Shown piece by piece: positions 1 through 64,000 of a DNA stretch of 64,000 nt (position 1 is its first letter; each line of letters opens with the position of its first letter). The stretch is from NCBI RefSeq assembly GCF_033547155.1, contig NZ_CP137892.1, forward strand, positions 3,906,001 through 3,970,000, written 5' to 3'. This DNA comes from Pseudomonas benzenivorans. GTDB lineage: Bacteria; Pseudomonadota; Gammaproteobacteria; Pseudomonadales; Pseudomonadaceae. A model generated the notes under the pieces. It saw only the letters and a program-made list of their open reading frames with translations, ran no database searches and was not told the DNA's origin. Both the position numbers and the translations under genes were made by a program.

Positions 1-940
1 CCCCCCGCGGGCGGGTGCCGGCGATCGGCCGCACCGTCACCAGGTTGTCCTCGACCCGCACCAGCACCTCCGGCGAGCTGCCGACCACATGGAAGTCGCC
101 GAAGTTGAAGAAGTACATGTAGGGCGTCGGGTTGATGCAGCGCAGCGCCCGGTACAGGTCGATCGGCGCGGCCTGGAAGGGGATCGACATGCGCTGGGAG
201 ATCACCACCTGCATGCAGTCGCCGGCCAGGATGTAGTCCTTGATCGCACCGACCGCCCGCTCGTAGTCCTCGCGGCTGTAGCTGGAGCGGAAGGCCGGCT
301 CGGCGCCGGGCGGGGCGTTGAGATCGACCCCCAGGCGCGGAACTATCGGCTGGCGCAGCTTGTGCAGGATGGCCTGCAGCTGGGCCTGGGCCTGCTCGTA
401 GGCCGCCTCCTGCTGCGGGTCGGCGAGGACGATGGCGTGCATCTTGCCCGCCAGGTTGTCGAACACCACCACGGCGTCGGAGACCATCAGCAGGATGTCC
501 GGCGTGCCCAGGGGGTCGGGGTTGACGCCGCCGGCCAGCTTGGCCTCGACGTAGCGCACGCTGTCGTAACCGAAGTAGCCCACCAGGCCGCCGTTGAACC
601 GTGGCAGGCCCGCCAGGGTCGGCACCTTGTAGCGCCCCTGGAACTCTTCGACGAAGGCCAGCGGGTCGGCGCAGACCTGGTGCTCGGTTTCCACCCCGTC
701 GACACTGATGCGCACGTCCTGGCCATGCACGCGCAGCACGGTGCGCGCCGGCAGGCCGATGATCGAGTAGCGCCCCCACTTCTCGCCGCCCTGCACCGAC
801 TCGAGCAGGTAGGTGTTGGCCTGGTCGGCCAGTTTCAGGTAGATCGACAGCGGCGTGTCGAAGTCGACCAGGGTTTCGCAGGCAAGCGGAATGCGGTTAT
901 AGCCGGCAGCGGCCAAACGCAGGAATTCTTCGCGGGTCAT
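1..940 (-). CDS. trpE: Anthranilate synthase component I, 3' end outside window
   Basis: Catalyses, with the glutamine amidotransferase TrpG, the conversion of chorismate to anthranilate, the first committed step of tryptophan synthesis in the cytoplasm. The reading frame is open from the ATG at 940 (protein begins [19 protein letters not shown]) to the window edge, about 313 residues, so the C-terminal part with most of the chorismate-binding fold is missing here. The N-terminal stretch around residues 40-60 ([17 protein letters not shown]) carries the conserved LLES motif of feedback-inhibited TrpE proteins, and the region near the edge reads [10 protein letters not shown] and [12 protein letters not shown], typical of the chorismate-binding domain. 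It lies downstream of rpe and gph on the same strand and is preceded by a leader peptide and hairpin that suggest attenuation. Confidence 0.95.
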
Positions 941-983
941 GATCAGCCTCGTGGCTTGAGGTAAAACGGTCGAGTGCAAACGC

Positions 984-997
984 GCCGCCTAGGCGGC
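984..997 (-). terminator. Candidate trpE attenuator hairpin
   Basis: A perfect 14-base palindrome GCCGCCTAGGCGGC lies just after the leader-peptide stop and before trpE. A strong GC stem here would be the terminator arm of an attenuator. The following bases on the minus strand (GCGTTTGC) contain only a short T run, so it is not a textbook intrinsic terminator. The GGCGCC segment overlapping the end of the leader peptide could pair with it as an antiterminator. Confidence 0.45.
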
Positions 998-1007
998 CAG
1001 AATCGGG

Positions 1008-1052
1008 TCAGAGGCGCCAGCGCCAGCGGGCCAGGGCCTTGATGATTTTCAT
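1008..1052 (-). CDS. trpL: trpE leader peptide (MKIIKALARWRWRL)
   Basis: A 14-codon open frame between gph and trpE, with two Trp codons separated by one Arg codon near its end (R-W-R-W-R-L-stop). A short Trp-rich peptide immediately upstream of trpE is the classic arrangement for attenuation, in which ribosome stalling at Trp codons decides between alternative RNA hairpins. The trpE start lies about 70 bases further on. The ribosome-binding site ahead of the ATG is poor (a GGG just before the start), so start choice is the weak point. Attenuation of trpE in Pseudomonas is established knowledge; assignment of this exact peptide is from the sequence. Confidence 0.65.
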   Translation of the reverse strand: MKIIKALARWRWRL

Positions 1053-1169
1053 CCCGGCTCGGGCGAGCCAGAGTCTGCAGGTAACCACCACGGGGTCTCT
1101 TGGGCGGGGATCGAAGTCCGGCCACACTAGCGCAGGCGCCAGGCCGAATCAACCCGAACGGCCCGCCCC

Positions 1170-1880
1170 TCACCGGGCTGCGGGAACCGCCTCAGGAGGC
1201 GACAGCAGCTGGCGCAGATCGTCCAGCACCCGCAGCGGCTCTTCCTCGGCGATCGGCCGGCCATGGTTGTAGCCGTAGCTCAGCGCCACGCAGGGCACCT
1301 CGGCGGCCCTGGCCGCCAGCACGTCGTTGCGTGAGTCGCCGACGAACAGGGCGCGGTCCGCGTCGACCCGCGCCAGGCGCAGCACATGCCGCAGCGCCGC
1401 CGGGTCGGGCTTCTGCTGGGGCAGGGTGTCGCCGCCGACTATCCAGCGGAAGTAACTCCCCAGGCCCTTCTCATCCAGCAGCGGCGCGACGAAGCGCTCC
1501 GGCTTGTTGGTGACGATTGCCAGAGGGATGTCCTGCGCGCGCAGCCAGTCGAGGGTCTGCGTCACACCGGGGTAGACCCGGGTCAGCCCGTGACTCTCGG
1601 CATAGGCGGCCATGAACAGCTCCAGCGCCTGCTCGGCCTCCGCCTCGCCTACCCGCTCGTGCTGCAGGCCGCCGGCCAGGGCGCGGCGCACCAGCACCCG
1701 GGCGCCATTGCCGACCCAGTCGCGCACCCGCGCCAGGCCGGCCGGCGCGCGCCCCAGACCGAGCAGGGCCTGGTCCACCGCGGCGGCCAGGTCCGGCACC
1801 GAGTCCACCAGGGTGCCGTCCAGGTCGAACATCACCAGCTCCGGCAGCTGCCCGGCGAACAGCTCGCGCAGGAGGCTCAC
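1170..1880 (-). CDS. gph: Phosphoglycolate phosphatase (HAD family)
   Basis: Dephosphorylates 2-phosphoglycolate, a product of DNA 3'-end repair and of side reactions, in the cytoplasm. HAD motif I is visible as [12 protein letters not shown] near residue 17, motif II as [10 protein letters not shown], and motif III/IV as [13 protein letters not shown]. The likely start is the GTG at 1880, which overlaps the rpe stop codon (GTGA), giving 236 residues, the usual length for the family. An upstream extension of this frame only reads through rpe and is not real. Translational coupling to rpe and position upstream of trpE match other Pseudomonas genomes. Confidence 0.93.
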
Positions 1881-2551
1881 GCGCGGACCTGGGCCAGTTC
1901 GGCGCGCATGGCGTCGATCACCGCCTTGTAATCCGGCTGATTGAAGATCGCCGAACCGGCGACGAAGGTGTCGGCGCCCGCCGCGGCGATCTCGCGGATG
2001 TTCTGCACATTGACCCCGCCATCGATCTCCAGGCGGATCGCGCGGCCGCTGGCATCGATCAGCTTGCGCGCCTCGCGCAGCTTGTCGAGGGTACCGGGGA
2101 TGAACTTCTGCCCGCCGAAGCCCGGGTTGACGCTCATCAGCAGGATCATGTCGACCTTGTCCAGCACGTGTTTGAGGCAATCCAGCGGTGTCGCCGGGTT
2201 GAACACCAGACCGGCCTTGGCGCCGCCGTCGCGAATCAGCTGCAGGGAGCGATCGATATGCTCGGATGCCTCGGGGTGGAAGGTGATGTAGCTGGCACCG
2301 GCCTCGACGAAGTCGCCGATGATGCGATCCACCGGCTTGACCATCAGGTGAGCATCGATGGGCGCGGTGATGCCGTACTTGCGCAGCGCCGCGCAGACCA
2401 TAGGACCGACGGTCAGGTTGGGCACGTAGTGGTTGTCCATCACATCGAAGTGGACGATGTCGGCGCCGGCGGCGAGGACGTTATCCACTTCCTCGCCCAG
2501 GCGGGCGAAGTCGGCGGAAAGGATCGACGGAGCGATGGCGAAGGGTTGCAT
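1877..2551 (-). CDS. rpe: Ribulose-phosphate 3-epimerase
   Basis: Interconverts ribulose 5-phosphate and xylulose 5-phosphate in the pentose phosphate pathway. The protein starts [19 protein letters not shown] at the ATG at 2551, giving 224 residues, normal for the family; a longer frame upstream starts in the promoter region and is rejected. Diagnostic motifs are [33 protein letters not shown] and LEIDGGVN, which supply the metal and phosphate ligands of this TIM barrel. Its stop overlaps the gph start by 4 bases. Confidence 0.96.
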
Positions 2552-2684
2552 GGCGCACCTCAGGGCATACACGAAAGGCGCGCATTGTAGCAGCCCAGGC
2601 CGGCGCGCAAAGCCGCACCTGGCGCCTGACATACCCCCTGCAAACCGCTAGGCTGAGCGCCGTAACCGCCGCCGGAGAAAAGCC

Positions 2685-3659
2685 ATGCCCCTGCACCCCG
2701 CCAGCCTTGCCTTGAGCCTGCTTCTGCTAGGGGTACACGCCCAAGGCGACGAGCAGTCGGACGCAAGCACTGCACCCGCCCCGACTGAGGAGCGTGCGCC
2801 CTTGCTCGAGCGCAGCCAGGTCGATGCCCGTGCCCTCGAACGCCGACTGCGGGCACAGGAGCAACAACACTTGCAGACGGATGCCGAGGCGTTTCTCGCC
2901 CTCTGGCTGCCGGCCAATACGAGCGAGCCACGCGGAGTGGTGATTCTGCTGCCGGGCGACGACGCCAGCGCCGACGCGCCGCGCAGCGTCGGACCGCTGC
3001 GGCGCAAGCTACCGGATGCCGGCTGGCACAGCCTGAGCCTGAGCCTGCCCGACGCCCTGAGCGACCTGCCGCCCCCCGCGCAGGCGAGCGTCCCTGTACA
3101 GGACGATAACCCGGTGGAAGCGGCGGCGGTCGACGACACCGACGACGCGCCCCTCGAGGCCACCCCCTCCGCCGAGCTTGGCAATGCAGAACCATCGAGC
3201 GACGCGCCCGCACCAGCAGCGACGAAAGACCCGCGCCAGGCCCACGCCGCTCGGGTGCTGGCGCGCATCGAGGCCGCCATTGCCTTTGCCGAGCGCCAGC
3301 AGGCCAAGCCCCTGATCCTCCTCGGCCACGGTAGCGGCGCTTACTGGGCCGCGCACTACCTGGCCGAACGCGGGCCGACGAAGATCCGCCACCTGCTACT
3401 GGTAGCCGCCGAGCGGCCCGAGGGCTTCAGCCCCGGACTGGCCGAGCTGATACCCGGCCTGCAACTGGCCACCGGCGACTTCTACTACAAGGGACTGACG
3501 CATGATCGCGATGCCGCCCTCGAACGCCTGCAAGCGGGCAAGCGCCTGAAGCATCCGAGCTACACCCAGGTGGCCCTGACCCCGCTGCCCGGCGCCCCTG
3601 CCACGGAACAGGAACAGCTGTTTCGACGCATTCGCGGCTGGCTCGAACGCCAGCGATAG
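2685..3659 (+). CDS. DUF3530-type alpha/beta-hydrolase-like exported protein
   Basis: A 324-residue protein with an N-terminal signal peptide (hydrophobic stretch SLALSLLLLGVHA, likely cleavage near residue 20), so probably periplasmic. The fold looks like an alpha/beta hydrolase: GVVILLPGDD at about residues 85-95 and LILLGHGSGAYWAAHYLAE at about 208-226, where GHGSGA resembles a nucleophile elbow. Between these blocks is an acidic, alanine- and proline-rich segment (about residues 130-185) of low complexity, probably a flexible insertion. I assign it to the DUF3530 family of Pseudomonas by overall pattern. Its substrate is unknown. It is divergent from rpe. Confidence 0.7.
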   Translation: MPLHPASLALSLLLLGVHAQGDEQSDASTAPAPTEERAPLLERSQVDARALERRLRAQEQQHLQTDAEAFLALWLPANTSEPRGVVILLPGDDASADAPRSVGPLRRKLPDAGWHSLSLSLPDALSDLPPPAQASVPVQDDNPVEAAAVDDTDDAPLEATPSAELGNAEPSSDAPAPAATKDPRQAHAARVLARIEAAIAFAERQQAKPLILLGHGSGAYWAAHYLAERGPTKIRHLLLVAAERPEGFSPGLAELIPGLQLATGDFYYKGLTHDRDAALERLQAGKRLKHPSYTQVALTPLPGAPATEQEQLFRRIRGWLERQR

Positions 3660-3676
3660 AGTCGCCGAGGGCGGCG

Positions 3677-4438
3677 CTAGCGGAAACCGTGGCGCTGGCG
3701 GATCAAGCCATAGGCCTGACGCAGCTCCCGGGTCCGTTCCGTGGCCTCGCGCAGCTGCTCGACAGAGGCGCCGCTACCGGCCAGCTTGTCCGGATGATGG
3801 CGACTGAGCAGACGCCGGTAGGCATGCTTGATCTGCGCCGGCTCGCTGTCGGCAGTCACCCCCAGCAGGCGCAGCGCCGCCTGGTAACTGCCGCCTCGGG
3901 TCGAAGGCAGTGGCCCCGCGCGGGGCGCACAGGCCGCACTCAGCGCCTCCTGGGTGGCGCTCGACACCCCCAGCCAGGTGCCCCACAGCAGAAGCAGCTC
4001 GCGCTCTGCCTGACTGACCCGGCCATCCACCCAGGCCATTCGCCAACAGGCCCGCAACAAGGCTTCACCGTGCCCCTGCTGCCGACGCAGGGGCGCCCGC
4101 AGGCTGTCGCGGCCGGTCTTGCCGCGGGCGAAGGCCTCGATGGCGCGCCGCTGGGCATCCGCATCCAGTCCCAGCCGCTGCATCTCCGCGCGGGTCTGAG
4201 CGATATGGACCTGCAGCACCCGCCCATCGCACTTGGCCAGGCGGCCGAGCAGGATGAACAGCAGCATCTCGTCGCCCGGCGCCGGTGCGCCGCCGAGCCG
4301 CTCGCGCAACTCGGCCCAACCACGCAGGCGCAGGCGGCGATCCGCGGCCTGACCGAGCAGGCCGCCGAGCAGGGCGCCGGGAATGCTGGCCACGGACCAG
4401 CCGGCGAGGGCTCCCAGCAGGGTCAGGGGCCAGAACAT
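3677..4438 (-). CDS. djlA: DjlA-like membrane-anchored TerB/J-domain co-chaperone
   Basis: A 253-residue protein with an N-terminal hydrophobic, glycine-rich segment (WPLTLLGALAGWSVASIPGA) that should span or anchor to the inner membrane, a central TerB-like helical domain (about residues 55-150), and a C-terminal J domain (about residues 185-253) with the HPD motif (SRHHPDKL) that stimulates DnaK ATPase. This is the domain order of DjlA. The stop lies 17 bases from the stop of the convergent DUF3530 gene. The gene begins one base before the murU stop region and probably follows amgK-murU in one transcript. Confidence 0.85.
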   Translation of the reverse strand: MFWPLTLLGALAGWSVASIPGALLGGLLGQAADRRLRLRGWAELRERLGGAPAPGDEMLLFILLGRLAKCDGRVLQVHIAQTRAEMQRLGLDADAQRRAIEAFARGKTGRDSLRAPLRRQQGHGEALLRACWRMAWVDGRVSQAERELLLLWGTWLGVSSATQEALSAACAPRAGPLPSTRGGSYQAALRLLGVTADSEPAQIKHAYRRLLSRHHPDKLAGSGASVEQLREATERTRELRQAYGLIRQRHGFR

Positions 4439-4439
4439 T

Positions 4440-6133
<1,694 letters not shown>

Positions 6134-6259
6134 TTACAGGGGTCTCCGACGGCGCTAGCCGTTGCGCGGGTCATGCTTTATTATCCAGCATCTTTTTCAG
6201 CCCATCGAGAGGCGTGCGGCCCCTGGGCCGATGGCGCGCAGGAAGCCCGGAAAAACAAG

Positions 6260-9064
6260 ATGGCAGTAAATTTCCCCGCGGTTCGTAAAAAATTCCCACT
6301 TCTGGTCACAGGCGGTCTTCTAGCCCTTCAACCCGTCGCTGGTCAATTCGCATTTGCCGCAGAGCAGTTCGACTGTCGAGCATCCGCCACCGGCGGCTGG
6401 GCCTGCGCACCCAAGGCCAGCAACGCCGCATTACCGGCACGCCCGGTGCACAGCGGCTCGGCCATCAGCGCCAGCACCAGTGCCGCCAGGGCCGACGACA
6501 AGACGGCTCGCACCACCCTGGTGACCGAGAGCGGCGGCAAGGCCCTGGCCTCGCGTAGCGCCGATTACAGCCATCTGGATTGGGTGCCCCGCGAGCAGCT
6601 GAACGCCGCCCAACTGGCGGAGGTGGCCCCCTACTGCGCCGGTGCCTACGTCGAACCGAACCGACCGGGAATGGACGACAAGACGCCCATGGACGAGGCA
6701 CCGCTGTTCGTCTCCGCCAAGGCCTCGCGCTACGAGCAGCAGGAGCAGGTCGCCACCCTGGCCGGCGACGTGGTCTTGCGTCAGGCCGGCATGCAGGTCG
6801 AGGCCGACGAGGCCAACCTGCGCCAGGCCGAGAACCGCGGCGAGCTGATCGGCAACGTGCGCCTGCGCGACCAGGGCATGCTGGTGGTCGGCGACCGCGC
6901 CGAACTGCAACTGGACAACGGCGAGGCCCGGGTCGACAACGCCGAGTACGTGTTGCATAAGAGCCACGTGCGCGGCAGCGCGCTCTACGCCAAGCGCGAA
7001 GAGACCGCGATCATCCGCCTGAAGGATGGCACCTACACCAGCTGCGAACCGGGCAGCAACACCTGGCACCTGAAGGGCAACAACATCACCCTCAACCCGG
7101 CCACCGGCTTCGGCACCGCCACCAACGTCACCCTGCGGGTGAAAGACATTCCGGTCTTCTACACGCCCTACATCTACTTCCCGATCGATGACCGCCGTCA
7201 GTCCGGTTTCCTGCCGCCGAGCATCGGCAGCTCCAGCGACAACGGCGTGACCCTGCAGACGCCCTACTACTTCAACCTGGCGCCGAACTACGACGCCACG
7301 CTGTACCCGACCTACATGAGCGACCGCGGCCTGCTCATGGAAGGCGAGTTCCGCTACCTGACCAAGAGCAGCGAGGGCCAGTTCGGCGCCGCCTATCTCG
7401 ACGACAGCAACGACGAGCGCAAGCTGCAGTCCGAATACGAAGACCAGCGCTGGCTGTACAGCTGGCAACACCGCGGCGGCCTCGACTCGCGCCTGTTGGC
7501 CGAGGTCGACTACACCGACATCAGCGACCCCTACTACTTCCAGGACCTGGACACCGACCTGGGCATCGAGACCACCGCCTATGTCAACCAGCGCGGCACC
7601 CTGACCTATCGCGGCGACAGCTACACCGCCCAGCTCAACGCCCATGCCTACGAGCTGGCCAACATCACCGACATCACGCCCTACAATCGCCTGCCGCAGA
7701 TCACCCTGGACGGCAAACTGCCCTTCCACCCCGCAGGGCTGGACTTCAGCTACGGCAGCGAGCTGGTGCGTTTCGACCGCGACCTGCGCTCGGGCAACTT
7801 CATCAACGAGGATGGTGTCGCCGAGCAGCTCTGGTACGACGCCCGCCTGCGCGGCCTGGCACGGGCCAACGGCAACCGCCTGCACCTGGAGCCGGGCGTC
7901 AGCCTGCCGCTGAACTGGAACTGGGGCTTCCTCAAGCCGCAGATCAAGTACCTGCACACCAACTACGACCTGAGCCTGGACCAACAGGGCAAGAACACCC
8001 TGCTCGCCGAGCAGGAGTTCAAGGGCAGCCAGGATCGTGGCGTCGGCCTGTTCAGCGTCGACAGCGGCCTGTACTTCGACCGCGACACCCAGTGGTTCGG
8101 CAAGGCCTATCGCCAGACCCTGGAGCCGCGCCTGTTCTACCTCTACGTACCGGAGGAAGACCAGACCGATATTCCGGTGTTCGACACCGGCGAGAACACC
8201 TTCAGCTACTCCTCGCTGTGGCGCGAGAACCGCTTCTCCGGCAAGGACCGCATCGGCGACGAGAACAAGCTGTCGCTGGGCGTCACCAACCGTTGGATCG
8301 AGAGCAACGGCTTCGAGCGCCAGCGTTTCAGCATCGGCCAGGCCTACTACTTCGCCGACCGCAAGGTGACAATGCCTGACAGTTTCAGTGGAGTACCGGG
8401 CACCACACCGCTTAAAGATCGGGCTGACTATAAGTCCTCGGTATCGCCCTATGCCCTGGAATACCTGTACCGCTTCAATCGCGACTGGCGCCTGAGCTCG
8501 GACTTCAACTGGGACCCGGACAGCCATCGCACCCGCTCGGGCAGCGCGATGTTCCACTACCAGCCCGAAGACAACCCGAACAAGGTGGTCAATGCCGGCT
8601 ACCGCTATCGCAACGACACCCTGCGCTACGACCAAGACAGCGGGACTTGGACCTTTGATAGCAACTATGGCTCACCAACGCTCAGCGACGGCGTCACTCC
8701 AAACCCCAACTTCATCAAGGACTACTACAAGATCAGCCAGCACGACTTCTCGGTGATCTGGCCGATCGTGCCGCAGTGGAGCGTGATCTCCCGCTGGCAG
8801 TACGATTACAACCGCAACCGTACCCTCGAGGCCTTCGGCGGTTTCGAATACGACAGCTGCTGCTGGAAGCTGCGTCTGATCAATCGCTACTGGATCGACT
8901 ACGACGAAGTCAGCCTCAACCCCTCGCTGAACGACGAAGCCGACACCGGCATCTTCCTGCAGATCGTCCTCAAGGGCCTGGGCGGCGTGACAGGCAACAA
9001 GGTCGAAACCTTCCTCGACCAAGGCATTCAAGGTTATCGTGAACGTGAAGACCAAGCTTACTGA
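6260..9064 (+). CDS. lptD: LPS-assembly outer-membrane protein LptD
   Basis: Outer-membrane beta barrel that, with LptE, inserts lipopolysaccharide into the outer leaflet. I choose the ATG at 6260 ([19 protein letters not shown]), which gives a proper signal peptide ending near FAFAA; upstream codons overlap amgK and the promoter. The mature protein begins [17 protein letters not shown], with two cysteines, and ends with a conserved Cys pair in YDSCCWKL, which match the disulfide-forming cysteines of LptD. An OstA-type periplasmic domain (about residues 145-260) precedes the barrel. At 934 residues it is of normal Pseudomonas length. surA starts within its last 26 bases. Confidence 0.96.
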
Positions 9065-10337
9065 TTGCATGCGCCCCCTGCTGCTGGGCGCACTGTTTCT
9101 CGGCACTGCGGCGCAGGCCGAGGTCAAACCCCTGGACCGCGTGGTGGCCATCGTCGACAACGACGTGATCATGCAGAGCCAGCTCGACGCCCGGGTTCGC
9201 GAAGTCCAGCAGACCATCGCCAAGCGCGGCGCCGCCGTGCCGCCTGAGAATGTGCTGGACGACCAGGTGCTCGAGCGCTTGATCATCGAGAACATCCAGC
9301 TGCAGATCGGCGACCGCTCGGGCATCCGCATCACCGACGAGGAACTCAACCAGGCCCTCGGCACCATCGCCCAGCGCAACGGCATGAGCCTCGAGCAGTT
9401 CCGCGCCGCCCTGGCGAAGGATGGCCTGTCCTATGCCGACGCCCGCGACCAGGTCCGCCGCGAGATGATCATCAGCCGGGTGCGTCAGCGCCGCGTGGCC
9501 GAGCGCATCCAGGTGACCGACCAGGAGGTGCAGAACTTCCTCGCCTCCGATCTCGGCAAGCTGCAGCTGTCGGAGGAGTTCCGCCTGGCCAACATCCTCA
9601 TTCCGGTCCCCGAAGCCGCCTCCCCCGCCACCATCCAGACGGCGGAACGCCAGGCCCAGGACATCTACCAGCAACTGCAGAAAGGCGCCGACTTCGCCCA
9701 GCTGGCCATCGCCCGCTCGGCCAGCGAAACCGCCCTGGAAGGCGGCGAGATGGGCTGGCGCAAGGCCGCACAGCTGCCGCCGCCGTTCGACGCCATGCTC
9801 GGCGCCCTGAGCGTCGGCGAAGTGACCGAACCGATGCGCACCCCGGGCGGCTTCATCCTGCTCAAGCTGCTGGAGAAGCGTGGCGGCGGCACCCAGGTCC
9901 GCGACGAGGTCAATGTCCGGCACATCCTGATCAAACCCAGCGAGATCCGCAGCGAGGCGGAGGCCAAGCGCCTGATCGAACGCCTGCACCAGCGCATCCG
10001 GGCCGGCGAGGACTTCGCCGAACTGGCGAAGAGCTTCTCCGAAGACCCGGGCTCGGCACTCAACGGCGGCAGCCTCAACTGGATCGACCCCGGCGTGCTG
10101 GTGCCGGAGTTCCGCGAGGTGATGAGCAACACCGCCAGCGGCGAAATCTCCAAGCCGTTCCAGAGCCCCTACGGCTGGCACGTGCTGCAGGTCATGGGCC
10201 GCCGCGCCACCGACAGCAGCGCGGAGTTCCGCGAACAACAGGCGCTGAACCTGCTGCGCAACCGCAAGTACGACGAGGAGCTGCAGACCTGGCTGCGGCA
10301 GATTCGCGACGAGGCCTACGTCGAAACCAAGCTCTAG
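9039..10337 (+). CDS. surA: Periplasmic peptidyl-prolyl isomerase and chaperone SurA
   Basis: Periplasmic chaperone for outer-membrane proteins, including LptD encoded just upstream. It has 432 residues with a signal peptide ([16 protein letters not shown]), an N-terminal chaperone domain beginning [17 protein letters not shown], and two parvulin domains (about residues 175-275 and 285-385; the second reads [11 protein letters not shown] and [23 protein letters not shown]). The start is uncertain among GTG 9039, GTG 9045 and ATG 9069; the first two keep a charged N terminus. It overlaps lptD and is followed by a strong terminator. Confidence 0.96.
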
Positions 10338-10360
10338 GTCCGATCCGGACCGGATGACAA

Positions 10361-10396
10361 GCCCGGCGCCTGCCCCTGCAGCGCCGGGCTTTTTCG
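10361..10396 (+). terminator. Intrinsic terminator after surA
   Basis: A 9-bp GC stem (GCCCGGCGC, 11-base loop, GCGCCGGGC) is followed by TTTTT. It lies 23 bases after the surA stop and separates lptD-surA from pdxA, although read-through is possible because pdxA follows on the same strand. Confidence 0.85.
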
Positions 10397-10475
10397 TTTT
10401 TATGCCGCCCTGACGTAAGATTGCGCGGCATCGCCCTATCGAAGCCGCCCTGACGGCACAACCGGGAGTCCCACT

Positions 10476-11468
10476 ATGAGTCTGACGCAGCTTTTCGCAC
10501 TGACCCCCGGCGAGCCGGCCGGCATCGGCCCCGACCTGTGCCTGCTGCTCGCCCGGCAAGCACAGCCGCAGCCCCTGGTCGCCATCGCCAGCCGCGAGCT
10601 GCTGGCCGAACGTGCCGCTCAACTGGGCATCGCCATCGAACTGATCAGCGTCGGCCCGGGCGCCTGGCCCGACACGCCGAGCGCGGCCGGCCGCCTGTAC
10701 GTCTGGGACACGCCACTGGGTGCCCCGGTCGTGCCCGGCCACCTGAACCCGAGCAACGCCGCCTACGTCCTGGAGACCCTGGAGCGGGCCGGCCGCGGCT
10801 GCCTCGCCGGACACTTCGCCGGAATGATCACCGCGCCGGTACACAAGGGCGTGATCAACCAGGCCGGCATCCCCTTCTCCGGCCACACCGAGTTTCTCGC
10901 CGAGCTCACCCACACCGAGCAGGTGGTGATGATGCTCGCCACCCGCGGCCTGCGGGTGGCCCTGGTGACCACCCATCTGCCGCTCAAGGATGTGGCCGCG
11001 ACCATTACCGCCGAGCGCCTGGCACGGGTCGCGCGCATTCTCGATCACGACCTGCGCAGCAAGTTCGGCATCCCCCGGCCGCGCGTGCTGGTCTGCGGCC
11101 TCAACCCCCACGCCGGCGAGGGCGGCCACCTGGGCCGTGAGGAGATCGAGGTGATCGAGCCGACTCTGGAGCAGCTGCGCGGCGAAGGCCTCGACCTGAT
11201 CGGACCGCTGCCGGCCGACACCCTGTTCACCCCCAAGCATCTCGAGCGCTGCGACGCGGTGCTGGCCATGTATCACGACCAGGGCCTGCCGGTGCTCAAG
11301 TTCAAGGGCTTCGGCGCCGCGGTCAACGTGACCCTGGGCCTGCCGATCATCCGCACCTCGGTCGACCACGGCACCGCCCTGGACCTGGCAGGCAGCGGCC
11401 AGATCGACAGCGGCAGCCTGCAGGTCGCCCTGGAAACCGCCTACCAGATGGCCGCCAGCCGCCGCTAG
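10476..11468 (+). CDS. pdxA: 4-hydroxythreonine-4-phosphate dehydrogenase
   Basis: NAD-dependent, metal-using enzyme of pyridoxal 5'-phosphate synthesis. The 330-residue product begins [20 protein letters not shown], a hallmark of PdxA. Other family blocks are [47 protein letters not shown] and [12 protein letters not shown], which contain the histidine metal ligands. It lies between surA and rsmA as in other gammaproteobacteria. Confidence 0.97.
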
Positions 11469-11587
11469 CCGCTCAGCCCCCGACACCGGGTCGAGCCCCG
11501 ACCTACGGCTCGCCGCTCCTTGCTGTTAAACTGCCGCCCTTTGCATTCGCTTTAAGCTTGCGGCTTGAAGCCTGGAGCCGCTCTGAC

Positions 11588-12403
11588 ATGTCCGACACCT
11601 ACCAACACCGCGCACGCAAGCGCTTCGGCCAGAATTTCCTGCACGATGCCGGGGTGATCCACCGCATCCTGCGCGCCATCCATCCCCGCGAGGGTGAGCG
11701 CCTGCTGGAGATCGGCCCGGGCCAGGGCGCGCTGACCGAGGGACTGCTCGGCAGCGGCGCGCAGCTGGACGTGATCGAGCTCGACCGCGACCTGGTGCCG
11801 ATCCTCAACGGCAAGTTCGCCGGCGAAGCGCGCTTCCGGCTGCACCAGGGCGACGCCCTGAAGTTCGACTTCCACAGCCTCGAGCCCGCCCCGCACAGCC
11901 TGCGGGTGGTCGGCAACCTGCCCTACAACATCTCCACCCCGCTGATCTTCCACCTGCTGGAGCACGCCGCGCTGATCCGCGACATGCACTTCATGCTGCA
12001 GAAGGAAGTGGTCCAGCGCCTCGCGGCGGGACCCGGCGGCGGGGACTGGGGCCGTTTGTCGATCATGGTGCAGTACCATTGCCGGGTGGAGCACCTGTTC
12101 GATGTCGGCCCCGGCGCCTTCAATCCACCGCCCAAGGTCGACTCGGCGATCGTCCGCCTGATCCCCCACGAGGTGCTGCCGCACCCGGCCCAGGATCACC
12201 GGCTGCTCGAGCAAGTGGTGCGCGAAGCCTTCAACCAGCGCCGCAAGACCCTGCGCAACACGCTGAAGGCCCTGCTACCAGCCACGGCCATCGAGGCCGC
12301 CGGCGTCGACGGCAGCCTGCGCCCCGAGCAGCTCGACCTGGCCGCCTTCGTGCGCCTGGCCGACCAGCTGGCCCAACAACCAACATCGGCCGCCAGCAAC
12401 TAG
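11588..12403 (+). CDS. rsmA: 16S rRNA (A1518/A1519) dimethyltransferase
   Basis: Dimethylates two adjacent adenosines near the 3' end of 16S rRNA during small-subunit maturation (KsgA). The start [20 protein letters not shown] at 11588 gives 271 residues, normal for the family; an in-frame upstream ATG would add ten unconserved residues. SAM-binding motif I is [14 protein letters not shown], and the catalytic motif is VGNLPYNIS. Followed after 31 bases by apaG. Confidence 0.97.
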
Positions 12404-12434
12404 ACTGGTCTTCCAGCTTAGCGAGTCTCACCCC

Positions 12435-12815
12435 ATGCCCGCCCCCCGCAACCAGATCGACGTCGCTGTCGCCACCCGCTACCTGCCGGAGCAGTCGCAA
12501 CCGGAGCAGAACCGCTTCGCCTTCGCCTACACGGTGACCATCGCCAACAACGGCCAGCAGCCGGCCAAGCTGCTGTCGCGCCACTGGCTGATCACCGACG
12601 GCGACGGCCGGGTGCAGGAAGTGCGCGGCGCAGGCGTGGTCGGCCAGCAACCCCTCATCGCCCCGGGGGAAAGCCACACCTACAGCAGCGGCACGGTGAT
12701 GGCGACCCGGGTCGGCGCCATGCAGGGCAGCTATCAGATGCTCGCCGAGGACGGCACCCGTTTCGAGGCCCCCATCGCCCCGTTCCGCCTCGCCGTACCG
12801 GGCTCGCTGCACTGA
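12435..12815 (+). CDS. apaG: ApaG/DUF525 protein
   Basis: A 126-residue protein of the ApaG family, a fibronectin-III-like beta sandwich ([47 protein letters not shown]). Members bind nucleotides or divalent metals; the physiological role in bacteria is not settled. It sits between rsmA and apaH, its stop sharing a base with the apaH start, so the two are translationally coupled. Confidence 0.96.
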
Positions 12816-13639
12816 TGGCGACCTACGCCGTCGGCGACCTGCAAGGCTGCCTGGAGCCGCTGCGCTGCCTGCTGCGGCGTGTCGCCTTCGACCCCGACAA
12901 AGACCGTCTGTGGCTGGTCGGCGACCTGGTCAACCGTGGCCCGGCGTCGCTGGAGACCCTGCGCTTCGTCTATGCCCTGCGCGAATCCGTGACCTGTGTG
13001 CTGGGCAACCACGACCTGCACCTGCTGGCCGCCGCCCACAATATCGAGCGCCTGAAAAAGGCCGATACCCTGCAGGACATCCTTAACGCCCCCGATCGCG
13101 ACGAACTGCTGGACTGGCTGCGCCGGCAAAAACTGCTGCACTACGATGCCGAGCGCGATATCGCCCTGGTCCATGCCGGCATCCCGCCGCAATGGTCGTT
13201 ACAGAAGGCCCTCAAGCGAGCGGCCGAGGTCGAGGAGGCGCTGCGCGACGACAGTCGCTTGCCGCTATTCCTCGACGGCATGTACGGTAACGAGCCGGCC
13301 AGATGGGACAGCGAGCTGCGCGGCATCACGCGCCTGCGGGTGATCACCAACTACTTCACTCGCATGCGTTTCTGCACGGCCGACGGCACCCTGGACCTCA
13401 AGAGCAAGGAAGGCATCGGCAGCGCCCCAGCCGGTTATGCTCCCTGGTTCAGCCATGCGAATCGCAAGACTCGCGGTCAGAAGATCGTCTTCGGCCACTG
13501 GGCCGCGCTGGAAGGTCGCTGCAACGAACCCGGCCTGTTCGCCCTGGATACCGGCTGCGTCTGGGGCGGCGCCATGAGCCTATTGAATATTGACAGCGGC
13601 GAACGCCACCGCTGCGACTGTAACGAGGAAAAACCATGA
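12815..13639 (+). CDS. apaH: Symmetrical Ap4A hydrolase
   Basis: Hydrolyses diadenosine tetraphosphate (and decaps Np4-capped RNA in E. coli). It has 274 residues and the metallophosphoesterase signature: YAVGDLQGC at residues 4-12, [18 protein letters not shown] near 31-48, [10 protein letters not shown] near 62-71, and VHAGIPPQW. The ATG follows the apaG stop (TGATG) and its own stop overlaps glpE (ATGA). Confidence 0.96.
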
Positions 13640-13965
13640 GCGAGTTCAAGCGCATCTCCCCCCAGCAGGCGCAGGCCCTGCGCGAGCAAGGCGCGGTGGT
13701 GGTCGACATCCGCGACCCACAGAGCTTCGCCCTCGGCCACATCAGCGGCTCTCGGCACCTGGACAACTACTCCCTGGCGGACTTCATCGCCCGCGCCGAT
13801 CTCGACGCGCCCCTGATCGTCACCTGCTACCACGGCAACTCCAGCCAGAGCGCGGCCGCCTATCTGGTCGGCCAGGGTTTCTCCGAAGTCTACAGCCTCG
13901 ATGGCGGCTTCGAGTTGTGGCGCACCAGCTACCCGGCCGAAGTCGCCCAGAACGCGGCCGAATAA
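13636..13965 (+). CDS. glpE: Thiosulfate sulfurtransferase (single-domain rhodanese)
   Basis: A 109-residue rhodanese that transfers sulfane sulfur from thiosulfate to acceptors such as cyanide or thioredoxin. The active-site loop is CYHGNSS, with the catalytic cysteine at residue 64, preceded by [16 protein letters not shown]. It is coupled to apaH by a 4-base overlap. In Pseudomonas it forms the end of the surA-to-glpE gene row. Confidence 0.93.
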
Positions 13966-14256
13966 AAAAATCGCCTCCGCGGCCTCCCCGGCAACCCCGC
14001 ACCATTACTGCCTCTGCGCCCCGCACCGGGCGCGGCAATATCTTGTTATCGTTGCGCCGCGCTTGATCTTCCAGATTCCGAACTATCCTTACCTCAGGCC
14101 ATCCAAAAATCAGGGAAAGCCGGCTGACCGGCTTCGGGCCAACGGTAACGACCTTTTGTTTTCTGGGGGATCTTCGTCGGCACTCTCATCGGCTGCGTCT
14201 TAGCACCCGAACGACCGATCCCTCGCCCGGCTCCGAGCATCGACCGAGGTGACGTC
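13966..14256 (+). promoter_or_regulatory. glpE-prkA intergenic region with a short hairpin
   Basis: These 291 bases have no convincing gene. A perfect 7-bp hairpin (AAGCCGG, loop CTGA, CCGGCTT) lies at 14117-14134, followed 20 bases later by CCTTTTGTTTTC, which could serve as a weak terminator. The remainder should contain the prkA promoter. In other bacteria prkA-yeaH-spoVR belongs to the general stress regulon, but I could not pick out a specific RpoS-type promoter with confidence. Confidence 0.4.
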
Positions 14257-16179
14257 ATGAGTATTTTCAGCCACTTCCAACAACGCTTCGAAGCAACTCG
14301 CCAGGAGGAATACAGCCTCCAAGAGTATCTCGAGCTGTGCAAACAAGACCCCAGCGCCTACGCTACGGCCGCCGAGCGCCTACTGATGGCCATCGGCGAA
14401 CCCGAACTGCTCGATACCTCGAGCAACGCCCGGCTGTCGCGCATCTTCTCCAACAAGATGATCCGCCGCTACCCGGCCTTCGCCGACTTCCACGGCATGG
14501 AAGAGTGCATCGACCAGATCGTCGCCTTCTTCCGTCATTCCGCCCAGGGCCTGGAGGAGAAGAAACAGATTCTCTACCTGCTGGGCCCGGTCGGCGGCGG
14601 CAAGTCGTCCCTGGCGGAGAAGCTCAAGCAGCTGATGGAGAAGGTGCCCTTCTATGCGATCAAGGGCTCGCCGGTATTCGAGTCGCCACTGGGCCTGTTC
14701 AATGCCGCCGAAGACGCCACCATCCTCGAGGAGGATTTCGGCATCCCGCGCCGCTACCTGACCACCGTGATGTCACCCTGGGCGACCAAGCGGCTGTCCG
14801 AGTTCGGTGGTGATATCAGCCAGTTCCGCGTGGTCAAGCTCTATCCCTCGATCCTCAACCAGATCGCCGTTGCCAAGACCGAACCGGGCGACGAGAACAA
14901 CCAGGACATCTCCGCCCTGGTCGGCAAGGTGGACATCCGCAAGCTGGAAGAATTTCCGCAGAACGACGCCGATGCCTACAGCTATTCCGGCGCCCTGTGC
15001 CGCGCCAACCAGGGCCTGATGGAGTTCGTCGAGATGTTCAAGGCACCGATCAAGGTGCTGCACCCGCTGCTGACCGCCACCCAGGAAGGCAACTACAACA
15101 GCACCGAGGGCCTCGGCGGCCTGCCGTTCAACGGCATCCTGCTGGCCCACTCCAACGAGTCCGAGTGGCACAGCTTCCGCAACAACAAGAACAACGAGGC
15201 GTTCATCGACCGTATCTACATCGTCAAGGTGCCCTACTGCCTGCGCGTCACCGACGAAATCAAGATCTACGACAAGCTCCTGGCCAACAGCTCCCTGGCC
15301 CAGGCCCACTGCGCCCCCGACACCCTGAAGATGCTCGCGCAGTTCTCGGTACTGTCGCGCCTGAAGGAACCGGAGAACTCCAACATCTACTCGAAGATGC
15401 GCGTCTACGACGGCGAGAACCTCAAGGACACCGACCCCAAGGCCAAGTCGATCCAGGAGTACCGCGACAACGCCGGGGTGGACGAGGGCATGAATGGCCT
15501 GTCGACTCGCTTCGCCTTCAAGATCCTCTCCAAGGTGTTCAACTTCGACTCCCACGAGGTAGCGGCCAACCCGGTACACCTGCTCTACGTCCTGGAGCAG
15601 CAGATCGAGCAGGAACAGTTCCCTGCCGAGGTCCGCGAGCGCTACCTGCGCTTCATCAAGGAATACCTGGCGCCACGCTACATCGACTTCATCGGCAAGG
15701 AGATCCAGACCGCCTACCTCGAGTCCTACAGCGAATACGGGCAGAACATCTTCGACCGCTACGTGCTGTACGCCGACTTCTGGATCCAGGACCAGGAATA
15801 CCGCGATCCGGAAACCGGCGAGATTCTCAACCGCGTAGCCCTCAACGAGGAACTGGAAAAGATCGAGAAACCGGCCGGCATCAGCAACCCGAAGGACTTC
15901 CGCAACGAGATCGTCAACTTCGTGCTGCGCGCCCGCGCCAACAACAACGGCAAGAACCCGACCTGGCTCAGCTATGAAAAGCTGCGCGTGGTGATCGAGA
16001 AGAAGATGTTCTCCAACACCGAAGACCTCTTGCCGGTCATCAGCTTCAACGCCAAGGCAAGCAAGGAGGACCAACAGAAGCACAACGACTTCGTCAAGCG
16101 CATGGTCGAACGGGGCTACACCGACAAGCAGGTACGCCTGCTTTCCGAGTGGTATCTGCGGGTTCGCAAATCGCAGTAA
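14257..16179 (+). CDS. prkA: PrkA-family AAA+ protein kinase/protease-like protein
   Basis: A 640-residue homologue of E. coli YeaG and Bacillus PrkA, a stress-induced cytoplasmic AAA+ protein annotated as a serine kinase. It has a Walker [10 protein letters not shown] at residues 110-118 and a long AAA core; the C-terminal half corresponds to the PrkA-type kinase-like region. It begins [21 protein letters not shown]. It is first in the conserved triad prkA-yeaH-spoVR; the next gene starts 86 bases downstream. Its substrates are not known in this organism. Confidence 0.93.
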
Positions 16180-16265
16180 CCCAGCCTCAAGCCATCGGCC
16201 CAAAGCTGCTACCCGGGCCGGCAGCAGCTTTTGGGCTTGACGCGCAAAGCTCCCCGGAGGGGCCT

Positions 16266-17537
16266 ATGAGCTATGTGATCGACCGGCGCCTGAGCGGCAA
16301 GAACAAGAGCACGGTAAACCGCCAGCGCTTCCTGCGGCGCTACCGTGAGCACATCAAGAAGGCGGTGGAGGAGGCTGTCAGCCGCCGCTCCATCACCGAC
16401 ATGGAGCACGGCGAACAGATCAGCATTCCTGGCCGCGACATCGACGAGCCGGTGCTGCACCACGGCAGCGGTGGCCGCCAGACCATCGTCCACCCCGGCA
16501 ACAAGGAATTCGTCGCCGGCGAGCACATCCCCCGACCGCCAGGCGGCGGTGGCGGCAAGGGCGGTGGCAAGGCCAGCAATACCGGCGAGGGAATGGATGA
16601 GTTCGTCTTCCAGATCACTCAGGAGGAGTTCCTCGACTTCATGTTCGAGGACCTGGAGCTGCCCAATCTGGTCAAGCGCCATCTGACCGGCGCCGACACC
16701 TTCAAGACCGTACGGGCCGGCATCAGCAATGTCGGCAACCCATCGCGGATCAATATCGTCCGCACCTTGCGCTCGGCTCACGCGCGGCGCATCGCCCTGT
16801 CCGGCAGCAGCCGCAGCAAACTGCGCGAAGCGCTGGCCGAGCTGGAGCGCCTGAAGCGTGAGGAGCCCGACAACCTGGGCGACATTCAGGCCATGGAGGC
16901 GGAGATCGGCCATTTGCGCGCACACATCGCCCGCCTGCCCTTTCTCGACACCTTCGACCTCAAGTACAACCTGCTGGTCAAGCAACCCAACCCCAGCTCC
17001 AAGGCGGTGATGTTCTGCCTGATGGATGTCTCCGGCTCCATGACCCAGGCGACCAAGGATATCGCCAAGCGTTTCTTCATCCTGCTCTACCTGTTCCTCA
17101 AGCGCAGCTACGACAAGATCGACGTGGTGTTCATTCGCCACCACACCAGCGCCAAGGAGGTCGACGAGGAAGAGTTCTTCTACTCCCGCGAGACCGGCGG
17201 CACCATCGTTTCCAGCGCCCTCAAGCTGATGCAGGAAATCATGGCCGAGCGCTACCCGATCAACGAGTGGAATATCTACGGTGCCCAGGCGTCGGACGGC
17301 GACAACTGGAACGACGACTCGCCGATCTGTCGCGATATCCTGATGAAACAGATCATGCCGTTCGTGCAGTACTTCACCTACGTCGAGATCACCCCGCGCG
17401 AGCACCAGGCCCTGTGGTTCGAGTACGAACAGGTGCGTGAGAGTTTCGAGGATACCTTCGCCCAGCAACAACTGGTTTCGGCGACGGATATCTACCCGGT
17501 GTTCCGCGAACTGTTCCAGCGGAGGCTCGTGACATGA
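16266..17537 (+). CDS. yeaH: YeaH/DUF444 family protein with VWA-like domain
   Basis: A 423-residue DUF444 protein that accompanies PrkA in stress operons. The ATG at 16266 follows a good ribosome-binding site (GGAGGGGCCT) and gives [20 protein letters not shown]; an upstream frame overlapping prkA is rejected. A glycine-rich stretch ([14 protein letters not shown], near residues 91-105) separates the N-terminal region from a VWA-like domain with [13 protein letters not shown], which has the DxSxS metal-dependent adhesion motif. Its last codon overlaps the spoVR ATG by 4 bases. Confidence 0.93.
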
Positions 17538-19120
17538 CCAGTTATGACGGCGCAGCCCGCAGCAGCACAAAGAGACGCGAACCGATCGCCACCGGCTCGG
17601 AGTGGACCTTCGAGTTGATCCGCGCCTATGACCGCGAGATCGGCCGCCTCGCCGAGCGCTATGCGCTGGACACCTACCCCAACCAGATCGAGGTCATCAC
17701 CGCCGAGCAAATGATGGACGCCTACGCCTCGGTGGGCATGCCGCTGGGCTACCACCACTGGTCCTATGGCAAGCACTTCCTCAGCACCGAGAAAAACTAC
17801 AAACGCGGCCAGATGGGCCTGGCCTACGAGATCGTGATCAACTCCGATCCGTGCATCGCCTACCTGATGGAAGAGAACACCATGTGCATGCAGGCCCTGG
17901 TGATCGCCCACGCCTGCTACGGACACAACAGCTTCTTCAAGGGCAACTACCTGTTCCGCACCTGGACGGACGCCAGCTCGATCATCGACTACCTGGTGTT
18001 CGCCAAGCAGTACATTACCCAGTGCGAAGAGCGCCATGGCATCGACGCGGTGGAAGACCTGCTCGACTCCTGCCACGCCCTGATGAACTACGGTGTCGAC
18101 CGCTACAAGCGCCCCTACCCGATCTCCGCCGAGGAGGAGCGCCGGCGCCAGAAAGAGCGCGAAGAACACCTGCAGAAACAGATTAATGACCTGTGGCGCA
18201 CCATCCCCAAAGGCGCCAGCAAGGACGACGAGAAGGAAAGCACGCGTTTCCCCGCCGAGCCCCAGGAAAACATCCTGTACTTCCTGGAGAAGCACGCACC
18301 GCTGCTGGAGCCCTGGCAGCGCGAGGTGATCCGCATCGTGCGCAAGATCGCCCAGTACTTCTACCCGCAGCGCCAGACCCAGGTCATGAACGAAGGCTGG
18401 GCCACCTTCTGGCACTACACCCTGATGAACGACCTGTACGACGAAGGCCTGATTACCGATGGCTTCATCCTCGAGTTCCTGCAGTCGCACACCAGCGTGA
18501 TCTACCAGCCGCCATTCGACAGCCCTTACTACAGCGGCATCAACCCCTATACCCTGGGGTTCGCTATGTACCGCGACATCCGCCGGATCTGCGAGGAACC
18601 TACCGAGGAGGACCGCCGCTGGTTCCCCGACATCGCCGGCAGCGACTGGCTCAGCACCCTGAAATTCGCCATGAAGAGCTTCAAGGACGAGAGCTTCATC
18701 CTGCAGTACCTGTCGCCCAAGGTGATCCGCGACCTCAAGTTGTTCAGCGTCCTCGACGACGACCAGAAAGATGAACTGGTGGTGCCGGCCATCCATGACG
18801 AGGCGGGCTATCGCATCATCCGCGAGACCCTGGCCGCGCAGTACAACCTCGGCAACCGCGAACCCAATGTACAGATCTGGAACATCGACCGGCGCGGCGA
18901 CCGCTCGCTGACCCTGCGCCATCAGCAGCATGACCGCAAGCCGCTGGGCAGCTCGACCGAAGAGGTGATGAAGCACCTGCACCGCCTATGGGGCTTCGAT
19001 ATCCATCTGGAAACCCTGCAAGGCGACCAGTTGATCGAGACTCACCACGTCCCCCCCAAGGGCGAATCCGAACAGGAGGGCGAGTACCCGCGCCTCGACC
19101 TGATCATTCCGCCGATCTGA
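17534..19120 (+). CDS. SpoVR family protein (YcgB-like)
   Basis: A 528-residue SpoVR/YcgB homologue. Despite the Bacillus name (spore cortex formation), the Gram-negative members belong to a stress operon with prkA and yeaH and have no known biochemical activity. Recognisable blocks are [46 protein letters not shown] and [11 protein letters not shown]; the histidine and glutamate positions look like a metal-site arrangement. The ATG overlaps the yeaH stop (ATGA). Confidence 0.93.
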
Positions 19121-19230
19121 TCGACCACATCGCCGCCCTGACCGGGCGGCGTCTTGCGCTTCGTCCTCGATAATAAGTCTTTCCCCTGCCAAGGCCGCAA
19201 CCGCTATCCTCTGCGCCAACGGAGGTGGTC

Positions 19231-20460
19231 ATGCAGATATACAAGGTGGGTGGTGCAGTACGCGACCGCCTGTTGGGGCGGGCGGTCGAGGAGACCGACT
19301 GGGTCGTGGTCGGTGCGACCGCCGAACAACTGCTGGCCCAGGGGTTCCGCCCGGTGGGCGCGGACTTTCCGGTGTTCCTGCACCCCGGGACCGGCGAGGA
19401 GTACGCCCTGGCACGCACCGAGCGCAAGAGCGGACGCGGCTATGGCGGTTTCACCTTCTACGCCAGCCCGGATGTCAGCCTCGAAGAGGACCTGATCCGC
19501 CGCGACCTGACGGTCAACGCCATGGCCGAGGACGACCAGGGCCGGCTGATCGACCCCTATGGCGGGCAGCGCGACCTCGCCGCCCGCATCCTGCGCCATG
19601 TTTCCCCCGCCTTCGCCGAAGACCCGCTGCGGGTGCTGCGGGTCGCCCGCTTCGCCGCCCGCTATGCGCCCGATGGTTTCAGCGTGGCCGCCGAGACCCT
19701 GGAGCTGATGCGTCAACTCAGCGAGTCGGGCGAACTGGCGGCGCTCACCCCCGAGCGCAGCTGGAAGGAGATATCCCGCGCCCTGCTCGAGCCGCGCCCT
19801 GACGTGTTCGTGCAGGTACTACGCGATTGCGGCGCACTCCAGGCCCTGCTGCCGGAGGTCGACGCCCTGTTCGGCGTCCCACAACCGGCGGCCTACCATC
19901 CGGAGATCGATACCGGCGTGCATGTCCTCGGCGTACTGCGCCAGTGCGCCGAGCACCGGCAGCCGCTGACGGTGCGCTGGGCCTGCCTGCTGCATGACGT
20001 CGGCAAGGGTTTGACCCCGCAAGCCCAGTGGCCGCGGCATATCGCCCACGAACAACGGGGCATGCCCGCCATCCAGGCGATCAACCAGCGCAGCAAGGCG
20101 CCGAAAGACTGCCAGGAGCTGGCCCTGCTGGTCGGCGAATTCCACAGCCACGGCCATCGCGCCCTGGAACTGAAGGCCACAACCCTGCTGGAGCTGCTGC
20201 AGCGTTTCGACGTCTATCGGCGCCCACAACGCTTCGAGGAGTTCATCGCCGCCTGCGAAATGGACGCCCGCGGCCGCAGTGGCCTGGAACACCGCGACTA
20301 CCCGCAGGCCGGTTACCTGCGCGGCGCCATGCAGGCGGTCCGTGCGGTCGCCGTGCAACCGCTGCTGGAACGGGGATTCAAGGGACCCGAACTGGGCGAA
20401 GCCTTGAAAAAGGAGCGTCTGCAGGCGCTCAAGACCTACAAGGCGCACAACGCGCCCTAA
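19231..20460 (+). CDS. cca: CCA-adding tRNA nucleotidyltransferase with HD domain
   Basis: Adds or repairs the 3' CCA of tRNAs. I choose the ATG at 19231 ([16 protein letters not shown]), which follows GGAGG at the right distance, rather than the GTG six bases earlier; the product is 409 residues. Motifs: class II polymerase [10 protein letters not shown] and ETDWVVVG near the N terminus, [10 protein letters not shown], and a C-terminal HD phosphohydrolase domain (CLLHDVGKG) as in the bifunctional E. coli enzyme. It converges with folK, the stops overlapping by 4 bases. Confidence 0.95.
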
Positions 20461-21011
20461 CTTAGATCGCGCGCACTCGGCGGCGGGAAGGCCTGCAGCA
20501 GGGCTGGCGGGGTCAGCTCGCGCCCTTGCCACCGAAAGGGCACCGGCCACAGCTGCTGCTCGATCCGCGCCGCCTGCCACAGCTCGGCGAAGCAACGCCG
20601 CGCGCCCGGATGCACCTCTTCCGGTGCCAGCAGCGCCAGAGGCCAGAGCACGAAGGCGTTCTTGAGAATTTCCGCGCGCGGCAGCACCAGGCCGTCGAAG
20701 TTGCCGACCCGGTCGCCATACAGCAGCACATCGATATCCAGCGGCAGGCCCTTGCGCTCCGGCGCGTAGCGACCGTTATCCGCCTCGATGAACTTCAGAC
20801 GCCGGTCCAGCTCCCCCAGCGGCAACGGGCTATAGCCGGCCACCACCAGGTTGAAGAAGGGGCCGCTCTTGATCCCCACCGCATGGCTTTCGAATACCGG
20901 CGAGCAGCGCATGTCGCCGAGCAGGCCAGCCAGCGCGTCGAGCCCCGCATGCAGATGAGCCTCGCGCTCGATATTGCTACCGAGACCGAGGAATACCGGG
21001 GTCAGCGACAT
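20457..21011 (-). CDS. folK: 6-hydroxymethyl-7,8-dihydropterin pyrophosphokinase
   Basis: Transfers pyrophosphate to hydroxymethyl-dihydropterin in folate synthesis. The 184-residue protein starts [20 protein letters not shown] and contains FFNLVVAG, the ATP/pterin-site segment, and [12 protein letters not shown] with the metal-binding aspartates. It overlaps the end of folB by 10 bases, so successive folate enzymes are coupled. Confidence 0.95.
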
Positions 21012-21358
21012 CCGCGCTCGATCTCCACACCGACGCCGCCCGCGGCAGCGGGCACTGCGCCCGGCTTGGTCAGCTTGATGCGCAACCAGGGAATGCGGAA
21101 CTCGACCATCAGCAACTCGGCCAGGCGCTCGGCCAGGGTTTCCACCAGGATGAACTGCGACTCGCCGACATAGGCCTGGACCCGCGCGGCCACGGCGGCA
21201 TAGTCGAGCGCCTTGCTCAGGTCGTCGCCCACCGCGGCGGGGCGATTGTCCCAGCCCAGGTAGAGGTCAAGACGCAAGCACTGGCGAATGGTGCGCTCCC
21301 AGTCGTAGGCACCGATCACCGTATCGACTTCCAGCCCTTCGATAAACACTATGTCCAA
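21002..21358 (-). CDS. folB: Dihydroneopterin aldolase
   Basis: Converts 7,8-dihydroneopterin to 6-hydroxymethyl-dihydropterin, the step before FolK. The conserved start is DIVFIEGLEVDTVIGAYDWE, and the only suitable initiation codon directly before it is a TTG at 21358, with GGAG seven bases upstream. That gives 118 residues, the usual length. A longer upstream frame lacks family similarity. Key residues include the glutamate in VIGAYDWE and the lysine in LRIKLTKPGAV near the C terminus. Confidence 0.93.
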   Translation of the reverse strand: MDIVFIEGLEVDTVIGAYDWERTIRQCLRLDLYLGWDNRPAAVGDDLSKALDYAAVAARVQAYVGESQFILVETLAERLAELLMVEFRIPWLRIKLTKPGAVPAAAGGVGVEIERGCR

Positions 21359-21598
21359 GCACACTCTCCACAACGCGGCATGACCGCAGCTCCACGCCGA
21401 CCTTCCGCACAGCACTGCTGCGCAGGACTATACGGCATTGATAGCGGACTCGAATGTCCATTTACGACTCAGATTGCAGCAACATCCAGCCTGGGTCACC
21501 CCCAGTTCCTCGCCAGCGGGTCTATCGCACCGCCCTCGCTCGCTACCGGCCGTAGCGGTCTGTAGAATCGAGCCATTCCTCGACCTGGAACGGATACC

Positions 21599-22168
21599 AT
21601 GTTTTGGCTGCTGGCGGTCCTCGCCTACCTGCTGGGCTCGCTGTCCTTCGCCATACTGCTCAGCCGCCTGGCCGGCGGACCGGATCCACGCGCCAGCGGT
21701 TCGGGCAACCCCGGCGCCACCAATATGCTGCGCGTGGCGGGGAAACGCCTGGCCGTGCTGACCCTGCTGGGCGACCTGTTCAAGGGCCTGCTGCCCGTGC
21801 TGATCGCCAAACTGCTGGGCCTGGGCCTGCAGCAACAGGCCTGGGTCGGCCTCGCGGCAGTGGTCGGCCACCTCTACCCCCTGTACTTTCGCTTCCGCGG
21901 CGGCAAGGGTGTCGCCACGTCCGCCGGCATGTTGCTGGGCCTCTACCCCCCCGCCGCACTCCTCGCCATCGCTGCCTGGCTGCTGACCTTCCTGCTGACC
22001 CGCACCAGTTCGTTGGCGGCGCTGATCGCCACGCCCCTGACCCTGCCCCTGCTGGCCTGGCAGCAGCCTGCCGCGCTACTGCCGGTGAGCGTATTGACCG
22101 GGCTGGTCGTCTGGCGTCACCGCGGCAATCTACGCGACCTGCTGGCAGGTCGGGAGCGGCATTTCTAA
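21599..22168 (+). CDS. plsY: Glycerol-3-phosphate acyltransferase PlsY
   Basis: Inner-membrane enzyme that acylates glycerol 3-phosphate from acyl-phosphate, starting phospholipid synthesis. It has 189 residues and about five hydrophobic segments. Family motifs are [15 protein letters not shown] (residues 36-50) and [13 protein letters not shown] (about residues 98-110). It is divergent from folB, with about 240 bases between that hold the promoters and no further gene I can support. Confidence 0.95.
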
Positions 22169-22212
22169 CGCGAGGCCCAGCGCGGTTTCCTCCGACGCTA
22201 TCGGCCCGCGCC

Positions 22213-23238
22213 TTACAGTGCGGGCAATTGCTCCATCGGCCAGCGCGCCTGCACCGAGATGCCCAGCCCCTCGCGCTGCCCGGCCTTGAGGCGCTGGCAG
22301 CCGGCGTAGGCGATCATCGCACCGTTGTCGGTGCAGAAGGCCGGACGGGCATAGAACACCTGGCCCTTCAGCGCCCCCAGCATCGCCTCCAAGGATTCAC
22401 GCAAAGCCTTGTTGGCACTGACGCCACCGGCGATCACCAAGCTGTTCAGGCCCGTCTGCTTGAGCGCCCGACGGCACTTGATGGTGAGGGTCTCGACCAC
22501 CGCCTGCTGGAACGCCAGGGCGATATCGCAACGGGTCTGCTCGCCGTCGTCACCCGCCTCGCGGCACTGCTGCCAGGTATTCAGGGTGAAGGTCTTCAGA
22601 CCGCTGAAGCTGAAGTCCAGTCCTGGACGATCGGTCATGGGCCGGGGAAACACGAAGCGTCCGGGCGTGCCCAGCTCGGCCAGGCGGGCAATCTCCGGCC
22701 CGCCCGGGTAGCGCAGGCCCATCAGCTTGGCCGTCTTGTCGAAGGCCTCGCCGGCCGCATCGTCGAGGGACTCGCCCAGCAACTGGTACTGGCCGATACC
22801 GTCGACCCGCACCAGCTGGGTATGGCCGCCGGACACCAGCAAGGCGACGAAGGGGAAGCTCGGCGGCTGCGCCTCCAGCATCGGCGCCAACAGGTGCCCC
22901 TCCATATGATGCACACCGAGCGCCGGGACCCCCCAGGCGAACGCCAGGGCCTGGGCGCAGGAGGCACCGACCAACAGCGCCCCGACCAGACCGGGCCCGG
23001 CGGTGTAGGCGATCGCATCGATCGCCGCGGCCGTGCAGTTGGCCTCGGCCAGCACTTCGCGAATCAGCGGCAGCATGCGCTTGACGTGGTCGCGCGAGGC
23101 CAGCTCCGGCACCACACCACCATAAACGCGGTGCAGGTCGATCTGACTGAACAGCGCATCCGCCAGCAGGCCGCGCTCGCTGTCGTAGAGCGCGACACCG
23201 GTCTCGTCGCAGGAGGTTTCCAATCCCAGTACCAGCAT
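22213..23238 (-). CDS. tsaD: tRNA N6-threonylcarbamoyladenosine transferase subunit
   Basis: Transfers the threonylcarbamoyl group to A37 of ANN-decoding tRNAs, working with TsaB, TsaC and TsaE. The start [19 protein letters not shown] at 23238 gives 341 residues; the upstream in-frame extension lies in the promoter and is not conserved. The ASKHA-fold metal site is HHMEGH (His111 and His115), and SGGHTQLV is the nucleotide-binding loop. Its promoter region is shared with the divergent rpsU. Confidence 0.96.
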
Positions 23239-23332
23239 GGGGCAGCGCCTTGATATGAGGTGGCATACATTCGAAGGCGCGCATAATAATAGGCAGGCGC
23301 GGAGGCCGACCAGCGCTTTTCGATCAGAGGCT

Positions 23333-23361
23333 TTGCATTCCCGGCGGCGAGACGGTAACAT
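23333..23361 (+). promoter_or_regulatory. Candidate sigma-70 promoter for rpsU-dnaG-rpoD
   Basis: TTGCAT at 23333-23338 and TAACAT at 23356-23361 are spaced by 17 bases, a good vegetative promoter geometry about 80 bases upstream of the rpsU ATG. It would drive the macromolecular-synthesis operon. Confidence 0.5.
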
Positions 23362-23442
23362 CCGCAACCCTTAAAAACCTACGTCCTCCCGCGCCATTTG
23401 CCAGGAGTGCGTGACCCCCGGTAATAAAGAAGGTAGCCCTGG

Positions 23443-23658
23443 ATGCCAGCCGTCAAAGTTAAAGAGAACGAACCCTTCGACGTAGCTCTGCGTCGTTTCA
23501 AGCGCTCCTGCGAAAAAGCCGGCATTCTGGCTGAAGTTCGTAGCCGCGAATTCTACGAGAAGCCGACCGCAGAGCGTAAGCGCAAGGCCGCTGCCGCTGT
23601 TAAGCGTCACGCCAAGAAAGTACAGCGCGAACAGCGCCGCAGCGTGCGTCTGTACTAA
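23443..23658 (+). CDS. rpsU: 30S ribosomal protein bS21
   Basis: A 71-residue, highly basic ribosomal protein required for translation initiation. The sequence begins [20 protein letters not shown] and ends [11 protein letters not shown], typical of gammaproteobacterial S21. It heads the macromolecular-synthesis operon rpsU-dnaG-rpoD. Confidence 0.98.
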
Positions 23659-23690
23659 TCAGTACGGACCGCCTCGCAGCAGTCAGCAGC

Positions 23691-23766
23691 GCCCGGCTTT
23701 CGCCGGGCTTTGCATTTATGGCCCCACACTCCGCTTCGCCGACCGGCGAATGGCCGGAGTTTTTTC
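23691..23766 (+). terminator. Tandem hairpins between rpsU and dnaG
   Basis: Two GC hairpins follow rpsU. The first is GCCCGGC-TTTC-GCCGGGC at 23691-23708 with a weak T tail; the second is built on ACTCCG and CGGAGT (23728-23760) with an inner TCGCC/GGCGA stem and a run of six T. A partial terminator between rpsU and dnaG is a known feature of this operon that lowers primase expression. Confidence 0.7.
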
Positions 23767-23819
23767 GTCCCCTCCGCACATCTGTCCAGCCACCCCACAC
23801 GGCAGTATTCTGAGCGCCT

Positions 23820-25781
23820 ATGGCCGGCCTGATCCCGCAGTCTTTCATCGATGACCTGCTCAACCGCACCGACATCGTCGAGGTGGTCGGCGCACGCATT
23901 CAGCTGAAAAAAGCCGGCAAGAACTACACCGCCTGCTGCCCCTTCCACAAGGAAAAGACCCCCTCCTTCAGCGTCAGTCCGGACAAGCAGTTCTACTACT
24001 GCTTCGGCTGCGGCGCCGGCGGCAACGCCCTCGGCTTCGTCATGGACCACGACCAGCTGGAGTTCCCCCAGGCCGTCGAGGACCTGGCCAAGCGCGCCGG
24101 CATGGAGGTCCCCCGCGAAGAAGGTGGACGCAGCGGCAAGCCCAGACAGCCCACCGACTCGCCGCTCTACCCGCTACTGGCAGCGGCCGCCGAGTTCTAC
24201 CGCCAGGCCCTGAAAAGCCACCCGCAGCGCCGCGCCGCGGTGGACTACCTCAAAGGCCGCGGCCTGTCCGGCGAGATCGCCCGTGACTTCGGCCTGGGCT
24301 TCGCCCCACCGGGCTGGGACAACCTGCTCAAGCACCTGGCCGGCGACAACCTGCAGCAGAAGGCCATGATCGACGCCGGCCTGCTGGTGGAGAACGCCGA
24401 GAGCGGTAAACGCTACGACCGCTTCCGCGACCGGGTCATCTTCCCGATCCGCGACAGCCGCGGCCGGGTGATCGCCTTCGGCGGCAGGGTGCTGGGCGAC
24501 GACAAACCCAAGTACCTGAACTCGCCGGAAACCCCGGTTTTCCACAAGGGCCAGGAGCTCTACGGCCTGTACGAGGCACGCAAGAGCAATCGCGACCTCG
24601 ACGAGATCATGGTGGTCGAAGGCTATATGGACGTCATCGCCCTCGCCCAGCAAGGCCTGCGCAATGCCGTCGCCACCCTCGGCACCGCCACCAGCGAAGA
24701 GCACCTCAAACGCCTGTTCCGCCTGGTACCCAGCGTGCTGTTCTGCTTCGACGGCGACCAGGCTGGACGCAATGCCGCCTGGCGCGCCCTGGAAGCCTGC
24801 CTGCCCAATCTGCAGGACGGCCGCCGCGCGCGCTTCCTCTTCCTCCCCGAAGGCGAGGACCCGGACACCTTGGTGCGCAGCGAAGGCACCGACGCCTTCC
24901 GCGCACGCATCGCCCAGCAGGCCCAACCCCTGGCCGACTACTTCTTCCAGCAACTCGGCGAAGAGGCCGACCCGCGCTCCCTGGAAGGCAAGGCTCACCT
25001 GGCGACCCTGGCCGCCCCACTGATCGACAAGATTCCCGGCAACAACCTGCGCACCCTGATGCGCCAGCGCCTCGCCGAACTCACCGGCCTCAGCGGCCTC
25101 AGCGGCGAAGCCCCGAGCCCGACACCTGCGACCGCCCCGAACCCAGGTCCCAGCGACTACCCGGACTATTCGGACCTTCCCGACAGCGCCTACCACGACG
25201 CCTCCCCCGGCTACGAGGAGTACGCCCACCCGGCACCGAGCCTCGAGCGCAGCCACAAGGGCAAGGGGGAATGGAAGAGAGACGGCAAGAAATGGCACAA
25301 GCAGGGCCGCGGCGGCGACCAGCCCCGCGCACCGCGCACCGCCGTCAGCGTCGAATCGCCGCACCTGAGCGCCCTGCGCACCCTGCTGCACCACCCGGAG
25401 CTGGCCCAGAAGGTCGAGGACGTCAGCCACTTCGCCGGCGAGGACGACACCTATGCACAGCTACTGGTGGCCTTGCTCGGCGCCCTGCAGAAGAGCCCGA
25501 AACTGCGCTCACTGCAACTGATCGCACGCTGGCACGGCACCGAACAGGGCCGTCTACTTCGGGCTCTGGCAGAGAAGGAATGGCTGATCTCGGCAGACAA
25601 CCTTGAACAACAGTTTTTCGACACTATAACTACCTTAGTAGCCCGCCAGCGCGAGCGCAGCTTGGAACATTTGCTGCGCAAAGCCCGTCAAAGTGAATTG
25701 AGCGCAGAGGAAAAAGACCAGCTGCGCAACCTGCTGAGCCGCAACGCACCACCGGTAGCCCCGAGCCCAACTGGCGCTTGA
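23820..25781 (+). CDS. dnaG: DNA primase
   Basis: Synthesises RNA primers at the replication fork. The 653-residue product has the N-terminal CHC2 zinc finger (CCPFHKEKTPSF and YYCFGCG, residues about 39-64), the RNA-polymerase core with a Toprim domain (IMVVEGYMDVIAL near residue 262), and a C-terminal DnaB-interacting domain. Between core and C-terminal domain is a linker of about 90 residues rich in Pro, Gly and Lys (near residues 425-510). It sits between rpsU and rpoD, as usual. Confidence 0.98.
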   Translation: MAGLIPQSFIDDLLNRTDIVEVVGARIQLKKAGKNYTACCPFHKEKTPSFSVSPDKQFYYCFGCGAGGNALGFVMDHDQLEFPQAVEDLAKRAGMEVPREEGGRSGKPRQPTDSPLYPLLAAAAEFYRQALKSHPQRRAAVDYLKGRGLSGEIARDFGLGFAPPGWDNLLKHLAGDNLQQKAMIDAGLLVENAESGKRYDRFRDRVIFPIRDSRGRVIAFGGRVLGDDKPKYLNSPETPVFHKGQELYGLYEARKSNRDLDEIMVVEGYMDVIALAQQGLRNAVATLGTATSEEHLKRLFRLVPSVLFCFDGDQAGRNAAWRALEACLPNLQDGRRARFLFLPEGEDPDTLVRSEGTDAFRARIAQQAQPLADYFFQQLGEEADPRSLEGKAHLATLAAPLIDKIPGNNLRTLMRQRLAELTGLSGLSGEAPSPTPATAPNPGPSDYPDYSDLPDSAYHDASPGYEEYAHPAPSLERSHKGKGEWKRDGKKWHKQGRGGDQPRAPRTAVSVESPHLSALRTLLHHPELAQKVEDVSHFAGEDDTYAQLLVALLGALQKSPKLRSLQLIARWHGTEQGRLLRALAEKEWLISADNLEQQFFDTITTLVARQRERSLEHLLRKARQSELSAEEKDQLRNLLSRNAPPVAPSPTGA

Positions 25782-25848
25782 GGCGCTTACTCGGGTATAA
25801 TCCTCGGCTTGTTTTCAGCCCGCCAAGACCTTCAGTGGATAGGGTGTT

Positions 25849-27699
<1,851 letters not shown>

Positions 27700-27705
27700 C
27701 AACAG

Positions 27706-27733
27706 AACCCCCGGCCCACGCCGGGGGTTTTGC
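27706..27733 (+). terminator. Intrinsic terminator after rpoD
   Basis: An AACCCCCGGC / GCCGGGGG stem with loop CCAC, followed by TTTTGCTTT, seven bases after the rpoD stop. Confidence 0.85.
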
Positions 27734-27862
27734 TTTGCGCCGCACGCCGCCAGCAGGTCAACCCGCCCCTCCCGCAAGCAAACAGCCCCCGGCAATTTCT
27801 CTAGCGGCGTCATTCAGTTGGCGCTGCCGTATAGGCCCCGGTATAATCCGCCGGCCTTCTGG

Positions 27863-27939
27863 GGGCCTATAGCTCAGTTGGTTAGAGCAGAGGACTCATA
27901 ATCCTTTGGTCCACGGTTCGAGTCCGTGTGGGCCCACCA
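27863..27939 (+). tRNA. tRNA with CAU anticodon, probably tRNA-Ile2
   Basis: A complete 77-base cloverleaf with encoded CCA. The acceptor stem is GGGCCTA paired to TGGGCCC, the D loop contains AGTTGGTTAGA, the anticodon loop is CTCATAA, and the T loop is GGTTCGAGTCC. The CAU anticodon fits either elongator Met or Ile2 (lysidine-modified). The anticodon-stem and variable-loop pattern ending TTTGGTC is closer to E. coli ileX than to metT, so I favour Ile2. The intact 3' end with CCA is the junction between core genome and accessory DNA. Confidence 0.9.
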
Positions 27940-28107
27940 TATGAAACAACGACTTAGGTCAGCCACTGTGCTGGCCTTTTGTCGTTTTGGGGCCGAATAA
28001 AAAATTTGCGTACCGTTTTGCGTACCGTTTCATTTTTGCTGATTTGGAGTTCGACAAAAGCGCCCCCTTCGCCATGCCACATAAATGTGAGCCTTTGAGC
28101 CCTATAG
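27940..28107. other. Island left junction with tandem 11-bp repeats
   Basis: This is the first accessory DNA after the tRNA. An imperfect hairpin around 27949-27986 (AACGAC ... GTCGTT, inner CAGC/GCTG) resembles a terminator. At 28008-28018 and 28020-28030 the 11-mer GCGTACCGTTT occurs twice in direct orientation, 12 bases apart. Short tandem repeats of this kind next to a tRNA attachment site commonly are arm-type integrase sites, but no integrase gene lies directly beside them. No repeat of the tRNA 3' end was found elsewhere in the window. Confidence 0.5.
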
Positions 28108-28575
28108 CTACTCCTGAGCGACAGGTTTAAGCCAGTAACGCTCAACGGTCCTCACCGTCACGCTTAGCTGCCGGGCGATTTCCGCTTTGGATAGGCCCTC
28201 CGCCTGCAAACGACGAGTCTCATTGCACGTCGCATCAGCTTTCAGACCACGAATTCCTCTAGCGGCATCTTCTGGTGAGACAGGCTCGAAGCGCCCCGCC
28301 TCCAAAAGCGCCCGAATCTGCTTGTTGTTCACAGCAAGACGCCCTTCCACCTCTTCACCAACTGAGCGCGCTTCAACCACCAAAAGCAACTGGCTTGGTG
28401 AAACACCAAGCACTTCACACAGAGCTACAAGTGTGTCGATTCTCACCGCAGCTAGGCCCTTCTCAATCTGACGAAGGTGGGTAGCGTTGATAACTTCACC
28501 ACAGGCATCGTGCGTGAGACCTGCCCGCAGCCTTATGTCCCGAACCACCTCACCCAAAACCTTTTCGTAGCTCAT
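28108..28575 (-). CDS. XRE-family regulator with second C-terminal HTH
   Basis: A 155-residue DNA-binding protein. The N-terminal half is a Cro/C1-type helix-turn-helix (VVRDIRLRAGLTHDACGEV; THLRQIEKGLAAVRIDTL), and the C-terminal end (GLSKAEIARQLSVTVRTVER) is a second helix-turn-helix of the resolvase/homeodomain-like kind. It is divergent from the gene at 28718 across 140 bases, which contain the short inverted repeat TACCA-N6-TGGTA at 28654-28669, a possible operator. It probably regulates early island genes; the target is inferred. Confidence 0.75.
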   Translation of the reverse strand: MSYEKVLGEVVRDIRLRAGLTHDACGEVINATHLRQIEKGLAAVRIDTLVALCEVLGVSPSQLLLVVEARSVGEEVEGRLAVNNKQIRALLEAGRFEPVSPEDAARGIRGLKADATCNETRRLQAEGLSKAEIARQLSVTVRTVERYWLKPVAQE

Positions 28576-28717
28576 CTATCGCGCTCGGAAAAGGGATTAT
28601 CAAGCCACCTTTGACGCGACACATCCTGATGGCATAGCATTACCTTGTTTCGCTACCACCAACCTGGTATCACTGTCAATAAAGGCCAATCAAATTTTCA
28701 ATTCACTGGAGATGGAA

Positions 28718-29215
28718 ATGAAAACCACACAAGCCCCACAGGCCGCTAAAGGCCTGCAGTTCCAACTGGACAAGCAAACGCTGCAAGTGCAGATAGAGCT
28801 GAGCTCCCTGCTCCGTTCGCTCGGGGCACCAACCACTCTGGTTACGGATGCCATTTCCATTTGGGAGAACAATCTACAGGTCGAGGTCGAGGTCGAGCCC
28901 AATCCTGAATCCGAACTGCCCTTGTGTTACTTACCGGTATCGCAGATACCGCAGTTCATTGATCAGATCCTTGACCAGCTGAGCTCAGAAAGCAGGGCAA
29001 CCGCTCTGCGCTTCAGTGAGGCCTTTAGCACAGCGGAAGCACAAGTCAACGAGGTCGAAATTCTGAAGCGCAGTAACAATCCAAAAGTCTTAGGCGCCGT
29101 GCTGCAATGGATGAAGAACGATCCCGCTAGCTATGCGCTACATGAGCTTATGGCCTTGCAACAAAAGCGCACGGTGATGACAGCCCCGACTCAAGCCGCT
29201 CAGGGGGCACTGTAA
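28718..29215 (+). CDS. Hypothetical protein
   Basis: A 165-residue protein I do not recognise. I prefer the ATG at 28718 (MKTTQAPQAAKGLQ), which has GGAG six bases upstream, over the ATG at 28712, which is too close to it. The protein has no signal peptide or membrane segment, is acidic, and contains a short VEVEVEP repeat (about residues 51-57). It is the first of four small same-strand genes with gaps of 3 to 36 bases, so probably an operon opposite the XRE gene. Confidence 0.65.
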   Translation: MKTTQAPQAAKGLQFQLDKQTLQVQIELSSLLRSLGAPTTLVTDAISIWENNLQVEVEVEPNPESELPLCYLPVSQIPQFIDQILDQLSSESRATALRFSEAFSTAEAQVNEVEILKRSNNPKVLGAVLQWMKNDPASYALHELMALQQKRTVMTAPTQAAQGAL

Positions 29216-29219
29216 TTCA

Positions 29220-29945
29220 ATGCGTACGTCCAAAATCTCCGTGCATGGCATGACCGTCTACTACCTGATCGACAGTGCCGGTGAGCGCTACTGGCCTATG
29301 CGTCCACTGTGCGAAGCCATTGAACTGAACTGGCACTCGCAAGCCGCAAAACTCCACGCCCCTCGATACACACCCCGCGAGCACGATGTGCGCCTGTCAG
29401 GGCAACCTCCGATGAAGCGCGCACTATGTCTGCCACAGGCAGAGTTCGAGTTCTGGCTCAAAGGGCTTAGCTCGCGCAAAGTGAATCCTGCTGCACGATT
29501 GCGCGTAGATCAGCTACGCACACATTTCTTCGGAGATGCTTCAGCCCAGAAGGAATACCCACTTGGGCAGACAGCTGCTGCACCTAAGGTTCTGAACCGC
29601 ATTCTGAACTGGCGTCTTCGGCAGACTGAGCCCTCTGACCGCTCGGAATTAGCCAAGAAGATCACTGGCCAGTTTCGCGAAAAGAATGGCTTTGAAATTG
29701 CCGAAGCGCAGGAGCACCATCTGCGCGGGGCAGTCGCCTCGCTCAGCACTATCATTTATCAGCATGATCGCTCGAAGACGCCGAGCCAGATGCCCGTATC
29801 GCAGCGCGTCGATGCGATCATCAAATCCATTGTTGACGCACGTCCCCAGCGACTACATCTGCTCGACTCAGACTTCGCGGCTCTGCTATGCAGCATTGAG
29901 CTTGAAGGGCAACACCTCGGCGGCGCTCAGCACGAACAACCTTAG
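29220..29945 (+). CDS. Phage antirepressor-like protein (P22_AR_N-type N terminus)
   Basis: A 241-residue protein whose N-terminal 100 residues follow the P22 antirepressor N-terminal pattern: YWPMRPLCEAIELNWHSQ, then RALCLPQAEFEFWLKGLSS and KVNPAARLRVDQLRTHFFGD. The C-terminal half is helical and not recognised. Antirepressors inactivate prophage or island repressors by direct contact, so a partnership with the nearby XRE protein is plausible but inferred. It starts 4 bases after the previous stop. Confidence 0.7.
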   Translation: MRTSKISVHGMTVYYLIDSAGERYWPMRPLCEAIELNWHSQAAKLHAPRYTPREHDVRLSGQPPMKRALCLPQAEFEFWLKGLSSRKVNPAARLRVDQLRTHFFGDASAQKEYPLGQTAAAPKVLNRILNWRLRQTEPSDRSELAKKITGQFREKNGFEIAEAQEHHLRGAVASLSTIIYQHDRSKTPSQMPVSQRVDAIIKSIVDARPQRLHLLDSDFAALLCSIELEGQHLGGAQHEQP

Positions 29946-29948
29946 CCT

Positions 29949-30344
29949 ATGACCACACTCACGGAAATGACTGACTTGCTGTATTCAGCAGGCGAGCCAA
30001 TGAGTGGCAGTGGCATGAGCGACGATGAAGCCCTGGCCTACGCCAGACAATGTTTCCCAGACGGGAATTACTGCCTAGTGCGGAATTGGCGCTTGCTCGA
30101 TCTAGTGGTTACGGAAAGCCAACGCCTACTGCTGGCGAAAACCCGAAGGCAGCCTGCTTTGATCTATGCGCACACGGTCATCTATGACAGCGAGAGAAGG
30201 TGGGACGTTGGTGACTTCGTACGAACGTCGCTCTTGCACCAGCATGAGGGTTTCCATTTCAGAACGCTCAACAGCGTCTATCTGCTTCTAGGCCCAGGTA
30301 CTCGTATCCGAGCCAGCGCGGACGCCGTTGCGAGCGTTTTCTGA
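29949..30344 (+). CDS. Hypothetical protein, possibly DUF6957-like
   Basis: A 131-residue soluble protein. The pattern EALAYARQCFPDGNYCLVRNWRLLDL and ALIYAHTVIYDSERRWDVGDFVRTS resembles a family of small proteins common in Pseudomonas accessory DNA that I recall as DUF6957; this is from memory and not checked. The ATG lies 3 bases after the previous stop. It shares a layout with the next gene: both contain DVGDFVRTS- or FADGDFIHTS-like and VYLLLG/VILSFN-like segments, so the two may be distant paralogues. Confidence 0.6.
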   Translation: MTTLTEMTDLLYSAGEPMSGSGMSDDEALAYARQCFPDGNYCLVRNWRLLDLVVTESQRLLLAKTRRQPALIYAHTVIYDSERRWDVGDFVRTSLLHQHEGFHFRTLNSVYLLLGPGTRIRASADAVASVF

Positions 30345-30380
30345 TCAAGCCAAAGCAATTACTTATCTGTCGACATAGCT

Positions 30381-30725
30381 ATGTATACACACCCGATCTT
30401 GCAGAAGCTGCTTGAGCAGGTCGACGATCTGCCTTTCAGCAGACCCGTTACGGGATACCTGACCGATGCTTATATACGTGGCTCTAGTGGGTATGGAATC
30501 ACCCACAGGCATGTCAGAGCAGATCGATTTGCCGACGGTGATTTCATTCATACGTCGGCAATCATCGACATTCAAAGGGAGGGGCCGTTCTGGGTGCTGC
30601 ACACTCTGAGCGGCAGCTTCTACGTGATTCTCAGCTTCAATATCTTGAGAGGAGCCCAATCGCTGGATGACTACCTGCAACGGCTGCTAACCGCTACCCA
30701 CCCTGAGCCATGGCAGCTGCATTAG
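30381..30725 (+). CDS. Hypothetical protein
   Basis: A 114-residue protein of unknown function beginning MYTHPILQKLLEQVDDLPFS. The segment RADRFADGDFIHTSAIIDIQREGPFWVLHTLSGSF parallels a block in the preceding gene (VGDFVRTSLLHQHEGFHFRTLNSVY), which suggests a shared small beta-rich fold. No membrane segment. It ends just before the palindrome array, so the array lies in its 3' flank. Confidence 0.55.
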   Translation: MYTHPILQKLLEQVDDLPFSRPVTGYLTDAYIRGSSGYGITHRHVRADRFADGDFIHTSAIIDIQREGPFWVLHTLSGSFYVILSFNILRGAQSLDDYLQRLLTATHPEPWQLH

Positions 30726-30747
30726 GAAGACAATGTGGCTGCCGATC

Positions 30748-30961
30748 CGCGACACGTTCTTCGTGTCGCATGGCTTGGCTACGACACACCGGGAGTATCG
30801 CAGGACATCAATGCGACACTCATGGACTATCGCACGCTCACGCTGCGACACACTGACCATGCCACATGCAGTTACTGCGACACTCTAGGCGTGTCGCACT
30901 CGGCTTTGCGATACACCCGGTATGTCGCACAGGCGGATTGCGACACCAGTATCGTGCCGTT
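30748..30961. repeat. Array of seven palindromic sites with 32-bp period
   Basis: Seven units of TGCGACAC-N7-GTGTCGCA begin at 30748, 30780, 30812, 30844, 30876, 30907 and 30939, so the spacing is 32 bases (once 31). The left half-site keeps the pattern NNCGAYAC in all seven; the right half-site is exact in units 1 and 5, close in 2, 3 and 6, and decayed in 4 and 7. The 7-base centres and the 8-9-base gaps between units vary freely, unlike a CRISPR or a simple tandem repeat. Related half-sites (TGCGGCAC 30983, TACGGCAC 31026, GTGTCGCG 31303) follow. Three helical turns per unit would place bound dimers on one face of the DNA. Likely a multi-site protein-binding region next to the recombinase gene. 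Confidence 0.8.
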
Positions 30962-31016
30962 AGCGGCATTCTCAATGCCCAATGCGGCACCGAAAACAGC
31001 CCAAATTGACACCTGA

Positions 31017-31480
31017 GACGCCATTTACGGCACTAAAAGTGCCCGTACTGGCACTGTTTTTCCAGGTTATACTTCATTATAAGTCATTGAAAATAAACAT
31101 TTTAATAATTTTTTTCATAACCAAATCGCCACTGAGTGGCCAGTGTTTTTGAATGCAACCATTTCGGCACGCCGGCCATGGCACCGCTCCGCGCCTCCCT
31201 GCTCGTTCCTTCAGTGCCATAGGCACTGGCTGCTGTTCGATTTTGATGACAAAAGGCTTGCGCGCGCTTTTGCTCACGGCGCACGCTGAATACAGATGAA
31301 GCGTGTCGCGTGAGTGAGAGCGCGCAACCCTTACTCGCGCCGCGAGTAAGGGGGCGTTGGAGTGGTTCAGACGGAACGAGAAAACACGTAGCGAAGGCGA
31401 AGGGGTTTCAGAGGAGTCTGAGCCGCACCAACGCCATTTCGCGAAGCGGCTTAGCTTTGTCATCAAAACAACAAGAAGAG
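31017..31480. repeat. Recombinase upstream region with several palindromes
   Basis: About 460 bases without a supported gene. It contains TACGGCAC-taaaa-GTGCCCGTA (31026-31047), the perfect palindrome CAGTGCC-ATA-GGCACTG (31212-31228), and a perfect inverted repeat with 12-base arms (CCCTTACTCGCG and CGCGAGTAAGGG) separated by one base at 31328-31352. An AT-rich segment at 31070-31120 (including TTATACTTCATTATAAG) could hold a promoter. An in-frame GTG at 31310 would extend the recombinase upstream through the 25-base palindrome, but the ATG at 31481 is better placed. Confidence 0.6.
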
Positions 31481-32443
31481 ATGACGACGATGCAGCCCGA
31501 CACCTTGAAGAAATACCAGACCAGAGCTCGAAACTTTTACCACGATCACTGCGGGTCAGATGCCCCAGATTCGGCGCAGATCTGCGCGGCTTTGCTTACC
31601 AGAGCCCCCCAATATCGGCCTAATGCGTTCAGCACACTCAAGAATGCCCTGATGAACGATCAGCTTGCTCGGGGAAACATCGAGGCGGCAAAAACCATCA
31701 AAAATCTGGTCAACCCGGTCACTGCACAGGGCAGTCAGATCGCAAAAAAGCCCAAGCTGAAACAGATTCGTAAAGTGCCCTTGGAGGACTTCAAGGCGCT
31801 CTACAAGCACCTGCATGTAGGCGGCTTTCTTGATGAAGCCGCCTCACTGGTGCTGGCATACTGGCTGGGCGTACGCCCCTGCGAGATGCGCACTATCACT
31901 GTCACCGACAACCTAGTGCACATCATTGGCGGCAAGAAATCTGCTGAGCTGCATCGCGGAGCTGACCGTACCTTAATCATCGGAAAACCCAACATTCTGA
32001 AACTGGTGGAGTGGGCCGCGCATCGGATGTCAGAGTGCCCACGCACCAGTACGGCAATCAGGGACTGCCTCCGCAAGGAATGCCGAAAACTCTGGCCCAG
32101 GCGGAAAAAACATCCGACGCTGAAAAGCTTTCGACACCAAATGGGCTCAATTCTGAAAGCGTCCGGAGAAAGCCCGGAAAGCATGGCTTACATCATGGGG
32201 CACCAATCCACAGAGTCGATCAGTGTGTACGGCGATGGTCGGCTAGGAGCAGGCATGAAATCACATGTCAGCCTTGCAGAGGGTGCCGTCCTGGGTAGCA
32301 TTCGTCAGCCACAAAAGCCACAGCGATATGGCCAAAAGCGCATTCTGGATGAGATCGTGTTTCCAGCCGCAACCAGGGGTCATTGGTATATAGAGATGAG
32401 GCGCCGGCAAGAAGCCAAGAATGTACTCACTCCGAAATCATAG
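31481..32443 (+). CDS. Tyrosine recombinase / integrase
   Basis: A 320-residue site-specific recombinase. The start ATG at 31481 follows AAGAAGAG and gives MTTMQPDTLKKYQTRARNFY, an N-terminal SAM-like DNA-binding domain of the kind seen in core-binding regions. The catalytic domain shows Arg132 (GVRPCEMRT), Arg218 in KSFRHQ (the usual first His of the HxxR box is a Lys here), His241 in YIMGHQS and the nucleophile Tyr250 in ISVYGDG. It lies 3.5 kb from the tRNA, not beside it, and differs from P4-type tRNA integrases. A decayed copy of its last third lies 570 bases downstream. Confidence 0.88.
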   Translation: MTTMQPDTLKKYQTRARNFYHDHCGSDAPDSAQICAALLTRAPQYRPNAFSTLKNALMNDQLARGNIEAAKTIKNLVNPVTAQGSQIAKKPKLKQIRKVPLEDFKALYKHLHVGGFLDEAASLVLAYWLGVRPCEMRTITVTDNLVHIIGGKKSAELHRGADRTLIIGKPNILKLVEWAAHRMSECPRTSTAIRDCLRKECRKLWPRRKKHPTLKSFRHQMGSILKASGESPESMAYIMGHQSTESISVYGDGRLGAGMKSHVSLAEGAVLGSIRQPQKPQRYGQKRILDEIVFPAATRGHWYIEMRRRQEAKNVLTPKS

Positions 32444-32794
32444 CCCAATAATGCTATCGAAACGGGGATTGCCCCAGCTGGCAACGAGTCGCCAGTCGTA
32501 ACTGACTGGTGTCGGCAAGAGGTGCCATGCGGTGGGAGCACCGTGTACAAGCAAAAACCGCTTACCCCGGCCCCCTCAAGCCGTAGTAGCAGTTTGAATG
32601 AGCGGGCTCCACAATCACGCCAGTTCTAAAGAAGTTTTATATGTTCCAAGTTATGGATGAAAAAATATGCCAGAGATAGGGGCAGCACCGGAACAAGGGC
32701 AGATTGGCAGACTACGCCACAAAATTTGGGCAGTAACTGCCGTAAATAAAACAAAAGCACACGCAAAGCAGGTCATACATAGGGTCTCTCGGTA

Positions 32795-32955
32795 CTGTAT
32801 GTACGGCGATGGTCGATCTGGTGCAGATCAGCAAAGATACATTAGCCCAGCAGAAGGCATCGATCTGTAGAAGGTGCGATTCAAAAGCCCACCGCGATAC
32901 GGCATTGGGAAAGTGGTGGGTCGGATTGAGTTTCCAGCCTCTACTCGTGGCTGGC
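32795..32955 (+). pseudogene. Decayed copy of the integrase 3' region
   Basis: The bases 32800-32955 align with 32226-32387 of the intact recombinase: both begin TGTACGGCGATGGTCG and share further blocks such as CAAAAGCC, GCGATA, TTTCCAGCC and TCGTGG/AGGGGT near the end. The shared segment covers the region from the active-site tyrosine onward. Frame is lost through small indels and a stop. The rest of the 32444-33110 gap has nothing I can recognise. Confidence 0.7.
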
Positions 32956-33110
32956 TCCCCGGAGCACCGCCAGCACCTAACTCAAGAGATACTTAACAGG
33001 GTTAAGTGCAAAAGCCGGCCAATAGCGGACTCGCGAAAAAGTAGATGGCGGCGATTTTCAGCCACAAGAAGCCAAGCTTTCCCTCATAAGAATTCGAGTA
33101 CCTGAATAAC

Positions 33111-34640
33111 ATGTCATTCCTGCAGGATATTCGCCGAATGCTCGTGCGCGCGGTCATTCGTCTCCTGGCCGACAGGCTGCCAAAGCCCAGAAGCACGAAA
33201 GAAAGCCTGCACATTCTCGTCCCCCGTTGGGATGCCAAACTGGGTGACTCGATCGTTTCGTCTTTCTTCTTTCGCGAGGCTCGCAGACTCAATGCCCGGG
33301 TGACCGTGCTGACGGTCGTAGAGCTTGCCCAGATGCACGCGCTGGACTTTGGTGTGGATCAGGTCGTGATCACGAACGCCAATCCTGGAGTACTCGAACT
33401 TCGCCACCTGGCGCAGCAGCTTGGACAGGTCGATGTCGTGGTGCATCTGGTAGGGAGAATCCAGCCTGCGGAGATCCTGTTTCTGCGATTGCTGCGTCCG
33501 GCCCGCGTGTACTCCCTTGATGACCGTTTACGCTGCGTCAATCGCAAGTTCGGTGAAGCAACTGCCGGCCTCGACATGGCCGAGCGCTACCGGCGCGTAC
33601 TCATGGACTTGGGTGCACGCATGGTCGATAGGAAGTACATCGTTCCCCTTCCTAACACGATGCCGCCCCCCACCCTCGCCCCGACAATCCTATTCAACCC
33701 CTACGCGAGCCGCACAGACAAATGCTTGGCCTTCGATCGATCCGTGAGTTTGCTGCACTCCATCGCCGATGCTTATCCAACCCGGTCTGTCGGCATCCTG
33801 TGCAGCCCCACGACCCGAGATGATGCGCTGCGCATAGAAGTAGCGGTGGCTAGACGAAACGTGCGCGTCGTCCATGGACTGGCATCCCCCAAGGATGTCG
33901 CCGGGTACATTCGCTGCGCACAGGTCGTGATCAGTGTCGACACGGCAATCGTACACATGGCGGTCGGCCTAGAAACAAAGTTGGTGGCAATCTACCCAGG
34001 CATCGCAGGACAAGCCAACCCGTGGCTTCCCCCATCTTCTCCTTTGACGCGGGTCGTCTACAGCCAGCAACACACTGGTCAGATTCGACGCGCCGGCAAG
34101 AAGGATATGAATGCGTTCTCTATAGAGGCTCTGTTGGACGACCTTCACGAGTTGTTGGCCACTACCCCCGAAACTGAGCAACTCCATTCGCTCAGGGCGA
34201 GGATAGTGCCCGGTCTAGGCGTCGCGCAGGGAACCCTCGCTCGCCAGTTGCCACTGATCAGCAAGGACTTCCCCGAGGTCGCAGACTGTCACCCCGGGAC
34301 CATAAACTTGGAGCTCGAATGTCCTCTCGAAGTGGCGCAGCCCGACCATCGCACTGCTCCGCTTGCCTGGACTCCGAGCGGACGGACGACTGAAGTATTC
34401 GACCTGGTACGCATTGAGCTCGAGTTCGGCCCATTACCAACGCGCGTGCCCGCATGGTTGTACGTTGCCCACGCCTCCCCTCACCGTGGCACACCGACTG
34501 TTCATGAGGTGATAGCCCAGCAGTTAAACCTGAGCGAGGTCCGTGAGTGTCAGATTCATCTGCGTGCAAGCGCTGTAACGCTGACACCCCCAGATCAACT
34601 AACGGCGCCCATCAGCCGCTCGCTCTCTCCTAGCCAATAG
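33111..34640 (+). CDS. GT9-type glycosyltransferase fused to DUF120 riboflavin-kinase-like domain
   Basis: A 509-residue protein with two parts. Residues about 30-350 resemble GT9 (ADP-heptose:LPS heptosyltransferase): LVPRWDAKLGDSIVSSFFF near the N terminus, ILFNPYASRTDK, and VVISVDTAIVHMAVGLETKLVAIYPG, which is the GT9 donor-site block. Residues about 370-495 look like the archaeal CTP-dependent riboflavin kinase fold (DUF120): VPGLGVAQGTL, then CHPGTINLELECPL, which matches the family PGTLNV motif. The GT9 part is the firmer call. A fusion of this kind is unfamiliar to me. Start at ATG 33111; the ribosome-binding site is weak. Its 3' end overlaps the opposite-strand gene by 46 bases. Confidence 0.7.
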   Translation: MSFLQDIRRMLVRAVIRLLADRLPKPRSTKESLHILVPRWDAKLGDSIVSSFFFREARRLNARVTVLTVVELAQMHALDFGVDQVVITNANPGVLELRHLAQQLGQVDVVVHLVGRIQPAEILFLRLLRPARVYSLDDRLRCVNRKFGEATAGLDMAERYRRVLMDLGARMVDRKYIVPLPNTMPPPTLAPTILFNPYASRTDKCLAFDRSVSLLHSIADAYPTRSVGILCSPTTRDDALRIEVAVARRNVRVVHGLASPKDVAGYIRCAQVVISVDTAIVHMAVGLETKLVAIYPGIAGQANPWLPPSSPLTRVVYSQQHTGQIRRAGKKDMNAFSIEALLDDLHELLATTPETEQLHSLRARIVPGLGVAQGTLARQLPLISKDFPEVADCHPGTINLELECPLEVAQPDHRTAPLAWTPSGRTTEVFDLVRIELEFGPLPTRVPAWLYVAHASPHRGTPTVHEVIAQQLNLSEVRECQIHLRASAVTLTPPDQLTAPISRSLSPSQ

Positions 34641-35395
34641 CCACGATCAGCCTCTATGTGCAGGAACAATTTGGCCAGCAAGGTACCGCCAGAGAGAAAC
34701 TCGTCAACAGATTCCATACGTTTGGCCGTACGCCGAAAGTAGGTGTTGTAGAGCTTGAGCAAGGTTGTATCGCTAACCAGGAAATCTGCAACGCCCACAT
34801 CCTGGCGACGCATCACCTCACAGCTTGCGAAGTTGTACCGTGGTCGGTAGCCGGGGTCGACGACATCTCCGGCAATAGGCACCAGCTCGTCAGCAGATTG
34901 CGCCACGATGTCCTTGATACGCCCAGGATTACCCCACGCATGGGCACCTCCTTCCAGTCCAGTAGCCAACGCCCGGGCAAGCAGGGGGTTTCCCGGTTGG
35001 GACGCGAAAATACATTCACTATGCCAATGCAGCTTATGACTAAGGCCTGCCGGAAACAGCGAGCTGGTTGGGTCGCGCAAGAACAGTGTGTCCGCATCCA
35101 CCCACGCGCCTCCATATCGATGGACGAAGGCCATGCGGATGAAGTCGCTCTTAGCAACTATGGCCTCGATCCCCTCCGCCAGAGTGAATGGCAACGGTTC
35201 AAAGGCCCATGGTTTACCAAGGATTCGAGGGTCAATCAGGTCCTGGACCGTCCGCGGTGTAAGCAATTGAAAGCGCTCACCCAGGGCTCTACGCATCGAG
35301 ACCAATGCCAGCGCGACATAGGCTGGCATAACCTGCCCAGGGGCACTTTCCCAATAGCTCACATATCGCACGGAACCATGAAGGCAGCTGTTCAC
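34595..35395 (-). CDS. DXD-motif glycosyltransferase (GT32/capsular-type)
   Basis: A 266-residue glycosyltransferase beginning at the GTG at 35395, whose GTGA overlaps the stop of the upstream PRTase-like gene; a longer frame into that gene is rejected. The central motif RYGGAWVDADTLFL carries the Asp-Ala-Asp metal-binding triad of GT-A fold enzymes such as GT32 and capsular polysaccharide synthesis proteins, preceded by SDFIRMAFVHRYGG. Acceptor unknown. Last gene of a four-gene coupled operon. Confidence 0.8.
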   Translation of the reverse strand: MNSCLHGSVRYVSYWESAPGQVMPAYVALALVSMRRALGERFQLLTPRTVQDLIDPRILGKPWAFEPLPFTLAEGIEAIVAKSDFIRMAFVHRYGGAWVDADTLFLRDPTSSLFPAGLSHKLHWHSECIFASQPGNPLLARALATGLEGGAHAWGNPGRIKDIVAQSADELVPIAGDVVDPGYRPRYNFASCEVMRRQDVGVADFLVSDTTLLKLYNTYFRRTAKRMESVDEFLSGGTLLAKLFLHIEADRGYWLGESERLMGAVS

Positions 35396-36516
35396 GGGTG
35401 AATCGCCCTGCCATCGGTACTTAGCAACCCGGCATTTGTCAGGTACTCCCTGAGCAACACCAAGGAAGGAGCACATTGCAGCTGACCTAGAAACTCGTTA
35501 CCCAAGGCAGACTTGTACAGGCGCAGCCAGGTCGGCGCAGGCACCTTCGGCAGGAAGGCCGCGAGAGACTCTCGGTTTCCCTCCCCGAACAACAGGCGCA
35601 GGGTGCGCAGGATTGGTTGGTAGTCCCGCGCAGACAACAGCTCCGCAACAGTATCGTCCAGCCGTTGCTCGACCACCACGCTATTCAGTCGGTCCTCGAC
35701 TGAGGCATCGCCGAGCGCCACACGGGGATCAATCGCCACCGGGTAGATCGCGTGGAACGACTTGGCACCGCTATACATGGATTCATAAAGCACTTTGTCG
35801 GCGGTAGATCCGGTAACCAACACATCGTCGCCGAAAATCACATGCACACCGCTCCAGCGGTAGAAATTCTCAGCCGGAATGACGTGATCCTGGACCAGAT
35901 TGACGTGCTCGCGTTCCTCGGTGCTGAGGCTGGCGTAGTCCTCGCAGGGTGGCGCAATCCTGGGTAGCTTGACGTTGATGATGGTCGGCAACGCCATATG
36001 CGCCAGTTTGACGTTGACCTCCTCGACCACAATCTCATAGAGCACGTTCGCCGTGGACGGCACATTGCGCCAACCAGTGGTCATCATCACCACGTTGTCA
36101 CCACAAGCCTTGGCGTTCCGGAACAGGCATGACCATTGCGAGTCCGACCTATCCAGCTCGCCGCAGAGGTAGTCGATCAGTTGTCGTGCGAGATACTGGA
36201 TGTCACCCACACTGCCGTATTTTGCACGGCTGTAGATCCCGGCCAGTGCTGTGGCATCGGTGTCCGTGGCCATGTCGCGGAACAACCCCGACTCGGCAGG
36301 TGTAAGGCAGTTCAGGGCAGTTCCGCCGAAAATCGAAACATACTCGGCCATGCTGACCAGTTCGCGTGCAAACAGGTCGGCAGCGAACGCGCGGAAACCA
36401 GTTTTCACATCATCAGCACGGGGCTGAGCGGAAGCCTGACGAAACATCGCCAACTGGACATCAACCGGGCTCTTAAGTACCTCGGACCATAGCGGGGAAT
36501 TTCCGGGGGTCATCAT
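35392..36516 (-). CDS. Phosphoribosyltransferase-like protein
   Basis: A 374-residue protein I do not recognise as a whole. The segment HVIFGDDVLVTGSTADKV (about residues 225-242) matches the PRPP-binding loop of type I phosphoribosyltransferases (hydrophobic-DD-x3-TGxT), and SFHAIYPVAID follows as expected for the next strand. No hood sequence points to a known base. I start at ATG 36516 with AAGGA seven bases upstream; a TTG at 36522 overlapping the PHP stop is the alternative. Coupled between PHP and glycosyltransferase genes. Function inferred: transfer of, or release from, a phosphoribosyl group. Confidence 0.65.
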   Translation of the reverse strand: MMTPGNSPLWSEVLKSPVDVQLAMFRQASAQPRADDVKTGFRAFAADLFARELVSMAEYVSIFGGTALNCLTPAESGLFRDMATDTDATALAGIYSRAKYGSVGDIQYLARQLIDYLCGELDRSDSQWSCLFRNAKACGDNVVMMTTGWRNVPSTANVLYEIVVEEVNVKLAHMALPTIINVKLPRIAPPCEDYASLSTEEREHVNLVQDHVIPAENFYRWSGVHVIFGDDVLVTGSTADKVLYESMYSGAKSFHAIYPVAIDPRVALGDASVEDRLNSVVVEQRLDDTVAELLSARDYQPILRTLRLLFGEGNRESLAAFLPKVPAPTWLRLYKSALGNEFLGQLQCAPSLVLLREYLTNAGLLSTDGRAIHP

Positions 36517-36518
36517 GT

Positions 36519-37385
36519 TCAAGGCCGTTCAAGTCCTTCTGTCAAAGTTGCTGGTGTGCCCGGTAACGCCAGGCTGTCGAGGGCGATATCGATTCGTCGG
36601 CGCCTCTCGTAGTAACTAATGCTCTTCAGCCCCAAAGGCCTCAGGGCCTCGAGCAGCTCGGCAATGCCCGCACCGGCATCACTCGGGTCATGGGCATCAG
36701 ACCCAACCGTGAAGGGCACTTCGTGTGCGATGAGCTGTGCCACCAATTCCCGAGACGGATAAGACCAAAAGCCCTGAACCTCCCTACCCGTTGTAGGGTC
36801 AAGGCTCGACTTTCGAAGACCTGAGGCATTGAGCTCGAATGCGATACCGCTTCTGGCGAGCGGCGTCAGCAAAGGTTCGAAACGGCGCAGGAAGATGTCT
36901 TCCGGCACGCCACGCAGCAAGGTGTCGGCGTGCCCTACGGCATCGAACAGTCCACTGTCTAACAGACCTTCGAGATTGGCGAAGTAGCGATCTAGGAACG
37001 CCTGCCCGGCAAGGCGCGGAAGTTCCCAGACCTTCACCATGGTTTTGTCTGGATCTTCCACGTAATGAATCGAGCCGATTACGAAGTCCATCGGGTAACG
37101 AGCAAGCAGCTCGCGATTGAAGGCGTCGGTGCCTGGCATGTAGTCGAGCTCCAGGCCACACAGGATGGTGATCTGCCCCTGGTAGATCTCCCGCGTCCGC
37201 TCGATGTCGGCGAAATAGCGATCAAGTTCGGACGCGAGCAGACGATTGTCCGTATCCACGGGGAACGGCGCGTGGTCGGTGATGGTCAGGATGGTCACGC
37301 CGGCGGCGATCGAGGCGCGAACCAATTCATCGACAGTGCCGGTCGCATGCTTCGAATAAGAGGTGTGGCTGTGTGAGTCGATCAT
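36519..37385 (-). CDS. PHP-domain phosphoesterase (HisK/histidinol-phosphatase-like)
   Basis: A 288-residue metal-dependent phosphoesterase of the PHP superfamily. Start ATG 37385 (MIDSHSHTSYSKHATG) overlaps the radical SAM stop by 4 bases; the longer frame runs into that gene and is rejected. The PHP ligands are all visible: DSHSH at residues 3-7, TITDHAPF, LCGLELDY, IGSIHYV, AVGHADTL and VGSDAHDP. Such enzymes release phosphate from small phosphorylated metabolites. A histidine-pathway role is unlikely given the neighbours. Confidence 0.85.
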   Translation of the reverse strand: MIDSHSHTSYSKHATGTVDELVRASIAAGVTILTITDHAPFPVDTDNRLLASELDRYFADIERTREIYQGQITILCGLELDYMPGTDAFNRELLARYPMDFVIGSIHYVEDPDKTMVKVWELPRLAGQAFLDRYFANLEGLLDSGLFDAVGHADTLLRGVPEDIFLRRFEPLLTPLARSGIAFELNASGLRKSSLDPTTGREVQGFWSYPSRELVAQLIAHEVPFTVGSDAHDPSDAGAGIAELLEALRPLGLKSISYYERRRRIDIALDSLALPGTPATLTEGLERP

Positions 37386-38482
37386 GCAGCCTCCCATTGT
37401 TCGAGCAACCCGGCATGACCTGCCAACTCCTTCACTAGCCAGTAGGGGTTGTTCGTCTTGGCAATGATTGAACGCAACAGGTCCGTGTTCTCCAGGCGAG
37501 CCAGCAACTCTGTCAAGGGTTGCGTATAGAGCGCTCGGATTAGAGGTGTCTCCCGCACGTGGGCAACTAGCCGTTGCCAATCGACTCGATCAAAGTGAAT
37601 GTTGCCCAGGCGCTGGTTCTCGATGCCATACAGGTATACGTCACCGCTAGGCTTCACCGTGACATCCAAACCGTTGGCATGCGGCGGTTTGTTCAGGCTG
37701 CCGAACGTGAAGCGCTTGTTGACCTTGGACTCGATCGCCTCGATGTAGCCCAGCATGTCCAGATAACCGGGGGCGGTTCCTGGAGCGGGGTGTACGAGGT
37801 TCTTGTAGTCGATGCCGAAGCACTCGCCGCGCGCGACCAGTACGTCTTCCAGCACACTCCGCGGCTCGATGGCTGTTTCAAGCCCCCAGTAGGCCAGTTC
37901 GGACTTCAGGTACTCGCGAGTGAAGTCACGATCAGTATCGATCGACCGGAACGAGAAACTCAGCCCGGCCGGCCGCCGACGCCGCAGGTAGTCCAGACTG
38001 AAACCATGGGCTCGCCATTTGACCTTCTCGATATGGTGGCTGTCGGCGCTCAGGCGAATATTGCAGGTGTCGCCATTGCCCGAGACGATGCGGTTCGTCG
38101 TGTCGTAGAAGTCCGCCATCTTGTCATGTGGGTAGAACCCACTGGTGATGAATTCGAAGCAATTGCCGCCTTCGGACAACCCGAGAATCTCGTGGAACAC
38201 TTTGGCGTTGTTGAGCGGCTCGCCTTCGCCGCTGATAGAGATGCGCTTGACCTCCGGGGCATTGATCAACCTAGCGAGGTTTTCCCGCGCCAACGTTGAT
38301 AGCTCCATGCTAATGCCCGCTTTGTGCTTGTCGGCGTACATACAGAAGGCACAGCCGATGCCGCATATCTGGGTGATGTCGATGTAAAGCAGATGACCTT
38401 GGAGATCCATGTCCGATGACTCTATACAGCCTCGCGCCAACAACGCGGGCAACTGTCCTAAAGGAAACGTAACGCTGGCCAC
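37382..38482 (-). CDS. Radical SAM protein
   Basis: A protein of up to 366 residues with the cluster-binding motif CGIGCAFC (Cys40, Cys44, Cys47 counted from the GTG at 38482) and the GEGEPL motif (about residue 85) that contacts S-adenosylmethionine. An internal ATG at 38410 (MDLQGHLLYIDITQ) may be the true start, since the first 24 residues look unconserved and no good ribosome-binding site precedes the GTG. There is no obvious SPASM domain, but a C-terminal helical extension. First gene of the coupled operon. Confidence 0.82.
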   Translation of the reverse strand: MASVTFPLGQLPALLARGCIESSDMDLQGHLLYIDITQICGIGCAFCMYADKHKAGISMELSTLARENLARLINAPEVKRISISGEGEPLNNAKVFHEILGLSEGGNCFEFITSGFYPHDKMADFYDTTNRIVSGNGDTCNIRLSADSHHIEKVKWRAHGFSLDYLRRRRPAGLSFSFRSIDTDRDFTREYLKSELAYWGLETAIEPRSVLEDVLVARGECFGIDYKNLVHPAPGTAPGYLDMLGYIEAIESKVNKRFTFGSLNKPPHANGLDVTVKPSGDVYLYGIENQRLGNIHFDRVDWQRLVAHVRETPLIRALYTQPLTELLARLENTDLLRSIIAKTNNPYWLVKELAGHAGLLEQWEAA

Positions 38483-38658
38483 GCAAGCCCGCGCTCCGTA
38501 TGCAAAGGGGGATGCAGGTCAGCCCCAGTACGGGACGTTGACCTGCAATTACTGGATCTGCACCGAGTGCGAATGAATGAGGCGGTTCAGTATCCGGTGC
38601 TCTTACCGCAGACTGCTCCGGGTATTCCGCAAATTGCGTCGCATCTATTGCGAGCCAA

Positions 38659-39612
38659 TCAGCCCACTCGGCAGAACGCCAATCCTTGATACCCGGCCGG
38701 ACTATTCAGAATTGGCAGATCCAATTGCTCATCGCGCATGAACTCCAGCTGCATAACGTTGCCGCGGATGATCTCGTGTGCACCGACGGCCTGCTCAGCG
38801 ATGCTAAGCAAGCGAGCATGATTGGCTTCGCCTTGCTGACCCGCCATTAGGCGCAGCGCCGGATTATTCAGGCTTTGCTGCAGCCGCTGACCGAACCCGG
38901 CATGACGTTCCTTGAACTCATTGGCGAGATGCGCAGCCAGATCCATTTCCCCCAAACGAGCCAGCACCTGCAACCGCCCCTGCGCAGACATCACCCAACC
39001 CCGGTAAGCGGCCGCGAACTCGCCGGGCTGCATATACTCAAACGAACGCTCACTCACATGCTGCAATAGCCCACCAAAGTAACTTTGGCTCTCTGCGAGC
39101 TGGCTGTTAGCAATGCCGAGCTGCTGCTGCATCATCGCGGCATTACGATACAGCCCGGCCTCGCGTACATGCTGCAGGGAGGCATGTAAAGGAGCCAGCC
39201 GGCTGATCATCTGCCTGACATCTAGCCACTCGACACCCTGCCGGATGTCGTCGAGCTTGCCATCCATGTGTCTAAGCTGGTTCTCGATACCCTGCAGCTT
39301 GTACAGCGTGAGCGCAAAGCCCACGACACTGACCGCCAGATTGGCCACCTGCAGCCCCATGATCAACTGCTGTTGCACACCGAGCATTTGCAGTTGCTCA
39401 GCCTGCTGACGCAGCAACTGGACATGCTCGGCCCCCTGTTTGAGCAACTGTTCGGCAGTATCACGTTCCAGCAGCACACCTTCCTGCAGCCACATCACGA
39501 TCTGCTTGTCACCCACCCTGCGGATGACGCCACCGATACGTTCATAAACACCGTTTTTCAGCCCCTCGGCAATCGCCTCCGGCACATCGAAAATCACATT
39601 TAGCTCAGCCAT
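38659..39612 (-). CDS. Coiled-coil membrane protein, unknown
   Basis: A 317-residue protein without a family I recognise. The ATG at 39612 (MAELNVIFDVPEAIAEG) is chosen because GGAG stands six bases upstream inside the end of the YaaW-like gene; an ATG four codons earlier lacks this. Glutamine- and leucine-rich helices (about residues 50-90) lead into one hydrophobic segment (LQVANLAVSVVGFALTLYKL, about 91-110), then more coiled coil. It overlaps the upstream gene by 8 bases and is the last gene of the YaaW operon. Confidence 0.7.
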   Translation of the reverse strand: MAELNVIFDVPEAIAEGLKNGVYERIGGVIRRVGDKQIVMWLQEGVLLERDTAEQLLKQGAEHVQLLRQQAEQLQMLGVQQQLIMGLQVANLAVSVVGFALTLYKLQGIENQLRHMDGKLDDIRQGVEWLDVRQMISRLAPLHASLQHVREAGLYRNAAMMQQQLGIANSQLAESQSYFGGLLQHVSERSFEYMQPGEFAAAYRGWVMSAQGRLQVLARLGEMDLAAHLANEFKERHAGFGQRLQQSLNNPALRLMAGQQGEANHARLLSIAEQAVGAHEIIRGNVMQLEFMRDEQLDLPILNSPAGYQGLAFCRVG

Positions 39613-40375
39613 CGAAAGCTCCATTCATGAAGTCAGTCGCGGCCTCGGCACGAGCCTTGAGACGCAGCATGGCGATTTGCAACACGCAAGGGATGGTGAC
39701 CCGGTAGGCTGGGCCGGCCAGATCCACGGCGGTCCAGACACCGGCTATCACCCAGCCGACCGGCCCGGCTAGCGCGGCGACGGCACGACCGCCAGCGAAG
39801 GTTCCCCCAGCAACCACCGCACTGCGCAGCCCGTGCCCAAGCAGCTGCTGAGCCATCGAGTTCACGATCACCGTCGAAGTGCGATAGAGGATCAGCCGTG
39901 CTACGGCCGGCACTACCAGCCCACTCAGTGCCGAACCATTCAGCAGAGCCGTCATCTTGGTCTTGTCGAGCCCCGCCTCGCGCAGAATCACTTCCAGCTC
40001 GCGGCGATCCTCGCCCGACGACTTCTCCAACGCCTGACGGAGGATCGACTGCACCATCGCCTCCTCCAGTTCAATGAGTTCCATTGAGCCAGCCCCCTTG
40101 ACCTTGAGCTTGCTGGCAACATCCCGGACCACCTCGGTGTAGGAAGGCCCGCTCTTACGCCACAGGTTGACGAAGCTGTTCCCGCCGAACAAACGCAGCT
40201 CATCAAGGATCGAACTGGCATAGCGGCGGTGTTCCGGGTGGCTGCGCTTGAAGTCCACTTGCTTCGACAGCGACTCGGTATTGGCCTTGAGGATGTATTC
40301 CACCAGAGGTTCCAGATCATCATTGCTGGCACGCTCCAGAAGCTGGCGGGTATTGCTGATATCGATGCTGGTCAC
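39605..40375 (-). CDS. YaaW/UPF0174 family protein, paralogue 1
   Basis: A 256-residue homologue of E. coli YaaW. Family blocks are DELRLFGGNSFVNLWRKSGPSYTEVVRDVASK (broken here at residues about 57-88) and, near the C terminus, a glycine-rich hydrophobic stretch ending AYRVTIPCVLQIAMLR, almost identical in pattern to YaaW. The hydrophobic C-terminal third suggests membrane insertion. The start is the GTG at 40375, with AAGGAG eight bases upstream, sharing one base with the stop of the small upstream gene. Biochemical function of the family is unknown. Confidence 0.85.
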   Translation of the reverse strand: MTSIDISNTRQLLERASNDDLEPLVEYILKANTESLSKQVDFKRSHPEHRRYASSILDELRLFGGNSFVNLWRKSGPSYTEVVRDVASKLKVKGAGSMELIELEEAMVQSILRQALEKSSGEDRRELEVILREAGLDKTKMTALLNGSALSGLVVPAVARLILYRTSTVIVNSMAQQLLGHGLRSAVVAGGTFAGGRAVAALAGPVGWVIAGVWTAVDLAGPAYRVTIPCVLQIAMLRLKARAEAATDFMNGAFDG

Positions 40376-40473
40376 TACAGCAACTCCTTGTTCTGCTGGC
40401 AAGCGTCCTGACTGATCAGCCCCGCTCTATGGGTCAGCGCGGCCAGTCGGCTCACATGCTCATTACCGGACAT
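40375..40473 (-). CDS. Small 32-residue coupled protein
   Basis: A short frame between the 47-residue membrane protein and YaaW paralogue 1. It begins MSGNEHVSRLAALTHRAG and ends QQNKELL, with an excellent ribosome-binding site (AAAGGAT, 5 bases before ATG). Its TAG shares a base with the GTG of the next gene, so it is either a real small subunit or a leader that couples translation. It is hydrophilic and resembles nothing I know. Confidence 0.6.
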   Translation of the reverse strand: MSGNEHVSRLAALTHRAGLISQDACQQNKELL

Positions 40474-40524
40474 AGTTAATCCTTTATCGTTTTCTCTGCT
40501 CACCTGGTACACATCATCTGTACG

Positions 40525-40668
40525 TCACGCATGAGCATTTGAGCTGCGCTTCCCAGCGGCATATGCCGCTTTGCCCGCCAACTGCAGCGCGACAACCACG
40601 ACAGCACCCGCGGCGAAACAGATGACGTTGGTGAGCAAGAACTCCAACGGGGAGATCGTAGGGTTCAT
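40525..40668 (-). CDS. Small single-span membrane protein
   Basis: A 47-residue protein (MNPTISPLEFLLTNVICFAA...) with one hydrophobic helix, FLLTNVICFAAGAVVVVALQ, and a basic C-terminal tail. ATG at 40668 follows AAGGAG at 7 bases. A longer frame upstream overlaps the YaaW paralogue 2 gene and is rejected. The gene lies 25 bases after that gene in the same operon. Confidence 0.65.
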   Translation of the reverse strand: MNPTISPLEFLLTNVICFAAGAVVVVALQLAGKAAYAAGKRSSNAHA

Positions 40669-40693
40669 GAGAGACTCCTTCGGGTCGGGGACA

Positions 40694-41521
40694 CTAATCG
40701 TGAATGGAATGAGGTAAGCGACTCGCAAGCCGTGCGCCGCAACTGCTACAAAACTTACTGCCAGCGGGAATCGACGCGTGGCATTCAGGGCACCCGTCCT
40801 TGAGCAGCATTTTCTGGCGCATGTGGCCAATCTGGATGACGCATGGCACCGTCACCCGGTAGGCCGGGCTGGCCAACTCGAAGGCCGTCCAGATGCCGGT
40901 AATTGCCCAGCCGACGGGCCCTGAGAGCACCGCCAATCCCCTGCCCATGGCAGCGCCCCCGGCAAACGCGACGCCCCGGCCGACCAGGCTGCTCATCGTT
41001 GCGCTGGCCACTACTGCGGCAAGCCGGTAGGCAGTCGAGCTGGCACTCAGGCTGGTGATCAGCGCTGCCAGGGCAGCCGCGCCCATTCCCGGCCGGTAGC
41101 TGGCCCCCATCGACTCAAAGAAGGTTTCTTTGTCTTCCTCGCTCATGCGACCAATCGACTGCTCGACCACCTTGGCGATGATGGCCATTTCCATCTGCGC
41201 GCAATCGCCCGTGCCGGTCTTCGAGACACCCACGTGAGAAGCAACATCGCTCAGCAGTTCTACATAAGACACGCCGCTGCCGCCCCGGAACAGGTTCATC
41301 AGCGAGTTGCCGCCAAACCGCGTGAGCTCTTCGGCGACCAATGCGCGCTCGTAGTCGCCGACTTCACCCTCCTTCGCCGCGGTCAGTTGGCGGCAAATCG
41401 CTGAGGACAACGAGATCCGCCCCTTACCGCTGTCGGTGATGACGTCGATCAGCAGCCCAATATCGTCAGCGCTAGCGCTCATCAGCACGCCTGCCAGGTC
41501 GGCGTCATGAATGATTGACAT
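40694..41521 (-). CDS. YaaW/UPF0174 family protein with zinc ribbon, paralogue 2
   Basis: A 275-residue second YaaW-like protein. It shares EELTRFGGNSLMNLFRGG and the C-terminal GPVGWAITGIWTAFELASP-AYRVTVP block with paralogue 1, and adds a C-terminal zinc ribbon, CPECHASIPAGSKFCSSCGA (four cysteines as two CxxC knuckles). Start ATG 41521 has AGAGGAA eight bases upstream; a longer frame reads into the XRE gene. First gene of the operon, just downstream of the XRE regulator. Confidence 0.85.
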   Translation of the reverse strand: MSIIHDADLAGVLMSASADDIGLLIDVITDSGKGRISLSSAICRQLTAAKEGEVGDYERALVAEELTRFGGNSLMNLFRGGSGVSYVELLSDVASHVGVSKTGTGDCAQMEMAIIAKVVEQSIGRMSEEDKETFFESMGASYRPGMGAAALAALITSLSASSTAYRLAAVVASATMSSLVGRGVAFAGGAAMGRGLAVLSGPVGWAITGIWTAFELASPAYRVTVPCVIQIGHMRQKMLLKDGCPECHASIPAGSKFCSSCGARLASRLPHSIHD

Positions 41522-41550
41522 ACTGCGATTCCTCTTGAATGTTCGATGAC

Positions 41551-42171
41551 CTAGTCGCCGATGTTCGGGTCGTGTGGAGTCCCCCGGCTCACTAGCGCAC
41601 CAGCTACTGCGGCCAGCGCAACGCGAGGCTGGGCGGCATGGACTGGGCGGAGCATCAAGGCATTGAGCTTGAGGCAGGCGAGGCGGCGCCATTCATCCCT
41701 CGCGGTTGCGCGCTTGATCTCTGGAGAGGAGCCAACCCCCATCGGGCGGGCATCGGGGTGAACCTTACATTCGCGCAACACCTTTTCGACCGGGCTTCCG
41801 AAGTCCAACTGGCCGTCGTTATGCAGTTTCACAGCAGCAGCCAGGTAATCGTTGATGCTGCCCATGGCATTGGCCAAGGCAACCCAGTCCTGGGGGCGCA
41901 TAAGTAGGAAAGCCGGAGGAACACCAAGGACATCGGCGATTCGATCAAGCGTGTCGAGGTCTGGATTAGCTGCAACTTCGCCACGCCGTGACTTCAATGC
42001 CCGGAGGGTGCTGCGGGCAACACCTGTTTCGCGCTGTATGCGGGTTGCCGTGATTGGCCCTGCAGTGCCGTTATCGCGCGGCTTGCCGGCAACGGCCAGC
42101 ACGGCGCAAAGGTTATCGCTGAAGTACTGGCCCAGCGCCTTGGGCGGACCATCTGGCAGGTTTCTATCCAT
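41551..42171 (-). CDS. XRE-type helix-turn-helix regulator
   Basis: A 206-residue protein with a Cro/C1-like DNA-binding domain in the first half (ATRIQRETGVARSTLRALKS; LDTLDRIADVLGVPPAFLL). The C-terminal half is unrecognised and may bind a ligand or dimerise. It precedes the YaaW operon by 29 bases and is divergent from druHE, with twin palindromes in the intergenic region. It probably autoregulates and may control one or both neighbours. Confidence 0.75.
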   Translation of the reverse strand: MDRNLPDGPPKALGQYFSDNLCAVLAVAGKPRDNGTAGPITATRIQRETGVARSTLRALKSRRGEVAANPDLDTLDRIADVLGVPPAFLLMRPQDWVALANAMGSINDYLAAAVKLHNDGQLDFGSPVEKVLRECKVHPDARPMGVGSSPEIKRATARDEWRRLACLKLNALMLRPVHAAQPRVALAAVAGALVSRGTPHDPNIGD

Positions 42172-42234
42172 GGCAATCTTCCGTGTTGCGATGACGGAAG
42201 ATTAAGCGTGGCAAATCGCCATTACAAACAAGAG

Positions 42235-42284
42235 TGGAGCGCATACACTCCAAACACCAATGAAAATGGAGCACAAGCACTCCA
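42235..42284. promoter_or_regulatory. Twin palindromic operators 32 bp apart
   Basis: Two sites of the form TGGAG-N8-CTCCA at 42235-42252 and 42267-42284 (TGGAGCGCATACACTCCA and TGGAGCACAAGCACTCCA) share 15 of 18 bases and are 32 bases apart, three helical turns. They lie 64 bases upstream of the XRE gene and 250 bases upstream of druH. The rest of 42172-42532 holds no gene I can support. Confidence 0.7.
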
Positions 42285-42532
42285 CTCCCTATGCATCCTC
42301 ATTGACCCGGTTGGTCTGTCCAATGTGAAAAGACCCAAAGCGATCTCGGTGGTTTGGCGGCTGCCTTACTCAACGGTGACTACTCATCGCTTGATTAGCT
42401 CACTTCTACCAATCCGCTTGAGAGCCAGAGCGCCCAGGCAGGATCAGCTACCTTGTTTTGAGATTGAAAAAAAGACACGATCCGAAAATCGCCCCTTGAG
42501 GCAGCTCAGTCGTTCACAAAAAGGAATTATGT

Positions 42533-45500
42533 GTGGCGCTTGTCCAATGGATCTCAGATTTTCTATCCAGGCGTAGACTGCAAGAGCCAGATGGCCGTCC
42601 CCTTTTTGCCTATAAGACCTCCTCAGAAGAGTTCGAGGCTCTGCGCCGGCTTTTGCAGGATCTTCCTGGAGGGCAGCAATTAACTTCCAGTTACCCTCAG
42701 GCTTGGCTACTGTTTGCCGCCGAGTGGTGGAAGCGGGAATATTCAGGTGGCGCATGGCGCTGGGCTCCGCTGTGCGAGGCGGCAGGCCAGCGGGGCATGT
42801 CACATGAGAAGACTCGCAAGCTGGTCATCGAAGGGCGTCGCCAATGGCGCCTGCAAACCGCCATCAAGAATGAAGGCAAACGCTTCATCGGCCTAGTAGC
42901 GGTGAATGGCGGCCTGCCTATGCGCTTGGTCGAGTCGGCGCAGGGCGGACTCTCCGGCCTACTGCGCATGGTCACCTTACAGGCGGTGGACTACGACCTG
43001 CGCGATGAGCAACTGCGTCAGGCTATTGAAGCCCAGGCTACTCTTTTGCCTGCATGCTATCAGCAGGCACCGGTCTATGAGCTACTGGATAACCTGATCA
43101 AGGCAGTGCTGCATATCCGCAGGACCTATGCCCTGAACGGTGCCCAAGATCCGATCGCGAAGCTGCAGGAAGAATGCCCTCAGTGGGAAGAGCTCTTTCC
43201 CATCGCGCTCGACAGTCAGGCCGCAGCCAGTCTCATTAAGGGCCTGGTCCGTGTCACAGTCAACATCACCCCCCAGTCCAGACGCCCCCCTTTCCAGATT
43301 CAACGTGGCCTGCGCTTCAGCTCAGATGGCTCCATGCCCGTCTACGAGCTGTCCTTTGCAATGCAGGCACAAGCCAAGCGAGATCAAGTTGCCGAATCAC
43401 TGGGCTTGGCTGCTGATCGGCTGCCGCCGCACTTCCAACTGCTGCTACGCATCGGGGAGCGGGAGCACCTAGTCGGCGAAGCATTGCTAAGGGATGACGA
43501 GTATCAGCTTATCGCCAGACCGCTGCCCTCCATTCAAACTGTGCACGAATCTGCGCAGCTGATAGTCAGTCGCTGGGGCGCCACTTTGCACATCGCCAAC
43601 CTGCCCGGCGGCGAAGCGTTAAGCCACGACGAACCGCTGATCTTCGAAAATACTTATCCCTTTGCTCGTCTGATTGCGCAGGGTGATGCACTGGTGAAGG
43701 GGCTGTCCGCACTGGCGGTCATGCCGGCAAGAACCATCGTATTGGCCGAGGAAGGCGAGACTCGTGAACTTCACGACTGCCTTGCTGATGGGCAGATGCT
43801 GATAGAGCTTCCGGCCGGCAAAACAAGGCTTGCTTATCGCGGACAAGCGTTCACTGTCACCATCAGCGCCAGTGCTACGCAGCGCCCGGAAGCCTACTGG
43901 CAAGGTAATAGCCTAGAGGCGCTTTCTGTGCCGGGCCTGCTGTTCCGCGGTACGCCACGCCTTCGAGTCGATCAGGATCCGGGGCATTCCAGTTACGCGC
44001 CGTCCCATGAGCTTTTTGTTCGCAGCAACTCCAAGGAGCTACCACTCGGTGAGGCGCAGACGCCAGGACTATGCCGTCTGATCTGGCGCAAGGATGGCCA
44101 GCGCTTGCTGAGTACCCGCGCCGTACTCCTCCCGGAGGGAGCTTCCATTACCTATGTTCCAGCGGCAAGCACCCTGGAAGGGACCATTCGGCTCGATAAA
44201 TGGCCCGACCTACCAGTCCGTTGCGAGAACGAAGAGATCGCGCTGGACAGCCGACATGATGGGACAACCCTAGTCCTCAGGCTGAAAAGCACGGGCGATC
44301 GGCCTGCTACTTCGGTTCCGCTCTGCCTGCAATGGCCCGACGGCGAGCATAGGCTCACGCTACCGTTCCCCGGTTATGGCGTCACGCTGCAGCGCAACAA
44401 TCTACCTCTCAGGCCCAATCAGGCCCTGACCATCGATGAGTTGATCGGTTGTCGTGCCCTTTTAATGTCGGCAGAGGGCGCAGAGCATTGGCAGGTTCGC
44501 CTGACGTCTGTTGGACCCGATGCTCGCTCCACCCTGTCTCAGGAAATTCGCTACACGGGAATTCGAGAGATACGGCTGTTCGAGCTGATCCCGGCGATCC
44601 AACAGATGCTTTCCTGCCACCCGGGACTAGATCATGCTGTGCAGTTGGAGCTAGAACATACCCATCAGACACTTGCTCGCCTTCAAGTCGGCCGCTACTC
44701 GACACGCATCCGCCCTCACAGCCAGAGACAGATGGTGTCATTGAGTGATGGAGGCCGAGACCTCATTCTCGAGCAGCCCCAAGCGGAGGGCCTGATGCTA
44801 GCTCTACCGCTGGCCGAGCCTGACCATGAGCCGGTCAGCCTACCATTGCATTTCTCCGAGCAGGTATTCACAGGCAACTGGCTGATCAGCCTGCCGACAG
44901 ATGCGACTGGACCCTGGTTGATCTACACCTCAGACGGATCACCACTGCATTGCCGCCCGACAGTTGTTCCACCGACCATGATTGGCCTGCCGAAGCCATT
45001 GACTCCTCTGCGTCAGGCGCTCTGCGAGTCCGATGGCGAGGTGCGCATAAGCATGCTTAGAGCCGCTCTGCGCTCCATGGCTGCTGACCCGCAAGATAAG
45101 GACTGGCAAACGCTGGAACTTCTACTTGAGCGACTGCACCACTTGCCACCGGCCAGCCTGGATATTTGCCAGGCACTGATACGTGAGCCGCAAGCGCTCA
45201 CCATGACCACACTGCTCCTAGACGGCTTCTCCAGTCGCATGGCTGAACGCTTGCCCTCAGAGCTGCCCTTCGAGTGGATGCTCATCGCTCCAGACCACTG
45301 GTTCGAAACCTTCGCGATACTTCGTCAGCAGTTTGCCGCTAGCGACGACAGACTATTGTCGATCATCCGCCACGACATCCAGAGCAAGAGTCAGTACCTA
45401 TCTCGCTGGCAACCTGCACTGCGCTTCATTTTCGAACAGGGCTTCCACCGCTACTTCGATCTCCAAAGCCAGGATGTGGGGTTCTTCCTGAAAAACCCGA

Positions 45501-45883
45501 CGGTGCTGACCGAAATCTGGTTAGACAGGCTGTTTGAAGGGGGAGAGAAATCTGCCATGCAGCGGATGTTCCAACGCAACCCTGCTGAAACCCATCAATA
45601 CCCTGGCGCCGGGAATACAAATATCGGGGCATTCCTGAAAACTACGCATGGCCAATTACTACTCCGCTGCAGCAAGCTTCCTGCCAACGACTTCAAGTTG
45701 GCCGTGGTAATGCTGCCCTTCATGGCGGCCTTCGACGCCCACGCCGGCCATGGCAGACAGTGGCAAGCCGATCCGGCACGCCTGCTCAGCCTCAGAAATG
45801 CTCGCCTATTCGATACCGTCTGGTTTGATTCTGCCTATGAACTCGGTCTGGCCATGGCGCAAGCCGACTCTATGCACAAGTGA
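42533..45883 (+). CDS. druH: Druantia type III protein DruH (STY4851/ECs_5259 family)
   Basis: A 1116-residue protein with no enzymatic motif I can see. Its size, its place directly before a DUF1998 helicase gene with a 4-base overlap (GTGA), and its general pattern match DruH, the partner of DruE in type III Druantia, an anti-phage system. It starts at GTG 42533 after AAGGA (MALVQWISDFLSRRRLQEP). The body appears rich in beta strands. Role in the system is unknown; I infer it recognises or binds the target. Confidence 0.72.
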   Translation: MALVQWISDFLSRRRLQEPDGRPLFAYKTSSEEFEALRRLLQDLPGGQQLTSSYPQAWLLFAAEWWKREYSGGAWRWAPLCEAAGQRGMSHEKTRKLVIEGRRQWRLQTAIKNEGKRFIGLVAVNGGLPMRLVESAQGGLSGLLRMVTLQAVDYDLRDEQLRQAIEAQATLLPACYQQAPVYELLDNLIKAVLHIRRTYALNGAQDPIAKLQEECPQWEELFPIALDSQAAASLIKGLVRVTVNITPQSRRPPFQIQRGLRFSSDGSMPVYELSFAMQAQAKRDQVAESLGLAADRLPPHFQLLLRIGEREHLVGEALLRDDEYQLIARPLPSIQTVHESAQLIVSRWGATLHIANLPGGEALSHDEPLIFENTYPFARLIAQGDALVKGLSALAVMPARTIVLAEEGETRELHDCLADGQMLIELPAGKTRLAYRGQAFTVTISASATQRPEAYWQGNSLEALSVPGLLFRGTPRLRVDQDPGHSSYAPSHELFVRSNSKELPLGEAQTPGLCRLIWRKDGQRLLSTRAVLLPEGASITYVPAASTLEGTIRLDKWPDLPVRCENEEIALDSRHDGTTLVLRLKSTGDRPATSVPLCLQWPDGEHRLTLPFPGYGVTLQRNNLPLRPNQALTIDELIGCRALLMSAEGAEHWQVRLTSVGPDARSTLSQEIRYTGIREIRLFELIPAIQQMLSCHPGLDHAVQLELEHTHQTLARLQVGRYSTRIRPHSQRQMVSLSDGGRDLILEQPQAEGLMLALPLAEPDHEPVSLPLHFSEQVFTGNWLISLPTDATGPWLIYTSDGSPLHCRPTVVPPTMIGLPKPLTPLRQALCESDGEVRISMLRAALRSMAADPQDKDWQTLELLLERLHHLPPASLDICQALIREPQALTMTTLLLDGFSSRMAERLPSELPFEWMLIAPDHWFETFAILRQQFAASDDRLLSIIRHDIQSKSQYLSRWQPALRFIFEQGFHRYFDLQSQDVGFFLKNPTVLTEIWLDRLFEGGEKSAMQRMFQRNPAETHQYPGAGNTNIGAFLKTTHGQLLLRCSKLPANDFKLAVVMLPFMAAFDAHAGHGRQWQADPARLLSLRNARLFDTVWFDSAYELGLAMAQADSMHK

Positions 45884-48800
45884 GTCCTATGCTCTATAAA
45901 AAGAATTATTTCTCCGCCCTAACCACGAACCTGAGCACCCGCAGCGAACGTGCTGCGCAGGGCCTGCTCAGCCTTGGCAGCCCCCACCTGCGCCAGTTCC
46001 TGCATGATCAGTTGATCGCCTCACCGGGCACCCCAGGAGCCTGGCTTGCAGATCCAGTTTTCGAACCGACCTTCGGTTGGGAAGAAAGCAATGAAACCAT
46101 GGGATCTCTGTCCGGCGGCAATCTATTGCACCCGCGTCTTGCTGAAGCCATGGCATCCCCGCCCAAGGATCTTGCCCAAGAATATACCTTCCCCTACACC
46201 CGGCATCCATTCACTCACCAGTTGGCGGCTTGGAAAACATTAAATAGCCAGAAGCCGCAATCACTGGTGGTTACCAGTGGCACCGGATCAGGAAAGACCG
46301 AATGTTTCCTGGTACCGGTTCTCAACCATTTGGCGAAGGAGATCGATACAGGGGAAGATCTGGAGGGGGTTCGTGCCCTGTTCATCTATCCACTGAATGC
46401 CCTGATCAACTCACAGCAAAATCGTCTAGACGCCTGGACCGATGGCTTTGGCGGGCAGATTCGCCACTGTCTGTACACAGGCGCACTGGAGAATGAGCGA
46501 AAGGCTTCCGATCAGCAGTATAAGGGCCAGGTGATCGACCGTAAGAGCCTGCGAGAGCGGCCGCCACAGCTACTCGTAACCAATGCGACCATGCTCGAGT
46601 ACATGCTCATTCGTAAAGACGATGAGTCTATCCTGCAAAAGTCGGCCGGAAAGCTACGCTGGATCATTCTTGACGAGGCTCATACCCATATCGGTTCTCA
46701 AGCAGCTGAGATGGCTCTGTTGCTGCGACGCGTGATGCTGGCATTTCAAGTTAAGCCTCAGGATGTCCGCTTCGTTGCGACTTCAGCTACCTTCGGCTCG
46801 GATATGCAAACCATCGAGAGCCTACGCAAGTTCCTCGCCGATATCGGCGGAGTGGCTCCGGAGCAGGTGCATGTCGTGCAGGGCCACCGGGATATTCCAG
46901 CGTTGCTGGACGCCAAGCCAGAGATCTCTCAGGACACGCCCGAATCCATAGAGGCCATCGAGGGAGAACAAGAGCAATCTGCGCTGCGCTACCGGCGCCT
47001 GGAGGCCAGCCCGACTGCTCGGAGGTTGCGCTCCCTGTTCATTCCTGATGGACAAGTAAAACCGCAAAGCCTGCAGGGTCTCACGAAAGCATCCGGTCTC
47101 ACGGCAGCACAAATTCTGGCCTGGCTGGATCTGATGTCCGGCACCAAAAGTGCCGACGGGCTGTCCTACCTACCGTTACGAGCGCACCTCTTCCACAATG
47201 TAATCCCGGCAATCCGCGCCTGCGTGGATCGAAACTGCGCTTATAAGGCTGGCACAGCGCTGGATCACGCGGAGTGGCCCTTCGGCATGGTGTATCTGGA
47301 GGAGCGAACCCATTGCCGCTGCAATGCCCCACTAATGCCGCTAGTCTCCTGTGAGGAGTGCAATGAGAGCTTCTTGCAGGCAAAACCTACAAGCAGCGGA
47401 AGATTGATCGATCAGTCGCAACAACAGGTCGACGAATTTTCTCTAGATGAAGACTCTGTGGATGCGGAAGACCAAGTCGATAACGACAGTGAATCACTGA
47501 GCCAGATCCTGATTACCAACCGCCCCGTGACGCACGGCCGCTCTGAGTTCCTTGATCGCACTAGCCAGAAACTGATGTTCGATGGTCCCAAGGAAGACTA
47601 CATCGAACTGCAGGTTTTCCAGAGCCACAAAAATGAGTGCCCATGCTGTGGCGCCACAATCCAAGGTCGCAGCCTGCTGCGACCGGCCCGCATCGGCACG
47701 CCCTTCACCTTGAGTACGGTTATTGGGACCCTATTGGAATTTTGCCCTCCAGACCCGATGCCGTCCGGCAAGCCTTTCCAGGGCCGCAAGCTGATTTCCT
47801 TCACCGACAGCCGCCAAGGCACGGCACGCATTGCGGTCAAGCTACAGCAGGACTCTGAGCGGAACAGAATTCGCGGGTTGATTTATCAGCGCCTTCTACA
47901 GGCCCAACCCGCTGCGGCCATGTCAGAGGAGGAACTACAGGACTTCCATGATCTGCAGGCACGTGCAGCCTCACAAACGCTTGACCGCTATGCGCAGAAA
48001 TATCTGGAGCAACTGCAGGAGAAGCAAGCTGAGACGGCCAAGGGCACCGAAATCCGCTGGACCGATATGGTCAACCATCTGGCCAGCACCCCGGATCTGC
48101 AACTGGGCATTCTGGACTACTACCACGGCCTCGCCCCCAAAACTTTTGGCAAGCAAGACAGTATCGCCTTGGCCAAAATGCTGCTCGCCCGTGAGTTCTT
48201 CCGCAGACCCAAACGCGCCAACAGTCTGGAAACCCTAGGACTGGTACAGGTGTGCTATCCCAAGCTGACCAACATCACCACCAAACCCATGGCCTGGCCT
48301 GCGCACCTGGATGTCGAATCCTGGCGCACCTACCTGAAAGTACTGCTGGATTTCTTCGTCCGCCAAAACGCCATCCTGAATATCGATAAACAATGGCAAT
48401 CACTGATCGGCATTCGTATCAGCCCCAAGTGGGTGGTAGCTCCGGTTTCTGATGGCAAGCCTGACAGGCTGCCTGGTCGTTACGCACGTTGGCCCACGGT
48501 AAATACCGTCAGCAGCGCCCAATCACGGGCTATCCTGCTGCTCTGCAAGGCGTTCAACTGGTCAACCGCGGCTCATCAGGATCAAATAGACTCGATCCTA
48601 CGTGACGCTTGGCAAGCACTCACCCAGCAGGCAAAGCTGCTGATTTCCTCGGGTGATGGCTATCAGCTCGACCTCAATGATCTGAGCTTCCGGCTGCCCA
48701 CTGAAGTCTATCTCTGCCCGGTATCGCGGCGCTTCATCGACACTCCGTTCGAGCAGCTAAGCCCGTATACGCCACGTACCGACCGCGCGATGGTCGTCAA

Positions 48801-51800
48801 AGTGACACCCTACACCCTGCCGCGTCCCCCAGAAGACCTCCTGCATCTGCCGGGTGATGACGGCCTGTTGGCGACTCGTGACTGGCTCAACACCCAGCCG
48901 GAAATCCAGCAGCTGCGCCAGGAGTCTCTCTGGTCTGACGTCATGGATCTGGTTATCGAGGGCGGCAACTACTTCCATGCGGCCGAGCACTCGGCCCAAC
49001 AACCGAAGCACAAACTGGACACCTACGAAAGCATGTTCAAGGCAGGCAAGCTGAACCTGCTGAGCTGTTCGACCACCATGGAAATGGGGGTGGATATCGG
49101 CGGCATCAGCGTAGTGGCCATGAACAACGTCCCCCCGCACCCGGCCAACTACCTCCAACGCGCGGGACGAGCTGGTCGTCGTCGTGAAGGACGATCCCTA
49201 GCGCTAGCCGTTTGTAAGAACACCCCGCACGATCAGAGTGTGTTCAATAACCCCCTCTGGCCCTTCAGCACGCCCATGCGCATGCCCAAGGTTTCCCTGC
49301 AAAGCCCTGAGCTGGTACAGCGTCATATCAACGCCTGGCTGCTCTCGCACTGGCTGAAACACGTTGTTGCCGCCCAGGAAATCAAGTCGATGACGGCAGG
49401 CGCATTCTTCCTCGACGGCGAAATGCCTATGTCGCTGGCCAAGCGTTTCTGCCTGTGGTGCAACAATCAGGCAAGCGAAGCCGAGCCACAGGTAGTACAA
49501 GCCATCAAGGACATTACTCGACGCAGTATTCTCGACTCCGCGCCGCAGCCTGAACTGCTGAAGCGCGCCAGCAGCAGTCTCACTGAGATCATGCAGGCAT
49601 GGCGGCAAGAGCATGAGGCAAGCCATTCTCAACTGTTGCAAATTGCCGACAAGAAAGCCGTCGCGTCCCGCGCCATGGAGGCCCAACTCAGCCGTATCGA
49701 GAAGGAGTATCTGCTCAGCGAGCTGGCTGACCGGCGATTCCTACCTGGCTATGGTTTCCCAACCGATATCGTCAGTTTCGATAACCGCTGCATGCAGACC
49801 TTGAAGCTGGAGGAAGTCGATAAGCGCGAGGACAACCGCGCACGATATCGCTCGCTGGCTTCCCGCGATCGCGTCACCGGCCTGCGCGAGTATGCACCTG
49901 GCGCCGAACTAGTCATGGACGGACTGGTGTACAAGTCCTCCGGCATTACGCTGAACTGGCATGCACCCGCCTCCGCCGAAGGCATCAAGGAACTACAACT
50001 CTTCAAGAAGGCTTGGCGCTGCGGGCATTGCGGCGCCAGCGACACGGCCATCAACCCCGGACTGGAGATCAACTGCCAGGACTGCGGCGCTCCGATCGAG
50101 CGGGACGAGATTCGCGAATACTTGGTGCCAGCAGGCTTTGCTGTGGACTTCTTCGATGAGCCGCATAACGATATCAGCCGCCTGCAGTATGTACCGGTCA
50201 AAGCTCCGTGGCTGAATGTGCCCTCCAGCTGGGTCTGCCTGGCCAACCCGGCACTCGGCCAGTTCCGCTCCAGCCAGCAGGCCCACCTGTTCCACTACAC
50301 GTCGGGGGCCAATCAGCAGGGCTTCGCCATCTGTCTAGAGTGCGGCAAGGCTGAGCCCATGCTCAGCCACCCCGATACATCCGCCCCTGCCAATGAGCAG
50401 TATCTACCGGCCATTTTCCGCCAGAAGGCACAGCACAGACGTCTGCGCGGCGGCAAGAACGACGACGGGGGAAACATCTGCCCCGGCAGCCAGAACAGTT
50501 GGAAGATCAAGCAGGGCATCCACCTCGGCCATGACAGCCTGACCGATGCGCTGGAGTTGGTACTGCGTACCCCCTCCAATGGTGAACTGCTGAACGATGA
50601 CATCACCGGCTATTCGATTGCCGTGGCGCTGCGGGAAGCAATAGCCGCCGAACTGGGCGTGCAGACCGAAGAGCTAGGCTGCGATTGCCACCCGATTAGG
50701 GTCGAAGGCTCTCCAACCCGAGCCATCAGGATTTTCGACCTACGCAGTGGCGGCTATACCTCTCAGGCGGCAGAACGGCTGAATGACTCCAGCCTGTGGC
50801 AGCGGGTCATCACGCGCCTGGACAGCTGCAACTGCTCCCATGCCTGCCAGCGCTGCCTGCTCAGCTTTGATACCCGCTTTGAGGCTGATCGCCTCAATCG
50901 CCACGCTGCACTGGAGTGGATCAACCAGACCTGGCTTACCGGCTTAGAGTTGCCCCCTGAGCTAGCAGTCTTGGGTTCACAAAGTCAGGCGGAAATTACC
51001 ACCCTGCTGGAAGCGGTCGAACGAGCGATTACCCAAGATGACAACGCGAAGACCGTTACGGTCTACCTCGCGGCTCCCGCCGAAGACTGGGATCTTGCCG
51101 TCGCCCGCCGCCTGCGGCATCAACTACAGAACTGGGAAGACGCCGGACACCAAGTGCAACTGCATCTGCTGGAAAGCACCTTCGCCGCTCTGCCTTCCGA
51201 CCAGAGGGAATGGCTCGCAAAACTGTCCTTCAACGGGATTCAGATCTGCTTGCACAAGGCCATGCCAGATCTCGGAGTGCTGGCGCTGAACATCACCGTA
51301 CATGGGGCGCGAAGCAACTTCGCCTGGGCCAGCGACAATGCGAACCTGGCCGCACCTGGCCGCACCTGGGATCTGGCGGCAGCCGGGGTGCGGATCATTC
51401 GGGGCGTACCCCCCACCCTGAAACCTGAGCGCGTACTGGATACCAGCGATTTGTTGCCGCCTGCACCCCAGGGCTTGGTTAAGGTCGAGATCGGTAATCA
51501 TCTGGATGGTTCGCTCGACGGCTTTGCTCGTCGGCTCTGGGAGCACCTAAGGCAGGAGGCCGGAAGCCTTGTGGCTGATGCCATCACAGGCCAAGATCCG
51601 ATCATCGAGTTGGTCTACAGCGACCGCTATGTATGCAGCCCGCTGGTCGTGAATCTGCTTGTCAATATGATCCATGAGATCGGAGCGCATAGCGATGAAG
51701 GCTTTGCCATTAGGATTCAGGGGCGTAAGTACCAGAAGGATGACAACCGCTCACCTTGGCAGTGTCGGCACGATTGGCGCACATCTCAAGAGCGCGATCA

Positions 51801-52104
51801 CGCGATCCGTCAGGCGTTGGAGTATTGTGGCCTGGAAGCCGATGTCCTCAGCCTTCCGGCTTTGCCGCACTACCGCCAGTTGCAACTGCAGTTGCGCTCT
51901 GGCAAACAATTGACCATCCAGTTTGATCAGGGGCTTTCGTATTGGGAGGCCGAGCGTAGTGCAAAGCCTTATCTGCTCAGGTTCGATTTCTCATCACCTC
52001 AGCTTGGAGAAAAAATCATGACGCGCATCCAGTGCAGAGTATTGGCGGCCAGTGATGAAAACACCCAGATATTCATTTCATCCACAGGATGCTCTAACGG
52101 CTAG
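45880..52104 (+). CDS. druE: Druantia DUF1998 helicase DruE
   Basis: A 2074-residue superfamily 2 helicase of the MrfA/DUF1998 type. Visible: Walker A SGTGSGKT (about residues 133-140), DEAH in IILDEAHTHIGS (265-268), SATF as motif III, and motifs V/VI in TTMEMGVDIGG and QRAGRAGRRREG. Zinc knuckles CGHCGA and CQDCG lie in the middle, and the C-terminal DUF1998 region has DSCNCSHACQRCLLSF. The length matches DruE (about 2000 residues). Start GTG 45880 or ATG 45889. With DruH it should form type III Druantia. Confidence 0.85.
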   Translation: MSPMLYKKNYFSALTTNLSTRSERAAQGLLSLGSPHLRQFLHDQLIASPGTPGAWLADPVFEPTFGWEESNETMGSLSGGNLLHPRLAEAMASPPKDLAQEYTFPYTRHPFTHQLAAWKTLNSQKPQSLVVTSGTGSGKTECFLVPVLNHLAKEIDTGEDLEGVRALFIYPLNALINSQQNRLDAWTDGFGGQIRHCLYTGALENERKASDQQYKGQVIDRKSLRERPPQLLVTNATMLEYMLIRKDDESILQKSAGKLRWIILDEAHTHIGSQAAEMALLLRRVMLAFQVKPQDVRFVATSATFGSDMQTIESLRKFLADIGGVAPEQVHVVQGHRDIPALLDAKPEISQDTPESIEAIEGEQEQSALRYRRLEASPTARRLRSLFIPDGQVKPQSLQGLTKASGLTAAQILAWLDLMSGTKSADGLSYLPLRAHLFHNVIPAIRACVDRNCAYKAGTALDHAEWPFGMVYLEERTHCRCNAPLMPLVSCEECNESFLQAKPTSSGRLIDQSQQQVDEFSLDEDSVDAEDQVDNDSESLSQILITNRPVTHGRSEFLDRTSQKLMFDGPKEDYIELQVFQSHKNECPCCGATIQGRSLLRPARIGTPFTLSTVIGTLLEFCPPDPMPSGKPFQGRKLISFTDSRQGTARIAVKLQQDSERNRIRGLIYQRLLQAQPAAAMSEEELQDFHDLQARAASQTLDRYAQKYLEQLQEKQAETAKGTEIRWTDMVNHLASTPDLQLGILDYYHGLAPKTFGKQDSIALAKMLLAREFFRRPKRANSLETLGLVQVCYPKLTNITTKPMAWPAHLDVESWRTYLKVLLDFFVRQNAILNIDKQWQSLIGIRISPKWVVAPVSDGKPDRLPGRYARWPTVNTVSSAQSRAILLLCKAFNWSTAAHQDQIDSILRDAWQALTQQAKLLISSGDGYQLDLNDLSFRLPTEVYLCPVSRRFIDTPFEQLSPYTPRTDRAMVVKVTPYTLPRPPEDLLHLPGDDGLLATRDWLNTQPEIQQLRQESLWSDVMDLVIEGGNYFHAAEHSAQQPKHKLDTYESMFKAGKLNLLSCSTTMEMGVDIGGISVVAMNNVPPHPANYLQRAGRAGRRREGRSLALAVCKNTPHDQSVFNNPLWPFSTPMRMPKVSLQSPELVQRHINAWLLSHWLKHVVAAQEIKSMTAGAFFLDGEMPMSLAKRFCLWCNNQASEAEPQVVQAIKDITRRSILDSAPQPELLKRASSSLTEIMQAWRQEHEASHSQLLQIADKKAVASRAMEAQLSRIEKEYLLSELADRRFLPGYGFPTDIVSFDNRCMQTLKLEEVDKREDNRARYRSLASRDRVTGLREYAPGAELVMDGLVYKSSGITLNWHAPASAEGIKELQLFKKAWRCGHCGASDTAINPGLEINCQDCGAPIERDEIREYLVPAGFAVDFFDEPHNDISRLQYVPVKAPWLNVPSSWVCLANPALGQFRSSQQAHLFHYTSGANQQGFAICLECGKAEPMLSHPDTSAPANEQYLPAIFRQKAQHRRLRGGKNDDGGNICPGSQNSWKIKQGIHLGHDSLTDALELVLRTPSNGELLNDDITGYSIAVALREAIAAELGVQTEELGCDCHPIRVEGSPTRAIRIFDLRSGGYTSQAAERLNDSSLWQRVITRLDSCNCSHACQRCLLSFDTRFEADRLNRHAALEWINQTWLTGLELPPELAVLGSQSQAEITTLLEAVERAITQDDNAKTVTVYLAAPAEDWDLAVARRLRHQLQNWEDAGHQVQLHLLESTFAALPSDQREWLAKLSFNGIQICLHKAMPDLGVLALNITVHGARSNFAWASDNANLAAPGRTWDLAAAGVRIIRGVPPTLKPERVLDTSDLLPPAPQGLVKVEIGNHLDGSLDGFARRLWEHLRQEAGSLVADAITGQDPIIELVYSDRYVCSPLVVNLLVNMIHEIGAHSDEGFAIRIQGRKYQKDDNRSPWQCRHDWRTSQERDHAIRQALEYCGLEADVLSLPALPHYRQLQLQLRSGKQLTIQFDQGLSYWEAERSAKPYLLRFDFSSPQLGEKIMTRIQCRVLAASDENTQIFISSTGCSNG

Positions 52105-52206
52105 AGTGCTCAAGGTATGAGCGTAAGAGTGAAAACTCTGGAGTCTCCGCAGGGTTAACTCTGCCCAGCAGAAGGCTGGGCAGGGCCGGCTGCGAAAGCA
52201 GCATGA

Positions 52207-52809
52207 TCACTCGTGGATGTAGGCCCAGCGACCCAGCAGAGTTTTCGACTCGACCTGCTCATAGTTCTGCCTTGGCAGGTAAACGAGCCGGTCCCAGTTC
52301 AAACCACTCCCCGCCTTGAACAGCAGAGCCCATTGATTGCCATAGAAGCCTTTAAGAGCCGCCTCGCCCGTGACCATCTCAAGTGGCGGCAGCCCCGCCG
52401 GTATCGTCTCGACAAAGGCAGGCACCAGTTGCTCCAGGCGCTCAGGCGGCGCCCCCGTAGTCTCAATGTAGTGTTCTATCGCACGGACCAGCACCGCAGC
52501 ACGCTCGCCGGCCCGCTCATAGGCGTGCATTCTCATGGCTGTGCCCAACTGCAAACCGACAAGTCCGCCCAGAAGCACACCCAGCACGATGGCTGGGAAA
52601 TACCTCCACTTGCGGCTCACCAGCATAACCAGCAGCGCAACAAGCACATGGATGGCGGAATAAACCACCACGAAAAACACAACAATCTCTAGGCTGGTAC
52701 GCCCCCACGGCGCGTAACCCAACAGTGGAAGCGCCCCAACGATCAGGCTTGGAGCGGCCGCAAGGGGTGCTGCCTTGCAAAAGCCGGACTGCAGAATTTT
52801 CTTTCGCAA
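52207..52809 (-). CDS. Membrane protein with pseudopilin-like C-terminal segment
   Basis: A 200-residue protein with three to four hydrophobic helices in the first 95 residues (SLIVGALPLLGYAPWG; IVVFFVVVYSAIHVLVALLVML; FPAIVLGVLLGGLVGLQLG) and a soluble C-terminal domain. The stretch AIEHYIETTGAPPERLEQL resembles processing-region helices of pseudopilin-like proteins, a weak hint only. The only start is TTG 52809 directly after a stop codon; the initiation is uncertain. It lies 49 bases downstream of the TPR gene and might belong to its operon. Confidence 0.55.
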   Translation of the reverse strand: MRKKILQSGFCKAAPLAAAPSLIVGALPLLGYAPWGRTSLEIVVFFVVVYSAIHVLVALLVMLVSRKWRYFPAIVLGVLLGGLVGLQLGTAMRMHAYERAGERAAVLVRAIEHYIETTGAPPERLEQLVPAFVETIPAGLPPLEMVTGEAALKGFYGNQWALLFKAGSGLNWDRLVYLPRQNYEQVESKTLLGRWAYIHE

Positions 52810-52858
52810 TTATTTGTGAACGCTCAAAAGAGCCAGAGAAAGACCAGCGAGTAGCCGC

Positions 52859-54754
52859 CTACAACGGTTGAATGGACACGGCCTTCCATCCCCAGCTTTC
52901 ACGCTTCTTGTTGTAGACCTGTACTGCTGTACCGGAAACCTGCTGACCGTCTTCGATCTCGCAGCTCTCCACCAACGGCGGAGGAATAAATATTTCGCTC
53001 GGGGTAAAGCCCATGCCGTTGGAGACGCGAACCTCCTCGGTGAAGTCCTTGCGCAACAGATCGCCTGGCACTTTTTCGCTCGTCTTTGCGGCAAGCACGC
53101 GGTATTGGGGACCACGCTTCGAAACATAGCGAACCAGCTGCACCTCGATGGCATCGCCCTCGGCAAACGCACACGGCAATGCCGACATCGGAATCTCGCC
53201 ATTGATCTCCCGGCTGACGATGTAGCGAATGACCTGCTTGCTCTCATTCACCTGATTTACAACCCCTAAAAGCTCGGGTGCAACATCCCATGGAGTAGCG
53301 CCAGCCCGACGCTCCAGCACAAACAGGTTGAAGCGCTGCTGCTCATCAAACTCGCCCTTGACCCTGACGGCATCTCCGGCCGCCAGACTCATCCGCGCGA
53401 CCTTTGACTCAGGAATCGACACCTCCGAGGGGATTGAGCCCGTTTTCAGGAAAACCTTTCGCTTGGGCTTGTTCTCCCTGCCCGGCACGACAAAGGTCTC
53501 GCCCAGACAGGCATCAATCCAGGGCAGGTCATTGAACAGCAGCGCCTCAGCCGCCTTTGCATGAAGCCTGTAGTAGTCACGGTTGGATGCCTTGGCCTGA
53601 ACCCCGGCAAACCAGTCCTGCGCGGCAATGCTGGCAACGACCTCGGGGATCTTGTAACCCTCCTGCTCCTTGGCTCGAATAATGGCTTCGACTTCGTGCT
53701 TGGCTGCAGCATGGTCATTGGCCTCCAGCATGCGCTCGGCGACTTCCAGGCGGATTTTCCCAGTGAACTTGTCCTCTGCCGGGCAAGTCAGCGCCTTGCA
53801 GTAACAGCCCAACGCAGCATCCGGATCCTTCTGCGAGACAATGTCACCCAGCAGCCCCCAGGCCCAGTAATCGTTTGACTTGGCCTTGGTCACAGCAATC
53901 CCAAAAGCCAGAGCCTCGTCATGCCTGCCCAGCGCCAGCAATAGCTTGGCCTTGTTCAGTTTGAGAAATACGTTGTCCGGAAAGCGCCCCATGGCACTAT
54001 CAATGAAGGGCAGCATGTACGCCTGCCCGTCCGCATCATCGGCAGCAGCCGCTTCCTTGCCAGCCTGCTGGATGACCTTCTCAGCCAGTGACGGAAACTC
54101 CCTGCCATCCTCGGCGCGATAGCGCTCATAGTCGTCCTCGCGCAGATGCTGGAGATTCCAATGGCGGGAAAAGGCCAGCATTTTCAGCTTGTCCTGCCCG
54201 GCCAGCTTGGCGGCTAACTGCAATATGCGAGAGTGGAGCGAAGAGGGCTTTTCGATCGCCAGCTTGAGGTAGTCACTTAAATTACGCTTGGCCTCACCAA
54301 CGTTGAAGTTCTCCCCGGCCATCAGCGCCTTGGTGTGCTGGTAAAGCTCCCAGCCGAAGCTGGTCTGGATATCCTGATCGGCAGCGCCGTTCATCCATAC
54401 CTTGCGGTAGATTGCAGCAGCTTGCGCGTGCTGCCCGCTCTTGCTGAGCGCCTTGGCCTCGCTGATCTGCTGACCAAAGGGATTGCACAGCGATAGCGCA
54501 TGGCGAACCCCTTTACTCAGCACATCGTCAGCAGGATCGACAACAATGCTCTCCAGCTGACTGCGATAGTGCGGCAGGTTCTCCAGCTGCCCATCCTTGA
54601 CGTCCCGCTTGATCAGGTCGATCAGGCACCAGGCAAATGCCTTGCGGTCCCAGTCATCGACCTGCGGCGCAGCCATCAACTCAAGTGCCATCTTGTAGGC
54701 TTCGTCGATCGCCCCTTCCCTGCGCTTGGCGAAAACCTCCTTGTTGCTAATCAT
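52859..54754 (-). CDS. TPR protein with C-terminal OB/cold-shock-like domains
   Basis: A 631-residue protein. The first 420 residues are helical repeats of TPR type (for example KSGQHAQAAAIYRKVW and LLALGRHDEALAFGIA). The last 200 residues contain three small beta domains with cold-shock/OB character: VFLKTGSIPSEVSIPES, REINGEIPMSALPCAFAEGD, and SNGMGFTPSEIFIPPPLVES followed by GQQVSGTAVQVYNKK. These usually bind nucleic acid. The ATG overlaps the helicase stop by 4 bases (coupling). I do not know a named defence system with this composition. Confidence 0.7.
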   Translation of the reverse strand: MISNKEVFAKRREGAIDEAYKMALELMAAPQVDDWDRKAFAWCLIDLIKRDVKDGQLENLPHYRSQLESIVVDPADDVLSKGVRHALSLCNPFGQQISEAKALSKSGQHAQAAAIYRKVWMNGAADQDIQTSFGWELYQHTKALMAGENFNVGEAKRNLSDYLKLAIEKPSSLHSRILQLAAKLAGQDKLKMLAFSRHWNLQHLREDDYERYRAEDGREFPSLAEKVIQQAGKEAAAADDADGQAYMLPFIDSAMGRFPDNVFLKLNKAKLLLALGRHDEALAFGIAVTKAKSNDYWAWGLLGDIVSQKDPDAALGCYCKALTCPAEDKFTGKIRLEVAERMLEANDHAAAKHEVEAIIRAKEQEGYKIPEVVASIAAQDWFAGVQAKASNRDYYRLHAKAAEALLFNDLPWIDACLGETFVVPGRENKPKRKVFLKTGSIPSEVSIPESKVARMSLAAGDAVRVKGEFDEQQRFNLFVLERRAGATPWDVAPELLGVVNQVNESKQVIRYIVSREINGEIPMSALPCAFAEGDAIEVQLVRYVSKRGPQYRVLAAKTSEKVPGDLLRKDFTEEVRVSNGMGFTPSEIFIPPPLVESCEIEDGQQVSGTAVQVYNKKRESWGWKAVSIQPL

Positions 54755-57576
54755 GCCTGCATACCTGCCGTAAGAAGCTGCCCCACCTCAGCGGCCAAGG
54801 TGCCCGGGGAGCACGCTGCGACCACGGGCTGGCATTTCGTGAACTGGTCTTTGCCGTTGTACCAGATGTCATAAACGGCCACGGCACCATCGCGGGCAAA
54901 GCTGTAGCGCTGGCACCATTGCAGCTCAACAACCTTCTGCAGTGTGATACCACTGCCAGCGCACAGGCCGAGCACCTTGGCATGGAGCTCATTAAGGAAC
55001 GGCTTGGCGAAATGGGCATCGGCAACCCCTGCAGTCCCGCCATCCGCAAGCGGCAGGCCCTTGAGCGCGGCCAACACAGCACTCAGCTCGCTGCTCAACT
55101 CGGAGAGATAAGGAGCCGCTACACCGGTAACCTTGCTCTTGCCGTTATAGGCAATGTCTATACGAGCAGACTCCGCCTCACGGCTGAAGAGGTAAACCTC
55201 CTGGTACTGGTGATGGAGGACGTCCTCGATACTGATCCCCCGCCCGGCAATCAACCTGCGCACCTCGGCCAGCAACGCGAGCAGCGTTGTTGCGCTGGCG
55301 GGCATGCCAAATGTTTCGGATTGCGGCGCAGGGGCAACCGCTGCAGATGCTGACGCAGCAACGCCGGGAGCCGGAGCCGGAGCCGGAGCCGCGGGCATGC
55401 TGGGCGCCGCGCCGAGCATCTCCAGCGCCGGATTGACCACCATCTGAATACCACTCCACGGTTGGTGGTTCGGAGGGTCGAGCAGATACAGGTGACGCGC
55501 CGTTCGCGTGATCGCAGTGTAGAGCCAGCGGAAATACTCCGCCGTCAGCTGGCTTTGGTGGCTTTTGCATTTCACAAACACATGGTTCCACTCACTGCCC
55601 TGCGCCTTGTGGCAGGTGATGGCGTAACCGAACTTGAGCCTCAAGGCATTGAAATACGGGTCCGCCTTCAAGGCGTGCTTGAACGCCGTACTCTTGCTGT
55701 TCAAGTCCCGGTTGCGCATGCAGAAGTCGAGGTAGAGAGCCTTATGCTCGTCCGAGGAGAGCGCCAGCTCCTTGCTATACAGCAGATCCTCAATGATCTT
55801 GGCCTGGAAAAACCGGGGGGTACCATCAAGATCCCTGAAGCCGACGACTACATCCTTGAACAGCAGAGAAACGGGTATTTCCTCAAGCGAGCCGGTGTCC
55901 GGATTTTTCCTTTTCAAGGTCACGGTCCGCTTTTCGGCGGCCCCAAGCACCTGACGTATCACACCGAAGTCACCGTTGGAGATGAACAACCCGTAGGTGC
56001 TGTTGTTAGAGATGGCCATCACCTTGTCGCCCGGCATCACCTCCGCGCAGCCAGGGAAAAAGTGTTCGCGAATTTGCCGGTTGTAATCGCCAACGTCAGA
56101 GTTCGAATGGGCGATGACGATGGATTCGCCATTGATCTTGCCGCCGCAAGACTCAAGGTAACGCTGCAACAGCGCCTGATGCTCCACCTTCTCAACGTCC
56201 GGATAGCCAAAGTCCATCGTCAGGCGATTGAACACCTTGGTCTGCAAGGACTGCCGAAGCGGCAGTGCATTGGCGATGACGCCGCTTTCCGATTTCTGCC
56301 GCACCACCTCAGACAACTCATAGCAGGTAGCACGTGCGTGGTGATGGCGAAACAGATACTCCGCATCCAAAGCAGGTGAGAAGTTCATCCCCACCGGCGG
56401 CAGCTGCGCGTCGTCGCCGATGAAAATCACCTTCTTGCTGTGATCGTTATGGTCCAGATTCACAAACTTCAGGAAGTCAGCCAGCAGGTAACCCGTGCCG
56501 AAGCGGAAGAACTCAGCCTCCTGGTAGATATCGGGCACCATGGACGCTTCGTCCACGATGTACACCGTATCGGCTGACAGGCAGTTCACCGCCAGCTGCG
56601 CGTAGAACTTGAAGGTCTCGGTGCCGTCAGTGTCTTCGTCGCGATACTCGGCAATATCGTCGAAGGAATAGATGGTCTTATGCAGCGTGTAGGCTTGCGA
56701 CTGGGTTTTGCTGGCGATGACCTTCGACGCCTTGCCGGTGGGTGCGGCGAGCACGTAGTTGCGACCAATCGCTCGGAAATACTCGGTCAGGCCCTTGGTG
56801 ATAAAGGTTTTACCCGTACCCGCGTAGCCTTTGAGAAGGAACACGCTCTCCGTCTTGCTACCGAGGAAGCGCTCGATCTGCTTGACCAGCTCCGCCTGCC
56901 CGCTGGTCAGCGTATAGCCGGCAAAGGCATCGTGAATGCTGAGATGCCGACGCGTGTTTGCTGCGTTGAAATCGATGCCGCCCGAGGCCTGAGCCGAGGC
57001 GCATTTGAAATCATCCAGCCTAGCCTGATCAGGTGCAGAGGAGATTGATGCGGCTTCAGCCTGAGCGGCTTTCTCTGCTGCCTCCAGGCGGCTCAACTCG
57101 TCTTTCGCCAAGGCCAACTGCTCGGCACGGTCTTCTGCAGGGCTGCCCTGCTCCGTGGCTTCGACAGGGGCCGTGAACGGCGGATAGGTGTCGGCAGATT
57201 CACCGCTATAGGTTTTGTAGAACCACTGGCCGATCAGATACGCATCCCCAATCAGGGCAAGCGAGACGCTGTCGTCGATAAAACCGCCATGGGCGGCTTT
57301 ATTACCGATCATCCGCAGCGCGTGCAGCTTTTGCAGCACGATGTCGCCGACCGCCTCTTGAAAGGCCGGATACTTGAGCTTCTCAAAGAACCCATCGCTC
57401 GGCTCACAGGGCAGGCGCAAATCCCGGTAGAGCACGCCAACCAGCACCTCAGCAAAGCAACGCAGCTTGATGGCAACGGTGTGCGGGTCGGCAAACACAT
57501 AGCGCTCAGCGAGCGAGGCATGCTGATACAGCTCGGGCCAGCGAGACTTCAGCGGGAGAAAGCTATCCGAAACCAT
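54751..57576 (-). CDS. RecD-like helicase with DUF4145-like N terminus and duplicated C-terminal domain
   Basis: A 941-residue superfamily 1 DNA helicase. Residues about 30-100 resemble DUF4145 (LHALRMIGNKAAHGG), a domain also found in type I restriction enzymes. The helicase core has Walker A GYAGTGKT (250-257), DEAS in YIVDEASM (342-345), GDDAQLPPVG, the UvrD/RecD C-terminal box GYAITCHKAQGSEW, and YTAITRTARHLYLL. After a Pro-Ala linker of hexamer-repeat DNA (about residues 725-760), two copies of an unknown domain follow (about 765-840 and 860-935), each with a DIxYNGKxxxT motif. Start ATG with AAGGA upstream. Confidence 0.8.
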   Translation of the reverse strand: MVSDSFLPLKSRWPELYQHASLAERYVFADPHTVAIKLRCFAEVLVGVLYRDLRLPCEPSDGFFEKLKYPAFQEAVGDIVLQKLHALRMIGNKAAHGGFIDDSVSLALIGDAYLIGQWFYKTYSGESADTYPPFTAPVEATEQGSPAEDRAEQLALAKDELSRLEAAEKAAQAEAASISSAPDQARLDDFKCASAQASGGIDFNAANTRRHLSIHDAFAGYTLTSGQAELVKQIERFLGSKTESVFLLKGYAGTGKTFITKGLTEYFRAIGRNYVLAAPTGKASKVIASKTQSQAYTLHKTIYSFDDIAEYRDEDTDGTETFKFYAQLAVNCLSADTVYIVDEASMVPDIYQEAEFFRFGTGYLLADFLKFVNLDHNDHSKKVIFIGDDAQLPPVGMNFSPALDAEYLFRHHHARATCYELSEVVRQKSESGVIANALPLRQSLQTKVFNRLTMDFGYPDVEKVEHQALLQRYLESCGGKINGESIVIAHSNSDVGDYNRQIREHFFPGCAEVMPGDKVMAISNNSTYGLFISNGDFGVIRQVLGAAEKRTVTLKRKNPDTGSLEEIPVSLLFKDVVVGFRDLDGTPRFFQAKIIEDLLYSKELALSSDEHKALYLDFCMRNRDLNSKSTAFKHALKADPYFNALRLKFGYAITCHKAQGSEWNHVFVKCKSHQSQLTAEYFRWLYTAITRTARHLYLLDPPNHQPWSGIQMVVNPALEMLGAAPSMPAAPAPAPAPGVAASASAAVAPAPQSETFGMPASATTLLALLAEVRRLIAGRGISIEDVLHHQYQEVYLFSREAESARIDIAYNGKSKVTGVAAPYLSELSSELSAVLAALKGLPLADGGTAGVADAHFAKPFLNELHAKVLGLCAGSGITLQKVVELQWCQRYSFARDGAVAVYDIWYNGKDQFTKCQPVVAACSPGTLAAEVGQLLTAGMQA

Positions 57577-57665
57577 TCATTTTCCTTACTCGACTGGGCA
57601 ACAACTCTACGATCAATCGATTCCTATAGCATCCCGGCGCACCCTTCAGGATGCGGAATATCGTC

Positions 57666-58013
57666 CTAAAGCCGGCTGACGACCGGCAACATGGCCTGTG
57701 CTGCGGTGGGCATGAGTAACCCGCCAACGACTTGCGTCCAAGAGATGTTTGCCAGCCCGCTTACTGCCGGCAGGCCATCAAACTCACAGGCCATCTCGAA
57801 CTGCTCGTCGCCCTCGGCCAGGCTGAAGCAGTTCATATCGCTTTTGTCGGCCTTGACGTCGCCGCTCTCGAAGAAGATCGCCAAGGCTTCGAGGATGGTC
57901 GATTTGCCATAATCATTGCGCCCGACGATGCCGGTCATGGCTTCGTCGATGGGAATGACGGTGGTTTACGGTAGCCGCGAAAATTTGTGAGCTTGACGGA
58001 CTTGAGGCGCATG
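57666..58013 (-). pseudogene. Frameshifted, truncated AAA ATPase (OLD/SMC-like N terminus)
   Basis: A remnant of a P-loop ATPase gene. It begins at ATG 58013 (MRLKSVKLTNFRGYRK) with AAGGA ten bases upstream, the usual N terminus of AAA_15/AAA_23/OLD proteins. The frame breaks near 57965 by loss of one base; the other frame continues TVIPIDEAMTGIVGRNDYGK, whose GRNDYGKST is a Walker A motif, then LEALAIFFESGDV. The reading ends at a stop after about 90 further residues, where a full family member would have several hundred more. It lies 13 bases after hsdS. Confidence 0.8.
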
Positions 58014-58026
58014 GGGATTTCCTTAT

Positions 58027-59220
58027 CTATAGCTGGCCAGAGAAGGCTTTTTGACTGAGAGATGAAAACAACATTTCAAAGTCGCCAGCTTGCTTTGATA
58101 AATGAGTCTTACTTTTCGAGTGCCTCTGGCAAAAAACGATAAACTCATTCTGAAGTTCAATTGGCGGCAAAGGAATTAATATAGAAGCCGCTTGCTTAGC
58201 ATTTATATTGAATTGAACTGCAGTTTCCCCACCTGCCTTTTGCAGTAACGACTTTCCACCATCAGAGGAGACAAATCGATAAAACCACTCGGGATTACAC
58301 ATCTTGACGTTTGGCCTCAGCCTCATTACATGAGAATCTATATAAACGTCCTCTGAATATCCTGAGAAAAACGAAGCCTTACCTAGTTGCTTCTTCGACC
58401 CAATAGCTCTTGCCAGCACAGTATCGCCAGAGCGGAGAATAAACCTCTCAAGCTCGGAATCTTTTAGTTGAGCACGCCCGCACTTACTAAAGTTAATATC
58501 TAGCTTTCCAATTTCGCCTACACGGACGACCAAATAACCCTGACCATCGGCAGGCGTAGTTGTTCCTATTCTTGGTGGCACACTGAAGAGCTCGCCACTC
58601 GGTCTTACCTCCCACCCCTTCGGATTGGTCACCGGGTCGCCGAACATGTCCAGAAACAGGGCACGGAGGAAGTCGTCGGCGAGCTGGATGGCTTGCTGGC
58701 GTTTGCGGCGGATAGCGTCGGCCTTGTCGAGGATGGCTGCGATGCGCTTTTGTTCGGGCAGGGGTGGGAGAGGTATTTCCAACCTCATGACATCTTTCGG
58801 ATAAAGATGAATCCCTTTTACCAATTGCTTGATCTGAAATCGAGCCTGCGGCGACTGCAACCAATAGTTGAGAAACCTTGGATTTAGCTTTTCTGTATTC
58901 GCCCGAGCAATTAACCATTCACCGGTAGGCAAAGACCCAACGACTGCCTGTTCAGCACGATACTGTTTACTGCCAACATAATCCGAATTATGTGCTGCAT
59001 TCAAAATTAACGAGTCATCAAGCTCAAGATGTTTATCTGAGAACTTGTCGGCCAGTCCGGGATCAACAAAAGACTCGAACGGACCTTTAAAAGATCCATT
59101 TTCGCCAACATCCTTGATCTTAAGAACTGGATGGCCAACACCCCTTTGATCACCCTTAGAAGGAGTTTTACCATTGAAGACATCTGACACATCAGCCAGC
59201 GCTACACTTTTCCAACTCAC
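58027..59220 (-). CDS. hsdS: Type I restriction-modification specificity subunit
   Basis: A 397-residue HsdS with two target-recognition domains separated by conserved helical regions. The central conserved region reads LPPLPEQKRIAAILDKADAI (about residues 151-170), and the C-terminal one IPLPPIELQNEF. Each recognition domain sets half of the bipartite target. The GTG at 59220 overlaps the hsdM stop (GTGA). Confidence 0.94.
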   Translation of the reverse strand: MSWKSVALADVSDVFNGKTPSKGDQRGVGHPVLKIKDVGENGSFKGPFESFVDPGLADKFSDKHLELDDSLILNAAHNSDYVGSKQYRAEQAVVGSLPTGEWLIARANTEKLNPRFLNYWLQSPQARFQIKQLVKGIHLYPKDVMRLEIPLPPLPEQKRIAAILDKADAIRRKRQQAIQLADDFLRALFLDMFGDPVTNPKGWEVRPSGELFSVPPRIGTTTPADGQGYLVVRVGEIGKLDINFSKCGRAQLKDSELERFILRSGDTVLARAIGSKKQLGKASFFSGYSEDVYIDSHVMRLRPNVKMCNPEWFYRFVSSDGGKSLLQKAGGETAVQFNINAKQAASILIPLPPIELQNEFIVFCQRHSKSKTHLSKQAGDFEMLFSSLSQKAFSGQL

Positions 59221-60800
59221 AGCATCCCCTCCAACTCATCCAGATCCGCCAGAATCTCCTGCTCCAGCCCTTTCAGCCGTTGCAGAATCACCTTCGGGTC
59301 TTCGTACTGCTCCTGCTGGTACTCCACTTCCTTGTAGCGATTGATGGAGAGGTCGTACTTATTGGCAGCGATGTCCTCAGCCGGCACGACAAAGGCCTTT
59401 TTGCGCTTGTCGCCAAACAGTGTGTTGATGGTGCTGGCGCTGAAATTGGCCTCGACCATCTGCCGGTATTTGTGCCACTGGGCAATGGCATCGGGCAGGT
59501 CGTTGCTGCCCTCGCCTTTCAGCTCGGTGCGCTTGTCGTCCAGCGAGTAGCCGTCGGCCTGCAGGTCGTAGAACCATACGTGCTCGGTGCTGCCACCCTT
59601 GGTGAAAATCAGGATGGCGGTGCTGACGCCGGCGTAGGGTTTGAACACGCCACTGGGCAGGCTGACGATGCCTTCCAGTTGGTTGTTGTCGAGCAGCTCC
59701 TGGCGCAGCTGCTGGTGGGCCTTGGATGAGCCGAACAGCACACCGTCCGGCACGATCACGGCGGCACGGCCGCCGAGCTTGAGCGAGCGGAGGATATGGG
59801 CGACGAACAGCAACTCGGTCTTCTTGGTTTTCACCAGGCCGAGCACGTCGGGGTTGGTGTTGGTTTCGTCCAGACTGCCTTTGAACGGCGGGTTGGCCAG
59901 CACCACGTCGAAGAAGTCCTGCTCCTGGCACGGGTAGTGCTCCTTGATGGATTTGCTCAGGGAGTCCTGGTAGCGGATGTTCGCGCCGTTCACGCCGTGG
60001 AGCATCATATTCATGCTGGAGACGCGCAGCATGGTGGTGTCGAAGTCGAAGCCCCAGAACATCTGGCTGTTGATGTGCTGGCGGTAGGGTTCGAGCAGGT
60101 CGCCTGAGTAATGCAGGTTGCCGTCTTCGTCGGTGAAGGTACCTTCCGGGCTGGAATGCACGCGGTTGAGGTATTCCATGGTGCGGGCGAGGAAGCCGGC
60201 AGTGCCACAGGCCGGGTCGCAGATCACATCGGTCGGTAGCGGAGCAATCAGCTCGATCATCGCGTCGATGATATGGCGCGGCGTGCGGAACTGGCCGTTG
60301 ATGCCGGCGGTGGTGAGCTTGCTCAGCAGGTATTCGTAGATATCGCCCTTCACGTCGCTCTGGGTCAGCGGCAGGTCGTTGACCATTTCCACGGCGGAGG
60401 TGAGTACGGACTCGTTCTTGATCTCCAGATCGGCGTCCTGCATGTACTCGCTGATATGGCCGAGGCCTTCACGCTCGCCACCCTCGCCCTCGGCGCTGCC
60501 GAGTTGGGCGAAGAACGGATAGACCTTCTGCTTGAGGTGGCTGTGGAGCTCCTTGCCGCTCATGTTGCGGAAGTTCTTCCAGCGCAGCAGTTGGCCGTCC
60601 GGGGTATTGGGGAACAGGCGGTCGAAGGCTTTGCCGGTGCGGTTGGCTTTGCGCTCGGCCACGTCCTCCTGCATGTCGAGCATGCGGGCGAACATCAGGT
60701 AGCTGATCTGCTCGATCACGGTCAGCGGGTTAGTGATGCCGCCGGTCCAGAACTTTTCCCAGAGCTTGTCGATATCGTTGCGGATTTTGCCGGTGAGCAT
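59217..60800 (-). CDS. hsdM: Type I restriction-modification DNA methyltransferase subunit
   Basis: A 527-residue N6-adenine methyltransferase. The N-terminal helical domain (MLTGKIRNDIDKLWEKFWTGG) is followed by the SAM-binding region (VICDPACGTAGFLARTMEY) and catalytic motif IV VVLANPPFKGS (about residue 305). Works with HsdS to protect host DNA and with HsdR in the restriction complex. Confidence 0.96.
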   Translation of the reverse strand: MLTGKIRNDIDKLWEKFWTGGITNPLTVIEQISYLMFARMLDMQEDVAERKANRTGKAFDRLFPNTPDGQLLRWKNFRNMSGKELHSHLKQKVYPFFAQLGSAEGEGGEREGLGHISEYMQDADLEIKNESVLTSAVEMVNDLPLTQSDVKGDIYEYLLSKLTTAGINGQFRTPRHIIDAMIELIAPLPTDVICDPACGTAGFLARTMEYLNRVHSSPEGTFTDEDGNLHYSGDLLEPYRQHINSQMFWGFDFDTTMLRVSSMNMMLHGVNGANIRYQDSLSKSIKEHYPCQEQDFFDVVLANPPFKGSLDETNTNPDVLGLVKTKKTELLFVAHILRSLKLGGRAAVIVPDGVLFGSSKAHQQLRQELLDNNQLEGIVSLPSGVFKPYAGVSTAILIFTKGGSTEHVWFYDLQADGYSLDDKRTELKGEGSNDLPDAIAQWHKYRQMVEANFSASTINTLFGDKRKKAFVVPAEDIAANKYDLSINRYKEVEYQQEQYEDPKVILQRLKGLEQEILADLDELEGML

Positions 60801-60832
60801 GCGAGGTACTTCTCTCGTAAAAAAATGGGGGA

Positions 60833-62965
60833 TTAGACCTGCGGCAGCGCTTCGCTGTCGTGACCGTTGTGATTTATCTGCTGTGGCAGCTCTGCGGCGG
60901 AGTCATCCACTTCGTCCAGCGCCTCGACGATCAGCGAGAGTCGCTCGCTTTCGAAATCCATATGGGTTGGCTCCAGCGCCGGCAGCGTCTTGCTGACCTT
61001 GGCCGACAACTTGTTGAAGCGCTCCACCTTGCCGTACAGGCCTTGCTTGCCCGCCAGTGCCTTGACAGTGTCGTTGTAGTGGTTGCTCACGGTATTGAGG
61101 GTGCCTCCCAGCTTACCGAGGCGCTCGGCCACGGTGCAGACCTGGTTGTAGATCTCGCCGGCCTTCTCGCTGATCTCGCGCGCTTCGGCATTGCTGCGCT
61201 CGATCATCCACAGGTTGGAAACGGTGCGCAGGATCGGGATCAGGGTGGTGTGGGAAACCAGGACGATGCCCTTCTTGTAGCCGTACTCGAACAGATCCTT
61301 GTTGTGTTTCATGGCCTCGATGTAGGCCGGCTCGATGGGCATGAACATCAGCACGAAGCTGGGGCTGCGCATCCCAACGAGGTTGGTGTAATCCTTGGAA
61401 GCCAGGTCATCGATGTGCCGGCGAACCGCTTTGACGTGCTCAACCATGGCCTGTTGAGACTCACTGCTGGTCTCCGCGGAAACAGCACGGTCGTAGGCAA
61501 CCAGTGAGACCTTGCTATCGATGATGATGTGTTTGCCATCGGGCAGCTTGATCAGGTAATCGGTCTGCTTGCTCTTACCTTCGGCATCCTTGAAGGCGCT
61601 CTGCACTTCGTAGTGTGCCTCTTCGATCAGGCCACTCATTTCCAGCGTGCGGCGCAGTTGCGCCTCGCCCCAGGCGCCGCGCTGCTGGGAGTCGCCCTTG
61701 AGCGCGGAGGTGAGGTTGTTGGCCTCTTTGCTCATCTGCAGGCCGATTTCCAACACCTTTTTGATTTCAGAGTTGAGACTGGTGTTGCCCTGCAGGGACG
61801 CATCGTGAACTTCGTTGATGCGCTTCTGGAAGCCTTCGATCTGCTCGCGGAACGGCTTGAGCATCCCGTCGATACTGGTCTGACTGGTCTGGGTGAAGGT
61901 CTTGCCCTTCTCCTCGAAAATCTTGTTGGCCAGGTTCTCGAACTCCTGAGTCAGCGACTTGCGCGCATCGGCCAGTTGCGTCATCTGCTCCTGGAAGTTC
62001 TCCTCGCGCTGGCTCAGCGTGGTTTTGAGCTCGGTGTGCTCGGATGACAGCGTGTTGAAACGCCCCTGAAGTTCGCCGAACGCTTTTACCTGCTCAGTCA
62101 GGTGCTGCTTGGTTTCAGTCAACTGCCCGCGTGCATCGCGCTCGGAGGTCTCCAGCGACTTGGCGCGCTTGCCCTCGGTGGCCAGCTCATCCTTCAGGCG
62201 ATCACGATCTGCATGCAGCTGCTCGTTAGTGGTCTGGGACTGGGCCAGACGGTCTCGCAACTCAGCTACCAGTTCCTCACGCTTCTGTAGAGACGTTTTG
62301 AGCTCGGCATGTTGATTACTGAGCGGCTGATAACGCCCCAGCAGCTCGTTGTAGTCCTGAGCCTGAGTGGCCATCTTCTGGCGAGTTTCAGCCAGTTGCT
62401 CACGGGCCTCTCGCTCGCCCGTTGCGGCCACCTTGGCGCTGGCATCCAGATTTGCCAGCTCGTCCTTGAGGGTGTCGCGCTCACTTTGCAGCGAGGTGCT
62501 GATCGATTGCGCAGCAGCCAAGCGATCTCGTAGATCATTGGTTTGCTCTTGCAGAGCGCGGCCTTCGGCTTGGGCTGTTTCTAGGCGCTTGGCAGCTTCG
62601 TGATGCTGCCTGCTCGTATCGTCCAGCTTCACCTGTAATGCAGTGCGAGCATCTTTGCTCTCTTGCTGCTCCTTATTCAGGCGTGCCTCATTGTCGAAGG
62701 CGGCCTGCAGCTTGGCTTTCAGGGTGCTTTCTGCGACCTGCAGCTCATGGGTGCGCGCTTCTGCGGCCTTGAGCTGATTACTTAGCGCAACACTGTCTGC
62801 GGCTGCAGTCGCTTGAGCCTGCTGAGCCCGCTCAAGCTGGGCCGCCAGCAGACTGAGTTGCCGGCCCTGACGCAATGCCGAGAAGAAATAACCCAGCAAC
62901 GTACAAGCCAGTGCGAGTACAGCTGTGATAACGAAGATATCGGTAGTCCATTGACTGGCTTGCAT
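60833..62965 (-). CDS. rmuC: RmuC family protein
   Basis: A 710-residue protein with one N-terminal membrane helix (FVITAVLALACTLLGYFFSAL), a long coiled coil (about residues 30-370), and a C-terminal RmuC domain that belongs to the PD-(D/E)XK-like fold (LPDGKHIIIDSKVSLVAYDRAV, with the DSK catalytic-type motif). The ATG at 62965 has AGGAG five bases upstream; a GTG two codons earlier is rejected. Located between hsdR and hsdM. RmuC-type proteins are linked to genome rearrangement control; here a role in restriction is inferred from context. Confidence 0.92.
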   Translation of the reverse strand: MQASQWTTDIFVITAVLALACTLLGYFFSALRQGRQLSLLAAQLERAQQAQATAAADSVALSNQLKAAEARTHELQVAESTLKAKLQAAFDNEARLNKEQQESKDARTALQVKLDDTSRQHHEAAKRLETAQAEGRALQEQTNDLRDRLAAAQSISTSLQSERDTLKDELANLDASAKVAATGEREAREQLAETRQKMATQAQDYNELLGRYQPLSNQHAELKTSLQKREELVAELRDRLAQSQTTNEQLHADRDRLKDELATEGKRAKSLETSERDARGQLTETKQHLTEQVKAFGELQGRFNTLSSEHTELKTTLSQREENFQEQMTQLADARKSLTQEFENLANKIFEEKGKTFTQTSQTSIDGMLKPFREQIEGFQKRINEVHDASLQGNTSLNSEIKKVLEIGLQMSKEANNLTSALKGDSQQRGAWGEAQLRRTLEMSGLIEEAHYEVQSAFKDAEGKSKQTDYLIKLPDGKHIIIDSKVSLVAYDRAVSAETSSESQQAMVEHVKAVRRHIDDLASKDYTNLVGMRSPSFVLMFMPIEPAYIEAMKHNKDLFEYGYKKGIVLVSHTTLIPILRTVSNLWMIERSNAEAREISEKAGEIYNQVCTVAERLGKLGGTLNTVSNHYNDTVKALAGKQGLYGKVERFNKLSAKVSKTLPALEPTHMDFESERLSLIVEALDEVDDSAAELPQQINHNGHDSEALPQV

Positions 62966-62973
62966 GTGCACTC

Positions 62974-64000
62974 CTAGTGACTGGTGGGCGGGGTTTCCCC
63001 GCGCAAGAAGGGCTTGAGCACGGCCACCAGCTCACCCACATCGGCAGGGCTAAACACACCGTCGATGCCTTCGTGGGAAATGCTGGAGAATGGAGCGTCG
63101 TAGAGCTTTTCGATGACGATGCTGCCGTGCTGGGCGATGTAGCTTTTCAGCAGGTTCATAAAGCGCACCTGCTGGGCCGTGAGGCTGGGGTGGGTATGCA
63201 GGAACTGGGCGAAATGCTGCTCGATGGCCTGTACATCCAGGCCGATCAGCTCGCGCACGGTCAACTGCAGCTCGCTGGCGGTGCGGCCATAGAACTCGTT
63301 GAGCACCTGCAGGCTGACGCCGGGGTGGCTGGTGAGGATGGTCGAGGTCAGCGAGTTCAACTCCTGTTCGGCAATCGGCTCGCCCTTGTGGATTTTCTGC
63401 AGGGTCGGGTTGGCGGTCAGCATGCCGTCGAGGATGTCCTTGAGGCGGCGACGGTAAGCCAGCGCCTCGTTGGCGCCGGCAATGGTGACCTTGCGCTCAT
63501 TAGCCTCTACGCCGGTATCACGGGTACCTGTGCTGGGCATGGCATAACCGTCCGTGCCACCGGTTTGGCGGTATTTCATGATGCCCCGCAGCTCCTGCCG
63601 GGCGCGCTCCAGCTTGCCCACGTTGGCGTTGAGCCAGAAGTCCGCGCTGCGAACCTCCGCGATCAGGGCATCCTTCTGGCGCACGGCCTGGATGTTGATG
63701 GCGAGCTTGTCGATCTCTTCCAGCAGGGTGATCTTGCCATCCTCGAAACAGCTTGCCTGTTCCACCAGGCAGCGCTCGATACCGGCGATGAGTTTGTCGA
63801 GCGCGGTGGCATGTTTGTCGCGCAGCACACGAGCCGACATCAGCGGAGCGATGGTGGTCGCCAGCAGGTGCTGGATCTTGGCGTCGAACTTTTGCAGCTG
63901 GTCGCCCTGCTGCAACTGGTGCACGGCACGCAGCTCGCGTTTGACGGCAACGCTGCTCTCCGGCAGGTCGTTGATGTCGGCACGCAGCAGCTCGATAGCG
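62974..64000 (-). CDS. hsdR: Type I restriction endonuclease subunit HsdR, C-terminal part
   Basis: The C-terminal 340 or so residues of HsdR; the frame continues through the window edge (visible beginning AIELLRADINDLPESSV). The segment LTAQQVRFMNLLKSYIAQHG and the following IEKLYDAPFSSISHEGIDGVF match the EcoEI-type HsdR C-terminal domain that binds the methyltransferase core. The helicase and nuclease domains must lie beyond 64000. rmuC starts just 9 bases from its stop. Confidence 0.92.
   Translation of the reverse strand, partial: AIELLRADINDLPESSVAVKRELRAVHQLQQGDQLQKFDAKIQHLLATTIAPLMSARVLRDKHATALDKLIAGIERCLVEQASCFEDGKITLLEEIDKLAINIQAVRQKDALIAEVRSADFWLNANVGKLERARQELRGIMKYRQTGGTDGYAMPSTGTRDTGVEANERKVTIAGANEALAYRRRLKDILDGMLTANPTLQKIHKGEPIAEQELNSLTSTILTSHPGVSLQVLNEFYGRTASELQLTVRELIGLDVQAIEQHFAQFLHTHPSLTAQQVRFMNLLKSYIAQHGSIVIEKLYDAPFSSISHEGIDGVFSPADVGELVAVLKPFLRGETPPTSH

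Follow-up and report, generated by a model that had tools for sequence, protein, structure and literature searches.

An apparently mobile five-gene enzyme cassette adjoining Juk defence genes in Pseudomonas benzenivorans, with a tentative assignment to nucleoside-like metabolism

Gene content and layout of the locus

The window analysed here, a stretch of 64,000 nucleotides from P. benzenivorans, contains all five open reading frames described in the original prediction, together with a block of defence-related genes upstream of them:

33111..34640, plus strand: fusion of a GT9 heptosyltransferase-family domain (residues 28-354) with a CTP-dependent riboflavin-kinase-like domain (residues 355-488)
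34595..35395, minus strand: DXD glycosyltransferase, GT32 / capsule-synthesis-like, 266 aa from GTG 35395 (PF04488; DAD)
35392..36516, minus strand: type I phosphoribosyltransferase (PRTase)-fold enzyme, PRTase_3-like (PRPP motif FGDDVLVTGST)
36519..37385, minus strand: PHP phosphoesterase, HisJ-like, 288 aa (PHP domain, E 4e-23; hisJ_fam; 2yxo profile match)
37382..38410, minus strand: radical SAM (rSAM) enzyme, 342 aa, CGIGCAFC motif, uncharacterised subfamily (PF04055; CxxxCxxC; conserved ATG 38410)
38411..38460, minus strand: short leader ahead of the rSAM gene, moving with the cassette (homology to locus L007 begins 49-50 bp ahead of the rSAM ATG)
38659..39624, minus strand: JukB-like gene directly upstream of the cassette (PADLOC JukB, 1.7e-7; no Pfam match)
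39605..40402, minus strand: JukA (JukA1; PADLOC JukA, 1.8e-100)
40694..41692, minus strand: JukA2, a second JukA whose C-terminus is a zinc ribbon (PADLOC JukA, 1.1e-55; Zn_Ribbon_1, 31.1 bits, cut-off 25)
41551..42171, minus strand: HTH protein heading the Juk block (HTH_26, 24.6 bits, cut-off 22)

The coordinates bear out the tight junctions claimed for the four minus-strand genes. The rSAM stop and the PHP start have 4 bases in common (37385/37382), the PRTase gene begins 2 nt from the PHP stop at ATG 36516, which is also the start in its relatives (the alternative TTG 36522 of this reading frame would make a 4-base overlap), and the GTG of the glycosyltransferase gene overlaps the PRTase stop by 4 bases. 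The fifth gene, encoding the GT9 fusion, does face the other four, and the convergent tails overlap by 46 bases. For the rSAM gene the reading frame stands but not the start originally proposed, GTG 38482, as the family begins at ATG 38410 and the protein has 342 aa in most loci. The leader was assigned to the cassette because homology with L007 extends into it although the module upstream differs there. As a separate observation, a double hairpin precedes the rSAM gene in one Pseudomonas lineage, with z-scores down to -3.7 (L056) and of -0.2 in the window.

Enzyme families

The active-site motifs CGIGCAFC (its cysteines), the PHP metal set, FGDDVLVTGST and DXD, all of them picked out beforehand, proved to be conserved across relatives. 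After sequences with less than 70% cover or containing a stop had been left out, the CxxxCxxC motif was invariant in 37 of 37 aligned rSAM sequences, as were the metal-type His/Asp/Glu residues in 38 of 38 PHP proteins, which we take to be the PHP metal set, and the DAD (DxD) motif in 24 of 24 glycosyltransferases; DDxLxTGxT is likewise invariant in 26 PRTase sequences.

With 27.2 bits the rSAM protein lies just under the gathering cut-off of PF04055 (29.5), a PDB search with its 16-sequence profile gave no relative at E ≤ 0.01, and the RNA methyltransferases of the rSAM superfamily were weak sub-threshold matches only. By these comparisons it appears to be an rSAM enzyme lacking a close characterised relative that would fix its chemistry. 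The PHP protein exceeds the cut-off of TIGR01856 hisJ_fam (125.5 bits, cut-off 90.2) and its profile matches the histidinol phosphatase 2yxo (E 2.6e-35), while the stricter HisJ model NF005596 is not reached (174 vs 202).

The PRTase of the window, whose relatives number 256 and include P. aeruginosa copies, has no Pfam match at E ≤ 1. Structure comparison nevertheless places it among the type I PRTases, with ComF as the top structural match, and the PRTase call, which had been set beforehand as a refutation test, is upheld in this way. One relative, P0082, passes PF15610 PRTase_3 (30.5 bits, cut-off 28.7), whereas the other four of the five relatives scanned, which were picked because PF15610 was already precomputed for them, remain below. 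As a PF15610 search of 398 genomes of the phylum gave nothing above cut-off and missed even the PRTase of the window itself, the search was switched to alignment A1. The fold alone is no proof of transferase activity on a base.

The GT9 domain is recognised by Pfam (30.5 bits, cut-off 22) and by its fold. The DXD glycosyltransferase passes PF04488 (Gly_transf_sug) marginally (23.8 bits, cut-off 23), resembles capsule-synthesis families below cut-off, and has no PDB sequence relative according to the A7 profile. In locus L005, which also has an orphan DUF120-like reading frame, GT9 is instead fused with a Caps_synth/Gly_transf_sug domain in a 702-aa protein, all above Pfam cut-offs; L003 has a similar protein of 686 aa and L006 the same in two reading frames. 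It therefore seems that the two glycosyltransferases belong together.

The riboflavin-kinase-like tail is matched by PF01982 (DUF120) in none of 36 members of its family, and this model has 0 matches in the genome of the window. The profile built from the 36 sequences has MJ0056 as its top PDB match (E 0.0064), and the whole-domain fold matches MJ0056 structurally (VIA-align list), although riboflavin kinase is absent from the best 50 Foldseek matches listed. The DUF120-like call, too, had been named in advance as a refutation test and holds structurally, while the remaining fold calls (rSAM, PHP, glycosyltransferases) are upheld by structure comparison or family profiles. Apart from the window, an A4 search of 398 genomes of the phylum picked up a single DUF120-like gene that is not in the cassette. 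It is from G395, its match includes a stop, and its neighbours looked unrelated when the list of reading frames was read by eye.

Conservation of the cassette

With near-completeness defined as at least 60% cover and at least 38% identity, 37 of 40 distinct loci have rSAM, PHP and PRTase together in near-complete form. The loci are related to one another, so that the counts do not represent independent events, and all were found via the PRTase. The exceptions are L025 and L036, which are cut by contig ends, and L009, which has neither rSAM nor PHP. In the 35 loci with at least 3 kb downstream, GT32 is found in 28, GT9 in 27 and DUF120 in 26. A looser count (any match with E ≤ 1e-4) yields 39 of 40 for the three core genes and 29, 30 and 26 of 35, respectively, but takes in fragments and a diverged fusion, and the stricter count was used. 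Left out of the locus counts were L001, L002 and L040-L052 (short or off-target), L039 (a near copy of L037), and the same-record entries L054 (L010), L057 (L022), L058 (L024), L059 (L023) and L060 (L019).

All five genes are near-complete in 20 of 34 related loci from GTDB genomes, and their association is therefore far beyond chance. Likewise, the rSAM gene was found in three of 149 genomes of the genus, all three PRTase-positive, and among 72,556 plasmid records rSAM and PRTase match the same three. Of the proposal that the five genes make up one coupled pathway, the conserved unit thus stands, but it can do without GT9, the DXD glycosyltransferase and the DUF120-like tail, and its core consists of rSAM, PHP and PRTase. 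Since some loci lack the glycosyltransferases and the tail, this core does not depend on glycosylation.

This bears on the possibility, which we consider rather unlikely, that a sugar made by the other enzymes is attached by GT9 and the capsule-type glycosyltransferase to lipopolysaccharide or to some other glycan of the envelope, so that phage receptors are masked. GT9 is a heptosyltransferase family, the DXD enzyme resembles sugar-transfer as well as, below cut-off, capsule-synthesis families, and the L005 fusion is well above the Caps_synth cut-off. However, the core is rSAM-PHP-PRTase, and L008, L017, L032 and L035 retain it without a near-complete relative of the window's glycosyltransferases in 8 kb downstream. 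Judging from the neighbourhood listings, moreover, no sixth gene appears to recur in the unit as flippase or polymerase, and neither a PRTase nor a riboflavin-kinase-like domain is known as a usual glycan enzyme.

Mobility and defence neighbourhood

The window and L007 are 91% identical over 5.3 kb and differ in their upstream module. In the same way L021, with an McrBC-like module upstream, is 93-97% identical to L018, L022 and L056, which have JukA upstream, and the similarity starts 74-75 bp before the rSAM gene. Between the window and L004, in turn, Juk and cassette form one block of 9.15 kb with 91% identity. These comparisons suggest that the cassette is an autonomous, horizontally mobile block with sharp ends. 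Phage cargo was rejected as an explanation, the PRTase and the rSAM enzyme both being without relatives in phage records (in viral contigs, 13 pattern matches included no relative), and so was a common E. coli system, for which there was no DNA match in a search that would miss diverged copies.

A setting among defence genes had been recognised originally, and with the Juk genes identified by PADLOC directly upstream it is stronger than was stated. Of 37 loci, 22 have JukA no more than 5 kb upstream, and so do all nine full-length cassettes of the genus; the HTH protein recurs upstream of the cassette-adjoining JukA in other loci, and the JukA2 lineage recurs with the cassette in Pseudomonas. 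After loci more than 97% identical in PRTase had been removed (22 to 16), PRTase and JukA distances correlated with r 0.76 over the 16 loci. In L033, JukA, the GT9 gene and the rSAM gene are packed in one run, with a 4-base overlap of JukA and GT9.

From this co-divergence and packing, the number of JukA-bearing loci and the joint block in L004 and the window, one might conclude that Juk and cassette are two halves of one system, in which JukA senses the phage and the enzymes act as its effectors. We regard this as quite improbable: 15 of the 37 loci are without JukA, closely similar cassettes stand behind other modules, and when 149 genomes were searched for JukA, only four of the 14 strongest matches (at three loci) lay by a cassette. 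The other ten, that is, the strongest matches not already known by a cassette, were all fetched as controls, and none has a cassette gene. Juk and cassette are thus not mutually dependent in gene content, and as a sole role Juk effector was rejected on the 22 of 37 count. Besides, the window already has a JukB-like gene, JukB being the effector described in PMC13282480.

Modules found beside the cassette comprise Juk, McrBC-like, PIN/AAA, PDC-M09 and BREX, families other than Juk being upstream in L005, L007, L008, L011, L017, L021, L026, L035 and L036. The McrBC-like module adjoins the cassette in L007, L008, L017 and L021 and lies upstream of Juk in L004; its parts in L007, L008 and L017 share 27-70% identity with their counterparts in L021, and for the PIN/AAA module the identity of L036 and L034 with L011 is 34-97%. 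Upstream partners are co-oriented with the rSAM gene, while the PIN/AAA module of L034 is downstream and inverted. Directly upstream, four of 37 loci (L014, L029, L030, L032) have no recognised defence module, L028 has a weak SIR2-like match only and L003 a remnant only. Defence may therefore be merely the usual address of the cassette, and the modules look like partners or cargo and not like obligatory parts.

A cassette that serves general stress or metabolism, has nothing to do with phage and is merely carried in islands where defence genes gather would agree with copies such as L029, L030 and L032, and with the leader that stays when the upstream module changes, as fits independent expression. 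Yet the recurrence of the same partner families at diverged sequence and their common orientation with rSAM when upstream argue against this explanation, which we hold to be improbable.

The recurrent McrBC-like module, belonging to a family that restricts modified DNA, might also indicate that tRNA, rRNA or DNA carries a hypermodification produced or attached by the enzymes, for instance a glycosylated modified base that marks self or blocks use by the phage. rSAM, PRTase and glycosyltransferase chemistry are all known in nucleoside modification. On the other hand, none of the five proteins matches a nucleic-acid-modifying or -binding family at curated cut-off, the rSAM RNA methyltransferases being sub-threshold, and on balance this reading seems unlikely to us.

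A possible biosynthetic route

We tentatively favour, at somewhat short of an even chance, one autonomous mobile biosynthetic cassette whose most likely intracellular product is a nucleoside-like metabolite, modified and glycosylated, that would serve as a chemical arm of phage defence. What the sequences show is the folds, the intact active-site motifs, the co-occurrence of the genes and the movement of the block beside interchangeable defence modules; the order of steps given here is a proposal. The PRTase would use PRPP to place ribose 5-phosphate on a base or base-like acceptor, a radical reaction of the rSAM enzyme would rebuild the base or the whole nucleotide, and the PHP enzyme would remove phosphate; GT9 and the DXD glycosyltransferase could then add one or two sugars, and in most loci the riboflavin-kinase-like tail might add a phosphate from CTP.

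In a bolder and doubtful version, the small-molecule factory would stay the same while its virus sensors are exchanged. Here rSAM, PHP, PRTase and the glycosyltransferases would yield one nucleoside-like compound (an antiviral, a messenger or a self-mark), and phage-sensing or nucleolytic modules (Juk, McrBC-like, PIN/AAA, JukA-PDC-M40, PDC-M09, BREX) would be swapped in directly upstream. If the favoured reading is true, bacteria possess a mobile five-enzyme immunity cassette with a never-seen product, made by an rSAM subfamily that has no characterised relatives, with a riboflavin-kinase fold known from archaea perhaps completing it, and chemistry is added to the Juk story. Given the compact size and sharp ends of the cassette, and its natural occurrence both in the company of Juk and in its absence, its role in immunity and its product can be tested separately.

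Comparison with known systems

In agreement with the original prediction, no named system with this gene set was found in PADLOC or in the literature searched, including passages of PMC12571901, PMC10853773 and PMC12931631; a legend in PMC13092281 mentions a PRTase in too little detail for comparison. The apparent novelty rests on gene content and on no known system fitting as a whole, the comparison with Ophion covering its hosts and its co-occurrence with Juk.

Prokaryotic viperins (pVip) likewise have a radical SAM enzyme in a defence setting, and a small-molecule antiviral is imaginable by analogy. Viperin identity was, however, rejected (NCBIfam NF038283, 13 bits vs cut-off 180), the PADLOC pVip match reaches only E 0.001, and viperin is not known to need a PRTase, PHP or glycosyltransferase. 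PRTase_3 and ComF-like PRTases (PF15610) are linked to the window enzyme through its relative P0082 and the ComF structural match, but differ in that the window PRTase itself is without Pfam match; PRTase operons associated with Ter are proposed makers of a nucleoside-like metabolite. Unlike archaeal CTP-dependent riboflavin kinase (DUF120, MJ0056), the cassette tail escapes Pfam in 36 of 36 members and is fused to a glycosyltransferase, in a bacterium. Nucleoside-antibiotic pathways (polyoxin/nikkomycin, oxetanocin) pair an rSAM enzyme with a phosphatase, and their logic is alike, in that a 5-prime-phosphorylated nucleoside is first altered by radical chemistry and then dephosphorylated. In contrast to them the cassette has no recurring transporter or resistance gene and mostly stands beside defence genes.

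Juk itself, with its JukA and JukB-like genes directly upstream in the window and JukA as the commonest neighbour of the cassette, is described in a passage of PMC13282480 as a JukA sensor with effectors such as the pore-forming JukB, a passage in which the five cassette enzymes do not figure. Of the anti-jumbo-phage systems Ophion and Dionysus, Ophion (bioRxiv 10.1101/2025.09.30.679545 in the reference list) is reported in PMC13282480 to co-occur strongly with Juk, and both occur in P. aeruginosa. The likeness to the cassette is one of hosts: the PRTase cluster P0004, 94% identical, is named P. aeruginosa.

Gene organisation of the cassette

With respect to its layout, re-checking of the open reading frames bore out four co-directed minus-strand genes and one gene facing them at 33111-38482, coding for a radical SAM (rSAM) protein, a PHP phosphoesterase, a PRTase and a DXD glycosyltransferase (GT32-like), and for a GT9 protein fused to a DUF120-like, riboflavin-kinase-like tail, respectively. 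The coupled spacing likewise holds, with 4-base overlaps between the rSAM and PHP genes and, at GTG 35395, between the PRTase and glycosyltransferase genes; the PHP/PRTase gap is 2 nt, assuming that the PRTase starts at ATG 36516 as in its relatives. The GT9 tail overlaps the tail of the gene it faces by 46 bases. The upstream GTG start of the rSAM gene had to be abandoned, the usual start being ATG 38410 (342 aa).

Conservation as one unit

Searched with the PRTase alignment, the GTDB genomes gave 34 loci; the PRTase itself matched three plasmids, from Citrobacter, Enterobacter and Raoultella. A near-complete rSAM-PHP-PRTase core (at least 60% cover and at least 38% identity) is present in 37 of 40 distinct loci, the window included, the exceptions being L025 and L036, both truncated at the end of a contig, and L009, which is without rSAM and PHP. 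Where 3 kb or more of downstream sequence is available (35 loci), the corresponding numbers are 28 for the DXD glycosyltransferase, 27 for GT9, 26 for the DUF120-like part and 26 for all five genes. GT9 is about 360 aa long and tail-less in L030 and L033, and in the latter (L033:4041-7072) JukA, this GT9 gene and rSAM form one packed run in which JukA and GT9 overlap by 4 bases. Matches to rSAM occur in 3/149 genus genomes (apparently part of the 398 genus genomes mentioned below, judging by their handles), all three PRTase-positive, and in 2/74 genomes of a smaller draw; among 72,556 plasmids, rSAM and PRTase match the identical three.

In locus L005 a 702-aa fusion protein, with an orphan tail beside it, scores above the cut-offs of Glyco_transf_9 (25.8 against 22 bits), Caps_synth (49.8 against 24.5) and Gly_transf_sug (28.5 against 23). 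L003 has a similar protein of 686 aa, and in L006 the same is split over two ORFs. Such proteins may be taken as a sign that the two glycosyltransferases act jointly.

Distribution and exchange of upstream modules

A PRTase match was found in 10 of 398 genus genomes (9 full length, 1 partial) and, at class level, in only the window's own among 369; the cluster P0004, 94% identical and named Pseudomonas aeruginosa, stands for 507 contigs. Searches of phage records with PRTase and rSAM, and of viral contigs with PRTase, gave no relative. The cassette is thus sporadic and mobile.

Its ends are sharp. The window, i.e., C1:3906001-3970000 of a 4.5 Mb one-contig genome, shares with L004 (Pseudomonas ceruminis) one 9.15 kb block at 91% comprising HTH-JukA-JukA-JukB-rSAM-PHP-PRTase-GT-GT9, and with L007 (Stutzerimonas stutzeri KOS6) 5.3 kb of cassette at 91%; upstream of the latter, L007 has a 208-aa ORF together with an McrBC-like module. 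Comparison of L007 with L004 gives 99.6% identity for the McrBC-like part (2.2 kb) and 94% for the cassette, the Juk block between these two being found in L004 only. L021, with an McrBC-like module upstream, is 93-97% identical to L018, L022 and L056, with JukA upstream, from 74-75 bp before rSAM on. Continuous homology of the window to L003, L005 and L008 is confined to about 3.0 kb of rSAM-PHP-PRTase (90-92%) and begins 0-31 bp before the rSAM ATG; L005 has 99 bp of leader in common with L003 and 59 bp with L008, with differing upstream modules. As homology begins just before rSAM despite these differences, the cassette brings a short leader of its own and is swapped en bloc.

In L018, L021, L022 and L056 a double hairpin leader lies about 75 bases before rSAM, beginning where homology between the swapped modules begins, and its changes appear stem-preserving.

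Relation to Juk and other neighbours

Among the 37 loci that have 3 kb or more of upstream sequence, 22 carry a JukA-family gene within 5 kb upstream. What comes next differs: a JukB-like gene in the window and L004, GT9 itself in L033, and in others either a coiled-coil protein of 409 aa that weakly matches NYN-RNase or a PDC-M40B protein (tested in L012, with relatives in other enterobacterial loci). In the genus sample JukA precedes 9/9 full-length cassettes; given that 149 genomes hold 46 JukA matches, weak ones included, we infer that each adjacency would arise by chance at well under 1%, the nine loci being related and not independent events. PRTase distances correlate with those of JukA (r 0.76) and of rSAM (r 0.90; 16 loci, lowest reachable p 1 in 2001), and host descent could add to this. 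Of the 14 strongest JukA matches in the 149 genomes (E<=4.4e-42), four at three loci adjoin the cassette, while the ten others were all retrieved, and none of them has one of the cassette genes closer than about 6 kb; one of these ten, L067, has the HTH-JukA-409aa module without the cassette.

Other upstream neighbours are McrBC-like modules in L007, L008, L017 and L021, assigned from AAA and a sub-threshold DUF2357 match and accompanied by MkoB and sub-threshold wHTH-PRTase_assc; PIN, unknown, AAA_2 and small rSAM genes in L011 and L036, with a remnant in L003; PDC-M09A/B (L026), BrxH-PglZ-BrxA (L005), a HerA-like gene (L035) and a weak SIR2-like fragment (L028). No recognised defence module was found upstream in L014, L029, L030 and L032. 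Because it keeps its leader, can occur with no recognised defence gene beside it and is found joined to various unrelated modules, we read the cassette as an autonomous defence-associated pathway and not as a Juk subunit.

In a Juk variant (L010:3009-5996, L067:5462-8382), HTH, JukA and the 409-aa protein, the last in place of JukB, occur with and without the cassette. At L021:88-5926, the first protein of the McrBC-like module (AAA, sub-threshold DUF2357) has a sub-threshold match to Pfam wHTH-PRTase_assc. A four-gene candidate defence module (L011:3-5800, L034:10260-16257, L036:3-6001), consisting of PIN, an unknown protein, a PDC-M37B/DolB-like AAA_2 ATPase and a small radical SAM protein matching Fer4_12, adjoins the cassette in both orientations.

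The defence island

By PADLOC profiles the window is a defence island with Juk and other systems, accompanied by an integrase-like gene with a sub-threshold match and by a tRNA gene:

27863-27939, tRNA-Met
31310-32443, integrase-like gene (PF00589, 20.2 bits, below the cut-off of 27.1)
42533-45883, Druantia III DruH (PADLOC profile)
45880-52104, Druantia III DruE (PADLOC profile)
52859-57576, PDC-M16A/B (PADLOC profile)
58027-63924, type I restriction-modification genes with RT-associated RmuC protein (PADLOC profile)

The tRNA-Met lies about 3.4 kb from the integrase-like gene, and a fragment 46% identical to the C-terminal part of that gene is found at about 32799-32951; together, the three are a possible island border. 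The second JukA (40694-41692) has a zinc ribbon at its C-terminus (Zn_Ribbon_1, 31.1 bits against a cut-off of 25).

Closest systems and possible pathway

The original prediction knew no named system with this gene set. PADLOC models gave only weak matches to the five proteins, the rSAM resembling prokaryotic viperin only weakly (pVip, E 0.001), and no description of the five-gene set was found in the literature searched. The main threat to novelty is Ophion, which co-occurs with Juk according to the review PMC13282480.

Given what is established for these enzyme families, the simplest reading is a pathway in which phosphoribosyl transfer by the PRTase might be followed by a radical rearrangement (rSAM), dephosphorylation (PHP), glycosylation by the glycosyltransferases and, optionally, CTP-dependent phosphorylation by the riboflavin-kinase-like tail. 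Nucleoside antibiotics offer precedents for such rSAM-plus-phosphatase logic. An apparently stand-alone riboflavin-kinase-like bacterial family of about 145 aa (protein clusters P0134-P0239) is not recognised by Pfam.
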